Origin: Rheinheimera sp.
GTDB lineage: Bacteria; Pseudomonadota; Gammaproteobacteria; Enterobacterales; Alteromonadaceae
Assembly: GCA_003543135.1 (NCBI GenBank)
Contig: DPJG01000027.1
Location: 124,001-188,000, forward strand
Length of the DNA stretch: 64,000 nucleotides
Reading direction: 5' to 3'
In this document: piece by piece, positions 1 to 64,000 of the stretch
Numbering within the stretch: the stretch's first letter is position 1
How the letters are laid out: each line of letters starts with the position of its first letter
Notes under the pieces: generated by a model
Told to the model about the DNA's origin: nothing
Databases searched by the model: none
The model's input: the letters and a program-made list of their open reading frames with translations, nothing else
Translations under genes and position numbers: made by a program

Positions 1-650
1 TGGTAAAACGTATTGCCTACCACCTGCTGGCAAGGTTACCCGCCAGCGTGCAGGTTGATGATTTAATTCAGGCCGGTATGATAGGTTTGATTGAGGCGGC
101 AAAAAATTTTGATGGCACCAAAGGTGCCAGTTTCGAAACCTTCGCCGGTATTCGTATTCGTGGTTCCATGCTCGATGAAATCCGCCGCGGTGACTGGACC
201 CCCCGCTCAGTACACCGCAACGCCCGCCTGATTGCTGAAACAATAGCCGAACTTGAAGCAGAACTGGGCCGGGACGTAAAAGATGTTGAAGTTGCTGAAA
301 AACTTGATATAACTTTAGATGAATACCACCATATGCTGAGTGATGTCAGTAGTGGACGCATCATCGGCATCGAAGATTTAGGTGTCACCGACGATGCCTT
401 GGTTACTGCAGATGATCGTGAAAATGATCATTTATATGAAGAGCAGGCTAACGATTCGTTTCAACAGGCTTTAATAAAAAATATCAGTAGCTTACCTGAG
501 CGGGAAGCAATAGTATTGTCGCTATATTATAATGACGAACTAAATCTGAAAGAGATTGGCGAAGTTTTAAGCGTCAGCGAGTCTCGTGTCAGTCAAATCC
601 ATAGTCAGGCACTGGTGCGGTTAAGAGCCCGGATGCAGGACTGGTTGTAA
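1..650 (+). CDS. fliA: RNA polymerase sigma-28 factor FliA (5' end cut off by window)
   Basis: Flagellar and chemotaxis sigma factor of the sigma-70 family. The reading frame is open from base 3 to the TAA at 648-650, giving about 215 visible residues; family members are near 240, so roughly the first 25 are outside the window. Visible parts are region 2 (the VDDLIQAGMIGLIEAA stretch and the RIRGSMLDEIR segment), a region 3 helix set, and a C-terminal region 4 helix-turn-helix (LKEIGEVLSVSESRVSQIHSQ). Its place just before cheY matches the flagellar/chemotaxis gene order of Pseudomonas, Shewanella and Vibrio. It probably directs transcription of the late flagellar and chemotaxis genes. Confidence 0.97.
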   Translation, partial: VKRIAYHLLARLPASVQVDDLIQAGMIGLIEAAKNFDGTKGASFETFAGIRIRGSMLDEIRRGDWTPRSVHRNARLIAETIAELEAELGRDVKDVEVAEKLDITLDEYHHMLSDVSSGRIIGIEDLGVTDDALVTADDRENDHLYEEQANDSFQQALIKNISSLPEREAIVLSLYYNDELNLKEIGEVLSVSESRVSQIHSQALVRLRARMQDWL

Positions 651-691
651 TACTTGAGAATAACCATTGAGGTATCTCGTCGGAGGGGATT

Positions 692-1075
692 TTGGATAAG
701 AATATGAAAATTCTTGTGGTAGACGACTTTTCTACTATGAGACGCATCATCAAAAACCTGTTGCGCGATCTTGGCTTTACTAACGTGTCGGAAGCCGATG
801 ACGGCAGTACTGCACTTCCAATGTTGCAAAACGGCGATTTCGATTTTGTCGTGACAGATTGGAATATGCCGGGTATGCAAGGTATTGATTTACTTCGCGC
901 TATTCGTGCTGATGCCCGACTGAAACACATCCCGGTATTGATGGTGACTGCGGAAGCCAAAAAAGAACAAATTATTGCCGCAGCACAGGCCGGTGTGAAC
1001 GGTTATATCGTCAAACCTTTTACTGCAGCCACCTTACAAGAGAAGTTGTCTAAAGTTTTTGAACGCTTAGGTTAA
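692..1075 (+). CDS. cheY: Chemotaxis response regulator CheY
   Basis: Single-domain receiver of 127 residues. CheA phosphorylates it and it then binds the flagellar switch protein FliM. Acidic pocket D11-D12, phosphoacceptor D56, T86 and K108 are all present at the expected spacing. The start is taken as TTG 692 because a strong GGAGGGG at 682-688 lies at a normal distance from it; the next ATG (704) would be too far from that site. Only 41 bases separate it from fliA, and cheZ follows at 26 bases. Confidence 0.97.
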
Positions 1076-1100
1076 CCGTATCTGACAAAGGAGTGGCGCC

Positions 1101-1859
1101 ATGTCTGCAATTACGGCACCTATGATCACCTTGGAACAGGCTCGTGAGCTTGTGCAGTTGTTGGAAATGGAGCAGCAGGAAGCTGCAAATGAACTTGTGC
1201 AGGGGCTTGCAGTGCCCGGCTCCTCCGAGTTGTTCGCCGAAGTAGGCAAACTTACCCGTCAGTTACACGATTCCCTGAAAAACTTTCAGGTTGACCCAGC
1301 CATCGATAGTTTGCTCACCGAAGATATTCCGGACGCCAAACGTCGGTTGAATCATGTTATTGACATGACAGAGCAGGCGGCCAACAAAACGATGGACGCC
1401 GTTGAATCCTGTCTTCCTATCGCTGATAAATTAAATTCCGACATTTCTCATATCTTACCTGCATGGCAAAAGTTGATGAGTCGGAATATGAAAGTTGGTG
1501 AATTCAAAGAGTTATGCCATAGTCTGAACGGTTTCCTAAGCCATGCTTCGAACGATGCAACCGCTTTGCAATCATCACTGACTGAAGTTTTGATGGCGCA
1601 GGATTATCAGGATCTCACCGGACAAATATTGCGTCGTGTTATTGAGCTGGTGCGTGAAGTTGAAGACAGTCTGATAGGGCTTCTGACAGCATTTGGTCAT
1701 CAAAATATCGCTGTACTGGATAAACCAGCGCCTGTGGTTGCGAAAAAACCTAAAGCAGGCCACGAAGCTGAAGGCCCGATTATTGACGCGCAGTTGCGGG
1801 ATGATGTGGTGCACGGCCAGGACGACGTTGATGATTTATTATCGAGTTTAGGTTTTTAA
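1101..1859 (+). CDS. cheZ: Protein phosphatase CheZ
   Basis: Cytoplasmic phosphatase that dephosphorylates CheY-P. The 252-residue protein is mostly helical. It contains the catalytic-helix motif AQDYQDLTGQILRRVIEL (the conserved Gln of QDLTGQ acts in hydrolysis in the family) and the C-terminal CheY-binding amphipathic tail DDVDDLLSSLGF. A clear Shine-Dalgarno (AAGGAG at 1087-1092) precedes ATG 1101. It lies between cheY and cheA in the usual polar-flagellate order. Confidence 0.96.
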   Translation: MSAITAPMITLEQARELVQLLEMEQQEAANELVQGLAVPGSSELFAEVGKLTRQLHDSLKNFQVDPAIDSLLTEDIPDAKRRLNHVIDMTEQAANKTMDAVESCLPIADKLNSDISHILPAWQKLMSRNMKVGEFKELCHSLNGFLSHASNDATALQSSLTEVLMAQDYQDLTGQILRRVIELVREVEDSLIGLLTAFGHQNIAVLDKPAPVVAKKPKAGHEAEGPIIDAQLRDDVVHGQDDVDDLLSSLGF

Positions 1860-1874
1860 GAGAGGTGCGGTAGC

Positions 1875-4124
1875 ATGGGCTTTGATTTAGATGAGGACAT
1901 TTTACAGGATTTCCTAGTCGAAGCCGGCGAGATCCTCGAGCTGTTGCAGGAGCAGTTGGTCGAACTAGAAAATAACCCCGACGATGCCAGCTTATTAAAT
2001 GCAATATTTCGTGGTTTTCATACGGTTAAAGGTGGTGCCGGCTTTCTGTCGCTGACAGAGTTGGTGGACGCCTGTCATGGTGCAGAAAACGTCTTTGATA
2101 TTCTGCGCACCGGAAAAAGAAGGGTGACGTCTGAGTTAATGGACGTGATCCTGCAGGCATTGGACGCCATTAATGAAATGTTTGCCAATGTTCAGAACCG
2201 GCAACCGCTTGAACCTGCCTCGCCTGAATTATTAGATGCATTACACCGCCTGAGCGAACCCGAGTCAGAAGACGAAGTGCATGCCGCACCTGCGGTTGCG
2301 GCTCCTGTTGCCGCTGATGAACCTGAAATGAGTCTGGATACTTTTGATGCGGCGGTGTCGCTGGAGGTTGAAGGTGGCGGTGAAGCCAACTCAGGTTCAG
2401 TGGACGATATCACAGAAGATGAATTTGAGCGTTTGCTTGATGAACTGCATGGCACTGCAGCGCCAGGCCGCTCAGAGCCTGTGGTGGCCAAAACAGTAGC
2501 GGCACCGATACTGGATTCAGGTTCAGACGATATCACTGATGATGAATTTGAAGCCATCCTGGATCAATTACATGGCAAGGGCTCTTTTGTTCCTGCCAGC
2601 CACGAATCAACGCCAGTGGTAAAAGCTGCTGCGCCTGCAGCCCCTGCTGCAGCTGAAAAATCTCCGGATGACATCAGCGACGAAGAGTTTGAATCCTTAT
2701 TAGACGAGTTACACGGCAAAGGTAAAGCACCTGTGGGGGCTGCTGAACCCGCAAAAGCAGCAGCGCCTGCGGCAAAACCGGCAGCTGCGGCTCCGGCGGC
2801 AAAAGCCGCTGTACCTGCAGCTAAAGCAGAACCGGCCAAAGCTGCGGAAGTTGTCAAAGCGCCAGCCCCTGTTGCAGCAGCAAAAGATAAAGATGGGGAT
2901 GACAGCAAAGGTGCAGCCGCTGATACCACGGTACGGGTTGACACCAAACGCCTCGACCAGATCATGAATATGGTCGGTGAACTGGTGTTAGTACGTAACC
3001 GTCTGGTGAGTTTGTCTGCAGCCGCCCAGAATGAAGAAATGAGCAAAGCCATTTCGAATCTGGATGTAGTGACGGCTGACTTGCAGGGCGCAGTGATGAA
3101 AACCCGGATGCAGCCGATCAAAAAAGTATTTGGCCGTTTCCCGCGCGTGGTACGGGATTTAGCAAGATCATTACAAAAAGAAATTAACCTCGAGCTTGAG
3201 GGTGAAGACACCGATTTAGATAAAAACCTGGTGGAAGCGCTGGCCGATCCGCTGGTGCACTTGGTCCGCAACTCGGTGGACCATGGTATTGAAATGCCGG
3301 ATGTACGGGCCAAAAATGGCAAACCACGGACAGGTCTGGTTAAACTTGCTGCCCAACAGGCCGGCGACCATATTCTGTTAACTATTCAGGATGATGGTGC
3401 CGGTATGGATCCGGAAAAACTAAAATCCATCGCTATCAAGCGTGGTGTGCTCGATCCGGATGCTGCAGCGCGGATGTCGGATACCGAAGCATTTAACCTG
3501 ATTTTTGCGCCTGGTTTCTCGACCAAAGAGCAGATTTCGGATATCTCCGGCCGTGGTGTGGGTATGGATGTGGTGAAAACCAAAATCAACCAGCTCAACG
3601 GTACTGTGCATATTCATTCGAAGTTAGGGCAAGGTACCTTACTTGAAATTAAGGTTCCGCTGACATTAGCCATATTACCGACCTTGATGGTGGTGGTTGG
3701 CAAACAACCATTTGCATTGCCACTTGCCACTGTGAATGAAATTTTCCATCTGGATTTATCAAAAACCAATATTGTTGATGGCCAGTTAACCATAGTGGTG
3801 CGTAACAAAGCCATTCCGCTGTTTTATCTGGAGCATTGGCTGGTGCGCGGTTCGAATCAGAAACTGCGTCGTGAACAGGGCCATGTGGTGATCGTGCAGT
3901 TGGGCACACAACAGGTTGGTTTTGTGGTCGACTCGCTGGTTGGCCAGGAAGAAGTGGTGATTAAACCGCTTGATGCCTTGTTGCAGGGCACGCCCGGCAT
4001 GGCGGGCGCCACTATCACATCCGACGGTGGTATTGCGTTAATTCTGGATGTACCAAACCTGCTCAAACATTACGCGAAAAAGTCCAAGATCAAGTTTGAC
4101 CGGTTTAACAATTTAACTTCATAA
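1875..4124 (+). CDS. cheA: Chemotaxis histidine kinase CheA with triple repeat in linker
   Basis: Core chemotaxis kinase of 749 residues. An N-terminal Hpt (P1) domain carries phosphorylatable H49 ([10 protein letters not shown]). The middle has no obvious CheY-binding P2 domain. It holds three copies of a short acidic motif, DDI[ST][DE][DE]EFExxLDxLHG, starting near residues 177, 218 and 265, then an Ala/Pro/Lys-rich linker to about 345. The dimerisation domain starts near 353, followed by the HATPase with N box ([11 protein letters not shown]), G1 (DDGAGMD) and G2 ([10 protein letters not shown]), and a C-terminal CheW-like domain. In Vibrio, CheA carries a localisation (LID) segment bound by ParP. 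Because parP is in this operon, the repeats are a reasonable candidate for that function, but this is inference. Confidence 0.97.
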
Positions 4125-4135
4125 GCGAGTCATCT

Positions 4136-5281
4136 ATGTCGATCAAGGTATTAGTGGTAGATGATTCGAGCTTTTTCCGTCGTCGCCTGACCGAAATTCT
4201 GGCAGGCGATATGGAATTAACTGTAATAGGCACTGCCAACAATGGCAGGGAAGCGGTTGAAAAAGCGCTGGAGTTAAAGCCGGATGTGATCACTATGGAC
4301 GTGGAAATGCCGGTGATGGACGGTATTGCCGCGGTGCGGGAAATCCTGAAGCAACAACGGGTGCCGATCCTGATGTTTTCTTCGCTGACTCATGCCGGCG
4401 CCAAGGCAACTTTGGATGCGCTTGATGCCGGTGCTGTAGATTTCCTGCCGAAAAAATTTGAAGATATTGCCCGTGATAAAGGCGAAGCTATTGAAGTGCT
4501 GCGCCAGCGGGTAAAAGCGGTCGCGCGCCGTCGTTTATTTGTACGCCCGGCTGCTACAGCCGCAGCGCCTGCTCCTGCAGCGAGGCCTGCGACTACACCG
4601 CTTGCACGTACCCCCCTGGCACGTGCTGAATTATTAAAAAGCCCGGAGCGTGCGGAAAACACAGAAGCGCAGCCGGAACGTGCTTTTAAGGCTTCGGGTA
4701 AAAGTTATAAATTGTTGGCCATTGGCACCTCAACAGGTGGCCCTGTGGCACTGCAGACTATTATCACTGCACTTCCTGCCAATTTCCCATTGCCGATAGT
4801 ACTGGTGCAGCATATGCCTGCCGCTTTTACCGGTGCTTTTGCGGCCAGGTTAAATTCACTGGCGAAAATTGAAGTACGCGAAGCTGTTGACGGAGACCTG
4901 CTAAAACCTGGCGTGGCCTATCTGGCGCCAGGTGGTAAACAAATGCTGGTTGAAGGTTCGGAGAATCAGGCCAAGCTTCGTATTAAAGAAGACGATTCAC
5001 CCCGTATTACTTTTAAACCCAGTGTGGATATTACTTTTGGTACTGCCGCTAAAGTGTTCAGCGACAAAGTGCTGGCCATAGTGCTGACCGGCATGGGGTC
5101 GGATGGGCGTGATGGTTGTCGTTTGCTGAAACAATTTGGTTCCCGCATCTGGGCGCAGGATGAAGCAAGCTGTGTGGTATATGGTATGCCACAGGCTGTC
5201 ACCAGTGCCGGTTTAACCGACGTTGAAGTCAGTTTGCCGGAAGTCGCCGGCAAAATAATGGCGGAAGTCGGCCATGGATAA
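4136..5281 (+). CDS. cheB: Chemoreceptor glutamate methylesterase/deamidase CheB
   Basis: Adaptation enzyme of 381 residues that removes methyl groups from chemoreceptors when phosphorylated by CheA. It has an N-terminal receiver domain with D9-D10 and phosphoacceptor D55, an Ala/Pro-rich linker near 140-185, and a C-terminal methylesterase with catalytic triad S199 (GTSTGG), H226 (QHMPAAFT) and D323 (GMGSDGRDG). The stop overlaps the motC start by 8 bases. No cheR is in the window. Confidence 0.97.
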
Positions 5282-6017
5282 ACTGTCAGTTGCCGGTTTG
5301 ATTCTGGGGCTTGCGGCCATTGCCAGCGGTTACACACTGCATGGTGGTGATTTAGCAACCTTATTTGATATACCTGCGCTGGTGATAGTACTGGGGGGTA
5401 CGCTTGGTGCAGTGTTGTTCCAGACTCCGTTACCGCAGTTTACCGTCGGTATCAAAATGCTGGCCTGGGTGTTTCGTGCCCAGTATGTGCCACTGAACGC
5501 CACAGTCGAGCGTTTGATCAACTGGGGGACTGCCGCCAGAACCAATGGCTTTTTATCACTGGAAGCTGAAGCCCTGCAGGAAAGCGACCCTTTTTTGCAT
5601 AATGCGCTGAATTTGTTGGTAGATGGCGTGGAGCCCGCCGTATTGCAAGATGCACTGGATGCTGAACTGACGCTTGAGCGTGAACGTTTAATGCGTTCGG
5701 CCCGTATTTATGAGGCAATGGGCGGTTATAGCCCGACTATTGGCATTATTGGTGCTGTGCTTGGTCTGATCCAGGCCATGCAGAACATCGATAAACCTGA
5801 ATTATTAGGCAGTGGTATTGCAACAGCTTTTGTTGCCACTGTGTACGGGGTTGGTTTTGCCAACCTGGTGTTTATTCCAATTGCCAACAAACTGAAAAGT
5901 GTGGTGGTGCAGCGCACCTTGTATCAGGAATTGATAGTTGAAGGTGTGGTATCTATTGCCAATGGCGAAAACCCGCGTGTTATAGAGCGTAAACTCGCAG
6001 CTTACCGGATCGGATAA
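5274..6017 (+). CDS. motC: Flagellar stator protein MotC (MotA family)
   Basis: Inner-membrane ion-channel subunit of the flagellar motor, 247 residues, MotA/ExbB-like. Two N-terminal membrane segments (about 5-22 and 30-50), a cytoplasmic loop and two C-terminal segments containing [19 protein letters not shown] can be seen. It overlaps cheB by 8 bases and is followed after 4 bases by motD. In Pseudomonas the MotCD stator pair is encoded at the same place after cheB and supports motility at high load, including swarming. Confidence 0.95.
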
Positions 6018-6021
6018 CCTT

Positions 6022-7014
6022 ATGTATCGGTATCGTGAACGTCATCAGCAGATGGATCAGGAGCCACTCGACCGCTGGCTGGTGTCATATGCTGATTATG
6101 TCACGCTGATGTTTGCACTTTTTGTGGTGTTGTATTCGTTGGCTATTGCCAAAGAAGAAAAATTCAAAACCATTTCAACTACCTTATCTCAGGTTTTTGA
6201 AAAAGCGTCAGTGCCGGAGAGCGGTGTAAAAGGTCCGGACGTGCTGACAGACAACAAACCGCGCAGTGATTATCAGAAGTTTGGTTCCTCGTTAGAAACG
6301 GCAACCGGGCCGGAATTGGTGGCGGATGCCAAAGAACAAAATGTGCAAAAAGAGCCGCAGTTTGGTAACCCGCTGGTATCGTTACAGGAGCAGCTGACCC
6401 AATCGCTGGCTAACCTGATTGAACAGGGTGTTGCCAAGGTGGAAAATGACGAAGACTGGCTGACGATTCAGCTCAACAGTGGTTTGTTGTTCCCCAGTGG
6501 TAGTGCAGTACAAACCTCTTCGGCCAGCGTACTGCTCAAAGAAATCGTCGGAGTTCTGAACCAGACCAACAATATAGTGCGGGTGCGTGGTTACACTGAT
6601 AATCAGCCGATGAGCAATGAAATTTTCCCGTCGAACTGGGAATTGTCGATGGCAAGAGCCACCGCTATTTTACGTGAATTACAAAGTTTGGGCGTGAAGC
6701 CTGAGCGGTTGGCGGCTGAAGGTTATGGCGAATTTGCACCTTTTGCTGACAACAGTACTGAACAGGGCCGGGCTGAAAATCGCAAAGTGGTCATTGCCAT
6801 TTCTAAATTTGCGGCGCGGCCATTAAAAACACAATCACAGTTGCCGTCTGAAGCAACACCGGCAGAACTGCAACAGGTGTTACAACAGGCCACAACTTTG
6901 CCAGCCGAAGATGGCACCATTCATGTTATCCGCTTACCGCACGGGGGCATCAGAATTACTTCTGCGCCACCCGCACCGGCAGATAACAAAGAACACAAAG
7001 ACGGGAATAACTAA
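6022..7014 (+). CDS. motD: Flagellar stator protein MotD (MotB family)
   Basis: Peptidoglycan-anchored stator subunit of 330 residues. A cytoplasmic N-tail leads into a single membrane helix with the ion-binding Asp in SYADYVTLMFALF. A periplasmic linker follows, then an OmpA-like peptidoglycan-binding domain (VRGYTDNQPMSNEIFPSNWELS ... ENRKVVIAI). About 65 extra C-terminal residues, rich in Pro/Ala/Thr, extend past the OmpA domain. It pairs with MotC. The ParA-family gene begins on the base after its stop. Confidence 0.95.
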   Translation: MYRYRERHQQMDQEPLDRWLVSYADYVTLMFALFVVLYSLAIAKEEKFKTISTTLSQVFEKASVPESGVKGPDVLTDNKPRSDYQKFGSSLETATGPELVADAKEQNVQKEPQFGNPLVSLQEQLTQSLANLIEQGVAKVENDEDWLTIQLNSGLLFPSGSAVQTSSASVLLKEIVGVLNQTNNIVRVRGYTDNQPMSNEIFPSNWELSMARATAILRELQSLGVKPERLAAEGYGEFAPFADNSTEQGRAENRKVVIAISKFAARPLKTQSQLPSEATPAELQQVLQQATTLPAEDGTIHVIRLPHGGIRITSAPPAPADNKEHKDGNN

Positions 7015-7803
7015 TTGGTCGTTTGGACTATTGCAAATCAAAAGGGTGGTGTGGGTAAAACCACCACTACGGTCACATTAGGTGCGCTTCTGGCAGAGCG
7101 TGGCCACAGGGTGTTATTGATTGATACCGATCCTCATGCGTCATTAACCTATTATTTTGGTATTGACGCGGAAGAGCTGGAAAACAGCGTTTACGACATT
7201 TTTATCCGCGGTAAAACCATCAGCAAAGAAGAGATCATGCAGTCTTTGTGTCCAAGTGGCATGAATAATCTGGATATTCTGCCCTCATCAATGGCGCTTG
7301 CCACGCTGGACCGTTCTTTGGGTGATAAAGGTGGTATGGGCTTAATTCTGAAAAAAGCCCTGGCCAAAATTGCCGATGAATATGATTATGTGCTGATCGA
7401 TTGTCCGCCTGTGATAGGGGTGTTGATGGTGAATGCCATGGCAGCCTGCGACCGTATTCTGATCCCGGTGCAGACCGAGTTTTTGGCGCTTAAAGGCCTG
7501 GACCGGATGCTGGCCACTATGCAGCTGATGCAAAGCAGCAATCAACCCGGCTATCAGTTCACTATAGTGCCAACCATGTACGACAAACGTACTAAAGCTT
7601 CACTGGAAGCTTATAAAGAACTTAAAGCAAAATATGGTGATTTAGTTTGGTCGGCGGTGATCCCAATCGACACTAAAATGCGAGACGCTAGTCTGGCACA
7701 AACGCCGCCGCCAGTGTATGCGCCTAAGTCCCGTGGTGTTTTTGCTTATAATACTCTGTTAACTTATTTGCTGCAGTTAAGCCCGGAGCCTGTGCATGAG
7801 TGA
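7015..7803 (+). CDS. parC: ParA-family ATPase for polar chemotaxis-array placement (ParC-type)
   Basis: ParA/MinD-family P-loop ATPase, 262 residues, with deviant Walker A KGGVGKTTT near residues 9-17 and the switch segment YVLIDCPPVIG. It starts with TTG at 7015, immediately after the motD stop. Proteins of this subfamily in Vibrio (ParC) and Pseudomonas place chemoreceptor arrays at the cell pole and segregate them at division. Its neighbour overlapping by 8 bases is a ParP-type CheW-like protein, which supports this role over plasmid or chromosome partition. No parB gene is adjacent. Confidence 0.92.
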   Translation: MVVWTIANQKGGVGKTTTTVTLGALLAERGHRVLLIDTDPHASLTYYFGIDAEELENSVYDIFIRGKTISKEEIMQSLCPSGMNNLDILPSSMALATLDRSLGDKGGMGLILKKALAKIADEYDYVLIDCPPVIGVLMVNAMAACDRILIPVQTEFLALKGLDRMLATMQLMQSSNQPGYQFTIVPTMYDKRTKASLEAYKELKAKYGDLVWSAVIPIDTKMRDASLAQTPPPVYAPKSRGVFAYNTLLTYLLQLSPEPVHE

Positions 7804-8569
7804 TTTAGTTGCCAGTCATAAAGTGATGCGCAACTATCTGGCTGCGCTCTTAACAGAAGAGCAGGAGCCAGAGGTTCAGACCAAAGTAGCTGAAGTAAAA
7901 AAACAGCAACTGAATCAGCTATTGGCAACGGTTCAACCTGACAGGCCTAAAGCTGCAGCGGTTCCAGCTGCAAAATTAGCACCTAAGATTGAAACGAAAG
8001 TTCAGCCAGAAATTGTCAAACCAACCCCGGCAGCAACAGTGAACAAGGTTGTAGCGCCAGAGGTTGTTGTAAAAGTAGTTCCGCCGCCAGCACCCGCTGT
8101 GCCTGTTGTTGAGAAAACCTATCGCCAGGGCCGTTTCCAGGCGCTGTTTTTTGAAGTGGCTGGTTTAAAAGTGGCATTACCGCTTAAAGATTTAGGCGGC
8201 ATTCACAAAATCACAGCGATCAACACTTTACCCGGCAAGCCGCTCTGGTATAAAGGGGTGATGTTGTACCGCGAGCAAAAAATTAACGTGGTAGACACCG
8301 CCCGCTGGGTGATGCCAGAAAAGTACGACCAACAACTGGCAGAAAGTCTAAACTATCAGTATGTTATTATGCTGGGCAAAAGTTCATGGGGTATTGCCTG
8401 TGAATCCTTGATCAACACAGTAGCCTTAGAACAAGAAGACGTAAAATGGCGTGAGGCCCAGGGTAAACGCCCATGGTTAGCCGGATTGATTAAACAACAT
8501 ATGTGTGCTTTGTTAGATGTGGATGCCTTGATTGCGTTGCTCGCGCAGGGCGCAGGCAGTTCAGACTAA
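7796..8569 (+). CDS. parP: CheW-like array-localisation protein ParP
   Basis: Protein of 257 residues with an N-terminal region rich in Pro, Ala, Val and Lys (about 30-110) and a C-terminal CheW-like domain (from FQALFFEVAGLKVALPL). In Vibrio, ParP links ParC to the array through this domain by contacting CheA and receptors. The gene lies between parC (8-base overlap) and the ordinary cheW, the same order as in Pseudomonas and Shewanella. A second plain CheW is less likely because of the long N-terminal extension. Confidence 0.9.
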   Translation: MSDLVASHKVMRNYLAALLTEEQEPEVQTKVAEVKKQQLNQLLATVQPDRPKAAAVPAAKLAPKIETKVQPEIVKPTPAATVNKVVAPEVVVKVVPPPAPAVPVVEKTYRQGRFQALFFEVAGLKVALPLKDLGGIHKITAINTLPGKPLWYKGVMLYREQKINVVDTARWVMPEKYDQQLAESLNYQYVIMLGKSSWGIACESLINTVALEQEDVKWREAQGKRPWLAGLIKQHMCALLDVDALIALLAQGAGSSD

Positions 8570-8596
8570 GCACGGACCAAGGTAGAGGAGCGATTC

Positions 8597-9091
8597 ATGA
8601 GCAATTTATTGGCGCAAGCAGGTAATAGCAAAGAACAAAATGATGTAGTACTGCAATGGGTGACCTTTAAGCTTCAGGAAGAAACCTACGGTATTAACGT
8701 GATGCAGGTGCAGGAAGTGTTACGTTACACCGACATTGCTCCTGTGCCCGGTGCGCCTTCTTATGTGCTTGGCATTATCAATCTGCGGGGCAATGTGGTC
8801 ACTGTTATCGACACCCGTTCACGTTTTGGTTTGCCGCCTTCTGATGTCACTGAAAACAGCCGTATTGTGATTATCGAAGCGGACAAACAAGTGATTGGTA
8901 TCCTGGTCGACAGCGTGGCTGAAGTGGTTTACTTACGTGGTTCAGAAATTGACACTGCGCCAAACGTTGGCACAGATGAAAGCGCTAAATTTATTCAGGG
9001 TGTATCAAACCGTGATGGTGAGTTGTTGATCCTGGTTGATCTGAACAAATTGCTCACTGATGAAGAGTGGGACGAAATTACCAGTATTTAA
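8597..9091 (+). CDS. cheW: Chemotaxis coupling protein CheW
   Basis: Scaffold protein of 164 residues that couples chemoreceptors to CheA. The single CheW domain spans nearly the whole protein; LQEETYGINVMQVQEVLR and VLGIINLRGNVVTVIDTRSR are diagnostic. It has a good ribosome site (AGAGGAG at 8583-8589) before ATG 8597. Its 3' end overlaps the presumed start of the DUF2802 gene. Confidence 0.96.
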   Translation: MSNLLAQAGNSKEQNDVVLQWVTFKLQEETYGINVMQVQEVLRYTDIAPVPGAPSYVLGIINLRGNVVTVIDTRSRFGLPPSDVTENSRIVIIEADKQVIGILVDSVAEVVYLRGSEIDTAPNVGTDESAKFIQGVSNRDGELLILVDLNKLLTDEEWDEITSI

Positions 9092-9557
9092 GCGGTTCCT
9101 GCCTGTGCCTTTTCCGATTGAATGGTTAACCCTCGCCATAGTACCGGCAGTAGCAATACTGCTGGTTTTTGTTGTGGTGTGGCAACACAAAATAACGCAG
9201 CGGCAATTGTTGTTGCAAACTGAGCGGATGGAAGAGCTGCAGCAAGCGCTGAATATCAGCCGTGCCGAAGTGGAAGAGCTCCGCAACGGTGTGATTGGTG
9301 TTGGCCAGCGTATTTTGTCGGCAGAACGTTTGTTACAACAACTGCAGTTGTCTCAGCAAAGCCAGGCCGCTGAGCTGGAGCAGTTGTCAGAACACCAGCA
9401 AAAAATTCAGCTTGCCGATCCCGAATCAAAACTTTACAGCAGGGCGATGAAGATGGTGCAGCTTGGTGCCGGCCTTGATGAAATTATGCAGGAATGTGAA
9501 TTACCCCGCGCCGAAGCCGAGTTACTGCTGAATCTGCATCGCCAGCAACAAGGCTAG
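9060..9557 (+). CDS. DUF2802 membrane-anchored coiled-coil protein
   Basis: Small protein of up to 165 residues with one N-terminal membrane helix (LAIVPAVAILLVFVVVW), a long Gln/Glu-rich coiled coil, and a C-terminal segment (YSRAMKMVQLGAGLDEIM) typical of DUF2802. This family ends the chemotaxis operon in Pseudomonas and Shewanella; its function is not established. The start is uncertain: ATG 9060 overlaps cheW by 32 bases, and GTG 9105 is an alternative that still keeps the membrane helix. Confidence 0.85.
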   Translation: MKSGTKLPVFKRFLPVPFPIEWLTLAIVPAVAILLVFVVVWQHKITQRQLLLQTERMEELQQALNISRAEVEELRNGVIGVGQRILSAERLLQQLQLSQQSQAAELEQLSEHQQKIQLADPESKLYSRAMKMVQLGAGLDEIMQECELPRAEAELLLNLHRQQQG

Positions 9558-9869
9558 TTTGTGGATCATCATTGCGCTTGAACCCGGCATCAGGCCTTGA
9601 ATGATGCCATGAAAGTCGACGGCTTAGCGGTTTTTCAGAGCTGTGTTGTTGTCTTTGTGATTTTACCCGCCCCTGTTACAACTGAATCCGCCCGTGCCGC
9701 AACTGAAGTTGTGTCGTCGTAAAAATTTTGCTTTATTTTGTTCCTTTATCAGCCGCAACAGCGCGAATACAGCGGGATCTGCGTTGTTATTGCTCCCTGC
9801 AATGCTGTTACTTTACCCCCAGGTTTGATAAGCTGCGTGCTATTTACGGCTAAGCTACGGGATCTGCTT
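9558..9869. other. 312-base intergenic region between chemotaxis operon and polysaccharide locus
   Basis: No gene seen. A 7-bp inverted repeat (9586-9592 with 9602-9608) lies just after the DUF2802 stop but has no T-run, so it is a weak terminator candidate. The octamer CAACTGAA occurs twice, at 9679-9686 and 9700-9707, exactly 21 bases apart. A poor sigma70-like pair (TTGTGT 9709-9714, TTTATT 9732-9737, 17-base spacer) follows. The region probably holds the promoter of wecB. Confidence 0.5.
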
Positions 9870-11000
9870 ATGTTAAAGGTGCTCAGTGTGTTTGGAACCC
9901 GGCCGGAAGCTATTAAAATGGCGCCGCTGGTTAACTTATTAAAACAGGATCCGGCCATCGACAGCCGTGTTTGTGTCACAGGCCAACACCGCGAAATGTT
10001 GGATCAGGTGCTGAAATTGTTTCATATCGTACCTGAGTATGATTTGGCCATTATGAAGGCCGGCCAGGATTTGTATGACGTATCCACCAGTATTCTGTTA
10101 AATATCAAACCTGTACTGCGTGATTTTAAGCCTGATATCGTTCTGGTTCATGGGGATACCAGCACGACTTTTGCTGCTGCGCTGGCCTGTTATTATGAAA
10201 AAACCGCTGTGGGACATGTTGAGGCTGGACTTAGAACCGGCAATATTTACAGCCCATGGCCGGAAGAAGCCAACCGCCGTTTAACTGGTGCTATTACTAC
10301 TTTGCACTTTGCGCCAACAGCCACCTCAGAGCAAAATTTGTTGTCGGAAAATGTTGATCCGGCCAAAGTGTTTGTCACAGGTAATACAGTGATAGACGCG
10401 CTGCATCAGGTGGTTGCCAAGATTGATGCCGACCAGCAATTATCCGCCGATTTTGCCAGTAAATTCCCTTACGGTCAGGATGGTCGCAGACTGATTTTAG
10501 TCACAGGCCATCGCCGCGAAAGTTTTGGCGCAGGCTTTGAGAACATTTGTGCTGCACTTAAAGCCATTGCTGAACAGTTCCCGGATGCTGATATTGTGTA
10601 TCCGGTGCATTTAAACCCTAATGTGCGTGAGCCTGTGTTCCGTCTGCTCAGCAATGCCTCTAATGTGCATTTAATTGAGCCGCAGGATTATTTACCTTTT
10701 GTCTACCTGATGAGCCGCAGTTACCTGGTACTGACCGACTCAGGTGGTATTCAGGAAGAAGCGCCATCTCTGGGCAAACCTGTGCTGGTGATGCGTGATA
10801 CCACAGAGCGGCCTGAAGCTGTAGCTGCAGGTACCGTCAAACTTGTTGGTACTGATAAAGATAAAATTGTCAGTGAAGTCAGTAAATTGATGACCGATAG
10901 CCATTATTATCAGACCATGAGTTTTGCCCATAACCCTTATGGCGATGGCCAGGCCTGCAGCCGTATTGTGGATGCCATTAAAGCTTATTTTGTGAAATAA
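9870..11000 (+). CDS. wecB: UDP-N-acetylglucosamine 2-epimerase (non-hydrolysing) WecB
   Basis: Cytoplasmic enzyme interconverting UDP-GlcNAc and UDP-ManNAc. With start ATG 9870 the protein is 376 residues, the usual family length, and opens with the typical [20 protein letters not shown]. The frame stays open upstream to 9738, but that extension has no family similarity. Family signatures include [13 protein letters not shown], the [11 protein letters not shown] segment with catalytic acidic residues, and [11 protein letters not shown]-like [18 protein letters not shown] near residue 290. No wecC partner is present, so the UDP-ManNAc may be used directly or oxidised by the dehydrogenase at 19952. 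A terminator follows. Confidence 0.95.
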
Positions 11001-11018
11001 CAGCTCAAACCGGAACAG

Positions 11019-11050
11019 GCCACAAGGGCAACGGCACCTTGTGGCTTTTG
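11019..11050 (+). terminator. Rho-independent terminator after wecB
   Basis: A 9-bp perfect stem (11019-11027 with 11037-11045) and a 9-base loop are followed by TTTTG. It separates wecB from the downstream epimerase and ugd genes. Confidence 0.75.
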
Positions 11051-11110
11051 ACGTTGTAGTGCCGGCAAAACCAACAGGCGCGGCAGACAACAACAAGGAC
11101 AGCAGAGAAG

Positions 11111-12133
11111 ATGATGAACAGATTCGAACAACGTCAGCAGGAACTGCTGGCAGCACCAAAAACCTGGCTGGTGACAGGCTGTGCCGGTTTTATTGGCTCT
11201 AACTTATTAGAAACCCTATTAAAACTGAACCAGAAAGTGGTGGGGCTGGATAATTTTGCCACAGGTCACAGGCACAACCTGCAACAGGTACAGCAGTTAG
11301 TAACGCCAGAGCAGTGGCAGGCCTTTCGTTTTATTGAAGGGGATATCCGTGAGCTCAGTGACTGTCAGACTGCTGTTGCCGGTGTGGATTATGTGTTACA
11401 TCAGGCGGCTTTAGGCTCTGTGCCGCGCTCCATTAATGACCCTATCGCCACCAACAACACCAATATCAGCGGTTTTTTAAATATGCTGCAAGCTGCCAAA
11501 GAAGCCGGCGTGCAGGGTTTTGTTTATGCGGCGTCTAGCTCCACCTATGGCGATCATCCGGCTTTGCCTAAAGTGGAAGCCAATATCGGTAATCCGTTGT
11601 CGCCTTATGCAGTCACCAAATATGTGAATGAACTTTATGCTGACGTGTTTTCCCGCTGTTACGGTTTTCACAGCACTGGCCTTCGCTATTTTAATGTGTT
11701 TGGCCCAAGACAAGACCCCAATGGTGCTTATGCTGCTGTGATCCCCAAATGGACAGCGGCAATGCTGGCGGGCGACGATGTGGTGATCAACGGCGATGGT
11801 GAAACCAGCCGCGATTTTTGTTTTGTTGCTAATGCAGTGCAGGCCAATATTTTGGCGGCGACCACCGCACTTGGCAAAAGTGAAGTCTTTAATGTGGCAG
11901 TAGGTGACAGAACCACGTTAAATGATTTATTTCATGCCATTCAGCAAAGGCTCAGCGCCAATGGTGCCCACTATCAAAAAGAACCGCTGTACCGCGATTT
12001 TCGCGCCGGTGATGTGCGCCATTCGCAGGCCGATGTTAGCAAAGCCGAGCGTTTATTAGGTTATGTGCCTAGCCATACGCTGAGCGCAGGTCTGGCGGTT
12101 GCCATGCCCTGGTATATCCGCCACAACAGTTAA
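11111..12133 (+). CDS. UDP-GlcNAc(A) 4-epimerase, TviC/WbpP type
   Basis: Extended short-chain dehydrogenase/reductase of 340 residues, the usual size for WbpP/TviC. It has the NAD-binding motif [10 protein letters not shown] near residue 18, the catalytic serine region [11 protein letters not shown] and the YAVTK motif with catalytic Tyr and Lys. WbpP/TviC proteins interconvert UDP-GlcNAc and UDP-GalNAc or their uronic acids. The TviB-type dehydrogenase at 19952 is its natural partner, together giving UDP-GalNAcA. A GalE-type enzyme is a less likely alternative. Two ATGs in a row (11111, 11114) follow a GAGAAG-like ribosome site. Confidence 0.88.
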
Positions 12134-12179
12134 TGATGCGCCGCTTCGGTTCTGTACAGCACACAAAAAGGGATATTGA

Positions 12180-13520
12180 ATGAAAGTCACAGTTTTTGGC
12201 ATTGGTTATGTCGGGTTAGTGCAGGCAGCTGTACTGGCCGAAGCCGGGCATAAAGTTTGTTGTGTGGATGTGAATCCTAAACGGGTTGCAGATTTACAAG
12301 CCGGAATTATTCCTATTTTTGAACCTGGTTTATCTTCGCTGGTACAGCAGGGCGTGGCACAGGGCCTGCTGGAATTCACCACAGACGCTGCCACAGGTGT
12401 GCACTTTGGTGAATTACAGTTTATTGCGGTGGGAACACCACCGGATGAAGACGGCTCGGCCGATTTAAAGTACGTGTTAAAAGTGGCCGCCAGTATTGCG
12501 CAGCACATGACCAGCCCTAAAGTTGTGATTAATAAGTCCACAGTGCCGGTAGGCACTGGTGATAAAGTCAAAGCTGTAATAGCGCAAACTCTGGCGCAAC
12601 GTCAGGCCGAAATTGATTTTGCCGTAGTCTCAAACCCGGAATTTTTAAAAGAAGGCGCGGCGGTGGCAGATTGTCAGCGCCCGGATCGCATTATTCTGGG
12701 CACCGACAACCCATGGGCAGAACAGCAATTACGCGAGTTGTATGCGCCTTTTAACCGCAATCATGACAAAATTATTGTGATGGACGTGCGAAGTGCTGAG
12801 CTCACCAAATATGCTGCCAACTGTATGCTGGCCACCAAAATCAGTTTTATGAATGAAATGGCCAATTTAGCTGAGCTTTTGGGTGCTGATATTGAACAGG
12901 TGCGCCATGGCATTGGCTCAGATCCCCGCATTGGTTACCACTTTATTTACCCCGGCTGTGGTTATGGTGGTTCTTGTTTCCCTAAAGATGTGCAGGCGCT
13001 TATCCGCACTGCGGAACAAACCGGTTATAACACCAGTCTGCTCAAGTCGGTGGAAGCGGTGAATAACGCGCAAAAACACAAGTTATTTGCCAAACTGGCG
13101 CAGCATTTTGCTGGCGATCTGGCCGGTAAAACCATCGCTATCTGGGGTTTGAGTTTTAAACCAAATACCGACGATATGCGCGAAGCGCCAAGCCGGGCAC
13201 TGATGGAAGCTTTATGGGCTGCAGGTGCAAGGGTACAGGCGTTTGACCCCGAAGCCATGGAAGAAACCCAGCGGATTTATGGCATCAGAGCAGATTTACA
13301 GCTGGTGGGTACCAAAGAAGCCGCTTTGCATCAGGCCGATGTATTGGTGATATGTACTGAGTGGAAAACCTTCAGATCTCCCGATTTTGATCTGCTAAAA
13401 CAAAGTTTGCGTCAACCAGTGATTGTGGATGGCCGTAATCTGTTTGACCCGGCCAAAATGCAACAACTTGGTTTTGCTTATTACGCAATAGGGCGGGGCG
13501 ACAGTGTGTATAAGTACTAA
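12180..13520 (+). CDS. ugd: UDP-glucose 6-dehydrogenase
   Basis: Cytoplasmic NAD-dependent enzyme converting UDP-glucose to UDP-glucuronate. At 446 residues it is full length. The N-terminal Rossmann fold starts at [20 protein letters not shown], the catalytic cysteine lies in [14 protein letters not shown], and the C-terminal UDP-binding domain carries [14 protein letters not shown]. It supplies glucuronic acid to the polysaccharide locus. It is distinct from the second dehydrogenase at 19952, which belongs to the N-acetylhexosamine subgroup. Confidence 0.95.
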
Positions 13521-13580
13521 CGCCGCAGCGGTTTATAAAAGGGTTCCTGATATAAAAATGGTTTTCGCAAGCGAGGGTAA

Positions 13581-14624
13581 ATGAAGGTTATTGTGACGGG
13601 AGGCGCGGGCTTTATTGGTTCTGCACTGGTCAAAGCTATTTTGCAGGATACGACCTGGCAGGTGCTGATCATTGATAAACTGACTTATGCCGCCACCCCG
13701 CCGGATCTATCTGAGCTGAGCCCCGATGGGCGATGCAGCTTTGTGCAATTAGATATATGTTGTGCTGAAGCTTTGTCTGAGCTTATCAACAATTTTGCAC
13801 CTGACGCTATCTTTCATCTTGCCGCTGAGACTCATGTTGACAGGTCTATTTCAGGGCCGGCGGATTTTATTCAATCCAATATTTATGGCACTTATCAGTT
13901 ACTTGAAGTGGCAAAACAATATTGGTTGGGTTTATCTGATGCCAAAAAACACACTTTCAGATTTTTGCATGTGTCGACAGATGAAGTGTATGGCGACATT
14001 GCCGCGGATGCGCCGGCGGCAACAGAGCTGCATCCTTACGCGCCGAGCAGCCCCTATTCCGCTTCAAAAGCCTCGGCTGATCATCTTGTGATGTCCTGGC
14101 ACCGGACTTATGGCTTGCCGGTCATTATTACGCATAGTTCTAATAATTTTGGTCCGGGTCAATATCCGGAAAAGCTGATCCCGAGGATGATTTCCAATGC
14201 ACTCAGGCTGGAGCCGTTACCTTTGTATGGCGATGGTCAGCAAATCAGGGATTGGCTTTATGTTGAGGACCACGTTCAGGCGCTGATAGTCGTGATCCAG
14301 CAAGGGCAGGTTGGTAGCAGGTACAATATTGCCGGAGATAACCAATTTAAAAATTTAGATTTAGTAACGATGCTGACAGAACTGCTTGATGAGTTAGCAG
14401 TTGAAGAAAGAGGTACACTGCAAAGTTACCGTCATTTGATTCAGTTTGTTCAGGACAGGCCCGGTCACGATATCCGTTATGCACTGGATGCGTCAAAGAT
14501 CAGGCATGAACTGGGCTGGCACCCCGCGGCGGATTTTAAACAGCGCCTGCGTGAAACTGTTTTATCGCATCTTGCTAGCGCAGAAGGGGGCAAGAATTGT
14601 TTAAACGGGAAATGCAAAGTTTGA
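13581..14624 (+). CDS. rfbB: dTDP-glucose 4,6-dehydratase-like protein (RmlB/RfbB family)
   Basis: Extended SDR of 347 residues. Signatures are TGGAGFIGSALV (NAD binding), HLAAETHVDRSISGP, HVSTDEVYGD with the catalytic Thr-Asp-Glu, and PYSASKASADHLV with the Tyr and Lys. These match dTDP-glucose 4,6-dehydratase, which makes dTDP-4-keto-6-deoxyglucose. The usual partners rmlA, rmlC and rmlD are not in the window, so either they lie elsewhere or the product feeds another 6-deoxysugar. The family segment usually written TNCSNNYGP reads THSSNNFGPGQ here, a modest divergence. Confidence 0.88.
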   Translation: MKVIVTGGAGFIGSALVKAILQDTTWQVLIIDKLTYAATPPDLSELSPDGRCSFVQLDICCAEALSELINNFAPDAIFHLAAETHVDRSISGPADFIQSNIYGTYQLLEVAKQYWLGLSDAKKHTFRFLHVSTDEVYGDIAADAPAATELHPYAPSSPYSASKASADHLVMSWHRTYGLPVIITHSSNNFGPGQYPEKLIPRMISNALRLEPLPLYGDGQQIRDWLYVEDHVQALIVVIQQGQVGSRYNIAGDNQFKNLDLVTMLTELLDELAVEERGTLQSYRHLIQFVQDRPGHDIRYALDASKIRHELGWHPAADFKQRLRETVLSHLASAEGGKNCLNGKCKV

Positions 14625-14788
14625 ATTGTGTTTAGTAACAGTTGATTACATGGAAAAACCTCGCTGTTGAGCAATCAGACATAGTAGAATATCCGGCTCG
14701 CGTTTTAGTGCCTTTATGAGCCTTGATGTGTAACTTTATGTTTTGTATTGGTTTTGCGCGAATTGTATAAGAAAGATGGAGTAACATA

Positions 14789-17596
14789 GTGACAAATTTT
14801 TTTAGAAAGCTTACCGCCTTTTTAGCTGTTGGATGTCTTTCATTTGCCCTGCAAGCGGCTACCCCGTCTCCTGCAATGATGGCTCAGTTTAATAAGTTGC
14901 CAAAATCGGAGCAGGCCCGGATTGCAAAACAATACGGCCTTAAAGTCAGCGATCTGAAAAAATCAAAAGCAGAAAGCTCGTCAGATATTGAAGAGAAAAA
15001 AGAGTCGGAGACCTTTGCAGAAAAAAACAAAAACTCAGCAAAAGAAGAATTTCCGGCTGAAATGAAAAGCAAGGAGCCGGTGCGGTTTGGTTTAAGCTTT
15101 TTTGAAAATATTGACTCAGAGCTCGACACAAAATCAGGTACTCCGGTGCCGAGTAACTATCGTATTGGCCCGGATGACGAGCTCAGAGTGCAGGTTTTTG
15201 GCGCTAAACCAATGGATGAAGAACTTCAGGTTGCCAGAGACGGTACTGTATCTATTAGTGAGATTGGTGTGGTTTCGGTCGCCGGCCTGACTTTTGCCGA
15301 AGCAAAACAATCAATTACCCAACGTATTCTGGCCGCCAACGTCGGAGCTGAAGTGAACGTCAGTATGGGACAGTTGCGCACCATCAGCGTTATTGTGGCT
15401 GGCGAAGCAAAAAGGCCCGGTTCATATACTGTTCCGGCTTTATCTTCAGTGGTTGATGTATTAGTGCAGGCCGGTGGTATCAGCGACATTGGTGCGCTGC
15501 GTGGTATTCAGTTACAGCGTAAAGATGGCACAAAAATAGCCGTAGATTTATACCGCTTATTGCTTGGCGGTGATTCAAATGTTGATCAAGCGCTACAAAA
15601 TGGCGATGTGGTCTTTATCGCTCCTTATACCGCTTTAGCGGAAGCTGCCGGCGAAGTTTTACGTCCGGCTCTGTATGAAATTGGTGCCAATGAAACTGTT
15701 GGTGATCTGGTCAGAATGGCAGGCGGTGGTAAAGCGCAGGCATTTTTAAATGGTGTAACGCTTGAGCGCATTGAAAAAAATGCGGTGCGCACCATGATCA
15801 ATCTCGACCTTTCATCGGCCAGTGATTTACAACAACCAATCCGTAATGGCGATGTGGTTCGTTTTGGTAAAGTGTCGTCAAATATTCAGAACAAAATCGA
15901 AATTATTGGTGCTGTTGCAAGGCCTGGTGTTTACGCCCACCGTGAATCTATGCACGTCAGCGATATCTTGTCATCAATTTGGGCTGATTTAACCATAGAC
16001 ACCGATTTAGACTACGCCCTGGTTGTCAGTCGTTCCGGTAGCAACAATAAAATATCAATTCAGCAATTTAACCTTGGTAAAGCTATAGAGTTTCCAAAAA
16101 GTACTGATGATCTGCTGTTACAGGGTCAGGACTCTATTTACGTATTTAGTTATAACGCGCCTAGACTTCGGGACGAAGTGGATACCTTATTGTTTGAGCG
16201 CTATCAGGAAGCATTAACCTTATCCGGTGAGATGACGGCGTTAAATAAAGAATTAACGCCTGAACTCAGCGAGCAGTCTGAGGAGCAGGTCCGCTCTTTG
16301 ATTTCCAAAGCCGGTTTTACCAGCCTGGCTTTTAGCCTGGTACTGAATGAAGAAGAAACTGCACTCTCTGAAAAGCGTCAGCTGGTTGAAACCGAAGACA
16401 CTAAGCGTCAGCGTGAATTAATGCAGCGTTTGCCCGAAAGTCACCACAAGCTTGTGGCCAGGCTGATGCGCGAGTTTCTTGATGACGTACATAAAAAGCC
16501 TGAGATACGGCAGCTCTCTGCAGGTCTGACACGCGAAGAGTTGTTATTTAACCTGCTGAATGAATTAAAAACCCGCAGTTCTGGGGTATCAAATCATGCC
16601 GTTGTGTATGTGTCTGGCGAAGTGAAATATCCAGGTCAATATCCGAAACCAGAGCAGGGCTCAGTCGAAGACTTAATTGCTGCAGCGGGCGGTTTGTTGC
16701 CTGGTGCCTTCCTTGAACGGGCAGAGTTAACCAGAGCCACTATTAACGAAAGTGGTGCTGTTCAGGTTGAACATATGGATATCAAGCTGTTTGATGAATT
16801 GTCGCAAAAGACGCAAACGCTGTTACAAAGCCGCGACAGGTTAAATGTGTTCCGCCTGACTGACTGGGATCAGGAACAGAGGGTCACTATTGCTGGCCAG
16901 GTCCGGTTCCCGGGCGAATATTCAGTGCGCAGCGGTGAAACCCTGGCTGATGTGTTAAAACGCGCCGGCGGCCTGACGCAAAACGCCTTTCCACAGGGCG
17001 CTGTGATGATCAGGGAACAGGTAAAAGCTCAGGAAGTTGAGCAAATTACCAAACTGACGCAACAATTGCGCCGCGACATCGCAGCCCGCACTTTATCTGC
17101 TGAGTCAGCAACCCTCAGTACTCAGGATGCCTTGTCGATGCTTAGCGAAATTGAAAAAGTGAAGCCGGTTGGGCGACTGGTTGTTGATGTAAAAGCTGTT
17201 GCTGAAGGCAGTCAGGATGATGATTTTGTTCTGGAAAACGGCGATTACCTGATGATCCCAACCCGCAAAACCACAGTGTCCATTGTGGGTGAAGTACAAC
17301 ATCCTTCCAGCCACAGATACAGAGCTGGCCTGACACTGGACGATTATATGCGTTTGGCGGGCGGTTCGAGAAAACGGGCTGATGAAGACCGTGTTTATAT
17401 TATCCGTGCCGATGGTTCAGTACTGGTGCCGCAGAAACAAAGCTGGTTTGCCTTAAGCAGCGAGGAAATTCAGCCAGGCGATACCATTGTGGTGCCACTT
17501 GATACTGAATTTAAAGACAATATTAGTTTATGGGCTCAGCTCACCCAAATTTTCTATCAAAGTGCAGTTGCTTTAGCCGCAATTAATTCCTTTTAA
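14789..17596 (+). CDS. Large Wza-like polysaccharide export protein with about six SLBB domains
   Basis: Outer-membrane/periplasmic export protein of 935 residues, more than twice the size of E. coli Wza (379). The N-terminal signal could be cut at a lipobox-like site (AVGC, Cys18) or after LQAA. A charged Lys/Glu/Ser linker runs from about 50 to 95. The poly-export domain starts near SNYRIGPDDELRVQVFG. Six SLBB-type segments of the form GEV..PG.Y follow (VAGEAKRPGSY, AAGEVLRPALY, IIGAVARPGVY, VSGEVKYPGQY, IAGQVRFPGEY, IVGEVQHPSSH). The start is GTG 14789 after AGATGGAG. It probably exports the Wzy-built polymer with the Wzz gene that follows 27 bases later. Confidence 0.9.
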   Translation: MTNFFRKLTAFLAVGCLSFALQAATPSPAMMAQFNKLPKSEQARIAKQYGLKVSDLKKSKAESSSDIEEKKESETFAEKNKNSAKEEFPAEMKSKEPVRFGLSFFENIDSELDTKSGTPVPSNYRIGPDDELRVQVFGAKPMDEELQVARDGTVSISEIGVVSVAGLTFAEAKQSITQRILAANVGAEVNVSMGQLRTISVIVAGEAKRPGSYTVPALSSVVDVLVQAGGISDIGALRGIQLQRKDGTKIAVDLYRLLLGGDSNVDQALQNGDVVFIAPYTALAEAAGEVLRPALYEIGANETVGDLVRMAGGGKAQAFLNGVTLERIEKNAVRTMINLDLSSASDLQQPIRNGDVVRFGKVSSNIQNKIEIIGAVARPGVYAHRESMHVSDILSSIWADLTIDTDLDYALVVSRSGSNNKISIQQFNLGKAIEFPKSTDDLLLQGQDSIYVFSYNAPRLRDEVDTLLFERYQEALTLSGEMTALNKELTPELSEQSEEQVRSLISKAGFTSLAFSLVLNEEETALSEKRQLVETEDTKRQRELMQRLPESHHKLVARLMREFLDDVHKKPEIRQLSAGLTREELLFNLLNELKTRSSGVSNHAVVYVSGEVKYPGQYPKPEQGSVEDLIAAAGGLLPGAFLERAELTRATINESGAVQVEHMDIKLFDELSQKTQTLLQSRDRLNVFRLTDWDQEQRVTIAGQVRFPGEYSVRSGETLADVLKRAGGLTQNAFPQGAVMIREQVKAQEVEQITKLTQQLRRDIAARTLSAESATLSTQDALSMLSEIEKVKPVGRLVVDVKAVAEGSQDDDFVLENGDYLMIPTRKTTVSIVGEVQHPSSHRYRAGLTLDDYMRLAGGSRKRADEDRVYIIRADGSVLVPQKQSWFALSSEEIQPGDTIVVPLDTEFKDNISLWAQLTQIFYQSAVALAAINSF

Positions 17597-17623
17597 AAGT
17601 TGATAGTGTTGGGTTAGGTAAAT

Positions 17624-18583
17624 ATGAATAACAATGACGTACTGTTAGTTGCAGAGCGACAAGACGAATCAAAAAAGGTTGGAAACAAAACCTCCAGTCA
17701 AAAGACGTTGCTGCAAATTGTATTTGATTCGTATCTGGTTCTGATCATTCTGGTGATCATTGCATGCGTTTCCAGTGTGTATTATTCGTTGGGGTTACCG
17801 AATCTGTATCGCTCTGAAGCGGTATTGGCACCGGTTCAGGACAAAAAAAGTTTGGGATCTCTGGGCTCACTAAGTGGCTTAGCCTCAGCCGCCGGTTTTA
17901 ATATCGGTGGCATGGGGGTTGATAAAGCTGATTTAGTGGTTGAAGTGTTAAAGTCGACCGAGTTCATCAGTCGCTTTATCCGCAAACACAAAATTGAAGC
18001 CGCCATTATTGCCGCTAAGTCATGGGACAGTGCCAGGCAGACTCTGGTCTATGATCCTGAACTATACGATGCCAAAACCGAAAAATGGCTTCGGGCCCCG
18101 ACCGCAGATAGGGGTGTTGAACCCTCTGATGAAGAGTTAGTCAGAGAGTTCCGGGCTATTCTTGTGGTCAACAAGGACAAAACAACAGACTTTATTAAAG
18201 TCAGCATAGAGACACTTGCGCCAGAACTATCCAAAGCTTGGTTAAGCCTTTTGATTGCTGAAATTAATGACGTAATGCGAGCAAGAGCATTAAATGATCA
18301 CAACCAGGCTTTGCAATCTATAGAGAAATCTCTGGCTGAAAATCAGAATGCAGATGTGCGCGCGCTTTTGTTCGATTTAGCGGGAGAAAAGCGCAAAGAG
18401 ATTATTGTTGCAAGCATTACGCCTAATTACTCGCTGACAACGATTGATTCTCCTACATTACCAGAGCGTAAGTCCGGACCTTTCCGCGCGCTGATTGTTT
18501 TATTCTCTTTGGTCATCGCTTTTATAGGCTATATGGCGATTTGCATGATTAAACTCGTTCGTATGCAAATGAAAAGTGCATAG
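17624..18583 (+). CDS. wzz: Wzz-family chain-length determinant (no kinase domain)
   Basis: Inner-membrane protein of 319 residues with two membrane segments (about residues 36-56 and 286-306) flanking a periplasmic helical domain. The start of that domain reads LPNLYRSEAVLAPV, typical of Wzz/PCP proteins. It sets the degree of polymerisation by Wzy. There is no C-terminal tyrosine-kinase (Wzc) domain and no Wzb phosphatase nearby, so it is a PCP-1-like protein although a Wza-like exporter precedes it. The Wzy-like gene starts 3 bases after its stop. Confidence 0.9.
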   Translation: MNNNDVLLVAERQDESKKVGNKTSSQKTLLQIVFDSYLVLIILVIIACVSSVYYSLGLPNLYRSEAVLAPVQDKKSLGSLGSLSGLASAAGFNIGGMGVDKADLVVEVLKSTEFISRFIRKHKIEAAIIAAKSWDSARQTLVYDPELYDAKTEKWLRAPTADRGVEPSDEELVREFRAILVVNKDKTTDFIKVSIETLAPELSKAWLSLLIAEINDVMRARALNDHNQALQSIEKSLAENQNADVRALLFDLAGEKRKEIIVASITPNYSLTTIDSPTLPERKSGPFRALIVLFSLVIAFIGYMAICMIKLVRMQMKSA

Positions 18584-18586
18584 AAA

Positions 18587-19837
18587 ATGAGTGAGGTACA
18601 ACTGCCGTTTATTTTATTTAATCTGAGTCTTCTTCTTTTCTATCTTTTAAGAAGAAACGGGTTTGATTTATTCGGCATTTCTTACTTTTCGTCTTTTATT
18701 TATTTTTCGCCAACTTTTTTTGGTTACGCCGGTTTTTTGGTTGATCTGACGGATTGGGTGTATTCTCCATTGGCAGATAAAACCTATGCCGTTTATTTTA
18801 TATTTTTATCAATACTATTTCTAACAACCCTTAGCCATGACCTGTTTATTAAAACCTCAGGCAACTTCAATTACAGTCAAATTAAAGCGGATGACAAGTA
18901 TAAATATGAGATGTACTCCGCATTTATCTTGTTGTTAATTTCCTTCTTTTTACTGAATATATTTGGCGGTGGGGCACTTCATCAACTTGATAAAAATCAG
19001 GTTATGGCCAACATAGGTCGTTGGTACTTGTTGTACGAGTCAATCCTGCTGTTAGCGATAGCTTATGTGTTAACAGTGGCGAAGTTTAGAACTGCATATA
19101 TATGTTTGTTGTTCTTTCTTTGTTTTGACGTATACCTCGGCTTTCGGACATCCTTTGTTATCGCAATTTTAATGTTGTTTTTTGTCTCTTTTAATAAGAA
19201 AGACAAAAGATTGATAGGCCTATGGCCATATTTACTGCTCGGCGTTTTTGCTGTATTTTCTATTTTAATGTTAAAATTAATGATGTTTGGGTTAAAAAAA
19301 GGCGATATAGATATTTTACTGGCAATATTGTCAAACTCCCAAACCTATGAAAAGTTGCTCAGTACAAGCGAACCTTTTGTAACTCAGTCTATTCTTAACA
19401 CCGTAGTTTCTTTGGATTTTCGTACCGATGCAGAGCATTTAAAGCTAATTCCGTTGCAGTTTGTGTTGCTCGGTGATGTTGTGTTTGGACAGATCCGTAG
19501 CTTCAATGACTATTTTCAACCCGCGTTGTTTCCAAAAATCAACTACGGTATGGCATCAAATTTCTTAGCTGAGTTTTATGCAGTTTCGGGGGTTTTTGGC
19601 GTTTTTGCGGTAAGTGCCGTGTACAGCCTGGTGTTAATGGTACTTAATCTGGCTATTCAGTCAGTGAAAGCAGGTTACAAACCTCTTCTGTTGTTATGTG
19701 GCGTATATTGGGCCTTTTATATTTATCGTAACGATATGGCGTATATTTTAAACATAGAAAAAAGGATTGTTATCAGTTTCCTCCTGGTCATACTGTTAGC
19801 TTTCGTTTTGAGAAGATTCAATTTTATTTTTAAATAA
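18587..19837 (+). CDS. wzy: Oligosaccharide repeat-unit polymerase (Wzy-like)
   Basis: Integral membrane protein of 416 residues with about 10-12 hydrophobic segments, very rich in Phe, Leu and Ile. A large periplasmic loop lies around residues 260-330 (SNSQTYEKL ... FNDYFQPALFPKINYG). The segment NYGMASNFLAEFYAVSG matches O-antigen polymerase-type proteins. The DNA is visibly more AT-rich than its neighbours, common for wzy genes. It would join undecaprenyl-linked repeat units in the periplasm under Wzz control. A second polymerase-like gene lies at 22849. Confidence 0.78.
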   Translation: MSEVQLPFILFNLSLLLFYLLRRNGFDLFGISYFSSFIYFSPTFFGYAGFLVDLTDWVYSPLADKTYAVYFIFLSILFLTTLSHDLFIKTSGNFNYSQIKADDKYKYEMYSAFILLLISFFLLNIFGGGALHQLDKNQVMANIGRWYLLYESILLLAIAYVLTVAKFRTAYICLLFFLCFDVYLGFRTSFVIAILMLFFVSFNKKDKRLIGLWPYLLLGVFAVFSILMLKLMMFGLKKGDIDILLAILSNSQTYEKLLSTSEPFVTQSILNTVVSLDFRTDAEHLKLIPLQFVLLGDVVFGQIRSFNDYFQPALFPKINYGMASNFLAEFYAVSGVFGVFAVSAVYSLVLMVLNLAIQSVKAGYKPLLLLCGVYWAFYIYRNDMAYILNIEKRIVISFLLVILLAFVLRRFNFIFK

Positions 19838-19866
19838 GTGGCTTGCAGGGTGCGAGAATTATCCTC

Positions 19867-19892
19867 GCTAACCTTCTTTCTTTATGGTTAGC
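19867..19892 (+). repeat. 7-bp inverted repeat with a third copy upstream of the TviB-type gene
   Basis: GCTAACC at 19867-19873 pairs with GGTTAGC at 19886-19892 across a 12-base loop. GGTTAGC occurs again at 19915-19921, shortly before ATG 19952. No T-run follows the hairpin. It could be a regulatory RNA structure or operator in the 114-base gap; no function can be assigned. Confidence 0.4.
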
Positions 19893-19951
19893 GTTCTGGC
19901 ATAAGAGCTCGATAGGTTAGCGTGATTATATGACAATGCATAAGGGATGAT

Positions 19952-21232
19952 ATGAATACGAGTTTTTCAGTTGATAAAATTGCCATTATTGGCCTTGGGT
20001 ATGTTGGTTTACCTCTTGCTGTAGAGTTTGGCAAAGTTTTACCAACGGTTGGCTTTGATATTAATGCCCATCGTATTGCCGAATTGCGTTCAGGTAACGA
20101 TCATACGCTGGAAGTCTCGCCAGAAGAGTTATCTCAGGCTTCACTGCTTACTTTTGAGTCTGATATTGAACAGATCAAAAGTGCAAATTTTTATATTGTG
20201 ACAGTGCCCACGCCAATTGATGAACACCGGCAACCTGATCTGACACCATTGATCAAAGCCTCTGAAACATTGGGGCGGGTGGTTAAAAAGAATGACATCG
20301 TCGTTTTTGAATCCACTGTGTACCCGGGCGCGACTGAAGAAGTTTGTGTTCCTGTGATTGAGCGTATTTCAGGTCTGAAATTTAATCAGGACTTTTTTGC
20401 CGGATATAGCCCTGAGCGCATTAACCCGGGTGATAAAGAGCACAGAGTTACCACTATTAAAAAAGTAACTTCTGGCTCAACGCCCGAAGTTGCTCAGTTT
20501 GTGAATCAGGTGTATGGCCGAATTATTACTGCAGGTACTTATCTGGCCAGCAGTATCAAAGTGGCAGAAGCTGCCAAGGTTATCGAAAATACCCAACGTG
20601 ACTTAAATATTGCGTTAATTAACGAACTGGCGGTTATTTTTAACCGCCTTGGTATTGATACCGAAGAAGTGTTGCTGGCTGCCGGCACAAAATGGAACTT
20701 CCTGCCATTTCGTCCGGGTTTAGTGGGCGGGCACTGTATCGGTGTTGATCCCTACTATCTGACGCATAAAGCTCAGGCTGTTGGTTACCATCCGGAAGTG
20801 ATTCTGGCCGGCAGACGCATTAACGATGGCATGGCTAAATATGTGGTGTCTCAGCTGGTAAAAGCGATGATCCGCCGTAACATTCAGGTGTCGGCGTCCC
20901 GCGTGCTGGTGTTGGGTCTGACCTTTAAAGAGAATTGTCCGGATATCCGCAATACCAAAGTTGTCGACATTATTGCTGAACTGAAAGAGTACGGCATGGT
21001 GCCCGACGTGTTTGACCCATGGGTAGATGCACAAGAAGCAAAAGCTGAATACGGATTAGAGCTGGTAAAACAACCGGCACACCATAGTTATGATGCCGTG
21101 ATTGTTGCTGTGGCGCATGGACAGTTTAAGCAATTGGGAGCAGAAGGCATCAGAAGTTTCGGCAAGGCTGAGCATCTTGTGTATGACCTGAAGTATTTGC
21201 TGCCTAAAGAAGGTAGTGATTTAAGGTTATAG
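19952..21232 (+). CDS. tviB: UDP-N-acetyl-hexosamine 6-dehydrogenase, TviB/WbpO type
   Basis: NAD-dependent nucleotide-sugar dehydrogenase of 426 residues, closest in pattern to TviB (Vi antigen) and WbpO. Diagnostic stretches are [26 protein letters not shown]-like [26 protein letters not shown]-like [16 protein letters not shown], catalytic-cysteine motif [18 protein letters not shown] and [12 protein letters not shown]-like [15 protein letters not shown]. It oxidises UDP-GlcNAc or UDP-GalNAc to the uronic acid. With the TviC/WbpP-type epimerase at 11111 it gives UDP-GalNAcA. The uronate carboxyl is a plausible substrate for the AsnB-type protein at 24972. Confidence 0.92.
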
Positions 21233-21267
21233 TTTTATCCCGTTTGGCCTTTACCACACAATCTTGT

Positions 21268-21299
21268 GCAGCCCTGAAATCAGGGCTGCTCTTTTATTT
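21268..21299 (+). terminator. Strong Rho-independent terminator inside the polysaccharide locus
   Basis: A 10-bp perfect stem (21268-21277 with 21280-21289, in practice with a hexaloop GAAATC) is followed by TCTTTTATTT. It lies between the TviB-type gene and wzx and should end or attenuate transcription there, so wzx probably has its own promoter or relies on read-through. Confidence 0.85.
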
Positions 21300-21312
21300 G
21301 TAGCGCTCATGA

Positions 21313-22827
21313 TTGGTAACTAACTTGTCTGTCAGATCCAACATTATTTTAAATACGGTCAGTCAAATTTATATGGCGCTGTTATCAGTCGCCACGTTGC
21401 CGTTTTATATCGATATGTTGGGCAGTCAGGCCTATGGTTTGGTTGCGTTTTTTATGCAGCTACAAACGATGATTGGCTTACTTGACATTGGGATCTCTGC
21501 CACAGTTTCACGCAACACCGCATTATTTGGTGCAGGTAAATTAGCCCGAAACGACTATTTTGCCATGCTGCGCAGTATTGAATTTTCTTTTGTGGTTGTT
21601 GCGCTCTGTATCCTTGGCGGTGTTTTTTCAGCGCCTTTACTGGCGCAGTCCTGGCTGAATCTCGGTGATTTTTCTGTTGTTGTCGCCCGCGATACGATAC
21701 AGCTGATTTTTGTGGTAATTGCTCTGCGCTGGATGCAAACCTATTACCGGGCCATAGTGCTTGGTGCCGAGCAGCTGGTGTGGCTCGGCTGGTTTAATAT
21801 TCTGGTATCGTCGGTGCGGATCTTTGGTGTATTACCTTATTTGTATTTGGTCTCGGGTGATGTGCTGGACTTTTTCCTTTATCAAATCGTCGTCAACTTT
21901 ATTGAACTGATGTTGCTGTTTTTCCGCACAAACAAAATAGCGGGATTCCGGCAAGGCGAACGTTTTGGAAAAATCAATAAAAGTGCCTTGTCTGATGCAA
22001 TAGTCAGTTCGTTGGTTGTTGGCCTCACCTCATTATTGTGGGCGGTTATTACACAGGCCGATAAATTTCTCGCATCGGGCATACTGCCCATTGCCGATTA
22101 CACGGCCTATAGTCTGGTGATTAGCATCTCTTCGATTTTGTTGTTACTTTCCGGTACTTGTATTTATGCAATAGGGCCTGCCATGGCGCGGTTGCTGGCT
22201 CAGGATAAAAAGTCAGAAGCTGTGGCTGTTTTCCGGAATATTTCGCTGGTGGTGTCCCTGATGCTCGGTTCTGCATCTGTTGTGGTGATTGGCTGGAGTG
22301 AGTCTTTGTTATTTGCCTGGACGGGTAATGTGCCGTTATCGCAAAAGGCTGCCGAATTTTTACCTTTATACATGCTGGCAACGTTATTTTTTGCCTTAGG
22401 GAATTTGTCCTATGCCATTAATTACGCAATTGGCAATTTTCAACTCAGATTAAAGTACTCAATCATCAGTCTGTTGTTGTACCTGCCAACACTTGCAGTT
22501 TTGTTATGGCTGTTTGGTGAACAAGGTTTGGTCTATGGCTGGTTGATTGTAAACCTGTTATTTTTTGTTGTCCCCCAGTTCTTCCTCTACCGCCAGCTGG
22601 ATCACAGCTTGTATAAAACCTCGATGGTGCAAGATGTCTGCGTACCTGTGATGGCGGCGATGTCGGTGCTGTTGCTGGTCTTTATTGTTGATCTCCGCCC
22701 CTTTAACCGACTGGAAATATTCGCAGTTTTAACGCTGATTGGCTTACTGTCCCTGGTTGTGGCTGTGCTGCTTTCCAGAGCAAGATTGTTATTGTTGCCA
22801 CAGCTGCGACAGTTGCTTAGAAAATGA
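21313..22827 (+). CDS. wzx: Wzx-type oligosaccharide flippase
   Basis: Polytopic inner-membrane protein of 504 residues with about 12-14 hydrophobic segments, MOP-superfamily pattern (SNIILNTVSQIYMALLSVATLPFYI at the start, GIPLYGLVAF-like SQAYGLVAFFMQLQTMIGL). It would flip the lipid-linked repeat unit to the periplasm. No ATG fits the N-terminus; TTG 21313 or TTG 21325 is the probable start, both with weak ribosome sites. A second, different flippase is encoded at 35042 on the other strand. Confidence 0.85.
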   Translation: MVTNLSVRSNIILNTVSQIYMALLSVATLPFYIDMLGSQAYGLVAFFMQLQTMIGLLDIGISATVSRNTALFGAGKLARNDYFAMLRSIEFSFVVVALCILGGVFSAPLLAQSWLNLGDFSVVVARDTIQLIFVVIALRWMQTYYRAIVLGAEQLVWLGWFNILVSSVRIFGVLPYLYLVSGDVLDFFLYQIVVNFIELMLLFFRTNKIAGFRQGERFGKINKSALSDAIVSSLVVGLTSLLWAVITQADKFLASGILPIADYTAYSLVISISSILLLLSGTCIYAIGPAMARLLAQDKKSEAVAVFRNISLVVSLMLGSASVVVIGWSESLLFAWTGNVPLSQKAAEFLPLYMLATLFFALGNLSYAINYAIGNFQLRLKYSIISLLLYLPTLAVLLWLFGEQGLVYGWLIVNLLFFVVPQFFLYRQLDHSLYKTSMVQDVCVPVMAAMSVLLLVFIVDLRPFNRLEIFAVLTLIGLLSLVVAVLLSRARLLLLPQLRQLLRK

Positions 22828-22848
22828 CGTTTTTAGTCAGACTACACC

Positions 22849-23823
22849 ATGTTTAACATTGATACCGCATCAAAACCACATCGCGCCATTGCCGTCATTG
22901 CATCATTTTTGTTTGCTGTGTTTTTTTCTATGGTGGACTGGGAATGGGTTCATGGCAGCTTTTTTGTTGATAGGGAAGTGTATTTTTCTATTTTCAGAAA
23001 TGCGCCTGATTTTGAGATTTCATTTAGTTTTTTCCAACTTGTCGCATTTATCGTCAATGAGCAACTATGGAGCCAGTTGATTCGTGGTTTACATGAAAAT
23101 ATTGGTTTGTCGCTGACAACAGTTTTTGGTGTGATTAGTTTTTTATTAGTGTTTAGTTATGCCTATTTTGTATCGTCGCGGGTTGGACCATTAGCCATAT
23201 TATTGCTCATCAACCCTCTGTTAGTTGATTTAGCTTTTTCGCAATTAAGAATGTCGCTGGCGATGGTATTTCTGTTAATTGCATTCAATTGTAACCGCTG
23301 GTTATACAGATTACCTTTTCTACTGATTGGTTGCTTTATTCATACCGCATCTTTTTTATTTGTCATCATGGCACTTTGTGTATTTGTCTCAGTCTCATTG
23401 GCAGAAAAATACCGGTTAAACCGGTTTAATTGTTATTTTTTGTTGGTGTTCACAGGTTTTTGTATTGCGCTGGTGGTAGGTCCATTACGAACCTTCATAC
23501 TCGAACAGTTGGGTGACAGAAGAATCGTATATGATGCGCCCGCTACAACCTGGACTTACGCTTCGGTGTGGGTGGCTATTCTGGCTGTAGCAGCTTTGCA
23601 GTTGAGTGCTTTTTTCCGTAACCATGTGAATGCTATCGCATTGGTATTTTTGTCGGTGTACACATTTTGTACATTGTTTTCAGTGTATGGATTACGATTT
23701 TTAGCAGCTTCATTACCATTTTTTGTAGTAGCATTGTGCCGTTTTGGTTCTTTTGAACGTGCTTTTGTTGTTTTAATCTTCGCTGCCTACACAATAGTGC
23801 AGTGGGTTTATTGGATCCGATAG
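22849..23823 (+). CDS. EpsG-family membrane protein (second Wzy-like polymerase)
   Basis: Membrane protein of 324 residues with about 9-10 hydrophobic segments and EpsG-like motifs: QLRMSLAMVFLLIAF and the His-containing CFIHTASFLFVIM. EpsG proteins act as polymerases in exopolysaccharide loci. The DNA is AT-rich like the other wzy at 18587. The next glycosyltransferase starts on the base after its TAG. Two polymerase-type genes in one locus suggest two polymers or a composite locus. Confidence 0.78.
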   Translation: MFNIDTASKPHRAIAVIASFLFAVFFSMVDWEWVHGSFFVDREVYFSIFRNAPDFEISFSFFQLVAFIVNEQLWSQLIRGLHENIGLSLTTVFGVISFLLVFSYAYFVSSRVGPLAILLLINPLLVDLAFSQLRMSLAMVFLLIAFNCNRWLYRLPFLLIGCFIHTASFLFVIMALCVFVSVSLAEKYRLNRFNCYFLLVFTGFCIALVVGPLRTFILEQLGDRRIVYDAPATTWTYASVWVAILAVAALQLSAFFRNHVNAIALVFLSVYTFCTLFSVYGLRFLAASLPFFVVALCRFGSFERAFVVLIFAAYTIVQWVYWIR

Positions 23824-24954
23824 ATGAATATTATGTTTTTAGTAAGCTCACTACAGTTTGGTGGGGCTGAGAGAGTTGCCACCGTATTATGTAATGAGTT
23901 TTCAAAACAGCATCAGGTGTCGCTGGTTGCCACTTATGGTGGCCTGGAACCCTGTGTTTTTGAACTGGCTTCATCTATTAAATTACATTACCTGGCCCGC
24001 GAATATCCTTGTTTTAAAGGAAAAAGTTCTGGCTCTTTTGCCAGACTGCTGAAGTTGCATCACCTGTTTAAAACAGAAAAACCTGATGTTGTGATAAGCT
24101 TTTTACCCAATGTGAATGTGATGGCGGTGATTGCCAATGCCGGCATCGGGCTGCCGTTGATCATCTGTGAGCGAAGTGATCCTGAGCATTTTCCAATGTC
24201 AGGTTTTTGGAAAATGATGTGTAAATACACGTATCGTTATGCCGATATGCTGACGGTGCAAACCCAATCCGTTGCCGATAAAGTGGGCCTTTTATTCCAC
24301 CTGCCTGATTTGGTCCGTGTAGTGCCAAACCCAATTCCTGCTTCTTTGGCAGCGCAGCCCCTTGGCGTATCTTCTGAACCTAAACACATTTTATGTGTGG
24401 GCCGGCTGATGCCGGGTAAACAGTTTGAACACATTATTGAGGCTTTTGCTTCATTGCAGCCAGAGCTGCCTGACTGGGAGCTGCATATAGTGGGTGATGG
24501 TCCGCACATGGCGGTACTGCGTCAGTTGGTGAGTCGTTTGGAGCTGAGTCAGAAAGTGAGATTCTTTGGCAGTGTGGAAAACCCTTATCCGCAAATTGCC
24601 CGATGTGATGTTTTTGCCATGGCGTCGGCTTTTGAGGGGTTTCCAAATGCCTTGCTCGAAGCGCTGGCGCTTGGCCGTCCGACTGTGGTTTACGATTGTC
24701 CGAGTGGACCTGCCGATATGACAGAGCAGGGCGCTGTTGCAAAGCTGGTACCGCTGAATCAGAAAGCGCAGTTCACAGCGGCGCTCAGAGCGCTTGCGCT
24801 CGATGAAGAAATGCGGCTTCAACTTGGCAGGCAAGCCCGTGCCTCTGTGATGGCGCGTTATGCCTTGCCTGTTGTCACAGAACTCTGGTTTGAGCTGATT
24901 GCACAAGCACAGCAGCATAGAAATAAATTACCTCAGGCCGGGCTGTCGTTTTAA
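23824..24954 (+). CDS. GT4-family glycosyltransferase
   Basis: GT-B fold retaining glycosyltransferase of 376 residues. The N-terminal part has the loop LVSSLQFGGAERVATVLCNE, and the C-terminal donor-binding domain has CVGRLMPGKQFEHIIEAF and the E-x7-E motif region (SAFEGFPNALLEALALGRP). It adds a sugar to the lipid-linked repeat unit on the cytoplasmic face. The donor and acceptor cannot be read from the sequence. The PSGPADM segment (CPSGPADMTEQG) resembles that of GalNAc transferases such as PglH/PglJ, a weak hint only. Confidence 0.88.
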   Translation: MNIMFLVSSLQFGGAERVATVLCNEFSKQHQVSLVATYGGLEPCVFELASSIKLHYLAREYPCFKGKSSGSFARLLKLHHLFKTEKPDVVISFLPNVNVMAVIANAGIGLPLIICERSDPEHFPMSGFWKMMCKYTYRYADMLTVQTQSVADKVGLLFHLPDLVRVVPNPIPASLAAQPLGVSSEPKHILCVGRLMPGKQFEHIIEAFASLQPELPDWELHIVGDGPHMAVLRQLVSRLELSQKVRFFGSVENPYPQIARCDVFAMASAFEGFPNALLEALALGRPTVVYDCPSGPADMTEQGAVAKLVPLNQKAQFTAALRALALDEEMRLQLGRQARASVMARYALPVVTELWFELIAQAQQHRNKLPQAGLSF

Positions 24955-24971
24955 AAAAAGGATTGATTGTT

Positions 24972-26900
24972 ATGTGTGGTTTTGCCGGATTTTTCGCCCG
25001 GGTTCAAGGTGATTTTAATTGTTCTGAGGTGCTCACTGCGATGGGCAATGCCATCCGGCATCGCGGCCCTGATGATGCCGGGATATGGCAGCATCCGCAT
25101 TTGCATCTGGGGTTCAGCCACAGACGGCTGTCAATTCTGGATCTATCGGCGGCAGGTCATCAACCCATGCTCTCGGCGACGGGTCGTTATACCATTATTT
25201 TTAATGGCGAGATTTATAACCACCTGAGTTTAAGGCAAGAGGTAGAAACACAGGGCGCCAGATTGTGGGCCGGCCATTCAGACACTGAAACTCTGCTGGC
25301 CTGTATGGACAGATACGGTTTTGCGGCCACTATTGCCAAACTCAAAGGCATGTTTGCAATAGCTGTCTGGGACGAGCAAGAGCAGCAATTATTGTTTGCC
25401 CGCGACCGATTGGGCGAAAAACCCTTGTATCTGGGCTGGTGCGGTGACTATCTGTTATTTGGCTCAGAACTCAAAGCGTTACGCGCGCATCCGGCTTTTG
25501 ACAGCCGCATTGACCGCCATGCCCTTGCGCAGTACATGCGCTACAGCTACGTGCCAACACCACGCTCCATTTACGCCGCTATTGAAAAATTACCGCCAGG
25601 TTATATTGCGTCGGTGTCATTAAACCGCCCCGGTTCTATTGATAAAACCCAATATTGGTCGTTGCCGGCTGCTGTTGCGGCTGAGCCACAACAAGAAACC
25701 AGTGTTGAGGGGTTACACCAAAAATTACGCGAAGCGGTGCAATCACAAATGATTTCAGATGTGCCGCTCGGGGCATTTTTGTCCGGTGGGGTTGATTCCT
25801 CCCTGATTGTCGGACTGATGCAATCTATGAGCAGCCAGCCGGTGAAAACCTTTACCATTGGTTTTGACGTGCAGGAATTTAATGAAGCCGGATACGCAGC
25901 AGATGTTGCGCGTCATTTAGGCACTGAACATCATGAAATGATGGTAAGCGGTGCTGACAGTCTGGCGGTGGTGCCAAGGCTCAGTCAGATGTACGACGAA
26001 CCCTTTGCCGATTCATCACAAATCCCGACCTATCTGGTGTCGGCACTGGCCCGCCAACATGTAACAGTGACGCTGTCCGGCGATGGCGGTGACGAACTCT
26101 TTGCCGGCTACAGCCGGTATCCTCATGTTGATGCCAAATGGCAGCAACAGCAAAAATTGCCAGCTGCACTTCGGCATAGTCTGGCGGCTTTGGGGCAAAC
26201 ACTGTTGCCGCAGCAGCTGAACCTGCTGTCTTCCCGCCTTGGCTTGCAGGGCGCAGGTAACAATACGCTGATGAAAGTCTCCAAAGGCCTGGCGGGTTTG
26301 GCTGCTGAAAACTTCGCTGATTATTATCAGTTATTTCTGACTCATCTGACGCAGCAACAAAGCCAGCAACTGGTGCTTGCGGCAGAGGGTGTTGTTAACA
26401 GCGCAAACACAGGGGACTCAGCTGAGAACCCCATCACTCAGATGATGTATCTGGATACCGCAGGTTATATGACGGACGATATTCTGGTGAAGGTTGACCG
26501 TGCTTCGATGGCGGCGTCGCTGGAAAGCAGGGTGCCGATGCTGGATGTTGATGTGATTGAATACGCGTTTCGGATGCCGCTGTCGCAGAAATATCAGCAG
26601 GGCACAGGTAAAATTTGTCTGCGGCAGATTTTGGATCAGTACGTGCCACGCAGCTTGATCGAACGTCCGAAAAAGGGTTTTGGGGTGCCTCTGGCACGCT
26701 GGCTGCGGCATGAACTGCGCGACTGGGCAGATACATTACTGGATGCAAAAATGCTCCAACAGCAGGGTTACCTGAATGTGGCCATGGTCAGCCGGATGTG
26801 GCGTGAGCATCTGGACGGCACCGCTGACTGGCACTTTCAGTTATGGAACATCCTGATGTTTCAGGACTGGCTGGCATCACAAGATACCACTTATTCGTAA
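24972..26900 (+). CDS. asnB: AsnB-type glutamine-dependent amidotransferase
   Basis: Asparagine-synthetase family protein of 642 residues. The start is set at ATG 24972 because the next codon is Cys, the glutaminase nucleophile freed by Met removal; an upstream TTG (24963) would block this. A ribosome site AAAGGA precedes it. The N-terminal Ntn glutaminase holds CGFAGFFAR and FNGEIYNH; the C-terminal ATP-pyrophosphatase holds the PP-loop LSGGVDSSLIVGL and SGDGGDELFAGYSRY. In polysaccharide loci such proteins often amidate uronic acids, which fits the TviB/TviC-type genes. A role in free asparagine synthesis remains possible. Confidence 0.9.
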   Translation: MCGFAGFFARVQGDFNCSEVLTAMGNAIRHRGPDDAGIWQHPHLHLGFSHRRLSILDLSAAGHQPMLSATGRYTIIFNGEIYNHLSLRQEVETQGARLWAGHSDTETLLACMDRYGFAATIAKLKGMFAIAVWDEQEQQLLFARDRLGEKPLYLGWCGDYLLFGSELKALRAHPAFDSRIDRHALAQYMRYSYVPTPRSIYAAIEKLPPGYIASVSLNRPGSIDKTQYWSLPAAVAAEPQQETSVEGLHQKLREAVQSQMISDVPLGAFLSGGVDSSLIVGLMQSMSSQPVKTFTIGFDVQEFNEAGYAADVARHLGTEHHEMMVSGADSLAVVPRLSQMYDEPFADSSQIPTYLVSALARQHVTVTLSGDGGDELFAGYSRYPHVDAKWQQQQKLPAALRHSLAALGQTLLPQQLNLLSSRLGLQGAGNNTLMKVSKGLAGLAAENFADYYQLFLTHLTQQQSQQLVLAAEGVVNSANTGDSAENPITQMMYLDTAGYMTDDILVKVDRASMAASLESRVPMLDVDVIEYAFRMPLSQKYQQGTGKICLRQILDQYVPRSLIERPKKGFGVPLARWLRHELRDWADTLLDAKMLQQQGYLNVAMVSRMWREHLDGTADWHFQLWNILMFQDWLASQDTTYS

Positions 26901-26982
26901 GAGCCGCGGGTGACTGGGCTTGGTGACTTGTGTACAATTGCCCGGTTTTTGAAATTTGTTCCTGAGATGACTGCAAAATAAA

Positions 26983-28152
26983 TTGGCTATTGATCTGAAA
27001 AAGAAAATTGAGCTTTGTCACATTATCACCGACCTTGATGTCGGTGGTGCCGAGTTTATGCTCAAACGTTTGCTGGAGCAGGAACCTGAGTACAAAGAAC
27101 GGGTTGTTGTAATTTCGCTGATGGATCATGGCAAGATCGGACAGCAACTGATGCAGGCCGGTTTTACTGTGTATGCGCTGAATATGAAAGGCAAGCTGGC
27201 TTTCCCGCTGGCATTGCTGCGCTTAACCCGTTTGTTACGTCAATTACAGCCGCTTTTGGTGCAAACCTGGATGTATCATGCCGATTTACTTGGCGGCCTT
27301 GCGGCATATTTCGCCGGTATTAAAACCATCGTCTGGGGCATTCACTGCACAAAATTACCGATAGGCCGGCCTCTCACCTGGGCTGTGATGAAAGCCTGTG
27401 CATTATTGTCGTATAAAATCCCATCCCATATCGTGTGTGTGGCTGATGCAGCCCGGCAAATGCATATTAACTACGGTTATAAGTCTGCGCTGATGTCGGT
27501 CATCCCCAATGGTTTTGCCATTAACCCTTTGCTTGAGCGCCCTTTGGGCCATCAAGCCCTGCTGCAATTTCCACAATCACCTGCACCTTTGGTGGTGGGC
27601 GCTGTGGGGCGTTTTCATCCGGATAAAGGTCAGGACATTTTATTAAATGCGGCAGCTTTGGTTGTCGAAAAAAGGCCGGATATTGTGTTTGTTTTAGCTG
27701 GACGCCAATGTGACAACAATAATCCGGCGCTGCAGCAGCAGATTGCGGCCAAAGGATTGCAGAAACAGGTCATTCTGCTGGGCGAACGCGACGATGTACC
27801 GCAGTTACTGACTGAATTTGATATGTTTTGTCTGCCATCGCGCAGTGAAGCTTTTCCGGTAGCCCTGGGGGAAGCCATGCTGGCGGCTCTTCCCTGTGTT
27901 GCCACTGATGTGGGTGATTGCCGTTGGCTGACCGGCGACATATTCCCGCTGATCCCGCAGGGCGATGCGGCTGTTCTGGCGCAAGCCATCCTTGAGATGG
28001 CAGACAAGCCTGCAGCAGAGCGTCATCAGCTTGGTGTAAAAGCCCGGCAGCGGGTGATTGAGCTGTTTTCAATTGACAGTGTGTCAAAGCGTTACCGGCA
28101 ATTGTACCGGCAGTTAAATCCGCAATTTTCAGAGCAGTCAAAGCTTGAATAA
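26983..28152 (+). CDS. GT4-family glycosyltransferase
   Basis: GT-B glycosyltransferase of 389 residues with N-terminal CHIITDLDVGGAEFMLKRLL and C-terminal VGAVGRFHPDKGQDILLNAA and PSRSEAFPVALGEAMLA (E-x7-E region). The start is TTG 26983; no ATG fits and the ribosome site is weak. The 81-base gap before it is the largest in this part of the locus. It overlaps the next gene by 8 bases. Substrate unknown. Confidence 0.86.
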   Translation: MAIDLKKKIELCHIITDLDVGGAEFMLKRLLEQEPEYKERVVVISLMDHGKIGQQLMQAGFTVYALNMKGKLAFPLALLRLTRLLRQLQPLLVQTWMYHADLLGGLAAYFAGIKTIVWGIHCTKLPIGRPLTWAVMKACALLSYKIPSHIVCVADAARQMHINYGYKSALMSVIPNGFAINPLLERPLGHQALLQFPQSPAPLVVGAVGRFHPDKGQDILLNAAALVVEKRPDIVFVLAGRQCDNNNPALQQQIAAKGLQKQVILLGERDDVPQLLTEFDMFCLPSRSEAFPVALGEAMLAALPCVATDVGDCRWLTGDIFPLIPQGDAAVLAQAILEMADKPAAERHQLGVKARQRVIELFSIDSVSKRYRQLYRQLNPQFSEQSKLE

Positions 28153-29329
28153 ATTGTCCGGTGCCGAAAAGGGAGCTTATAGCGGCACGTCTCCCGGAAA
28201 AAAATTAGTGATTGTCACCACAGTGCCAGACACACTGGAGCTGATTCTGGAGTCGCAACCACAATTTCTGAACGAGTGTTATCAGGTGGTTGTGGTGAGT
28301 TCGGCGCAGCAAAGGCTTGCGGCCTTTGCGCAAAAAGAAGGTGTCGATTTTGAAGTGGTGCCAATGAACCGCGGCATTTCACCACTTGAAGACATAAATT
28401 CCATTTTTCAGATGTACAAGGTACTAAGAAAACACCAGCCGGATCTGGTGCATTCTTATACACCCAAGGCGGGCATGGTGAGCGCCATCGCCGGCTTTTT
28501 TGCCCGTGTACCGGTGCGTGTGCACACCTTTACCGGTTTGATTTTTCCATACTGCAGTGGCGTGAAAAAGTTCATTCTTAAGCAGATTGACCGGGTGATC
28601 TGCTGTTTGAATACGCATATAGTGCCGGAAGGCGAAGGTGTAAAACAAACCCTGGCACCTTTGTGTTATAAGCCGTTGAAAGTGATTGGTTATGGCAATA
28701 TTGCCGGTGTTAATTTAATGCACTTTAACCCCTCAGAGCCAGAGGTTGTGGCCAAGGCGGCCGCGTTAAAATCAGAGCTTGGGCTTTGCGGAAAAACCGT
28801 GTTTTGTTTTGTCGGCCGGCTTAATAAAGACAAAGGTATTAAAGAACTTTGTGATGCCTTTCTGACATTAGATCCGCAGAAAAATGCGTTGTTAATAGTC
28901 GGTGGACTGGACGACGAAAATCCGGTGGATGCGCAAACCCTGCAAAAATTGCAATCGTCTCCGGCAATTTGCCTGCTGGGGTTTCAGCCGGATGTGCGGG
29001 TAGCGTTATTGGCGGCCGATGTATTTGTGCTGCCAAGCTACCGCGAAGGTTTTCCCAATGTGGTGTTACAGGCCGGCGCTATGGCGAAACCGGCTTTGGT
29101 CACCGATGTGCATGGTTCCAACGAAATTGTGCAGCATGGGCTCAATGGCTGGATAGTTCCTGTGCGCGACAGTCAGGCGCTGTCGGCACAAATGCAGATG
29201 ATCGGCGGTATGACACAGAGCGAGCTTGCTGAGGTAGGGCGTCAGGCCCTCGCTTTGGTTCATACCCGTTTTGAGCGGAGTTTTTATCAGCGTCAGTTAT
29301 TGGCGTTTTATCAGGATATTCTCAGTTGA
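28145..29329 (+). CDS. GT4-family glycosyltransferase next to PglC-type transferase
   Basis: GT-B glycosyltransferase of 394 residues with the acceptor-site stretch [19 protein letters not shown] and the donor-site motifs [19 protein letters not shown] and [20 protein letters not shown]. This subgroup is commonly encoded beside PglC-type phosphoglycosyl transferases and often adds the second sugar. It overlaps the preceding gene by 8 bases and the pglC-type gene by 4. It starts with TTG 28145. By position the acceptor may be undecaprenyl-PP-diNAcBac, an inference. Confidence 0.86.
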
Positions 29330-29922
29330 AAAGGCTATTTGATATTGTTGTTGCGCTGACGGCTTTGCTGCTGTTATCGCCATTATTTTTGCTGTTGTTT
29401 GTATTAGTGCGGCTGAAATTAGGTGCGCCGGTGTTATTTCGCCAGGCAAGACCCGGCTTAAATGGCAACATTTTTAACATGATTAAGTTTCGCACCATGA
29501 CCAATGCTGTGGATAGTCAGGGGGTTGCTTTAAGTGATGCCGAACGTTTAACACCTTTTGGTGCTTTGCTACGTTCAACCAGCCTGGACGAATTACCAGA
29601 ATTATGGAACGTGCTTAAAGGGGATATGAGTCTGGTTGGGCCAAGGCCTTTGTTACCTGAATATCTGAGTCTGTATACGCCAGAGCAAGCTAAACGTCAT
29701 CTGGTGCGGCCCGGTATTACCGGTTGGGCGCAAATCAATGGCCGTAATGCCATTAGTTGGGAGCAGAAATTTGAGTTGGATGTTTGGTATGTGGAACATC
29801 AAAGTTTTTGGCTCGACTGCAAAATACTGCTGCTGACTGTACTGAAAGTTTTTAAACGTGACGGCATCAGCAGTGAAGGTGTAGTCACCACTGAGAAATT
29901 TACCGGAAGCGCCAAACAATGA
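29326..29922 (+). CDS. pglC: PglC-type initiating phosphoglycosyl transferase
   Basis: Small monotopic phosphoglycosyl transferase of 198 residues that starts repeat-unit assembly by moving a sugar phosphate to undecaprenyl phosphate. An N-terminal reentrant membrane helix (about 9-27), KFRTMTNAV, the catalytic Asp-Glu in [26 protein letters not shown] and [17 protein letters not shown] are all present. The size and the adjacent acetyl- and aminotransferase genes match Campylobacter/Neisseria PglC/PglB, which use UDP-diNAcBac. TTG start at 29326. Confidence 0.92.
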
Positions 29923-30542
29923 AGACGCTGGCAATTTTAGGGGCCAGTGGCCATGGCCGTGTCGTCGCAGATGCTGCGCTGCAAAGTGGGCAATGGCAGC
30001 AAGTGTGTTTTTATGATGACGCTTACCCGGGTTTACAAACAAATGGTCGTTTTGCGGTCGTTGGCAATTCCGCTGATCTATTAACATCGGGTCATGCTGC
30101 AGTTGTGGCCATTGGTGACAACAAACGCAGGTTAGAAAAGCATCTGTGGCTGAAACAACAGGGTGTTTTGCTGGCCACTGTTTGTCATCCCGCTGCTGTG
30201 GTGGCGTCAGATGTCAGTATTGCCGACGGCACCGTGGTGCTGGCCGGCGCTGTAATTAACCCGGGCGCAGTGCTGGGTGAAGCCTGTATTGTAAATAGCA
30301 GGGCTGTGGTGGAACACGACTGCCAGTTAGCGGACGCGGTACATTTAAGTCCTGGTGCTTGTCTGGGTGGTGGATGTAAAATTGAAACAGGTGTCTGGAT
30401 TGGTATTGGGGCAGCAGTACGTCATTTAATGACACTGGGCGAATTTTCTATTGTTGGTGCCGGCTCAGCTGTTGTTAAACCTGTGCTGGCACGTCAGGTT
30501 GTCGCTGGTGTGCCGGCACAATTGCTCAAAATGAACGAATAA
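29919..30542 (+). CDS. pglD: UDP-4-amino-sugar N-acetyltransferase, PglD type
   Basis: Protein of 207 residues with an N-terminal Rossmann-like nucleotide-sugar domain ([18 protein letters not shown]) and a C-terminal left-handed beta-helix acetyltransferase. Catalytic-base candidate H133 lies in [19 protein letters not shown]. PglD acetylates the 4-amino group of the UDP-aminosugar made by PglE, giving UDP-N,N'-diacetylbacillosamine. It overlaps pglC by 4 bases and is followed after 9 bases by the aminotransferase. Confidence 0.92.
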
Positions 30543-30551
30543 TGGTGTGAT

Positions 30552-31727
30552 ATGTTAAATACAGCTTTTTCGGCTTGGCCGTCTTTTACTCAGGAAGAAG
30601 CAGATGCTGTGTCCAGAGTGATTTTGTCTAATAAAGTGAATTACTGGACAGGCCAGGAATGTCGTGAATTTGAGCGTGAGTTTGCCGATTGGTGTGGTAC
30701 TGAATATGCCGTCAGTTTACATAATGGCACTGTGGCACTGGATGTTGCCCTCAAAGCGCTGGGGGTAGGTCAGGGTGATGAAGTTGTAGTCACACCCAGA
30801 ACTTTTTTAGCTTCGGTGTCCTGTGTGGTGAATGCCGGTGCAGTGCCGGTGTTTGCCGATGTTGATTTAAACAGTCAGAACATCACGGCAGAAAGTATTA
30901 AAGCGGTGCTAACGCCCAAAACCAAAGCGGTGATCGTGGTGCATCTGGCAGGCATGCCAGCCGATATGGACCCTATTATGGCGCTTGCCACCGAGCGTGG
31001 TTTTTTTGTCATCGAAGATTGTGCCCAGGCCCATGGTGCCAAATATAAAGGCCGCTCTGTCGGCTCTATTGGTCATATCGGTGCCTGGTCTTTCTGTCAG
31101 GACAAAATCATGACCACTGGCGGTGAAGGTGGCATGGTGACTACCAATGACAAAAACCTCTGGGCAACAATGTGGTCTTTTAAAGATCACGGTAAAAGTT
31201 TCAGCTCAGTGTATGAAAAACAACATCCACCGGGATTCCGTTGGGTGCACGACTCCTTTGGTACCAACTGGCGCATGCTGGAAGTACAAGCCGTGATTGG
31301 CCGTATTCAGTTAAAAAGAATGGCGGACTGGACGGCAAAACGCCGTGCCAATGCCGCTTTATTAGATGAAGCTGTGGCCGATATTCAATTGTTACGCCGT
31401 GTTCAGGTGCCGGCAGATTGCGAACATGCTGAATATAAACATTATTTCTTTGTCAGACCTGAATTTTTAGCGCCGGGTTGGAGCAGGGATCGTATCATCG
31501 AAGAAATTACCCAGCGTGGCGTGCCATGTTATCAGGGCAGTTGTAGTGAAGTGTATCTGGAAAAGGCTTTTGACAATACCGGCTGGCGTCCGGCCGAACC
31601 TTTGCCAAATGCCCGGCAACTGGGTGAAACCAGCCTGATGATGTTGGTACATCCAACTTTAACCAGCGCCGAAATTGAAAAAAGCTGCAAAGTATTACGT
31701 GAAGTTGCGTTGCTTGCTACCGTGTAA
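30552..31727 (+). CDS. pglE: DegT/DnrJ/EryC1 aminotransferase, PglE type
   Basis: PLP-dependent sugar aminotransferase of 391 residues. The internal aldimine lysine is K185 (FCQDKIMTTGGEGGM), preceded by the cofactor-binding segment VIEDCAQAHGAKYKG. PglE converts the UDP-4-keto sugar made by PglF to the 4-amino sugar. Its cognate 4,6-dehydratase is not in this operon; the only candidate is at 51888, about 20 kb downstream. Other DegT enzymes act on different 4-keto sugars (for example from RmlB), but the pglD and pglC neighbours favour the bacillosamine route. Confidence 0.92.
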   Translation: MLNTAFSAWPSFTQEEADAVSRVILSNKVNYWTGQECREFEREFADWCGTEYAVSLHNGTVALDVALKALGVGQGDEVVVTPRTFLASVSCVVNAGAVPVFADVDLNSQNITAESIKAVLTPKTKAVIVVHLAGMPADMDPIMALATERGFFVIEDCAQAHGAKYKGRSVGSIGHIGAWSFCQDKIMTTGGEGGMVTTNDKNLWATMWSFKDHGKSFSSVYEKQHPPGFRWVHDSFGTNWRMLEVQAVIGRIQLKRMADWTAKRRANAALLDEAVADIQLLRRVQVPADCEHAEYKHYFFVRPEFLAPGWSRDRIIEEITQRGVPCYQGSCSEVYLEKAFDNTGWRPAEPLPNARQLGETSLMMLVHPTLTSAEIEKSCKVLREVALLATV

Positions 31728-31746
31728 CATTGATTGAGAATCTAAA

Positions 31747-32703
31747 TTGGCCTTTTTGATATCCGTCGTGATACCACTTTACAATAAGCAAAACTCGGCA
31801 GCTCGGGCTATCAGCTCTGTGTTAATGCAGACTGATCAGAATTTTGAGTTGATTGTGGTTGACGACGGTTCGACTGATGACAGTTTGCAGGTGGCTCGTG
31901 GTTTTTCCGATCCAAGGCTGCAGCTGCTGACCCAACAGAACGAAGGTGTGGCTTCGGCGCGTAACAGAGGTGTGAAGGCTGCAACCGGCGATTATGTGTG
32001 TTTTCTCGACGCAGACGATGAATATGCAGCGGATTTTCTGCTGCAAATCCGCAAACTGATTTTGTTGAACCCTTCTGCGGCCTTATTTGCCTGTCGCTAC
32101 AAAGAGGTGGATGAATGTGGTCAGCCATTTTTGGGCCGTTGTGATCTGCCGGACGATTTCTGCGGCCAGGTGGACGACTTTTTTTCGCATTACCAGCGCA
32201 GCCGCTCGTTAATCTGTTCTTCTAATATCTGTGCCCGTCGTGAGCTTATTAATCAGGTGGGTGGTTTTCCTGATGGCGAGAGGATAGGAGAAGACATCTA
32301 TTTATGGTTAAGGCTGGCGTTACTGGGGCCTGTGATGTTCAGTGGTAAGATCCTGTCCACTGTGTACCGCAATGCCGAAAACCGGACCATTAGTTCCGGT
32401 CTTCGGATGATCCCATTTCATACCCGCTATTTTCTGATGCACGACAGCTGGCAACAGGGTCAGGAGAAAGCTGTGGTTGATCAGGTGCTTAATTTTATTT
32501 ATCACAATGGCCTGATCAACGTTTGTGGTGCCTTAATGGTGAATAACAAAAATGTGGCCGAGGAATTTGTCCGGTTGATTTATCCAAAGCGAAAGTGGCT
32601 GGCGCTGCTGATCACCTGCCTTCGGCTGTTGCCGGCAACAGTGTTTTTGCTTGGCAAAAAAATACGTAATTTCATCACAATAAGATCGATTGATGTCCGA
32701 TAA
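31747..32703 (+). CDS. GT2-family glycosyltransferase
   Basis: GT-A fold inverting glycosyltransferase of 318 residues with SVVIPLYNKQ, VVDDGSTDDSL and a DxD-type metal site in VCFLDADDEY. A hydrophobic C-terminal segment (KWLALLITCLRLLPATVFLLG) suggests membrane association. TTG start at 31747. Its 3' end overlaps the next GT2 gene. Substrate unknown. Confidence 0.87.
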   Translation: MAFLISVVIPLYNKQNSAARAISSVLMQTDQNFELIVVDDGSTDDSLQVARGFSDPRLQLLTQQNEGVASARNRGVKAATGDYVCFLDADDEYAADFLLQIRKLILLNPSAALFACRYKEVDECGQPFLGRCDLPDDFCGQVDDFFSHYQRSRSLICSSNICARRELINQVGGFPDGERIGEDIYLWLRLALLGPVMFSGKILSTVYRNAENRTISSGLRMIPFHTRYFLMHDSWQQGQEKAVVDQVLNFIYHNGLINVCGALMVNNKNVAEEFVRLIYPKRKWLALLITCLRLLPATVFLLGKKIRNFITIRSIDVR

Positions 32704-33553
32704 ATCCACGCCTTTTATCAGCATTTATATCCCGACAAAAAATCGTTTTACCTTGTTACAACGTGCAGTGCAGAGTTGTCTTGCCCAGAGTTATCAGTCC
32801 TTTGAAATCATCGTGGTGGATGATGGTTCAACACCTGAGGTGCAGTTGCAGTTGCAGCAGTTTGCACAGCAAACGCCAAAAATGAAGTTGTTGGTCAATG
32901 CCGTTTCTGTTGGCGCTGGTGCGGCACGTAATCAGGCGATTGCCATTGCAGAAGGCGAGTTTATTACCGGCCTTGATGATGATGATGAGTTTACCGCTGA
33001 ACGGCTGCAGGAATTTGTTGCGAACTGGACCGGCGCCGACAGTTTTTTAAGCACGGGTTATCAGTTTTATACCGGGCCAGCTCAGATGCTGCGTAGTGCC
33101 AGAAAAGCCATGACCATCACAGCGGACGACTTACTGATGGTGAATCTGGTTGGTAATCAAGTCTTTACTAAAACCAGCTATTTACGGCATATCGGTGGTT
33201 TTGATCCACAACTGGTCGCCTGCCAGGATTACGATGTCTGGATCCGGCTGACCCAAAGTTTTGGCGCAGGCCGGCGTCTGGCCAATTTCAGTTATATAGT
33301 GCATCAGGAGCACGAGCTGGAGCGTATTTCCAACCCGGAGCGTAGATTAACCGGCCATCAGCAACTGATTGATAAACATCGTTTGTTATGGACGGCAGCG
33401 CAGCTTCGCAGCCAGCAGTTTTATCGTCAGTTACAAAGCGGGCAGCCGCTGAGTTTTGCTTTAGTGCCGCTGGCGCTTTGGCGCAACCTGAAGGTGCTGC
33501 TCAAAGTAGCTTTAGTGCAGTGGTATCAGAAAAAACGTTTTTCAAGCCGGTAG
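32693..33553 (+). CDS. GT2-family glycosyltransferase
   Basis: GT-A glycosyltransferase of 286 residues with ISIYIPTKNRFTLLQRAVQS, IVVDDGSTPEVQ and the DxD region FITGLDDDDEFTAER. ATG 32693 is preferred over the in-frame TTG 32690. It overlaps the previous gene by 11 bases and ends the plus-strand polysaccharide operon; the converging minus-strand module ends 16 bases away. Confidence 0.87.
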   Translation: MSDKSTPFISIYIPTKNRFTLLQRAVQSCLAQSYQSFEIIVVDDGSTPEVQLQLQQFAQQTPKMKLLVNAVSVGAGAARNQAIAIAEGEFITGLDDDDEFTAERLQEFVANWTGADSFLSTGYQFYTGPAQMLRSARKAMTITADDLLMVNLVGNQVFTKTSYLRHIGGFDPQLVACQDYDVWIRLTQSFGAGRRLANFSYIVHQEHELERISNPERRLTGHQQLIDKHRLLWTAAQLRSQQFYRQLQSGQPLSFALVPLALWRNLKVLLKVALVQWYQKKRFSSR

Positions 33554-33568
33554 CGCGTCGGCTGCGGC

Positions 33569-35026
33569 TTATTGCTCAGCCCTGTAAAGCGCGCTGCGCA
33601 GTGCCCGCAGTTGTTTTTTCAGCTGTTGTTGCAGCCTGTGCAAACTGCGGCTGAAAAAACCAAGCGGTTCGTTGTAGGGCAGCTGATCCAGCTCTGGCCA
33701 GGCATGGCAAATGACAGCGCGGTGCAGCTTGTTTTTTTGTTGTTCGGACAGTGGCAGTGTCAGCATGGCGTCAACTGCATGGCGGTGATTCAGCGGATAC
33801 ATAAAAATAATGCCATTTTTATTGCCATATTTATGCACTGAGGCATAAGCACCCACCCGGTTTTCCAAATAAAACAGCCCCAGTTGTTGCCACAGCGGTA
33901 AGTCCGGTAACTGCTGAAGATAGTCCCGGGCAGCCTTTGCAAAAGCGGGGTGCTCGGGTACACCGGACAGCCGGTGTAACAAAGCGGCAGTAAGTGGGCC
34001 TGTTAAACCTTGTTCCGGCCAATAAAAAGCCCTGCATAATTCACCGCCAATACCGGTCAGGGCAAAATGACGGCCTTGCTCAATATCTATCAAAGCGCGG
34101 TAACGCAGAGCGCTGCCACCAATACAATGTCCGGTTCTGGCAAGCCACTCATCTTCGCTTTGGCCACTGTCTGCTGCAGCTGGTGGCAGCACAAACTGAT
34201 GTTGTAAGCTCAAAGTGCCGGCCAAATGGCTGGCAACCTTTTGATCCAGGCCGGCGCGGGTTTTGTGTTCTTTGCGTGTCCAGAATCGTAACTCGCTGAG
34301 CCATGGTTTGGCACAGGCCAGCATCAACCGGGTTTCGTAGCCGGCACTCAGACCAATTTTAGTGGGGGCATTGCCGGCGCAGGCGCTGATATGTGCTTGT
34401 ACTACTGCACAGATTGTTTTGGCTTTTTGCTGCAGATCGTCCGGCTCTGCCGAGCCTGCAGTAAAGGCTTGTGGCCAATGGCGTTTTACCGAAAAATCAG
34501 ACAACAGCAGTTTATGGTTAGCTAACAGACGCAAACAGTGTTTTTGCGGTAACAGGGCAAATAGATAAAAGTGTTCACTGTGCCTCACATCCATGGCGGC
34601 CATCAGACTCGTATCAACCTGCTCTTGCCATGGAGAGGGCAATAAAGCGGCAGATGACATTATCAGCTGAGCTTGCGGGCAATAAATACAAGGCTGGGAG
34701 GCCATGGCATCGGTGTAAAACTGGCCACCTTCGAGCAAACTCAGGCACAGCCAACGGCCACCCAGCCGGTATAACCAGGCTTCAAAGGCGGCTGTGGTGT
34801 CGGGGCTCAGCTGCTGTGGTTGTGACGGAGTGAGCATTTCGCCTTGTAAAGTCACAGGCCAGCCCAGCAAAAAGCCAAGTGATTCGCCCTGAGGCGATAA
34901 CAGCGGGATCACCGGCAGATCATCGGCGCTCGCCAGATAATATTCAGCAAAAACCGACACCTGGTAACCTGCAGGCAGGTAAGCAGGATTTTTCGCCAAC
35001 ATAAACTGGTGTGACAGCACTTGCAT
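33569..35026 (-). CDS. Asparagine-synthase-like protein with altered PP-loop
   Basis: Protein of 485 residues that resembles the ATP-pyrophosphatase half of asparagine synthetases but is diverged. The PP-loop position reads IGLSAGYETRLMLA rather than the canonical SGGVDSS, and the second nucleotide region reads ALTGIGGELCRAFYW where SGDGGDE is usual. The N-terminal ~180 residues look like a glutaminase-type sandwich but have no Cys2, so glutamine hydrolysis is unlikely. It is last in the minus-strand operon, 15 bases after the flippase gene. The start may be ATG 35026 or TTG 35032. It may modify a sugar carboxyl group or an acceptor; function unknown. Confidence 0.7.
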   Translation of the reverse strand: MQVLSHQFMLAKNPAYLPAGYQVSVFAEYYLASADDLPVIPLLSPQGESLGFLLGWPVTLQGEMLTPSQPQQLSPDTTAAFEAWLYRLGGRWLCLSLLEGGQFYTDAMASQPCIYCPQAQLIMSSAALLPSPWQEQVDTSLMAAMDVRHSEHFYLFALLPQKHCLRLLANHKLLLSDFSVKRHWPQAFTAGSAEPDDLQQKAKTICAVVQAHISACAGNAPTKIGLSAGYETRLMLACAKPWLSELRFWTRKEHKTRAGLDQKVASHLAGTLSLQHQFVLPPAAADSGQSEDEWLARTGHCIGGSALRYRALIDIEQGRHFALTGIGGELCRAFYWPEQGLTGPLTAALLHRLSGVPEHPAFAKAARDYLQQLPDLPLWQQLGLFYLENRVGAYASVHKYGNKNGIIFMYPLNHRHAVDAMLTLPLSEQQKNKLHRAVICHAWPELDQLPYNEPLGFFSRSLHRLQQQLKKQLRALRSALYRAEQ

Positions 35027-35041
35027 TACCAAAGACCCATG

Positions 35042-36358
35042 TTAAAAAAGAACCGCAGGATTGAGCATGATACCAGTGCTGGATGCCGCCAGAGTCAGCA
35101 GCACATAGGGCGCTGCCTGGCGGCACAGATTACCGCTTTTCGGCGCTGCACCACGCTGACTAAAATAGTGCTGGGCATAACAAGACAGCACAAACTGCAC
35201 CGCAGACAACACCAGCGCCACCCAATAAAGGTTGGACAGCGCGGCGCTGAGGCTCACCAGACTGACCATCACCAGCGACGCCCACAGATTCCAGTAAAAC
35301 TCCACGTCTGAGCGGCCCATACTCTGACAATAAGTACTCAGTACCATGCCGCTGGGTTTGATCATGCCATACAGGGCAAAAATACAGAGTAATACAGCAG
35401 CTTGTTGGTAGGATTCGCCAAACAGCCACAGCACCAGCGGTGAACTTATCAGGGCAAGGCCGGCATAGACCACAGTGTTGAGCTGAAGATTCAGGCGCAG
35501 CGACTGTTGAAACAATTCAGTGGCGTCTGTTCTGCGGGAAAATCTTGGCAGCAGCACACGCTGGATCACCGGATTGAGCAGTCTTGGAGGCTGCTGAATA
35601 ATATCTTTGGCCAGTGAATATAAGCCAAGAGCTTCAAGGCCAAGTAGTTTGCCGATAATCAGTTGATCCACTCTGTTACGGAGGAATCCGATAACCTGAG
35701 CGCCTGACTGAAACAAGCCAAAACGAAGTGCCGCACGCCAGAGCGGAAAATCCAGCGTGCATCGCCAGTGAATAGGGGTTTTGGTGGCCAGCCACAACAA
35801 TAACAGCCGTAAAAAAGCGCCTGTTAACTGACCATAAACCAGTGCATCCAGCGCAGGTGGAAAGCTCAGCAACAAATACAGCGTCAGCGCAAAGGCCACA
35901 ATTTTGCTCAGGATGTCTATTTGTGCCAGTTTTGCCAGTTTGCCTTCGCGCAACATCTCAGCGTGGTACTGAGTCGATGCGCCGAGCAATAACAGCTGTG
36001 GTGCCAGTAATGTCAGCAGTGACGTCAGTACAGCACTTTGATAGAGCCAGCCAGCCAGCGGGGCGCTGAGTAAACAGAGCGCAGTGGCAACTGCCCCCAG
36101 CGTGATGCTGAGCAAATGCAGGTTGGTTCGGTCATTGGGCTGCAGGTTCTGGTATTGCACTGCAAAGGTGGAAAGCCCCAGATCCTGCAAATAACCAAGC
36201 AATAACAACATGATGCTTAATAGCGCAAAGATGCCGAGACTGGCCTGATCCAAGTGCCTGGCCAATAGCACCATCAACAAAATCTGACTCAGGGTACCAA
36301 CCAGGCTGGCGGCAAAACTCCAGAGGGCATCCTGTTTAATTGACGCCATGTTGAGCAT
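35042..36358 (-). CDS. Wzx-type flippase of the PST/WzxC group
   Basis: Polytopic membrane protein of 438 residues with about 12 membrane segments. The N-terminus (ALWSFAASLVGTLSQILLMV, LARHLDQASLGIFAL) is typical of WzxC-type MOP flippases. It lies between the WcaL-like transferase (23-base overlap using ATG 36358; ATG 36349 is an alternative) and the asparagine-synthase-like gene. With the Wzx at 21313 the window holds two flippases, which suggests two repeat units or a composite locus. Confidence 0.85.
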   Translation of the reverse strand: MLNMASIKQDALWSFAASLVGTLSQILLMVLLARHLDQASLGIFALLSIMLLLLGYLQDLGLSTFAVQYQNLQPNDRTNLHLLSITLGAVATALCLLSAPLAGWLYQSAVLTSLLTLLAPQLLLLGASTQYHAEMLREGKLAKLAQIDILSKIVAFALTLYLLLSFPPALDALVYGQLTGAFLRLLLLWLATKTPIHWRCTLDFPLWRAALRFGLFQSGAQVIGFLRNRVDQLIIGKLLGLEALGLYSLAKDIIQQPPRLLNPVIQRVLLPRFSRRTDATELFQQSLRLNLQLNTVVYAGLALISSPLVLWLFGESYQQAAVLLCIFALYGMIKPSGMVLSTYCQSMGRSDVEFYWNLWASLVMVSLVSLSAALSNLYWVALVLSAVQFVLSCYAQHYFSQRGAAPKSGNLCRQAAPYVLLTLAASSTGIMLNPAVLF

Positions 36359-37577
36359 CCGTTAAATAAGCGGCCAAAGCATCATAAATCTGCTGCTGGT
36401 CAAATTCCTGTTCTATGGTTGCTCTGGCATTTTTTCTAAGCGCGCCCAGCGCGTAATGACCCTGGGTCAACAGTTGCAGCTCTCTGGCGATGGCCGTTGC
36501 ATCACGCTCAGGTACCAATAAACCGGATTGGCCATGGCAAATCAGTTCCGGAATACCGCTGTGATAAGTGGATAAACAAATCACGCCACTGGCCATCGCT
36601 TCCATCAGGGACACCGGAATACCTTCCATATCACCATTGCCGGCCGTGACGCTTGGTAATAAAAATACGTCGCTTTGCACTAAGGCCTCGGCAACCTTTG
36701 CAGGCGGCTGAACACCACAGAGTTGAATGTCCTGCTCAAGCCCAAGGTTGTGAATTTGTGCAGTCAGAGCCGGACGCAGCGGGCCATCACCGATCACGCG
36801 GTATTGCACAGCCACACCTGCACTCTTTAATAACGCAATAGCAGAGATGGCGTAGGCCAGGCCTTTTTTTTCGGTAAAGCGGGCAACCGACAACAACTGT
36901 AAAGGCTGTTGTAATACTCTGTCTGGCGATGGAAACAAAAATTTTTGTGTGGCAACGCCGGTGCGCAGCAGTTTGATTTTGTCTGCCGGGCAGCCGAGTT
37001 CTGCTAAACGCTGACACCATAGCTTGCTGATAGCAAAAACCGCAGGACAACTGAAGAACAGCTGCTGATAACAAGACTGATATTTGCTGAGCACTTTTTG
37101 TTCTGACAGATCAAAACCATGAAAAACCGGTACAATCTTGCCCGCCAGCAGACCCGCCTGCTGTAGCTGCAACGCCAGGCTGGCTGTGGTGCCAAAATGG
37201 CAAATCAGATAGTCCGCTGCATAGATTTGCCGGTGCGCTGCGATGATGGCGGCCAGATAACTGCGTGGCGTTGCGCTGCCGGATGGCGTAACTAACACAC
37301 GCCACACTGACTTTTTGCCAAGTCCGGTAGCAATAAGCCTTGCTCTTTGCAGCAATCTGCCGGTTTTGGTCGCCGGGGTTTGTGGCAGCAGGTAACTACA
37401 TCTTTGACTGAGTTGATAACGTTTTTCTGTTTCTGCCGGCAGCGGGCGGGGATCGTGGCTGAGCGCAATAATTTTCACATCAAAACCACGGTCGATAAGA
37501 CCAGTGAGCTGATCAAGGACAAAAGTTTCTGAATAACATGGAAATTTATCTAAAAAATAAATCAGCGAGGGTTTCAC
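36336..37577 (-). CDS. GT4-family glycosyltransferase, WcaL-like
   Basis: GT-B glycosyltransferase of 413 residues with LDKFPCYSETFVLDQLTGL at the N-terminus (a WcaL/AmsK-like opening) and LLSVARFTEKKGLAYAISA plus GNGDMEGIPVSLMEAMASG at the donor site. In E. coli, WcaL acts in colanic acid assembly beside WcaK and WzxC; here the same three types occur together. It overlaps the pyruvyltransferase gene by 4 bases (ATGA). Confidence 0.87.
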   Translation of the reverse strand: MKPSLIYFLDKFPCYSETFVLDQLTGLIDRGFDVKIIALSHDPRPLPAETEKRYQLSQRCSYLLPQTPATKTGRLLQRARLIATGLGKKSVWRVLVTPSGSATPRSYLAAIIAAHRQIYAADYLICHFGTTASLALQLQQAGLLAGKIVPVFHGFDLSEQKVLSKYQSCYQQLFFSCPAVFAISKLWCQRLAELGCPADKIKLLRTGVATQKFLFPSPDRVLQQPLQLLSVARFTEKKGLAYAISAIALLKSAGVAVQYRVIGDGPLRPALTAQIHNLGLEQDIQLCGVQPPAKVAEALVQSDVFLLPSVTAGNGDMEGIPVSLMEAMASGVICLSTYHSGIPELICHGQSGLLVPERDATAIARELQLLTQGHYALGALRKNARATIEQEFDQQQIYDALAAYLTDAQHGVN

Positions 37578-38878
37578 TGTACCGTCTCCGCGCTGTTCAC
37601 AAGATCCGCACTATCCACACTATTGGCACTGGCTGTGCCACAGGCAAGCCGGATCGCCGTGGCGGCACGTTGTTTTTCCTGTTGCACTGCGGCATCCGAG
37701 CGGACTTTTAACGCCGGCAGGTCATCAAGGGCGGCAAAAATCTGTTGTGCTGCTTCACCGTTGCACAGTTGCTGCAAACTAAGCGCCTGCTGCGGTAACT
37801 GCATTTGGGTAAAAATACCGGCTGATTTGTGTTCATAGTTAATGGCAAATGCCGGCGTACCAAAGTTCATCGAGATAATAGCGCTATGTAAGCGGGTGCC
37901 TATGGTGAGCTGGCACTGCGAAAATAACCAACCCAGTTCAATGTCATTTAACTCGCGCATTTCCACTTGCGCAGCTTCTGGCCGGCTCAGTTGCTGTTTG
38001 AGTTTTAACGCCAGCATCCGATCATCATTTTTATAACCATCAATACCGGTGCAGGTAGACAATAACAACAGCTGATAACCGGCGTCGATCAGCTGCTCCA
38101 TCAGTTTGAGCATGGCTTGTTCAAACTGCGCCTGGCTGCAGTTGAGCTTTTTATCAAAAGGATAAAGGGTACGGATAGTCAGCGCTATACGCCGCCCGCC
38201 GGCGGGCAATTGCCAGTTGGCTGGCACAGGCCATACCGATGGCTCAACCAGCCAGGCGGTATCAGCGCCCATCAATAGCTGTTTCATCGGTATTGTGGCT
38301 TGAGCTAATAAATCCGCGCTGATGGGCTCACGCAGCATCAGAGCTTCTGCTCTTGCAAAAACAACAGCGGCAATATGGCGAAAGGTGGCGTTGTTAAAGG
38401 GGCCGACACTGTGGCCTAACAAATATAAAGGCCGTTTGGCGAGCAAAGTGCAAAGTGCATAATCAAACTGGCTGGCGCCGTACAGGTCCACAAAGTTTGA
38501 GCCGCCGACCTGAATAACCAGATCAAATTGCCGGACAAAAGCAATTTCCTGATGCATAAGTTCTGGCAACGGCAATCTTAACCAGAGCGCCAGTGCAGGG
38601 TGTTCAACATGAAATGCCAGATAGCGGCTCAGGTAACGTGCTTTAAGAAAAGCTTTCAGGCGCCCGCTCAGACCTGCTTTGGGCTGCTGGTATAAGCCGG
38701 TTAACCTGTCCTGCTGGTAGGGTTGTCCTGATAAATAAGCAGAACTGACGGGGAAACGGCTTATCCAGCTAAAGTGCGCTGAAGGGAAAAGCTGTTGCAG
38801 GCTTTGATATAGTCCTCTGGAAATGGCACAGTCGCCCCGGTTGGCACAGGCATGGTTACCCATCAACAGTATTTTCAC
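37574..38878 (-). CDS. Polysaccharide pyruvyl transferase family protein, WcaK-like
   Basis: Protein of 434 residues of the polysaccharide pyruvyl transferase family, which adds pyruvate ketals from PEP to sugars. Family features are MGNHACANRGDCAISRGL at the N-terminus, LLGHSVGPFNN, and the C-terminal IGTRLHSAIISMNFGTPAFA with the conserved Arg and His, followed by INYEHKSAGI. It is the first gene of the minus-strand module; its promoter must lie in the short divergent gap shared with the T2SS operon. Confidence 0.87.
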   Translation of the reverse strand: MKILLMGNHACANRGDCAISRGLYQSLQQLFPSAHFSWISRFPVSSAYLSGQPYQQDRLTGLYQQPKAGLSGRLKAFLKARYLSRYLAFHVEHPALALWLRLPLPELMHQEIAFVRQFDLVIQVGGSNFVDLYGASQFDYALCTLLAKRPLYLLGHSVGPFNNATFRHIAAVVFARAEALMLREPISADLLAQATIPMKQLLMGADTAWLVEPSVWPVPANWQLPAGGRRIALTIRTLYPFDKKLNCSQAQFEQAMLKLMEQLIDAGYQLLLLSTCTGIDGYKNDDRMLALKLKQQLSRPEAAQVEMRELNDIELGWLFSQCQLTIGTRLHSAIISMNFGTPAFAINYEHKSAGIFTQMQLPQQALSLQQLCNGEAAQQIFAALDDLPALKVRSDAAVQQEKQRAATAIRLACGTASANSVDSADLVNSAETVQ

Positions 38879-38960
38879 GCGAAAAAAACCACCATGATTT
38901 AAAACAGTTTGCGAGTGTAGAGCTTATGGCGCAAGGGAACAAGAGCAAGCGGCAGCTTAG

Positions 38961-38990
38961 TTGCTTTTGACAAATCTTTTAGTGGATAAT
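38961..38990 (+). promoter_or_regulatory. Candidate sigma70 promoter of the T2SS operon
   Basis: TTGCTT (38961-38966) and GATAAT (38985-38990) are separated by 18 bases in the divergent gap between the pyruvyltransferase gene and gspG. A perfect TTGACA (38967-38972) overlaps but is only 12 bases from the -10 and is not usable with it. Initiation near 38997 would place the upstream ATG (38989) outside the transcript, which supports the GTG start of gspG at 39022. Confidence 0.4.
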
Positions 38991-39021
38991 GCAAGTCCTC
39001 GTTTTGGAAAAGGAAGATGTT

Positions 39022-39426
39022 GTGCGTTGCTATTCGACACGTCGCTCAGGTTTTACGCTGATTGAATTATTAATTGTGATGGTTATTCTGGGGTTGCTGG
39101 CTTCATTGGTGGCGCCAACCATGTTTTCCAAAGTTGAATCATCAAAACGAAATACCGCAACTGCGCAGATGGAAATGTTAGCGACTTCGCTCGACGCATT
39201 TCGCCTTGATGTTGGTAAATATCCGGACAATCTGAATGAGTTATTAAATTCTGACCGCAAAGGTTGGGATGGTCCTTATCTGCCAAAAGATGTGCCGATG
39301 GACCCATGGGGCAATCCGTATGTTTACCGGTTTCCGGGCCAAAGCCACGCTTATGACTTATTAAGTTTAGGTGCTGACGGTGTAGATGGCGGTGAAGAAG
39401 ATAACGCCGATGTCTCTTACCGATAA
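39022..39426 (+). CDS. gspG: T2SS major pseudopilin GspG
   Basis: Type IV pilin-like protein that forms the T2SS pseudopilus. From GTG 39022 it is 134 residues with a 10-residue leader ending in Gly, then FTLIELLIVMVILGLLASLV with Glu at +5. The C-terminal half shows the GspG pattern GWDGPYLPKDVPMDPWGNPYVY and an acidic calcium-loop-like end. An in-frame ATG at 38989 exists, but the AAAGGAAG at 39008-39015 fits the GTG. It is the first gene of the operon, unlike the usual C-D-E-F-G order. Confidence 0.94.
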   Translation: MRCYSTRRSGFTLIELLIVMVILGLLASLVAPTMFSKVESSKRNTATAQMEMLATSLDAFRLDVGKYPDNLNELLNSDRKGWDGPYLPKDVPMDPWGNPYVYRFPGQSHAYDLLSLGADGVDGGEEDNADVSYR

Positions 39427-41101
39427 TACTGTGGGCGCCGGTTTTCAGGGCATAGCCGGTTATATTTTTCAGCTGGGTCTGGTTAATCAGGGCCAGCTTG
39501 AACGTGCTCTCGACTACAAACGCCAGCTGGGTGGCCGCATTGAGCAAATACTGGTCAACCTTGGTGTTATTCAACATGATGATTTAGTTGAGGTTTACGC
39601 CGGTTATTTGCAGTTACCCAAGTTTGAAGCCATCACCGAAGAAAACTCCCTGCCGTTGTCTGTGCTGGAACAGCTTGATATCAATCAGGCTGTCACTGCC
39701 GGTGCTTTGCCTTTCAGGCTGGAGCAACAACAGCTGCATCTGGCGGTGCTGGATCCTTTTAAACTTGATCTTTACGACCTGTGGAAAGCCGAAGGTTACG
39801 AGGTGGTACTGCACGTTTGCAAACAAAGCCACTTTGATGCACTTCGTGTGCAGTTAACCGTTGCCCAAACCTCTGAAAAACATCAATCGCACGATGGTGG
39901 CTCAGAGCTTGAGCGCCTGCGTGAACTGGCCTTTGGTGCGCCTACTGTTAACCTGGTAAACAATCTGATCGTCCGTGGTATTAAACTGCGTGCATCGGAT
40001 ATGCACATTGAGCCATTAAATGGCCGTTACCGCGTGCGTTACCGGGTGGATGGCATTTTGCATCAGGCCGAAACCATTCCGCTTGATTTGCAATTGGGTG
40101 TCATTTCGCGCATTAAAATTCTCGCCGGCATGGACATTGCCGAACGCCGCAAGCCACAGGATGGCAAAATAGAAACCTCAGTTGCCGGCAAAGAGCTGGA
40201 TATCCGTGTGTCGTCCCTGCCGCTGGGTGAGGGCGAAAGTATGGTGATGCGTTTCCTGCTCAAAGAGTCGGTGAATTTTGGTCTGGAAACCATTGGCTAT
40301 GAGCAGGATCTGATAGATCTGATTGAAAAGGATCTGCAAAGAACAACAGGGGTTGTGTTGATGACAGGCCCGACTGGCTCGGGTAAAACCACCAGTTTGT
40401 ATTCTTTTTTAGCCAGGCTGAATGAACCTTCGGTCAAAATTATTACGCTGGAAGACCCGATAGAATACCGTTTAGACGGTGTCAACCAGGTGCAGATCCA
40501 TACCGAAATCGGTCTGGACTTTGCCCGTGGCCTGCGCAGTATTGTGCGTCAGGATCCGGACATTATCATGGTGGGTGAAATCCGTGACCATGAAACCGCC
40601 CGTATTGCCATGCAATCTTCGCTGACCGGTCACCTTGTGTTCAGTACTGTGCACACCAATGATGCGCCAACCACCTTTACCCGTCTGATAGATTTGGGCG
40701 TGGAAGAGTTTTTATTAAATGCTTCCTTGATATCGGTGATGGCACAGCGTTTAGTCAGAACCATCTGCCCATACTGCAAAACCTGTGATGAAAATTCGGC
40801 TTTATTACATCAGCATAAAGAGATGATGGCATTGGCAGCACGTCTGAATGTAACACCTGCTTTTTCTGTGGGTACAGGTTGTGATCGCTGCGGCGGTACC
40901 GGTTTTCTCGGTCGGGTGGCGATTTTGGAATATCTGCCAAACGATCATGAAATTCAGTCTTTTGCCAAAGATCAGGATTTTCTGGCAAAGGTGCGGGATT
41001 ACCGCAACAGAAGAGGATTCAGAACTTTGCAGCAGGATGGTCTGTTAAAAGTGCTGAAAGGTGTCACCACACTTGATGAAGTCATGCGGGTTGCAGGTTA
41101 A
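39410..41101 (+). CDS. gspE: T2SS assembly ATPase GspE
   Basis: Cytoplasmic hexameric ATPase of about 563 residues. It has an N-terminal MshEN/N1E-type domain, then the ATPase core with Walker A GPTGSGKTTSLY, the Asp box around ITLEDPIEYRL, Walker B DPDIIMVGEIRDHETA and the His box LVFSTVHTNDAPTTF. A C-terminal tetracysteine zinc element (CPYCKTC ... CDRCGGTGFLG) is present. It overlaps the end of gspG; ATG 39386 is an alternative start. Confidence 0.95.
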   Translation: MSLTDNTVGAGFQGIAGYIFQLGLVNQGQLERALDYKRQLGGRIEQILVNLGVIQHDDLVEVYAGYLQLPKFEAITEENSLPLSVLEQLDINQAVTAGALPFRLEQQQLHLAVLDPFKLDLYDLWKAEGYEVVLHVCKQSHFDALRVQLTVAQTSEKHQSHDGGSELERLRELAFGAPTVNLVNNLIVRGIKLRASDMHIEPLNGRYRVRYRVDGILHQAETIPLDLQLGVISRIKILAGMDIAERRKPQDGKIETSVAGKELDIRVSSLPLGEGESMVMRFLLKESVNFGLETIGYEQDLIDLIEKDLQRTTGVVLMTGPTGSGKTTSLYSFLARLNEPSVKIITLEDPIEYRLDGVNQVQIHTEIGLDFARGLRSIVRQDPDIIMVGEIRDHETARIAMQSSLTGHLVFSTVHTNDAPTTFTRLIDLGVEEFLLNASLISVMAQRLVRTICPYCKTCDENSALLHQHKEMMALAARLNVTPAFSVGTGCDRCGGTGFLGRVAILEYLPNDHEIQSFAKDQDFLAKVRDYRNRRGFRTLQQDGLLKVLKGVTTLDEVMRVAG

Positions 41102-42291
41102 TGAACAACTGGGAGTTCGAAGCTGTTGACCCTGCAGGTGCCAAAGTTAAAGGCAGGGTAAGAGCTGATTCTGAACAAGCTGCGTTGTTGCAGGTCCAGC
41201 AACGTAACCTGTCTCCGTTAAAAGTCCGGGTTGTCAAACTGGAGTCTGATTTATTCAGCCGTATCTCTGCCGGCGAAATAGAACAGATGACCACCGAACT
41301 TGCGTTATTGCTGCGTAATGGCGTACAGCTGGACCGTGCTCTGGAAATGATGTCTGCGGTGAACCCCAATCAGGCGCTGGCGGCATTATTAACCAATATG
41401 ACCGAGGAAGTGCGCGGCGGCGGTAGTTTGTATGGTGCTTTTGCCCGTTTCCCGCGTTATTTTGACTCGCTGTTTTGTGAAATGGTGCGCATTGGTGAAG
41501 AAACCGGCAAACTGGCGGAAACGCTGGAGCGGGTCGCCGCCAGTCAAAAATTCCAGAATGAACTCAAAGGCAAAGTAAATCAGGCGATGATTTACCCGGC
41601 TTTTATTCTGGTGGTTTGTATTGTGGCGCTTTTTGCCATTTTTAACTTTATCGTGCCGAGTATGTCGGGTTTGTTCAGTAATATGAAAGACATACCCGCC
41701 TATACAGCTTTTCTGATCGACACCAGCAACTGGATGCAAAAATATCAGAGTTTGCTGGTCGGCTTTTTTGTGCTGCTGGTGTTGCTGGTGGTATTCAGCT
41801 GGCGCAAACCGGCTTTTAAAGCCATGGTGTTTTCTATATTGCGTAAGCTGCCGGTGATGAAAACAGGGTTGTTACTGAGCGAGCGTATCCGTTATGTCTC
41901 TGCGATGCATCTGATGTTGCAAAGTGGTTTACCTTTGGCGCAGGCCCTTGGCTTTGCCGTTGGTGTGCTGACCGATAGCAGGTTGCAGGGGCAAATCCGC
42001 CGGGTCAGGGATGAAGTCACTCAGGGCCGGATGTTGTCTGAATCACTGGCGTTAACTGATATTCTGGAACCTGTGATGCTGTCTCTGATCAAAGTGGGTG
42101 AAGAAAGCGGACGGCTTGACAGTATTTTTGGTGAAATTACCACCCGGACACGCTGGCGCTTTGAGCAATGGGCGCTGCGGTTAACCAGCATGCTGGAGCC
42201 TTTACTCATTATTATTATGGGTGGTTTGGTTGGTTCTGTGGTGGTGACTATGCTGCTCAGTATTGTTGCGACTACTGATGTCCCGCTCTGA
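41101..42291 (+). CDS. gspF: T2SS inner-membrane platform protein GspF
   Basis: Polytopic platform protein of 396 residues with two repeated T2SSF domains. The first has ELALLLRNGVQLDRALEMMS and PRYFDSLFCEMVRIGEETGKL. Three membrane helices lie near residues 165-190, 215-235 and 365-390, and the second domain repeats the pattern (MHLMLQSGLPLAQALGFAV, LSLIKVGEESGRL). It shares one base with gspE. It contacts GspE and GspL. Confidence 0.95.
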   Translation: MNNWEFEAVDPAGAKVKGRVRADSEQAALLQVQQRNLSPLKVRVVKLESDLFSRISAGEIEQMTTELALLLRNGVQLDRALEMMSAVNPNQALAALLTNMTEEVRGGGSLYGAFARFPRYFDSLFCEMVRIGEETGKLAETLERVAASQKFQNELKGKVNQAMIYPAFILVVCIVALFAIFNFIVPSMSGLFSNMKDIPAYTAFLIDTSNWMQKYQSLLVGFFVLLVLLVVFSWRKPAFKAMVFSILRKLPVMKTGLLLSERIRYVSAMHLMLQSGLPLAQALGFAVGVLTDSRLQGQIRRVRDEVTQGRMLSESLALTDILEPVMLSLIKVGEESGRLDSIFGEITTRTRWRFEQWALRLTSMLEPLLIIIMGGLVGSVVVTMLLSIVATTDVPL

Positions 42292-42688
42292 TCCTGCACG
42301 TGGTTTTACTTTAATTGAACTGCTGATTGTCATGTTTATCATGTCAATCAGTTTGTCTTTGGTGCTGCCTTTAACTGTTGACCAGGTTGATAAAGCGAAA
42401 CAACGCAGCGAGCGGCAACTGGTGGTGCTGTTTTATAAAAATGCGGTGCAACAGGCTTTTTTTGGCAGCCAGACCGTCAAACTGAAATTTCTGGGTAAAG
42501 TGCTGAGTTATGGTGAAGCAGAAAGGCGGCGCGAAATCCGGTTTGAACAGCTCAGTTTTCGTGAGGCCGAGATCACAGTCACAGTACCAGGTGTGATACC
42601 TGCCCAGCGTGTTGAAGTGGCCATCGACGGTCGGATATGGGTTCTCGAGCTTGATAAAGATGAAGCAAACTGGTTTAACCCTGATTGA
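42278..42688 (+). CDS. gspH: T2SS minor pseudopilin GspH
   Basis: Minor pseudopilin of 136 residues with leader MSRSDPARG cut before FTLIELLIVMFIMSISLSLV, Glu at +5. ATG 42278 is chosen because it gives a normal short leader; the frame is open further upstream inside gspF. It overlaps gspF by 14 bases and gspI by 29. The soluble domain is small and diverged, so its assignment rests on the prepilin motif and order. Confidence 0.82.
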   Translation: MSRSDPARGFTLIELLIVMFIMSISLSLVLPLTVDQVDKAKQRSERQLVVLFYKNAVQQAFFGSQTVKLKFLGKVLSYGEAERRREIRFEQLSFREAEITVTVPGVIPAQRVEVAIDGRIWVLELDKDEANWFNPD

Positions 42689-43064
42689 AGTTTTAATCGC
42701 TTCAGTGATTTTATTTATGACACTGGGGCTGGTTGCAACTGTATTTCAGCAAAGTCTGGGCATGCAGCAAAGGGCGATTAAACACCTTGCTGCGGCGGAG
42801 CAATTCCCATCTTTGGTCAGTCAAATCCGCTTTGAACTGGAACAGCAGAAAACCGAAGGTTCAATTGAGCTCAATGCCCAACGTTATCAATGGCAGGCCA
42901 CTGAACTAAAAAGGGCAAAAGAGCTCAGTTCAGTGGATGAAAACGGGCAGGACTATCTTGGCAATATTGGCATGCTGGTGTTGTTTAATGTCACAGTCAC
43001 TTCACTAAACGGCGGGACTGGTTTTGAATTCAGACAGGCAATATGGTTAAACAGCGAGGTTTAA
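42660..43064 (+). CDS. gspI: T2SS minor pseudopilin GspI
   Basis: Minor pseudopilin of 134 residues with a very short leader MKQTG before LTLIEVLIASVILFMTLGLV, Glu at +5. This is the usual GspI form. ATG 42660 lies within the end of gspH and gives the proper leader. The C-terminal domain is compact. GspI forms the pseudopilus tip with GspJ and GspK. Confidence 0.86.
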   Translation: MKQTGLTLIEVLIASVILFMTLGLVATVFQQSLGMQQRAIKHLAAAEQFPSLVSQIRFELEQQKTEGSIELNAQRYQWQATELKRAKELSSVDENGQDYLGNIGMLVLFNVTVTSLNGGTGFEFRQAIWLNSEV

Positions 43065-43732
43065 CATTACTGGAAATGCTGGTTGCGCTCAGTATCATGT
43101 CTGCCGTGATGATGCTGGCAAGCTCTGCTTACCGCTATTACGTGCTGGGTCTTAATCAGCAGCAAAAACAGTTACAAACCCAATTAACCCAGCTCAAAGC
43201 GCATACCGCCTGGCAACAGCAGTTGTCGGCCGCTGCCCTGTATTTTGTCAAAAAGCCGGAGCTGAATCAGCTGCTGTTTGTCGGACAACTGCATGAAGTC
43301 ACCTGGATGAGTCATCGTAGTGTACAACAGGCTGATTTACCCGCTATTGCCTGGATGGGGGTAGAAAATGGCGTTTGGCTGTATTGTGAAGCAACACTGC
43401 GCCAGCTCTTTGTCACAACACAAATCCCGACTTCAACCCAAATTTGTGAGCTATTCCGTCAGGAAATTGCACCTGTCAGCCAACTGCGTTTCAGCTATTT
43501 TGGCTGGAAGAGCCCCGCCGAAAAATACGCAGGTATGGGCGAAGGTGCACAGGTGATCAACCCGTTTAAACCCGAGTGGCATGATGAATACGATGCCGCA
43601 GTGAAAGAATTATTACCCACTTATATCAAGCTGGATGTAACCACCGACAGTGGCAGTAATAGCTATTGGGTGCAGGTTGTCGAGAGTGACCCGGATAAAA
43701 TCAGGATTTTTATGGGTTCAAAGGATCTATGA
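43043..43732 (+). CDS. gspJ: T2SS minor pseudopilin GspJ
   Basis: Minor pseudopilin of 229 residues with leader MVKQRG before LTLLEMLVALSIMSAVMML, Glu at +5. The length is near that of GspJ proteins. It overlaps gspI by 22 bases, and gspK follows one base after its stop. The C-terminus reads YWVQVVESDPDKIRIF. Confidence 0.88.
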   Translation: MVKQRGLTLLEMLVALSIMSAVMMLASSAYRYYVLGLNQQQKQLQTQLTQLKAHTAWQQQLSAAALYFVKKPELNQLLFVGQLHEVTWMSHRSVQQADLPAIAWMGVENGVWLYCEATLRQLFVTTQIPTSTQICELFRQEIAPVSQLRFSYFGWKSPAEKYAGMGEGAQVINPFKPEWHDEYDAAVKELLPTYIKLDVTTDSGSNSYWVQVVESDPDKIRIFMGSKDL

Positions 43733-43733
43733 T

Positions 43734-44648
43734 ATGATTTCGCGCTCTCAACGAGGTATTGCGTTAATTCTGGTGCTGATGCTGACTGCAGTCATTTCTG
43801 TGGTGGTGATTGTGATGCAATATAAAAGCAGATCAGCGCTTAATCTGGCATTGCAGGCGCAGCAGTTTAGCCAGGCCAGAGCAAAAGTTGAATCGGCCCG
43901 TGAAGAGCTGATTTATGTGCTGACCACCACGCCGGTTTGGTTAACAGGTGCTGCGCCTTTGGAGCTTGAAACGCACGAACTGCCGCCTGAGTTTAATATC
44001 TCAGGTACTGCCTTTGTCTGGAATGATGTTGATTTCCGGCTGACAGATACAGCAGGTAAAGTTGCGTTAATTCCATTTAACGAAGCAACCTGGCGTAAAT
44101 TGCTGGAAGGCCATGGCCTGAAATCTGCTGATCCGGTGATTGATGCTATCAAAGACTGGATTGATGAAGACGATTTAACCCATTTGTATGGCGCCGAGTC
44201 TGGTGATTATGAATTGCCGGAATTTCCGAGAAATCAGCAGCCACAGTTTGAAGACGAGTTTCGTTTTGTGCTTGGAATGTCAGATGAACTCTGGCAAAGC
44301 CTGAGGCCTTCCCTCACAATGGTGGGCTATGAGTTGCCCAATCCGTATTTTATGCCTGACAATATGTTGCCATTGATGATTGGGCCTTTAACGGCAGAAA
44401 TGTTGATTAAAGAGCGCACTGAACGCTTGTTCAGCAACGAGCTGGTCAGCGCGCTGCGCACCGAAGAAGAAACTTTTTTCCCCAGTAAAAGACTCGAAGT
44501 GCAGTTAAGAGCCAGAGTCGGGGAAGCTGAGTATTCAGAGAGTTTTGTATTAATCAGAGAAGCTGGTGCAGACCGTATCAGCCATATAACAAAAAAACAG
44601 CCCGGGCTTGAATGGCCTGTTGTGGAGTCAGGGGCAAATCACGAGTGA
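43734..44648 (+). CDS. gspK: T2SS pseudopilus tip protein GspK
   Basis: Largest minor pseudopilin, 304 residues, with leader MISRSQRG before IALILVLMLTAVISVVVIV; the +5 Glu is absent, as is typical for GspK. The large helical insertion domain has a KDWIDEDD segment (AIKDWIDEDDLTHLYGAE) characteristic of GspK. ATG 43734 gives the right leader. It overlaps the gspL-type gene by 4 bases. Confidence 0.9.
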   Translation: MISRSQRGIALILVLMLTAVISVVVIVMQYKSRSALNLALQAQQFSQARAKVESAREELIYVLTTTPVWLTGAAPLELETHELPPEFNISGTAFVWNDVDFRLTDTAGKVALIPFNEATWRKLLEGHGLKSADPVIDAIKDWIDEDDLTHLYGAESGDYELPEFPRNQQPQFEDEFRFVLGMSDELWQSLRPSLTMVGYELPNPYFMPDNMLPLMIGPLTAEMLIKERTERLFSNELVSALRTEEETFFPSKRLEVQLRARVGEAEYSESFVLIREAGADRISHITKKQPGLEWPVVESGANHE

Positions 44649-45751
44649 AAATAATACAAAAATTGTTCCGCAACCTGAATTGGCTGAGCCAGCCCGTAGA
44701 GAAGGCATTTAAACGCCGCCAACTGGCCACTTTGGTGATATCGCGCAGTCAGTATCAGGAACACAAGCGCAGTTATAAAGTGTCTTTACCCGATCTGTAC
44801 CGTGTGGTGCAGAACGAGTGCAAAATGCTGTCCCGCCCGGGTTATGTGGTGGTTTGGATGGTGTTACCAAAAAGCACCGACAGCTATGAAGTATTATTTG
44901 CGGTTATTGCACGTACTTTGTTAGCCGGTGTACCGTCACAGCTGCAGTTGGTGGTTCCTGAAACCTGGTTGTTTTACCGTAATCTCAGTGCCAATGTGCT
45001 GTATCAGGTGCATTCTGCACAAAACTATTGGGCGTTTTTGTCTGCTTCGGGCACCTTGCACGTTACTGCGCAGCAAGGCCTGATGCAACATGCCAGTTAT
45101 TTCCTCGAAGCCCTGGGTCTGTCAGAAACATCGGTTGAACGGCGTAGCCTTGAGCTGCCTGATTTTTTTGAAAAAAATGAATTAACGCTGCATTGGTGGC
45201 AATTAGCAGGGCTTTTTTGCTTACCGGAACGTTCGGCCGAACCCTTTCAGGCGCAAAAGTATAAAAATGTGGCAAAGGTGCTTGCTGTGGTCGCACTCAG
45301 TTATGGCCTGTTATTGTCGGCCGCTTTGGTACTTAGGCAGTCATGGCTGGAACAGGATGTCGCTGAGCTTAAAAAATCGGCTTCGTCTTTGGTGGAGCAG
45401 CAGAGCAGGTTAGATGAACAGCTGCTGCTGATTAGCCATTACGACAAATTGCTCAACAACAGAACGGATTACAGCCTGATGCTGGCAGAGCTGGCAACCC
45501 AGATTAAAGATGTAGCTGTGATTGAAAATGTAACTGTGACAGATAATCTGCTCACCATCCGCGGCAGCAGTCAGTCGGCAACAGACGTGCTGGCAAAACT
45601 TGCTGAATCAGGCATTTGGCAGGAAAGCCGTTTTACCCAACCGGTGCAACGCGGCACTGACGGCGACATGTTTACCATCACTGCAATTTATAAACCGCAA
45701 AATAACATCACGCAAAAAGCAGATACTGTGGCGTCAGAGGTGAAACCATGA
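44645..45751 (+). CDS. gspL: T2SS GspL-like inner-membrane protein
   Basis: Bitopic protein of 368 residues starting with GTG 44645 (GTGA overlap with gspK). A cytoplasmic N-terminal part of about 210 residues is followed by one membrane helix (VLAVVALSYGLLLSAALVL, about 223-241), a coiled coil and a periplasmic ferredoxin-like domain (VAVIENVTVTDNLLTIRGSS). This matches GspL/PilN architecture. Sequence conservation of the N-terminal ASKHA-like part is low, so the call relies on architecture and operon position. It would bind GspE and GspM. Confidence 0.8.
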   Translation: MKIIQKLFRNLNWLSQPVEKAFKRRQLATLVISRSQYQEHKRSYKVSLPDLYRVVQNECKMLSRPGYVVVWMVLPKSTDSYEVLFAVIARTLLAGVPSQLQLVVPETWLFYRNLSANVLYQVHSAQNYWAFLSASGTLHVTAQQGLMQHASYFLEALGLSETSVERRSLELPDFFEKNELTLHWWQLAGLFCLPERSAEPFQAQKYKNVAKVLAVVALSYGLLLSAALVLRQSWLEQDVAELKKSASSLVEQQSRLDEQLLLISHYDKLLNNRTDYSLMLAELATQIKDVAVIENVTVTDNLLTIRGSSQSATDVLAKLAESGIWQESRFTQPVQRGTDGDMFTITAIYKPQNNITQKADTVASEVKP

Positions 45752-46299
45752 GTGTGATGCAGCGTAATCAATTGGGAATCGCCTTTATTATGGTGCTGGT
45801 GTTGCTGAAGTTTGTTGTGGTGCCCTGGTTTGAATGGGTATCGGAAAAAACAGAGGTCATTGCCCAGCTTGCCACCAGTAAGCAGCGGTTTGAAAATGTC
45901 AGTGAGCGCCATGCCGCTTTAGTAACCAAGCAGCAGCAAATTGAACAAAGTTTTGCCCGGTTGCAAAAAATTTGGGCCAGCGGTAATGCAGCACAAAACT
46001 CTGTGGCTGTGTTGCGTTACATTGAAGCTGCCGCCAAAGAACAAGGTGTTGAGTTAAGTAATCGTAGCGCCCGTGAGGCTGTAGTTGCAGAGACAACCAC
46101 AATTCCGGCGCGGATGTTTGTCCAGGGGTCACCGGAAGCCCTGTTAAAGTTTGTGCACAAACTCGAAACCGGCAGCCCTGCGATGATAGTGCATCGGCTG
46201 ACCCTCAACAAAAACAACAAATTAGACAACACATTGGTGATGAACCTCGAAGTGATGGTATTAGCAGAGCCGGGAGTACCAGATGAAACTGGAAAATAG
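45748..46299 (+). CDS. gspM: T2SS GspM-like inner-membrane protein
   Basis: Bitopic protein of 183 residues: short cytoplasmic tail, one membrane helix (LGIAFIMVLVLLKFVVV), coiled coil, and a periplasmic domain with the pattern SPEALLKFVHKLETGSPAMIVHRLTL, which is typical of GspM/PilO. It overlaps the gspL-type gene by 4 bases (ATGA) and the next gene by 17. Confidence 0.82.
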   Translation: MSVMQRNQLGIAFIMVLVLLKFVVVPWFEWVSEKTEVIAQLATSKQRFENVSERHAALVTKQQQIEQSFARLQKIWASGNAAQNSVAVLRYIEAAAKEQGVELSNRSAREAVVAETTTIPARMFVQGSPEALLKFVHKLETGSPAMIVHRLTLNKNNKLDNTLVMNLEVMVLAEPGVPDETGK

Positions 46300-46774
46300 C
46301 CGGGAAAAAGGCATGGTTGCTGCGCTTTTGTTGTTACTGCTGATACATTTGGCAGTGACTTTTTTTGCGCAGTCAGGTAATTATCAAAAAAAGCAGCAAC
46401 AGGCAGCTGAAAACATTGCAACTTTTGACCTCAGCACCACAGAGCTTGCTCTGGCGCAATTAAGCGCCCTCAGTGAACTATTCGGTATTGAACCCAGTCT
46501 TGCAGTTGCTGGTGATGCCAATAATGAAGCTGAGCAAGATTTGCTGCAGGTAAAACCAACGCTGTTGGCGGTGAGTGAAAGCGCCGGGCAATTTATTGCG
46601 AAAATAGCCATCAGCGAACAAAACAGCAATCGTATTGTAACGATGCGGCCTGGTGATGAGTTGCTTGGTTATAAGTTAACCAAACTTACCTTAAATGACG
46701 CCGAATTTTCCAAGGGTGCATCGTCTTTTACCATGCATATGTTTAAGCGTGACGACAGCACCAAAACCAAATAA
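46283..46774 (+). CDS. Short GspC/XpsN-like periplasmic connector
   Basis: Bitopic protein of 163 residues with one membrane helix (GMVAALLLLLLIHLAVTFF) and a periplasmic domain whose ending (GQFIAKIAISEQNSNRIVTM, GDELLGYKLTKLTLNDAEF) has the layout of the GspC homology region that binds the secretin. There is no PDZ or coiled-coil domain, so it is shorter than E. coli GspC. Xanthomonas Xps and Pseudomonas Hxc systems also place a GspC-type gene between gspM and gspD. The name is not certain. Confidence 0.68.
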   Translation: MKLENSREKGMVAALLLLLLIHLAVTFFAQSGNYQKKQQQAAENIATFDLSTTELALAQLSALSELFGIEPSLAVAGDANNEAEQDLLQVKPTLLAVSESAGQFIAKIAISEQNSNRIVTMRPGDELLGYKLTKLTLNDAEFSKGASSFTMHMFKRDDSTKTK

Positions 46775-46792
46775 GTAACAGAGACAGAGTTA

Positions 46793-48862
46793 ATGAATAC
46801 GCAAAAATTAAAATGCCCACAATTGCTCGTAACAACAACCACGATGTTGCTGTTGTTTGGTTGCACTTCCACGCCAGAAACAAAAGAAGATAACTTTTCA
46901 GTGCCATCTTCTTTTTTACAAACAGACAGCACCAACAAAAATCAATCTGAAAAGCCAGCTGAAGTAAAAAAGGTGCAGCCCACTTATAGCGAAACCCAGA
47001 TTTCAACGTTGGGTTCAATCAGGCCAGGCTCTTCTTTATTGATCCAGTTGCCTGAATTTGAAAATGATGAGCCTATCAGCCTGTCGCTGAATGAAATGGC
47101 GTTGCCTCAGCTGGCGCATTATGTTTTTGGTGAATTACTGAATTTAAGTTACGTGGTGTCACCCGAAGTTGAGTCCATGACACAAAAAGTGGCGTTAAAT
47201 TTATCAAAAAATATTGCTCCCAAAGAGTTGTTTGAAATTACCCGCCAGGTGCTGGCGCAGCAAAATGTCAGTGTGTACACCAAAGACAATATTGTGTATT
47301 TGTCACAAAGTACCAATACCGCAGGTAATCGTTCTGTTGGTATCGGCGCCAATTTAAGTGATTTGCCTGAAGGGGGCGACCAGATAGTGCAGTTGGTGCC
47401 ATACACTTTTAACTCAGTGCGGGGCATCAGCAATATCACCTCTAAATTAACCGGTGCCCAGGTGTACCCGGACACCACCAACCGTTTATTAGTGGTAGAA
47501 GGCAGCAGAGCCGACGTTGAACGTACTTTGCAAATTGTTAAAATGCTGGATGTGCCGCATGCCCGTGGCCGTGATGTGCGGCTGTTGTCTTTGGTGTATT
47601 TATCACCGGAAGAAATGATCAAACAAGTCGGTGAGTTATTGCAGGCTGAAGGTTTACAACTGGGTGAAGATTTACAGCTGGTGGCGCTAAACCGGCTGAA
47701 TTCGGTGGTTGTATATGCCGCAAGCACAGTGCTGGCAGAACGGGTGTCTATGTGGGCACAAAAGCTCGATGTGGCCTCAGGTGGTGAGGTGATGCGTTTT
47801 TATGTATATCGCCCGCAATATGCCAAAGCAGAAGAAATGGTGCAGGCGGTGCAGGGTTTGTTACAAGGCGGTGCAGCTGCTGGGCCTAACCGCAGTTCAG
47901 GCGCTCAAAATGCGGGTGCAACTGGCCAGGGGCAGTCTCAATCATCGGGTGGCGGTGCTCAGTCCGGCGCGCCGGCATCTGCCAATTTAGGTCAGGGCCT
48001 GCGGCTTACGGTTGATAAAGCACAAAATGCAATTTTGGTAAACGCCACGCCAAGCCGTTATCAGGAAGTTTATGCTTTATTGCAACAAATGGATCGCTTG
48101 CCTGGTCAGGTAGCTATGCAGGTGATGATTGTAGAAAAAGACATTACCGATCAACAATCAGCCGGTTTTGGCGCTATTTCGTACAATAGTCTGGATGATA
48201 AAGTAAATAGTGGCACCGCAAGCTTTGATGGCGTGAATGGCAAATTTAGTTTTGGTATTTTTAATGGTGACTGGAATACCACTTTTAATCTGATTAACAA
48301 ACAATCTGATACCAAAGTATTATCCCGTCCTTACCTTATTGTAAAAGATGGGGAGAGTGCCAGTATTAATGCCGGCGACCAGGTGCCTATTATTACCGGA
48401 CAAAGCAACAATGACGAAACACCGGGTATTATTCGTAACCAGGTGCAATATCGTTCAACCGGTATTTCATTTTCGGTCACGCCAACAATTAATGCCGATG
48501 GTTTAGTCAGTCTGGAAGTATCGTCTGATACCTCGGCCGCTGTGCCGCTTAGTGCAGACGCTGCAGTGCCAACGCCAGTCATTCGTAACCGCAGCCTGAC
48601 CACCAGTGTGATGGTGGGGTCAGGGCAAACTGTGGTGCTGGGTGGCCTGATTAAAGAAGACTTAAAAGACAGTGACTCTAAAGTACCGTTTTTTGGTGAT
48701 TTGCCCTTGTTAGGTAAGCTTTTTCAATATAAAGGCAATGACATATCCCGTACCGAATTGCTGATTATTATTACGCCAAGAATAGTGCGCAGCACCTCGG
48801 AAATGGATGAATTTGGCCAAAAACTAAGCGAATTGTACAGTTTTCCGGTAGAACAGAAGTAA
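46793..48862 (+). CDS. gspD: T2SS secretin GspD, predicted lipoprotein
   Basis: Outer-membrane secretin of 689 residues. The signal ends in a lipobox LFGC with Cys24, so it is probably lipid-modified, as in self-piloting HxcQ and XpsD; no GspS pilotin gene is near. An N0 domain begins near PISLSLNEMALPQLAHYVFG, N1-N3 follow, and N3 carries a Gly/Ser/Gln-rich insertion (near residue 365-395). The C-terminal secretin core includes VPIITGQSNNDETPG, VGSGQTVVLGGLIKED and PFFGDLPLLGKLFQ. It ends the T2SS operon, 278 bases before the exported-protein gene. Confidence 0.95.
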   Translation: MNTQKLKCPQLLVTTTTMLLLFGCTSTPETKEDNFSVPSSFLQTDSTNKNQSEKPAEVKKVQPTYSETQISTLGSIRPGSSLLIQLPEFENDEPISLSLNEMALPQLAHYVFGELLNLSYVVSPEVESMTQKVALNLSKNIAPKELFEITRQVLAQQNVSVYTKDNIVYLSQSTNTAGNRSVGIGANLSDLPEGGDQIVQLVPYTFNSVRGISNITSKLTGAQVYPDTTNRLLVVEGSRADVERTLQIVKMLDVPHARGRDVRLLSLVYLSPEEMIKQVGELLQAEGLQLGEDLQLVALNRLNSVVVYAASTVLAERVSMWAQKLDVASGGEVMRFYVYRPQYAKAEEMVQAVQGLLQGGAAAGPNRSSGAQNAGATGQGQSQSSGGGAQSGAPASANLGQGLRLTVDKAQNAILVNATPSRYQEVYALLQQMDRLPGQVAMQVMIVEKDITDQQSAGFGAISYNSLDDKVNSGTASFDGVNGKFSFGIFNGDWNTTFNLINKQSDTKVLSRPYLIVKDGESASINAGDQVPIITGQSNNDETPGIIRNQVQYRSTGISFSVTPTINADGLVSLEVSSDTSAAVPLSADAAVPTPVIRNRSLTTSVMVGSGQTVVLGGLIKEDLKDSDSKVPFFGDLPLLGKLFQYKGNDISRTELLIIITPRIVRSTSEMDEFGQKLSELYSFPVEQK

Positions 48863-48917
48863 TTGTCGATCTTTGGTAAAAAATTCAGCAATTTCAGCAA
48901 TATTATAAAAAAGGTAG

Positions 48918-48947
48918 TTGACGTTAGGTGGGAAGGGTATATATGAT
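48918..48947 (+). promoter_or_regulatory. Strong sigma70-like promoter of the exported surface protein gene
   Basis: TTGACG (48918-48923) and TATGAT (48942-48947) with an 18-base spacer. The predicted start near 48954 leaves a 5' leader of about 187 bases before ATG 49141. The gene downstream thus has its own strong promoter, independent of the T2SS operon. Confidence 0.7.
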
Positions 48948-49043
48948 TCCCTTCGTTAAATGCTCTACGGTGACTTTTGCAGGTGGTGAACGCATGCAAG
49001 CGCCGGCTGCTGTACTAAAGTCGCAGTGGTGTTTAGCACCTTA

Positions 49044-49077
49044 GGTTAACGGCCAGGGTCCTAGACTCATGTTAACC
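49044..49077 (+). promoter_or_regulatory. Hairpin in the long 5' leader
   Basis: GGTTAAC (49044-49050) and GTTAACC (49071-49077) form a perfect 7-bp stem with a 20-base loop. A near-palindrome GGACACGTGTTCC follows at 49081-49093. Long structured leaders are known to stabilise S-layer mRNAs; that role here is inference. Confidence 0.5.
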
Positions 49078-49140
49078 CAGGGACACGTGTTCCAATGAGC
49101 AGCTAAAGTTGCTTATAAATATATTACGGAGAAAAACGGA

Positions 49141-50895
49141 ATGAAAAATTTAAAGAAAGCGCTTCTTTCTACTGCTATTTTAGCGGGCTTATCAGCAGGT
49201 AACGCGTTTGCTGGTACTGAAGCATGTTTTGAAGTGTATTCGGTTGCTGATGGTTTAGCGCCAACAGCGTTTGATACACTGTACACTCCAGCCTCTTGTA
49301 TCGCAGAAGCATCTCGTACTGGTGCTGCAGCTGCACAGTTGCAAGCAACTGATTCTGTAAAAGTAGCTTACGAACTGACAAAGTCTCTAACTTTGGATTT
49401 CGATGCTGCAACTCAGGTTGCTCCAGGTACAGACGATCTGCACATCGTTTATATCCCTACTACTGACATTCCTGGTGGTACTAAAATCACCATGAAATTA
49501 GCTGGTGCTACTTTTGCTGGTAACTCAAACCAGATCCACTTATTAAAAGATGCTGGTGACGCTACTAACGTATCTGCTGTTGCTTCTTCTGATGGTGCAG
49601 TCGATGGTCAAAGCACTATCACTTTCATCACTAAAGCTGGTATCACAATCGGCGCGGGTACTCGTTTAGTGTTGTCTCGCTTGTCTTCTGGTACTTACGC
49701 TGCTGGTATTGACCCAGTTGGTGTGAAGATCGAAAACACTGCTTGTACTGATAGTTCTTCAGCTTCTAAAGTAACGATCCAAGCTACTGAAGCCAAGACT
49801 GACGGTGGTACGGGCTACACAATCGCAGGCGGCGCATCTGCTGCTCAAGAAGTTGTTGATACATCAGCTCAGTTCGTGACTTTCGTTGGTTCTTCAACTG
49901 TAAACGGTCAAGTAAATGCTGAAAGCAAAAACTTTGATGAAGCAGCAATCACTGCTCGTACAGAGTTCGTGTATGACACAGCGAGCAACCAAGGTTTGAT
50001 TCTGCAAAAAGCAAACCTGATCCATAAAGCTGGTTTTATCGACCGTTTCGCTGCTCTGGATTACAGAATCACTCGTGCTGTTGGTGATAAGTTTGAACTG
50101 TCGTTTGTTGAAACTGCTGATGCAGGCGCTTCTGTTAAAGCTGAAGTTTACAACAGCCGTTCTGCTGTAGGTGCTTTAACTGCCGCTTTCGACCTGAATG
50201 GTGCTGCAACCGGTACTGCTCTGGATTTCGTAAGTGCTAAACCAGCTACTGCTCAAATCACTTTAGACGCTACTCAAGTGTTCAGCCCTGTAGCAACTGG
50301 TGCTGAAACCATTCCTGCGTCTTACGTGTCTGGCGAAGACTATAACGAACTGTTTATCACTGTGTCTCAAACAGATCTGACTAAGATCATGAACTTCAAC
50401 TACGACATCAACACGCATGCTAAGTTGAACCTGAGTGATGCTAACCAGTTAGACCACTGTGATGTTACCAAGAACACTCACAACGTTGGTGTTAACGGCG
50501 CAGTTCTGAAAGTTCCTTACACTGTAGCTGGTACTGGCAACTTTGTACGTATCACTAACGAGCACACTGTAGCTGCTGAAGTAACTGTTGACCTGTTCAG
50601 CGAATCAGCTGACGGCACAACTGGCAACCGCGCTGTAACAGCTGTTAAACTGGCTAACGTTCCAGCTAAGTCTTCAGTTGTTTATTATGTTCCAGACGTA
50701 GTACAAGCTGGTGTTGACCAGAAAAACTATGCTGGTTCAGATGGTGTAACTGCTAACGGTGCTAACCTGCGTCACACTATGACTTTCACTGTTACTTCTC
50801 CGAAGAACACAGTGCACGGTGTATCTGTACAGAAACTGTCTACCGGTCAAGACCGTGTAATGCCAGTTCTGGATCTGAACGATTGGCAACAATAA
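49141..50895 (+). CDS. Highly expressed exported protein, S-layer candidate
   Basis: Protein of 584 residues with a clear Sec signal peptide (MKNLKKALLSTAILAGLSAG, then NAFA before GTEA). The mature part is rich in Ala, Thr, Val, Asp and Gly, looks mainly beta, and has four Cys (EACFE, ASCIA, TACTD, DHCDV) and few basic residues. No enzyme motif, transmembrane strand array, LPXTG or PEP-CTERM tail is seen; it ends PVLDLNDWQQ. Codon use is far more biased than in neighbours (GCT, GGT, GTA/GTT, AAC, CTG preferred), with a strong GGAG site 9 bases before ATG. These are signs of a very abundant surface protein such as an S-layer subunit, and the T2SS operon directly upstream is the likely exporter. 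Similarity to the Slr4-type S-layer family of Pseudoalteromonas should be tested. Confidence 0.72.
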   Translation: MKNLKKALLSTAILAGLSAGNAFAGTEACFEVYSVADGLAPTAFDTLYTPASCIAEASRTGAAAAQLQATDSVKVAYELTKSLTLDFDAATQVAPGTDDLHIVYIPTTDIPGGTKITMKLAGATFAGNSNQIHLLKDAGDATNVSAVASSDGAVDGQSTITFITKAGITIGAGTRLVLSRLSSGTYAAGIDPVGVKIENTACTDSSSASKVTIQATEAKTDGGTGYTIAGGASAAQEVVDTSAQFVTFVGSSTVNGQVNAESKNFDEAAITARTEFVYDTASNQGLILQKANLIHKAGFIDRFAALDYRITRAVGDKFELSFVETADAGASVKAEVYNSRSAVGALTAAFDLNGAATGTALDFVSAKPATAQITLDATQVFSPVATGAETIPASYVSGEDYNELFITVSQTDLTKIMNFNYDINTHAKLNLSDANQLDHCDVTKNTHNVGVNGAVLKVPYTVAGTGNFVRITNEHTVAAEVTVDLFSESADGTTGNRAVTAVKLANVPAKSSVVYYVPDVVQAGVDQKNYAGSDGVTANGANLRHTMTFTVTSPKNTVHGVSVQKLSTGQDRVMPVLDLNDWQQ

Positions 50896-50920
50896 TCTGA
50901 TTTTTCAGGTTAATTAAGAA

Positions 50921-50944
50921 AACCCCGCTTCGGCGGGGTTTTTT
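50921..50944 (+). terminator. Strong Rho-independent terminator after the surface-protein gene
   Basis: An 8-bp stem (50921-50928 with 50933-50940) with a TTCG tetraloop and a run of T. It makes the surface-protein gene a monocistronic unit. Confidence 0.95.
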
Positions 50945-50998
50945 ATTGGATGAAAGCTACTTAAGTTTGGTCTGTAGCGTGATAACAGGAATTTTTTG

Positions 50999-51727
50999 AT
51001 GAAAAGAATAACCTTGGTTGCATTGGCAGCTTTGTTTTTAACCGCTTGCCAAAATGGCAATAATACTGATTTAGCTGCCAAAGTAGCGGCACTGGAAGAA
51101 AAAGTAGAAAAACTCAGCACACTGCAAACTGAAATTGCCCAACGTGCTGGCATGGGTGCGCTGGTGCGGCCAGAGCAGCTGGCGTTTGCCGATGGTCATC
51201 AGGTTGGTGAAAAAATGGCCAAAGTCGCTATTCTTGAATTCACCGATTTACAGTGCCCGTTCTGCGCTAAATTTAACCAGGAAATTTGGCCTGAGCTGAA
51301 AAAAAATTACGTAGACACAGGTAAAGTGTTGTTTGTTGGCCGCGAATTCCCGCTGTTTCAGTCGCATCCACAAGCGCCTTTTGCTGCTTTAACCTTACGC
51401 TGCGCTGCAACACAGGATCTTTATGCACCAATGAAAGAATACCTGTTTGCCAATCAGGGCACGCTGAAACAAACTGAGATTGATGCAGAATTAACCAGAC
51501 TGAAAGCTGACGTGGCTAAACATACCGAATGTATGAAGAACAAAGAGTTACAGGATGGTGTTCGTGACTCTACACTCTATGCCGGTAAACTGGGTTTAAG
51601 CTCTACACCCACATTTTTTATCGGCCTTAACGCTGGTAATGGTGTAACAGATTATCAGGAATTAGTTGGTGCCAAGTCTTATGCTGAGTTTGCTGCAGTA
51701 TTGGATGCGTTACTGGCAAAACAATAA
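50999..51727 (+). CDS. DsbA/DsbG-like thioredoxin-fold lipoprotein
   Basis: Protein of 242 residues. The lipoprotein signal ends in LTAC with Cys17 followed by Gln, which predicts outer-membrane retention. A short coiled coil (VAALEEKVEKLSTLQ) precedes a DsbA-type thioredoxin domain with active site CPFC (FTDLQCPFCAKFN) and cis-Pro region SSTPTFFIG. Two more Cys (LRCAA, HTECM) occur. ATG 50999 is preferred over TTG 50996. It lies 104 bases after the surface-protein gene, whose product has four Cys, so a role in its disulfides is plausible but not shown. Confidence 0.87.
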   Translation: MKRITLVALAALFLTACQNGNNTDLAAKVAALEEKVEKLSTLQTEIAQRAGMGALVRPEQLAFADGHQVGEKMAKVAILEFTDLQCPFCAKFNQEIWPELKKNYVDTGKVLFVGREFPLFQSHPQAPFAALTLRCAATQDLYAPMKEYLFANQGTLKQTEIDAELTRLKADVAKHTECMKNKELQDGVRDSTLYAGKLGLSSTPTFFIGLNAGNGVTDYQELVGAKSYAEFAAVLDALLAKQ

Positions 51728-51762
51728 CACAGCATTAGTCCGGTTCATTGGCCGTTAATCGG

Positions 51763-51811
51763 GCCATGGCAAGCTGAAAAACTTCGTTAATCAGCAAGCC
51801 ATGGCTTTTTT
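51763..51811 (+). terminator. Probable terminator after the thioredoxin-like gene
   Basis: GCCATGGC at 51763-51770 can pair with the same palindrome at 51798-51805 across a 27-base loop, followed by six T. Each arm is self-complementary, so a compact alternative structure is possible. Confidence 0.5.
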
Positions 51812-51887
51812 CGTTCTACAGGTCATGGTAATGGATTATACTATGGCGCCTTTGATGGATTTAGTGTCGATTGTTGGAGTAAATTGG

Positions 51888-53897
51888 ATGCTTGAATGGC
51901 TTTTATCGCTGCCCCGCTATGCAAAACGGGCAATTTCAGTGTTGGCAGATATTGTATTTTTAACCTGTTCAATGCTGGTGGCGATTTTTGTTACTCAGGA
52001 AAATGCCTACACTGCGTTATTACAAACTTTCCCGATCTTTTTATTGTCAGTGCCTATCACTATTCTGGCTTTCACTAAGCTTGGTTTATACCGTGCTGTA
52101 GTGCGTTATATCGGTCAGCATGCGCTTGGTGCTGTACTGGCCGGCATTTTAAGTAATGCCATGATTCTGGTGATGTTATTCCAACTGGTGGGTATTAGCG
52201 ACAAAGGCAATCTGGTGTTTGTGTATGCCATTTTAGCGCTGGTGACCAGTGGTGGTTTACGTCTGGTGGCGCGGATGTTTTTATTCCAGCGTCATAACGG
52301 TCATAAACAGCGGGTGCTGATTTATGGTGCCGGCTCTTCCGGCCGTCAATTGGCGCAGGCTTTGTTTAACGGTGAACAGTTTCATCCGGTGGCTTTTGTC
52401 GACGACGACGCCACATTGCAGCGCTCTACCATTCTGGGCATTCATGTGGGCAGCCCGGCGCAAATTGCCGCTATTGTAAAATCAAAAAATGTCAGCCGTA
52501 TTTTGCTGGCCATGCCATCGGCCAGCCGCGCCCGCAGAAGGGAAGTGCTGGAGTCGTTGGATAATCTGCCTATTCCCGTGCAAACAGTGCCTGGCATGAG
52601 CGACATTGTCGACGGCTCGATGCGCATTGACGAGCTGCAGGATGTCAAAATTGAAGATTTATTAGGCCGTGACCCTGTAGCGCCTAAGCTCAAACTGATG
52701 CACGCCAATATCAAAGATAAAGTGGTGATGGTGACAGGGGCCGGCGGTTCTATCGGCTCTGAGCTGTGCCGCCAGATAGTGCAGTATGAACCCACTGTAC
52801 TGGTGCTGTTTGAAGCCTCTGAATATGCCTTATACGCCATTGAGCAGGAGCTTAGCGCTTATGTGCAGGAGCTTGGCGTTGATGTACAAATCAAACCTAT
52901 TTTGGGCAACGTGCAAAAGCAAAGCCGCATTCAGTCGGTGATGCAAAGTTTTAAAGTACAGACGGTTTACCACGCTGCCGCCTACAAACATGTGCCGCTG
53001 GTTGAATTTAATGTGGTGGAAGGGGTGAGCAACAATGTGTTTGGCACCTGGCATGCAGCTGAAGCGGCTATTGCTTCTGGTGTAGAAACTTTTGTATTGA
53101 TTTCGACCGACAAAGCAGTGCGGCCGACCAACGTGATGGGCGCGTCCAAACGTTTGGCTGAACTTGTACTGCAGGCACTGTCAACCCGTCAGCAAAAAAC
53201 CCGCTTTTGTATGGTGCGTTTTGGCAATGTGTTGGGGTCATCCGGCTCTGTGGTGCCTTTGTTTCGGGAACAAATCCGTAATGGTGGCCCCTTAACTGTG
53301 ACTCACCCGGAAATTATCCGTTATTTTATGACGATACCGGAAGCGGCTCAGCTGGTGATCCAGGCTGGTGCTATGGGCAAGGGTGGCGACGTTTTTGTGC
53401 TGGATATGGGCGAGCCGGTGCGGATTGCCGATTTGGCCCGTCGTATGGTGCATCTGATGGGGCTGGAAGTGAAAGATCAGGCGCATCCGGATGGCGATAT
53501 TGAAATTTGTTTCTCCGGCCTGCGTCCGGGTGAAAAACTTTATGAAGAACTGCTGATTGGTGAAAATGTGCGGCAAACTGCCCATCCGCGGATTATGGCG
53601 GCTGATGAAGTGTCGTTAAGCTGGCATGACATGGCAGAGTTGCTACGCCGGTTAGAGCAGCACTGCGACAACTTTGCGGTGCATCAGATTGTGGATTTAG
53701 TCACAGCGGCCCCGACAGGTTTTAACCACAGCAGCCCGGTCAGCGATTTGGTGGAACTGGCAGAGCGCGCTCAACCCCAGCTCCAAAACCCTGGTCAAAC
53801 AGAAGTTTCGCCCGCTGCCAAAGTGCCGGCTGATAAAACGGCCAAACCTCTGCTGCAGCCTGTCAGCGATATCAGCGCTGCAGTGCGCGCCAGCTAA
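51888..53897 (+). CDS. pglF: UDP-GlcNAc 4,6-dehydratase, PglF/WbpM/CapD type
   Basis: Membrane-bound SDR of 669 residues from ATG 51888 (GGAG 8 bases upstream; longer in-frame starts lack a ribosome site). Four N-terminal membrane helices lead to a first Rossmann domain (VLIYGAGSSGRQLAQALF) and a second catalytic one with VTGAGGSIGSELCRQI, VYHAAAYKHVPLVE, LISTDKAVRPTNVMGASKR. The Tyr of the usual YxxxK is Met, as in WbpM/PglF. The enzyme makes UDP-4-keto-6-deoxy-GlcNAc, the substrate of the PglE-type protein at 30552. It is the only such gene in the window. Confidence 0.93.
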   Translation: MLEWLLSLPRYAKRAISVLADIVFLTCSMLVAIFVTQENAYTALLQTFPIFLLSVPITILAFTKLGLYRAVVRYIGQHALGAVLAGILSNAMILVMLFQLVGISDKGNLVFVYAILALVTSGGLRLVARMFLFQRHNGHKQRVLIYGAGSSGRQLAQALFNGEQFHPVAFVDDDATLQRSTILGIHVGSPAQIAAIVKSKNVSRILLAMPSASRARRREVLESLDNLPIPVQTVPGMSDIVDGSMRIDELQDVKIEDLLGRDPVAPKLKLMHANIKDKVVMVTGAGGSIGSELCRQIVQYEPTVLVLFEASEYALYAIEQELSAYVQELGVDVQIKPILGNVQKQSRIQSVMQSFKVQTVYHAAAYKHVPLVEFNVVEGVSNNVFGTWHAAEAAIASGVETFVLISTDKAVRPTNVMGASKRLAELVLQALSTRQQKTRFCMVRFGNVLGSSGSVVPLFREQIRNGGPLTVTHPEIIRYFMTIPEAAQLVIQAGAMGKGGDVFVLDMGEPVRIADLARRMVHLMGLEVKDQAHPDGDIEICFSGLRPGEKLYEELLIGENVRQTAHPRIMAADEVSLSWHDMAELLRRLEQHCDNFAVHQIVDLVTAAPTGFNHSSPVSDLVELAERAQPQLQNPGQTEVSPAAKVPADKTAKPLLQPVSDISAAVRAS

Positions 53898-55021
53898 GCG
53901 TCTGTCTGCTCTGCAAGGCCTTTTGGCAACAAGTCTGGTCGTAAAAACCGGCTTTGTTGCCAAAGGGCTGTGACCTCAAAACCTGGTATCCGGGTTTTAT
54001 TGAACCCTGTACTGTTATTGATCACACTCAATCCCACTTTACTGACCAGCTGTGCGCATAAAGCTGCCGCCACATCAGGATACCGCACCTGCTGCAATGC
54101 CCTGGAGCCTGCCAGCCAGTTGGCAATCAGCTCAGTGCTTAACGTCTTGCAATGATGCGCCAGCTGTAATTGCTCCAGCGCTAAGGCGTTGGACTCTTGT
54201 TCCATCTGGCCTTGTAGCGGTTTTACCAGAATTTTTTTCTTCAGTTGCAGCGCTTCACTGATCAGTTCAAAACCGGCATTACTCAGCACCGCATCGGCAC
54301 TGGCCAGTTGTTGTTTAAACCCCTGATGGCAGGGCGGGTAAAAGTGTAAATGCCCGTCGTCCTCGCGATTTAAGCCCGGCGCAAAAATCACAAACTGATA
54401 CCATTTCAGCGGTTTAAGCAGTTGATACACCAGTTTTTGATCTTCAAACGGCAGATAAACCAGCACTTTATTTGGTATCACTTCAGTATCATGAGCTGTA
54501 GCTGGCAAATCCAGAATAGGCGGTGCTATCGTGTTTTGCGCGCCAAAATGATGCCAGTGCAGACCCAGTTGCAGCTTTGCCGGTGCAAACAAACGGAAGA
54601 TTTGCCGGCTGAGCAGACTGTCATGCTGTTTTGGAATTTGGCGCAAAAAAGCATATTGATGGCCAAGCGCAATACAAGGGGTACCCTGGCGGCGAGCGGC
54701 CCAGGCAGTGACAGGTTCAAAGTCGGTGAGTACCAGATCATAGGGCGTGGTATTGAGCTGTTGTTGGTCTTGCCAGAGCTGGCGCAAACTGTTGCTGCGG
54801 GCACTTTGCCAATAATTGATTTTTCCGGCATCGGAGACAAAAGTTAAACCGCGGCGCCAGGCAAAGTTGCCAAAACAGTCCATATCAAACAGCGCCTGAC
54901 GACAACGGCCACTGAATAAAAAATCGACTTTGACACCATGGTGCCGGAGCTGCGCGGCCATAGCTCTGGCTCTGCTGATGTGACCGTTACCCGTTGCCTG
55001 CACGCCGTATAACAGTCTCAT
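53894..55021 (-). CDS. MJ1255/VC2487-family glycosyltransferase
   Basis: Glycosyltransferase-like protein of 375 residues beginning MRLLYGVQATGNGHISRARA, the signature of the MJ1255/VC2487 family (GT1/GT28-like GT-B fold). The C-terminal donor region has LSNAGFELISEALQLKKKIL and VKPLQGQMEQESNALALEQL. Substrates of this family are not established. It converges on pglF and shares its last 4 bases; tdk lies 17 bases upstream on the same strand. Confidence 0.8.
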   Translation of the reverse strand: MRLLYGVQATGNGHISRARAMAAQLRHHGVKVDFLFSGRCRQALFDMDCFGNFAWRRGLTFVSDAGKINYWQSARSNSLRQLWQDQQQLNTTPYDLVLTDFEPVTAWAARRQGTPCIALGHQYAFLRQIPKQHDSLLSRQIFRLFAPAKLQLGLHWHHFGAQNTIAPPILDLPATAHDTEVIPNKVLVYLPFEDQKLVYQLLKPLKWYQFVIFAPGLNREDDGHLHFYPPCHQGFKQQLASADAVLSNAGFELISEALQLKKKILVKPLQGQMEQESNALALEQLQLAHHCKTLSTELIANWLAGSRALQQVRYPDVAAALCAQLVSKVGLSVINNSTGFNKTRIPGFEVTALWQQSRFLRPDLLPKGLAEQTDA

Positions 55022-55038
55022 CCTTTCTCCTTATGGCT

Positions 55039-55617
55039 TTATTTCCAGACCAGCTCCTTAAAATGAGCCCGGCACATTGAGACATAACGATCATTGCCGC
55101 CGATTTGTACCTGCGAGCCCGCTGTGGCGGCGCGGCCCTGTTCGTCAAGGCGCACCACAAAGTTGGCTTTGCGGCCACAGTGGCAGATTGTTTTTAGTTC
55201 GATCAGCTTGTCGGCCCAGGCCAGCAGCGCCTGACTACCGGCAAAGGTTTCACCGAGAAAATCAGTGCGAAGGCCAAAAGCCAACACCGGCACATCCAGC
55301 TTATCCACCACCTCGGTTAGCTGCTTCACTTGGTTTTTGGTTAAAAACTGCGCTTCGTCAATCAATACACAATCCAGCGGTCCTTGCTGTTTCAACGCGC
55401 TGCAACTGTCAAAAAAATCCAATTGACTGTCAAATACCAATGCATCCATCGACAAGCCAATCCGTGAGCTGATTTTGCCAACACCATACCTGTCGTCGAG
55501 CGCGGCTGTGTAAATGGCCGCTGTCATGCCTCTTTCCTGGTAGTTGTAGGCACTTTGTAACAAAGAGGTGGATTTGCCGGCGTTCATTGCCGAATAATAA
55601 AAATAAAGCTGAGCCAT
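55039..55617 (-). CDS. tdk: Thymidine kinase
   Basis: Salvage enzyme phosphorylating thymidine, 192 residues from ATG 55617. P-loop [13 protein letters not shown] near residues 9-20, the Walker B-like [10 protein letters not shown], the [12 protein letters not shown] substrate loop and zinc-binding Cys residues (CHCGRKA and a downstream MCRAH) are present. A longer frame upstream has no similarity; AGGA precedes the chosen ATG. Confidence 0.96.
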
Positions 55618-55828
55618 CAGTAATTCCTGCGCAAAATGACGGCGCAGTATAACAAGCTGCAGCGGATAACCAAATGCTGCCAGGCAAAGATGGCAAAAGC
55701 ATGTGAGCGACGTGACAAATACGTGACGATTGCCGATAAATTTTGCCGCTTGCGTGAAATGGCGATGGAGTAAGGCCTGTGAATGTTTTACTCTGCAGTT
55801 TCGGTTTGATTGCAGCAAGGAGCTGAAT

Positions 55829-56242
55829 ATGGACAAATTTTTGGTGTTAACAGTGGCAGCGCAAGTGCTGCTGATCAGCGTCGTGATGGTGATTATGGGG
55901 CGGCGTCGTTTTGCCGCAGCACGCAATAAAGAAATTCATCATTCTGCCTTTCGCACTATGGACTTAGCCGGCGCCAATGAAAGTGTGATCACCGCCAGCC
56001 GCAACTTTGATAATCAGTTCCAGATGCCGATGTTATTTATTTTTGCCGTATTGTTTACGCTGCATTTTGGTCTGGCTGATCTGGTATTTGTGTTATTGGC
56101 GGCGCTTTTTGTGGCGCTGCGGTTATTGCACACTGTAGTGCATATCACCTCCAATCATGTGCGGATGCGGTTTAATCTGTTTTTACTCAGTTGTGTGGTG
56201 CTTTGGTGTTTCTGGCTGCGTTTGGTACTGAAACTGTGGTAA
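55829..56242 (+). CDS. MAPEG-family membrane protein
   Basis: Small membrane protein of 137 residues with four hydrophobic helices. The loop [20 protein letters not shown] and [19 protein letters not shown] match bacterial MAPEG proteins (membrane-associated eicosanoid/glutathione metabolism family). The start is ATG 55829, 7 bases after AAGGAG. The physiological substrate is unknown. Confidence 0.85.
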
Positions 56243-56312
56243 CTGATTGTATGAAGATTGATTCTCCGATAACTGATCCTTTGATAACTAAATAGTAGGC
56301 AGCTTTTTCCCG

Positions 56313-56759
56313 ATGAATACTGCAATCTGGCCTTGGTTAGGGCTGTTATTCAGTGCCTTTAGCTCGGCCACTGTCTTGCCGGGCAGCTCGGAAATAGTGC
56401 TGGGGGCCTTATGGTGGCAGGGGTATAACCCTTTGATGCTTTGGGCTATTGCGACTTTTGGCAATGTCACCGGTTCTTGTCTGAACTGGTGGCTGGGCTC
56501 ACAGCTGCTGCGATTTTCGCATAAACGCTGGTTTCCGGTGGATGCTGAGCAACTGGCAAAGGCTGAGCGTTGGTACCAGCGTTGGGGCTCAGCGTCATTA
56601 TTGTTAAGCTGGGTGCCTGTGGTTGGCGACCCGCTGACTATAGTGGCCGGTGTGATGCGGATGAAATTATGGTTATTTGTGCCGCTGGTGCTGCTGGCCA
56701 AAGGCAGCCGTTACGCTCTGTTATTGCTGCTGGCGGATCAGCTGCTGCCAAAAGGTTAA
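56313..56759 (+). CDS. yqaA: DedA-like membrane protein, YqaA type
   Basis: Inner-membrane protein of 148 residues with SNARE-associated/DedA-type features: SSATVLPGSSEIVLGALW, GNVTGSCLNWWLGSQL and SWVPVVGDPLTIVAGVMRM. It resembles E. coli YqaA. DedA proteins are linked to membrane lipid or undecaprenyl-phosphate transport; the role of YqaA itself is not established. Confidence 0.88.
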   Translation: MNTAIWPWLGLLFSAFSSATVLPGSSEIVLGALWWQGYNPLMLWAIATFGNVTGSCLNWWLGSQLLRFSHKRWFPVDAEQLAKAERWYQRWGSASLLLSWVPVVGDPLTIVAGVMRMKLWLFVPLVLLAKGSRYALLLLLADQLLPKG

Positions 56760-56862
56760 ACAGGCTGAAAAACAAGCCGCAAAAGTTCAATCTGGAGCGC
56801 TCTCGTCACAGCTTCACAAGAACAGCGACAACAAAAACTGCCACAACAGGGAAATACAAGTG

Positions 56863-57786
56863 ATGTTAAACAACAGGTTGGGTTTTAAGCTGATATCAGC
56901 AGCGGTTTTATCGGGGGGGATCTCGGCGCCGGTTTTAGCGGCTGAGCCGTCAAAAGATGGCTGGCTGGATATTCCGCAGCAGGAGCTGGTGTATTTGCAG
57001 CTGGAGCAGGGCACTCTGGCGCAGACGACTCCAGGGCAAAGTTCTGCGGCACAGGCCACTGTGGTGTTAAAGCTTGCAACTGAATTTACGCCAAAAAATA
57101 CCGCTGCTTTTAAACAGTTGGTGCAGTCCGGCTTTTATAACGGTCTGGAGTTTTACCGGGTGATTGATCAGTTTGTGCTGCAAGCCGGCTTGATGGAGGG
57201 GGAAAAACATCCAACAGCGGTGAAAACCGACTGGCCCAAACTTCAGGCCGAATTTAGCTGGCCGCAGCGCCCGGATGATACTTTTACCCTGGTGCAACAG
57301 AGCGATTTACTGGCCAGTCAAACTGGTTTCAGACATGGTTTTGCCCTCGGCCGGGGCGATGGACAAGAGTGGCTGATCCATTGCCCTAATGTGGTGAATA
57401 TGGCGCGCAGTGAAGATGCCAATAGCGCCACTACAGATTTTGCGCTAATGCAGGGCCAGGCACCCCGGCATCTGGATCGGAATATGTCGATAGTGGCCAA
57501 AGTGATTTGGGGCGGGCCATGGCTGAATCTGGTCAAAAGAGGTGAAGCAAGCGCAGGTGGCATTATTGCCAAGCAACAAGGCCGAAGCCGTATTGTCAGT
57601 ATGACACTGGGCTCTGATCTCAAACCTGAAGCACAACTGCAGTTGCAGTGGCTGGACACCGGCAGCACACAGTTCCAGCAACGGCTGGAGCAAAGCAGGG
57701 CACGTGCTGCCGGCTTTTTCCATTATAAAGGCAATGGCGCGCTGGATATTTGTTATCAGCAGGTGCCGGTCAGGCTCAAGCCTTAG
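56863..57786 (+). CDS. Exported cyclophilin-type peptidyl-prolyl isomerase
   Basis: Periplasmic protein of 307 residues with a signal peptide ending in SAPVLA before AEPSKD. The cyclophilin-like domain shows ELVYLQLEQG, TPKNTAAFKQLVQSGFYNG, LEFYRVIDQFVLQAG and, near the end, a long insertion before the C-terminal strand. It is larger than PpiA. ATG 56863 is preferred; an adjacent GTG (56860) is possible. It may assist folding of exported proteins. Confidence 0.82.
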   Translation: MLNNRLGFKLISAAVLSGGISAPVLAAEPSKDGWLDIPQQELVYLQLEQGTLAQTTPGQSSAAQATVVLKLATEFTPKNTAAFKQLVQSGFYNGLEFYRVIDQFVLQAGLMEGEKHPTAVKTDWPKLQAEFSWPQRPDDTFTLVQQSDLLASQTGFRHGFALGRGDGQEWLIHCPNVVNMARSEDANSATTDFALMQGQAPRHLDRNMSIVAKVIWGGPWLNLVKRGEASAGGIIAKQQGRSRIVSMTLGSDLKPEAQLQLQWLDTGSTQFQQRLEQSRARAAGFFHYKGNGALDICYQQVPVRLKP

Positions 57787-57891
57787 CAATTAGGGTGAGG
57801 AAAGGCGCTTGAATAAAAGCGCTAGGCGAAAAGCCGACTTTGGTTCATCATATCGGTCATGATGTTTAATTTGCGATAAAAAGGTAATTTT

Positions 57892-58290
57892 ATGGAATAC
57901 ACCCTGACAGCTGACGAAATTAAAAAAGTCACGCAACTTGATGCCGAGCAGCGCTACGAATATTTTATTAACGCAGTGGCCGATCTGGAAAAAATCTGGA
58001 TCCTGACCGACGATGAAGGTTTTGTGCTGGTCACAGCTGAAGACGAACGTTGTATTCCGGTATGGCCACACGCTGAAATTGCCCAGTTATGGATTGAAGG
58101 TGATTGGGCCAACTGTCAGGCGCAGGCTGTGGATATCAGCACCTGGCTGGACAAATGGACTTCAGGTTTAGAAGGTGACGAGCTGTCGGTCGCCATTTTC
58201 CCGCATGCCGATGAGCCAGGTATCGTTGTGCCACCAGCTGAGTTGCAGGAAACGCTGCTGGAAGTGATGCAGGAAGATAGCAGCCACTAA
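57892..58290 (+). CDS. DUF2750-containing protein
   Basis: Small acidic cytoplasmic protein of 132 residues, recognised by DUF2750 features such as RYEYFINAVADLEKIWILTD, FVLVTAEDERCIPVWPHAE and DGDELSVAIFP-like EGDELSVAIFPHADEPG. Function unknown. It is followed by a clear terminator. Confidence 0.85.
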   Translation: MEYTLTADEIKKVTQLDAEQRYEYFINAVADLEKIWILTDDEGFVLVTAEDERCIPVWPHAEIAQLWIEGDWANCQAQAVDISTWLDKWTSGLEGDELSVAIFPHADEPGIVVPPAELQETLLEVMQEDSSH

Positions 58291-58309
58291 GCTGTGTTTT
58301 TATCATCCC

Positions 58310-58336
58310 AAAGCCGGCCTGATGCCGGCTTTGTGT
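58310..58336 (+). terminator. Rho-independent terminator after the DUF2750 gene
   Basis: A 9-bp stem (58310-58318 with 58324-58332) with a CTGAT loop. The T-rich tail is GTGTTTTC, so it is only moderately T-rich. Confidence 0.75.
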
Positions 58337-58467
58337 TTTCTGGCTTGAGCTGTGGTTATAGCAAAAGCAAAAGCCGCGTTTTTCAGCTGCTTTATCAGGG
58401 GTACAAGGCGGTGAAGCTATCCGCTTTAACATGGTGAAATTTGCAGCGCAATTTATGATCCCGCTAT

Positions 58468-58482
58468 TGATAATTGTTCTTA
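58468..58482 (+). promoter_or_regulatory. Candidate Fur-box half-sites upstream of bfd
   Basis: TGATAAT-T-GTTCTTA matches the 7-1-7 Fur pattern at 11 of 14 positions, with a perfect left arm, 52 bases before the bfd ATG. Fur control of bfd is known in other bacteria. No experiment or matrix score supports this one. Confidence 0.4.
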
Positions 58483-58534
58483 ATTAGATTACCATGACGA
58501 CGTTTTTTTGAGCTTGGGTAAAAGCGGGGCTGTT

Positions 58535-58747
58535 ATGTACGTTTGTGTCTGTAAAGCAGTGACTGATAAAACCATCAAACAAAAAGTTGCCGAAGGTTTG
58601 TGCTCTATGCGCGAGCTGAAACAATGTTTGGGTGTGGGCAGTCAATGTGGCAAATGCACCAGTTCTGCCCAGGATCTGTTAAACCGTACTTTATCTGCAC
58701 AGATGATCCCTTGCCGTGTGATTGAACAACACCGGCCTGCCGCTTAA
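58535..58747 (+). CDS. bfd: Bacterioferritin-associated ferredoxin
   Basis: Small [2Fe-2S] protein of 70 residues with cluster ligands C4, C6, C38 and C41 (MYVCVCKAV, SQCGKC), the Bfd spacing. Bfd reduces bacterioferritin to release stored iron. ATG 58535 is chosen over an upstream in-frame TTG (58508) because family proteins begin MYVCVC. No bfr gene is adjacent. Confidence 0.93.
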   Translation: MYVCVCKAVTDKTIKQKVAEGLCSMRELKQCLGVGSQCGKCTSSAQDLLNRTLSAQMIPCRVIEQHRPAA

Positions 58748-59066
58748 ACCCATTGAGCTTTTCCTTCTTTCTTCCGATATTTGGCGCTTACAGCCTGCCT
58801 GTTTCAGGCGCTGAGCTACAGTCTTGATAAACTGCTGCCTACACTAATTACCATGTCAGTGCTGATGTGGCTGCGCGTGAGTGGTTGAATATAACCACAT
58901 CCTCACTTGCAGTTATCCTGGGCCATATGGGCTGTTAGCTAATGAATATCTATATATTCTGCATGAATATCTGTTTTTTATTCAAAGTGCTGGCCGGCTC
59001 GGGCATAATAAGGTTCTCTTCGCCGCTTCAGAGCTGCATTGGTTATTTTATCTTGATGAGGTCTGT
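58748..59066. other. 319-base intergenic region with tandem decamer repeat
   Basis: No supported gene; an open frame runs upstream from the aspartoacylase but has no family similarity. A perfect hairpin lies at 58881-58898 (GTGGTT/AACCAC). The decamer ATGAATATCT occurs at 58942-58951 and 58963-58972, 21 bases apart. This region probably carries the aspartoacylase promoter and an operator. Confidence 0.5.
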
Positions 59067-59972
59067 ATGAGCACAGCTCCAAACCCGGTTATCCGCACTG
59101 TCGCCATTGTTGGCGGTACCCATGGTAATGAATTTTCAGGTATTTATTTGCAGCGCCGTTATAACGCCGAGCCTGCGCTGATGCAAAGACCAAGCTTTTC
59201 CTGCCGCACCTTGTTTGCCAATCCAATGGCACATCAGGCTAATAAAAGATATCTGGACAGCGATTTAAACCGCCAGTTTAAAACTGCCGATTTGGCTGAT
59301 CCAAGTCGTTGTAATTACGAACAAAGCCGGGCCAAAGTGATCAATGCCGAGCTTGGCCCTAAAGGGGCGGCAAAAACCGACTTTATTATTGATTTACACA
59401 ATACCACCAGCAATATGGGACCTTGCCTTATTCTGACTCAGCCTGGCCGTATTTATAATTTGCTGGCCGGTTATATCACACTGAAAATGCCCGAAGCCAT
59501 TATCTCCAGAGATGAAGACCACTTTGCCGCTGAAGATCATGCGCTGTTATGCACAGTCGGCACTTATGGCGTGATTGTGGAAGTCGGGCCACAGCCACAG
59601 TCTGTGCTGCGTCAGGATGTGCTGGAACAAATGCATGAAATGACACAGCATATTCTTGATTTTATTGAGCATTATAACAATAACACCTTGCCGCAGTTGC
59701 CAGAGCGGGTTGAAGCCTTCCGTTATTTACATAGCATTAAGCTGCCGCTCAATGCCGCAGGTGAACGTCTTGGTATGGTGCACAAAAACATTCAGGACCG
59801 CGATTATCAGCCGATAGTGCCTGGACAGCCACTTTTTACCTTGTTTGATGGCAGTGAAATTTGTTACGAAGGCAAAGAGGTTGTCTATCCGACTTTTATC
59901 AATGAAGCTGCTTATTACGACAATAATCTGGCGATGTCGCTGAACGAAAAAGTCTGGATTGAGGTGAAATAA
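59067..59972 (+). CDS. Aspartoacylase (AstE/AspA family)
   Basis: Zinc-dependent deacylase of 301 residues. Zinc ligands H19 and E22 lie in GGTHGNEFSG, and H111 lies in IIDLHNTTSNMG. The C-terminal part includes VEVGPQPQSVLRQDV. Aspartoacylase releases aspartate from N-acetylaspartate; AstE in the same family acts on succinylglutamate, but no ast operon genes are near. ATG 59067 follows GAGG and matches the family N-terminus. Confidence 0.9.
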   Translation: MSTAPNPVIRTVAIVGGTHGNEFSGIYLQRRYNAEPALMQRPSFSCRTLFANPMAHQANKRYLDSDLNRQFKTADLADPSRCNYEQSRAKVINAELGPKGAAKTDFIIDLHNTTSNMGPCLILTQPGRIYNLLAGYITLKMPEAIISRDEDHFAAEDHALLCTVGTYGVIVEVGPQPQSVLRQDVLEQMHEMTQHILDFIEHYNNNTLPQLPERVEAFRYLHSIKLPLNAAGERLGMVHKNIQDRDYQPIVPGQPLFTLFDGSEICYEGKEVVYPTFINEAAYYDNNLAMSLNEKVWIEVK

Positions 59973-60001
59973 ACCGGCTCGCCGGCCTGTTCGCTTGCCT
60001 G

Positions 60002-60040
60002 CAGCGTTTTGTGGTTTTAAGGCAAAACGCTGTGGTTTTA
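60002..60040 (+). terminator. Rho-independent terminator after the aspartoacylase gene
   Basis: A 10-bp perfect stem (60002-60011 with 60023-60032), an 11-base loop and a TGGTTTTA tail. About 225 bases of gene-free sequence follow before the GGDEF-EAL gene; nothing else is clear there. Confidence 0.65.
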
Positions 60041-60264
60041 TCATCTGGTTGTCACTTTATTTACCCTGCTTTTACCTTGAGATGGCTATTTTGCCAAGCC
60101 ACAATGTGTTGATCTGAGGTGCATTGATATTTTTGCTGATTGCAGCAGACAAAACTGCCGTTTTCGTCGAATATTGGCTAGAATATCAAGCAATTGCGTT
60201 TCTGTATTGGCAAGAGCCCCCGCCAGTCAGCACCTGAATATTTCGCGCAGAGGAACTGTTACTG

Positions 60265-62565
60265 ATGAAAGATATGGTACTGGTATCCTTTGTGGTTGAC
60301 CTGCTATTTGGCTTCCTGTTGTTGTTTTTATTTATGCTGCAGCGCCGCGACCGCCACGCCCTGTTCTGGGGGCTGGGTCATCTGAGTTTATCGCTGCTGA
60401 TTTTGTTCTGGTATCTGCCTGCCACCGCCTTGCCGTTTCCCTGGTTAAAACACGAATTAATGACCTTACTGGCTTTTGGCGGCTGGTGTGGTTATTGGTT
60501 TGGCAGCCGTTGGGTGGTGGCTTATCAGCTAACCTCCTGGCGTCGTGAGTTGGGGCTTTTTCTGGTGCTGGCGTTATTGCTGCGCCTGAGTGTGGAAGTG
60601 GCGGATCCTTTTGCCTCTGCCGTGTCGGTCACGGCCTTGTTGCATTATTTTGTGATGACGGTGATTTTTGCTGCCAGTGGCTATTGGCTGTGGCAAAGAT
60701 TACCGGAGTATTGGGGTTTGGCGGTTATTTTCTGGATACGCAGCTTGATGACAGTAGTGATGCCTTTTGCGGTGGCATTTGAGCTGCAGGTGAATCTGGT
60801 GATGGCACTGGCCTCTGTGGCCAAAATTTGTTGTCTGCTTGGTTTTGTTTATCTGCTGCTGGTGCAGTCTAAAAGGCGTTACAGCGCCATTATCGACAGT
60901 TTAAGCCATGGTTTTTTTGTACGGGATAAAGCCGGAACTATAGTGCGGGCCAATGATAAAGGCGCAATGTTGCTTGGTTTTTCCAGCCGCGCCGATATTG
61001 AAGGTCAGAGTGTGACCAAGGTGCTGCCCAGATTAACCCAGGAAATGGCTGATGCGTTTTTTGCAAGGCTCACAGAGCCAGGCGCCAAAGCACCTTATAT
61101 TGATGAAGCCGTGATCACACTTTGCAATGGCAACATATTGGAAGCTGAATTTATCAGTTCGCCTTATTCTGAATACGGCCAGCTGTATTGTCTGGTGCAG
61201 CTGTTAGATATTTCCGAACGTAAAACCCAGCAGCGTGAGCTGCTTAAAGCGGCGGCAACAGATCGCATCACAGGACTGATGAACCGCAACGCGCTGGCTG
61301 ATGAGCTGGATAAACTATTACAGCAGCAGCGGCCACAGGCCTTGTTGTTGCTCGACATCGACCATTTTAAACGCATCAACGACAACTTTGGCCCTCAGCT
61401 GGGTGACAGTCTGCTGCAAAAAGTGGCCGAACGGCTGCAAACCCGTTTTGCTCCTTTAATGCTGGCGCGTTTTAGCGGTGATGAATTTGCCATGTTATGG
61501 CCGCTGCAACCCGATGTTGCTGCGTCCGAGCAGTTACAACAACCGCTGGCAGCGCTGCGTGCAGTATTTGAACCTGTGTTTGTGCTGAACGATTTGCAGG
61601 TGCCGCTCAGCTGCAGTACAGGTATCAGCCTGGCGCCGCAGGATGGCGACAACAGCGACACTTTAATTAAAAAAGCCGATATTGCCATGTACAGCGCCAA
61701 GCAGCAGGGCAGGCATAGTTTTGCTTTTTTCAGCGAGCCGATGCTGGAGCGCTCCAGACAATTGTTGCAGCTGGATAACGAATTAAAACAAGCTATTAGC
61801 CGTAATGAACTGCAGTTGTATTATCAGCCGATAGTGCAAAGTGGCAAAGCTGGTTTTGTCAAAATGGAAGCCTTGTTGCGCTGGCAGAGTAGCAGGCTGG
61901 GCCTGGTCAGCCCGGACCGTTTTATTCCGGTGGCGGAAGACAGTGGTTATATTGTTGAGCTTGGTGACTGGGTATTGGCACAAGGCTGTGCCCAACTGGC
62001 CAAATGGCAGCAACAATGCAAAAAACAGCTGACACTGAGCATCAACATTTCAGCGCTGCAGCTGGATAATCAGCACTTTGTCCCCAGATTAACACAGTTA
62101 TTGGCCTTTTATCAGCTACAGCCTTGCCAGCTGGAGCTGGAAATTACCGAAAGGGTATTGCTGGACGATTCAGGTGAAAGCCGTGCTGTGATGACGCAGT
62201 TGGCGCAGCTTGGCGTACTGATTTCGCTGGATGATTTTGGTACCGGTTACAGCTCTTTGAGTTATTTAAGCCGTTTTGCACTGCATAGTCTGAAAATAGA
62301 CCGCTCTTTTGTGCAGGCGATGTTTGACGGCGAGCGTCACGAACATCTGGTACGTGCCATAGTGGCAATGGGGCAGAGTTTGCAATTAAAACTGGTGGCT
62401 GAAGGGGTGGAGACCAAAGAGCAGGCGGCGTTTTTACAGCACCTGGGATGCCATTATCAGCAGGGGTTTTATTACGCCAAACCTATGAGTGCCGATGACG
62501 TCAGTCTGCGCCTGGTGCAGGCTGACGCCGGTAAAGCCGATGGCCCGGATTATAATGTCTGGTAG
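60265..62565 (+). CDS. Membrane PAS-GGDEF-EAL protein (c-di-GMP metabolism)
   Basis: Protein of 766 residues with an N-terminal membrane region of about seven helices (1-203). A PAS domain follows ([19 protein letters not shown] to about 320), then a GGDEF domain with the active-site motif SGDEF (404-408) and an EAL domain. The EAL part keeps EALLRW (E535), [18 protein letters not shown] and [10 protein letters not shown], so phosphodiesterase activity is likely; SGDEF is a usable cyclase variant, so the GGDEF part may be active or only bind GTP. It probably tunes motility or surface polysaccharide. Its 3' end overlaps gloA by 16 bases in convergent orientation. Confidence 0.93.
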
Positions 62566-62951
62566 TTTGCCTTTTTCTGGATCAGTTCAATAGCATAGTT
62601 GTCCGGATCCCGCACAAAAGCTATTTCAGTGCTGCCGCCTTTCACCGGACCAGGTTCACGGCTGATCACGCCACCACGGGCACGAATGTCGTCACAGGCT
62701 TTGTATACATCCTCCACTTCCAGTGCAATATGGCCAAAAGCGGTGCCGGCTTCGTACTGAGTCACGCCATAGTTGTATGTCAGCTCCAGCACTGCACCGT
62801 CTTTTTCATCGCTGTAACCCACAAAAGCCAGAGTGTATTTATATTCCGGATTGTCGGACTGGCGCAGCAACTTCATGCCCAGCACTTCGGTGTAAAAAGC
62901 GATAGAACGCTGTAAATCAGTGACCCGCAGCATGGTGTGTAAAATCCGCAT
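62550..62951 (-). CDS. gloA: Lactoylglutathione lyase (glyoxalase I)
   Basis: Enzyme of 133 residues converting the methylglyoxal-glutathione hemithioacetal to lactoylglutathione. Metal ligands H5, E56, H74 and E122 match the E. coli nickel enzyme in position. It is 9 bases downstream of nth on the same strand and likely co-transcribed. Confidence 0.96.
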
Positions 62952-62960
62952 TTGATGCTC

Positions 62961-63593
62961 CTATTCGGTTTTTTCTTTAAATTCGCACAAGTCTTCCACC
63001 AGACAGCTGCCGCATTTGGGTTTACGAGCTGTGCAGGTGTAGCGGCCATGCAAAATCAGCCAGTGATGCACATCGAGCTTAAACTCCGCCGGCACCACTT
63101 TCAGTAATTTTTGTTCTACTTCATCGACATTTTTGCCGGGGGCAAAATTCATTCTGTTGCTGACGCGAAAAATATGGGTGTCCACTGCGATAGTGGGCCA
63201 GCCAAAAGCGGTGTTTAACACCACATTAGCGGTTTTACGGCCAACACCTGGCAAGGCTTCTAACGCTTCGCGGTTTTGCGGTACTTCACCGCCATGTTGT
63301 TCCAGCAGAATGCGGCAGGTTTTGATGATGTTTTCCGCTTTGGTATTAAAAAGGCCTATGGTTTTGACATAGTCTTTCACGCCTTCCAGCCCAAGTTCGA
63401 GCATGGCTGCCGGCGTGTTGGCCACGGCATAGAGTTTGCAGGTGGCTTTATTCACGCCCACATCTGTGGCCTGCGCCGACAACAAGACGGCGATCAACAG
63501 CTCAAAAGGGGAGCTGTATTCCAGCTCAGTGGTTGGTTTGGGATTGGCATCGCGCAATCGGGTTAAAATTGCAATACGTTTTTCTTTATTCAT
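62961..63593 (-). CDS. nth: Endonuclease III
   Basis: Base-excision repair glycosylase/AP lyase of 210 residues. The helix-hairpin-helix LPGVGRKTANVVL with K120, catalytic D138 (AVDTHIFR) and the C-terminal [4Fe-4S] motif C-x6-C-x2-C-x5-C (CTARKPKCGSCLVEDLC) are all intact and numbered as in E. coli. It follows rsxE, as in enterics. Confidence 0.98.
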   Translation of the reverse strand: MNKEKRIAILTRLRDANPKPTTELEYSSPFELLIAVLLSAQATDVGVNKATCKLYAVANTPAAMLELGLEGVKDYVKTIGLFNTKAENIIKTCRILLEQHGGEVPQNREALEALPGVGRKTANVVLNTAFGWPTIAVDTHIFRVSNRMNFAPGKNVDEVEQKLLKVVPAEFKLDVHHWLILHGRYTCTARKPKCGSCLVEDLCEFKEKTE

Positions 63594-63702
63594 CAGAGGC
63601 TCTGCAAAGGCTGTACTGCGTGTTTTGCGCCAGGCAGTCTGTGATCTGCCGGACGCTCAGGTTTTTAACAGCTTTAAACATCAGCGCAGTGTGACCGGTT
63701 TG

Positions 63703-64000
63703 TTAGTTGCCACCGGCCGCACTTTCAGCGCCGGCGCTATGGGTCACTCTGGCGCGGGTAATAGTTTTGACCTGTTGCTGCTTTTTCTTCTGCCGTAAAT
63801 CAATGGCATTTTTGGCGGCAATTAAACAGCCAAGCACTAAAAAGGCACCTGGTGGCAGTATGGCCAGTAAAAAGTGGCTGTCGCTTTGGTACAGCTCTAC
63901 TCTGAGCACTGTGGCCCAGCTGCCGAGCAGCGCATCTGCGCCGTCAAATAAGGTGCCCTGACCCAGCACTTCGCGCACAGCGCCCAAGGATGCCAGCACA
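63703..64000 (-). CDS. rsxE: Electron transport complex subunit RsxE/RnfE (5' part outside window)
   Basis: C-terminal ~98 residues of the RsxE/RnfE membrane subunit: [40 protein letters not shown] and a charged tail. The Rsx complex reduces the SoxR iron-sulfur cluster or moves electrons between ferredoxin and NADH. The frame is open to the right window edge. The position next to nth supports the call. Confidence 0.94.

Follow-up and report, generated by a model that had tools for sequence, protein, structure and literature searches.

The locus analysed here is, with a probability that we put at about 0.8, a self-contained module for S-layer export, of the same kind as the Slr4 locus, with a neighbouring DsbA-like helper. 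It lies in a 64,000-nucleotide stretch of a Rheinheimera sp. genome (C4:124001-188000, hereafter the window), for which we computed the operon, the protein family, co-occurrence, co-clustering, a matching phylogeny and the pairing of cysteines with a dsb gene. The pairing of a dedicated type II secretion system (T2SS) with an S-layer protein is already in print for marine relatives, and our results place the window among such loci while pointing to several features particular to its own subfamily.

The T2SS operon runs from 38989 to 48862 on the + strand in the order gspG-E-F-H-I-J-K-L-M-C-like-D, with nine of the 10 gene junctions overlapping and an 18-bp gap at the remaining one. An initial annotation had described an overlapping operon of this kind 278 bp ahead of a gene for a 584-aa signal-peptide protein, and both were confirmed at that place. 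Reported gene starts are those of the longest ORFs, and some may be over-called. The operon opens with the major pseudopilin gene gspG (38989..39426), whose product carries a GFTLIE motif at residue 21 and matches PF08334 and, above cut-off, TIGR01710 (138 bits), followed by genes for the assembly ATPase GspE (39386..41101; Walker A, Walker B and two CxxC motifs; TIGR02533 at 514 bits against a canonical cut-off of 630) and the inner membrane platform protein GspF (41101..42291; PF00482, 4.5e-49). The minor pseudopilin genes gspH (42263..42688), gspI (42609..43064) and gspJ (43043..43732) each encode an N-methyl prepilin motif, and a fourth, gspK (43650..44648), matches PF21687 (2.9e-13). The remaining genes, all likewise on the + strand, encode a GspL-like protein with a PilN domain (44612..45751; PF05137, 2e-5), a GspM of the XpsM type (45748..46299; PF10741, 2.9e-9; NF040576 at 59.2 bits against a cut-off of 60), a 163-aa GspC-like protein named by position (46283..46774), which matches no Pfam family and whose sole NCBIfam match is unrelated and far below cut-off, and the outer-membrane secretin GspD, which has a lipoprotein-like start (46793..48862; PF00263, 2.7e-45). 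By sequence, then, the secretin GspD, ATPase GspE, platform GspF, pseudopilins G to K, L and M are all present.

Pfam cut-offs were reached by G, E, F, K, M and D as well as by the PilN domain of L. An NCBIfam scan covering nine of the T2SS proteins (all but I and J) gave a different picture, with only GspG scoring above the cut-off of its own T2SS family and E, F, H, K, M and D matching theirs below it (307-313 bits for GspD against TIGR02517, cut-off 351), indicating that this is a divergent T2SS. A separate canonical GspD is encoded at C26:33901 of the same genome (~4.0 Mb) and scores 541 bits, above the canonical cut-off, meaning that the window T2SS is an extra system.

The 584-aa S-layer-like protein, whose ORF begins 278 bp past gspD (49141..50895, + strand), is probably a crystalline cell coat (S-layer) protein. 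It consists of a signal peptide that, by eye, ends near residue 24, a variable middle and a conserved C-terminal domain from about residue 450, with cysteines at positions 29, 53, 202 and 440 and a mass of 60.4 kDa as precursor or 58.1 kDa if cleaved after residue 24. The biased codons reported initially are evident in an effective codon number of 35.2, lower than in any other of the 53 ORFs of the window treated as genes (median 49.5); this was our main measure of codon bias, a list of optimal codons serving a secondary one, and genes were ranked within the window only, since an EF-Tu reference was not found in the genome. The protein has no match in Pfam, NCBIfam or PDB sequences (PDB E <= 10), nor were relatives found among the viral contigs and plasmids searched. 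Its likely homology to the Slr4-type family lies in the C-terminal domain, where hhalign aligned the window's subfamily with the wider family at a probability of 97.5 (E 6.6e-12) and, in a second comparison, 94.2 (E 1.1e-7); against a four-sequence group that includes the protein of locus L110, the probability was only 11.8 (E 0.0025). The L110 protein appears to be the best fit to published Slr4 (EAR28894), as when read from MEIMFKK its masses of 59.2 and 56.9 kDa, with the cut placed by eye at 23/24, fit the published size and cleavage site.

The closest known system is that of Slr4 in Pseudoalteromonas tunicata. Electron microscopy and deletion identify Slr4 as an S-layer protein, slr4 directly follows a set of T2S genes that includes G, E, F, K and D, the authors propose a dedicated secretion system for it, and its homologues are tied to marine metagenomes (PMC7821379); AnnoView shows the T2S neighbourhood repeated for Slr4 homologues (PMC11094555). 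Like the Slr4 locus, the window has T2SS genes directly ahead of one gene for a Sec-exported protein of ~59 kDa (PMC7821379, PMC11094555) and a neighbourhood that recurs in related species (PMC7821379): its T2SS operon lies beside the gene for an exported protein of ~55-60 kDa with a Sec signal peptide (by eye). Unlike the Slr4-like family at large, the window protein aligns in the C-terminal domain only and has four conserved cysteines, and unlike Slr4-type loci the window has a linked DsbA-like gene and a T2SS belonging to another clade. Two other systems are alike by their descriptions: the NpdA S-layer of Paracidovorax citrulli, with a cluster of 12 gsp genes upstream of the S-layer gene, which differs in its spread over Beta- and Gammaproteobacteria and its bead-like layer (PMC10765051), and the Aeromonas A-layer (vapA), with a dedicated T2SS beside the S-layer gene (PMC7821379, PMC10765051). 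The initial annotation had taken Aeromonas as its precedent; that kind of T2SS/S-layer pairing is indeed published, but Slr4 fits better, as the window genes match Slr4-type loci in order and sequence, and we have replaced Aeromonas as the model with Slr4, which was published with this neighbourhood.

Structure prediction added little. The AlphaFold model of the 584-aa protein was unusable (mean pLDDT 39.9), and the model of a relative (mean pLDDT 65.7) returned only low-TM matches in the PDB, mostly to Ig-like or generic beta proteins, with no S-layer fold among them; the S-layer entry 4aq1, at rank 29, had a TM of 0.07 and is meaningless. Such generic beta matches would also suit an abundant surface or matrix protein that forms no lattice, such as an adhesin or a shed layer, and Slr4 itself is also a major biofilm matrix component (PMC7821379). 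We consider this alternative improbable, given that the loci fit the published description of Slr4, a proven lattice former (PMC7821379).

Support for an S-layer protein with its own exporter comes from the distribution of the two genes across 295 genomes of the taxonomic family, surveyed with a protein profile built from nine proteins beside such T2SSs (E <= 1e-5) and a secretin profile built from 11 (E <= 1e-100). Up to five candidates were scored per genome for the protein, three for the secretin and nine for dsb, so absence in a genome is not proof. Of the 295 genomes, 95 gave a secretin match: 77 scored at least 580 bits and 18 fell between 360 and 427 bits. The boundary between these classes (580+ versus 427 and below) was set once the search had revealed a gap there. 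The protein family occurred in 80 genomes. The initial annotation had suggested checking for co-occurrence of this T2SS type and the protein, and it is found in both directions: 75 of the 77 secretin genomes have the protein and 75 of the 80 protein genomes have the secretin (Fisher p 3e-61, with genomes counted as independent and kinship ignored). Leaving out the nine profile-source genomes gives 66/68, and the protein family was found in none of the 18 genomes with the weaker secretin.

The two genes also cluster physically, the protein gene lying on the same strand within 10 kb of gspD in 72/77 secretin genomes. It sits 142-1510 bp downstream of high-scoring secretins (64/66) and 8.4-9.5 kb upstream of middle-scoring ones (8/11), and it directly follows gspD in all 12 named loci fetched with the protein, from Pseudoalteromonas, Colwellia, Thalassomonas, Alkalimonas and Aestuariibacter. 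Exceptions are few. This GspD type occurs without the protein in G149, with an opposite-strand ORF after gspD, and in G244, with a 504-aa lipoprotein-like ORF there. Conversely, the protein occurs without the secretin in G092, where the operon is cut by a contig end (L130), in G125, where the operon is eroded and a shortened gspF runs into a 355-aa protein remnant (L137), in G198, as a 153-aa piece, and in G146 and G235, where the match is confined to the signal-peptide end (60 and 51 profile positions). Secretin and protein genes are on different contigs in G120. G089 and G126 have their protein match away from gspD, which is followed by a signal-peptide ORF, incomplete at the end of the fetched stretch, that the profile does not match. 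Within the genus itself (22 genomes, including the window's own), one other genome, G019, encodes both this protein (81%) and this GspD (92-93%), and a diverged form of the operon is present in G003, G004, G005, G012 and G014, with a family protein after gspD in four of these five genomes; it is split into two ORFs in G003, and the contig ends at the operon of G004.

T2SSs in general take many substrates. The window T2SS could accordingly export several proteins, such as enzymes or adhesins, with the 584-aa protein merely its most abundant cargo, and five of the relatives' loci inspected carry two to four such protein genes in a row or nearly so. We regard this as rather unlikely, because the genome encodes a separate canonical GspD and because a single protein family accompanies this secretin type in 75/77 genomes. 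The initial proposal of a one-substrate S-layer exporter is therefore favoured by comparative genomics insofar as it names a dedicated T2SS and an S-layer-like protein, but its one-substrate part is weakened by the five loci with multiple genes.

The window protein belongs to a subfamily, which we call class B to distinguish it from the other loci of the family (class A), seen at 12 loci: the window, G019, L092-L099, G122 (L132) and G619 (L142), the last from a member of another taxonomic family. Full-length identity to the window protein is 81% for G019, 43-57% for L092-L099 and 55% for G619, while similarity to the rest of the family is limited to the C-terminal ~110 residues. Gene order within class B takes two forms, protein-dsb-G-E-F... 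in nine loci and ...D-protein-dsb in three (the window, G019 and G619). In a tree of E, F and D from 53 loci (1623 columns, with G619 left out), the window and G019 join the eight other class B T2SSs with support of 1.00; the label B on L133, L134 and L135 in this tree follows the secretin score, and of these L135 is on its own in the tree while the other two cluster with L047. The window T2SS is thus sister to class B T2SSs even though their cargo genes occupy opposite ends of the operon, implying that the tie between cargo and exporter outlasted a move across the operon.

A third gene travels with these two. The DsbA-like thiol oxidoreductase lipoprotein encoded at 50996..51727 (+ strand; PF13462, 4.5e-27; PF01323, 6e-9; PF08139) has the lipobox LTAC and the active site CPFC, and its gene begins 100 bp downstream of the 584-aa gene. 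A CPxC protein directly follows the protein gene in all 12 class B loci (CPFC in 10, CPYC in two), and the class B protein alignment has three cysteine columns filled in 12/12 sequences and a fourth in 10/12, with the other two having their cysteine one column on. None of the 33 class A loci had a dsb match (E <= 1e-3) within the stretch fetched around each. Across the 295 genomes, the dsb profile scored at least 288 bits in 11, all of them genomes in which the subfamily was seen, with the next score at 191; 10 of the 12 class B loci built the protein and dsb profiles, leaving only G122 and G619 as independent. The dsb gene is part of the putative S-layer export unit, and its product probably forms two disulfides in the 584-aa protein. 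As the Thioredoxin_4 and DSBA families are broad, the neighbour could instead be a general thiol oxidoreductase, located there by chance or serving other envelope proteins. This seems unlikely to us in view of its presence in 12/12 subfamily loci and 0/33 others, of its accompanying the protein gene at either operon end, and of the conservation of the four cysteines.

Between gspD and the 584-aa gene lies a promoter/leader region of 278 nt (48863..49140, + strand). Two of the initial annotation's claims concern signals flanking the gene, and a third holds that it is monocistronic. The strong promoter is only suggestive: a candidate TTGACG-18-TATGAT at 48918-48947 has 10/12 matches, and it is one of four promoter-like sites found where 2.8 +/- 1.9 were expected. 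The strong intrinsic terminator can be read by eye at about 50920..50947 (+ strand) and is absent from the scanner list. Given this terminator, the gene is likely monocistronic as claimed, but the DsbA-like gene 100 bp downstream had been overlooked.

The leader is nearly invariant between the window and G019, with 277/278 positions identical in two species whose 584-aa proteins differ by 19%. If mismatches were as frequent as in the final 1063 nt of gspD, finding just one would have a p of 4e-16, so the leader was preserved either by constraint or through a recent exchange. Compared in blocks of 100 nt, identity is 98-100% over the gspD end, the leader and the gene start, drops to 64-85% in the mature region ahead of the C-terminal domain and rises to 84-98% in the C-terminal part; at the protein level, G to C of the T2SS are 96-100% identical and dsb 92%. 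Recent DNA exchange between the two species is a serious contender, at somewhat less than even odds, as the identical stretch reaches into gspD (its final 260 bp) on one side and takes in the signal peptide on the other; against it, G619, which belongs to a different taxonomic family, retains blocks of the leader (71 nt at 76%, E 1.7e-10 when two sequences are compared). A 22-nt leader element occurs once each in the window's genome (G000), G019 and G619, ahead of the protein gene, and its reversed control has no match. An element of class A leaders gave five matches in 5/8 genomes, all at the protein gene, and its reversed-pattern control four matches in 3/8; rarity alone therefore proves nothing for this element, and its position at the protein gene is the argument.

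The whole window leader has a fold z of -2.5, with two predicted hairpins directly before the ribosome-binding site, and class B leaders ahead of that site have a mean z of -2.3 against shuffles (11/12 below -1, the window and G019 being near duplicates within the set), with a weaker tendency in class A (mean -1.3; 25/39 below -1). Rfam has no match in the leader even at E <= 1; of its 11 weak matches, 10 fall on the terminator, and none reaches its gathering score. When five other leaders were folded jointly with RNAalifold, almost no common structure emerged (-2.4 kcal/mol), and we accordingly claim no shared RNA fold.

Genes for surface polysaccharides surround the locus, identified by family scan as those for an SLBB/Poly_export protein (14789), glycosyltransferases (36336 and 53894), a pyruvyl transferase (37574) and a Polysacc_synt_2 protein (51801).

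T2SSs export folded proteins. Beyond the genetic linkage shown here, we infer high expression, a folding order, disulfides, export by the window T2SS, a lattice and anchoring by polysaccharide. The 584-aa protein would be produced abundantly from a promoter of its own with a long leader, enter the periplasm by Sec and fold there, its two disulfides probably being formed by the DsbA-like lipoprotein. The folded protein would then pass through the outer membrane by way of the window T2SS, separately from the housekeeping T2SS, and may assemble on the surface, where the polysaccharide encoded nearby perhaps holds it.

Literature on S-layers and type II secretion with DsbA, disulfide or thioredoxin yielded no title on this pairing, and the main texts of PMC7821379 and PMC11094555 make no mention of thioredoxin, Dsb, disulfide or cysteine. 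We give about even odds that class B is an undescribed branch of S-layer modules, in which a lattice protein, a private T2SS and a disulfide catalyst are inherited as one unit, with the cargo-oxidase pair at either operon end and branch-specific leader elements that, among the genomes checked, occur at the lattice gene only. If this picture is correct, the family would offer a test case for how a T2SS recognizes one cargo, because exporter and cargo occur together in dozens of genomes and a single exporter clade allows its cargos to be compared, as well as a test case for whether disulfide formation is needed before export of a secreted lattice. The leader elements, in turn, would bear on how very high output of S-layer mRNA is sustained.

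Among the class A genes, the members of the S-layer-like protein family outside the window protein's own subfamily, which typically lie directly after gspD, a shared 10-mer, TTTCATGAAA, was found within 70 nt upstream of the start in 30 of 39 genes (loci L047, L049, L051-L055 and L100-L123). Of the 31 genes that are the first copy behind gspD, 30 carry the element, as do none of the 8 distal copies. With GGAG directly after it, the element had a single occurrence in 5 of the 8 genomes checked, always at the class A protein gene; the reversed pattern, used as a control, matched 4 times, these matches falling in 3 of those 8 genomes. At five loci (L100, L101, L102, L103 and L104), one gspD is followed by two to four S-layer-like genes, and because the exact leader element is missing from the later copies, these data suggest that they are silent or alternative copies. 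Comparison of the window's 584-aa protein gene (49141-50895) with that of L046 showed a nearly invariant leader and signal peptide and a conserved C-terminal domain flanking a diverged mature part (64-85% per 100 nt).

A polysaccharide pyruvyl transferase (PF04230; window 37574-38878, minus strand) is divergent from the T2SS operon both in the window and in G019, the one other genome of the genus found to have the window's protein, and because pyruvylated polymers anchor some Gram-positive S-layers, a link between this enzyme and S-layer anchoring is conceivable by analogy. In three loci of class B, the window protein's subfamily, the protein gene is closely preceded by a gene for a polysaccharide exporter of the SLBB/Poly_export type (881-914 aa): L092, L093 (with one gene between) and L096. 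The upstream protein checked in L099 is an AMP-binding enzyme instead. The window encodes a 935-aa SLBB/Poly_export protein at 14789-17596.

Elsewhere in the window's own genome (G000), a further secretin-like frame with an internal TAA is present at G000:C10:105211-106440. Although this genome is 99.8% complete, a search for EF-Tu (TIGR00485) at E <= 1e-50 found no match in it, perhaps due to an assembly gap or masked stretch.

Finally, the operon of L137, from genome G125, is eroded, retaining gspG, gspE and a shortened gspF followed by a 355-aa S-layer-like gene remnant; this is joint decay of exporter and cargo.
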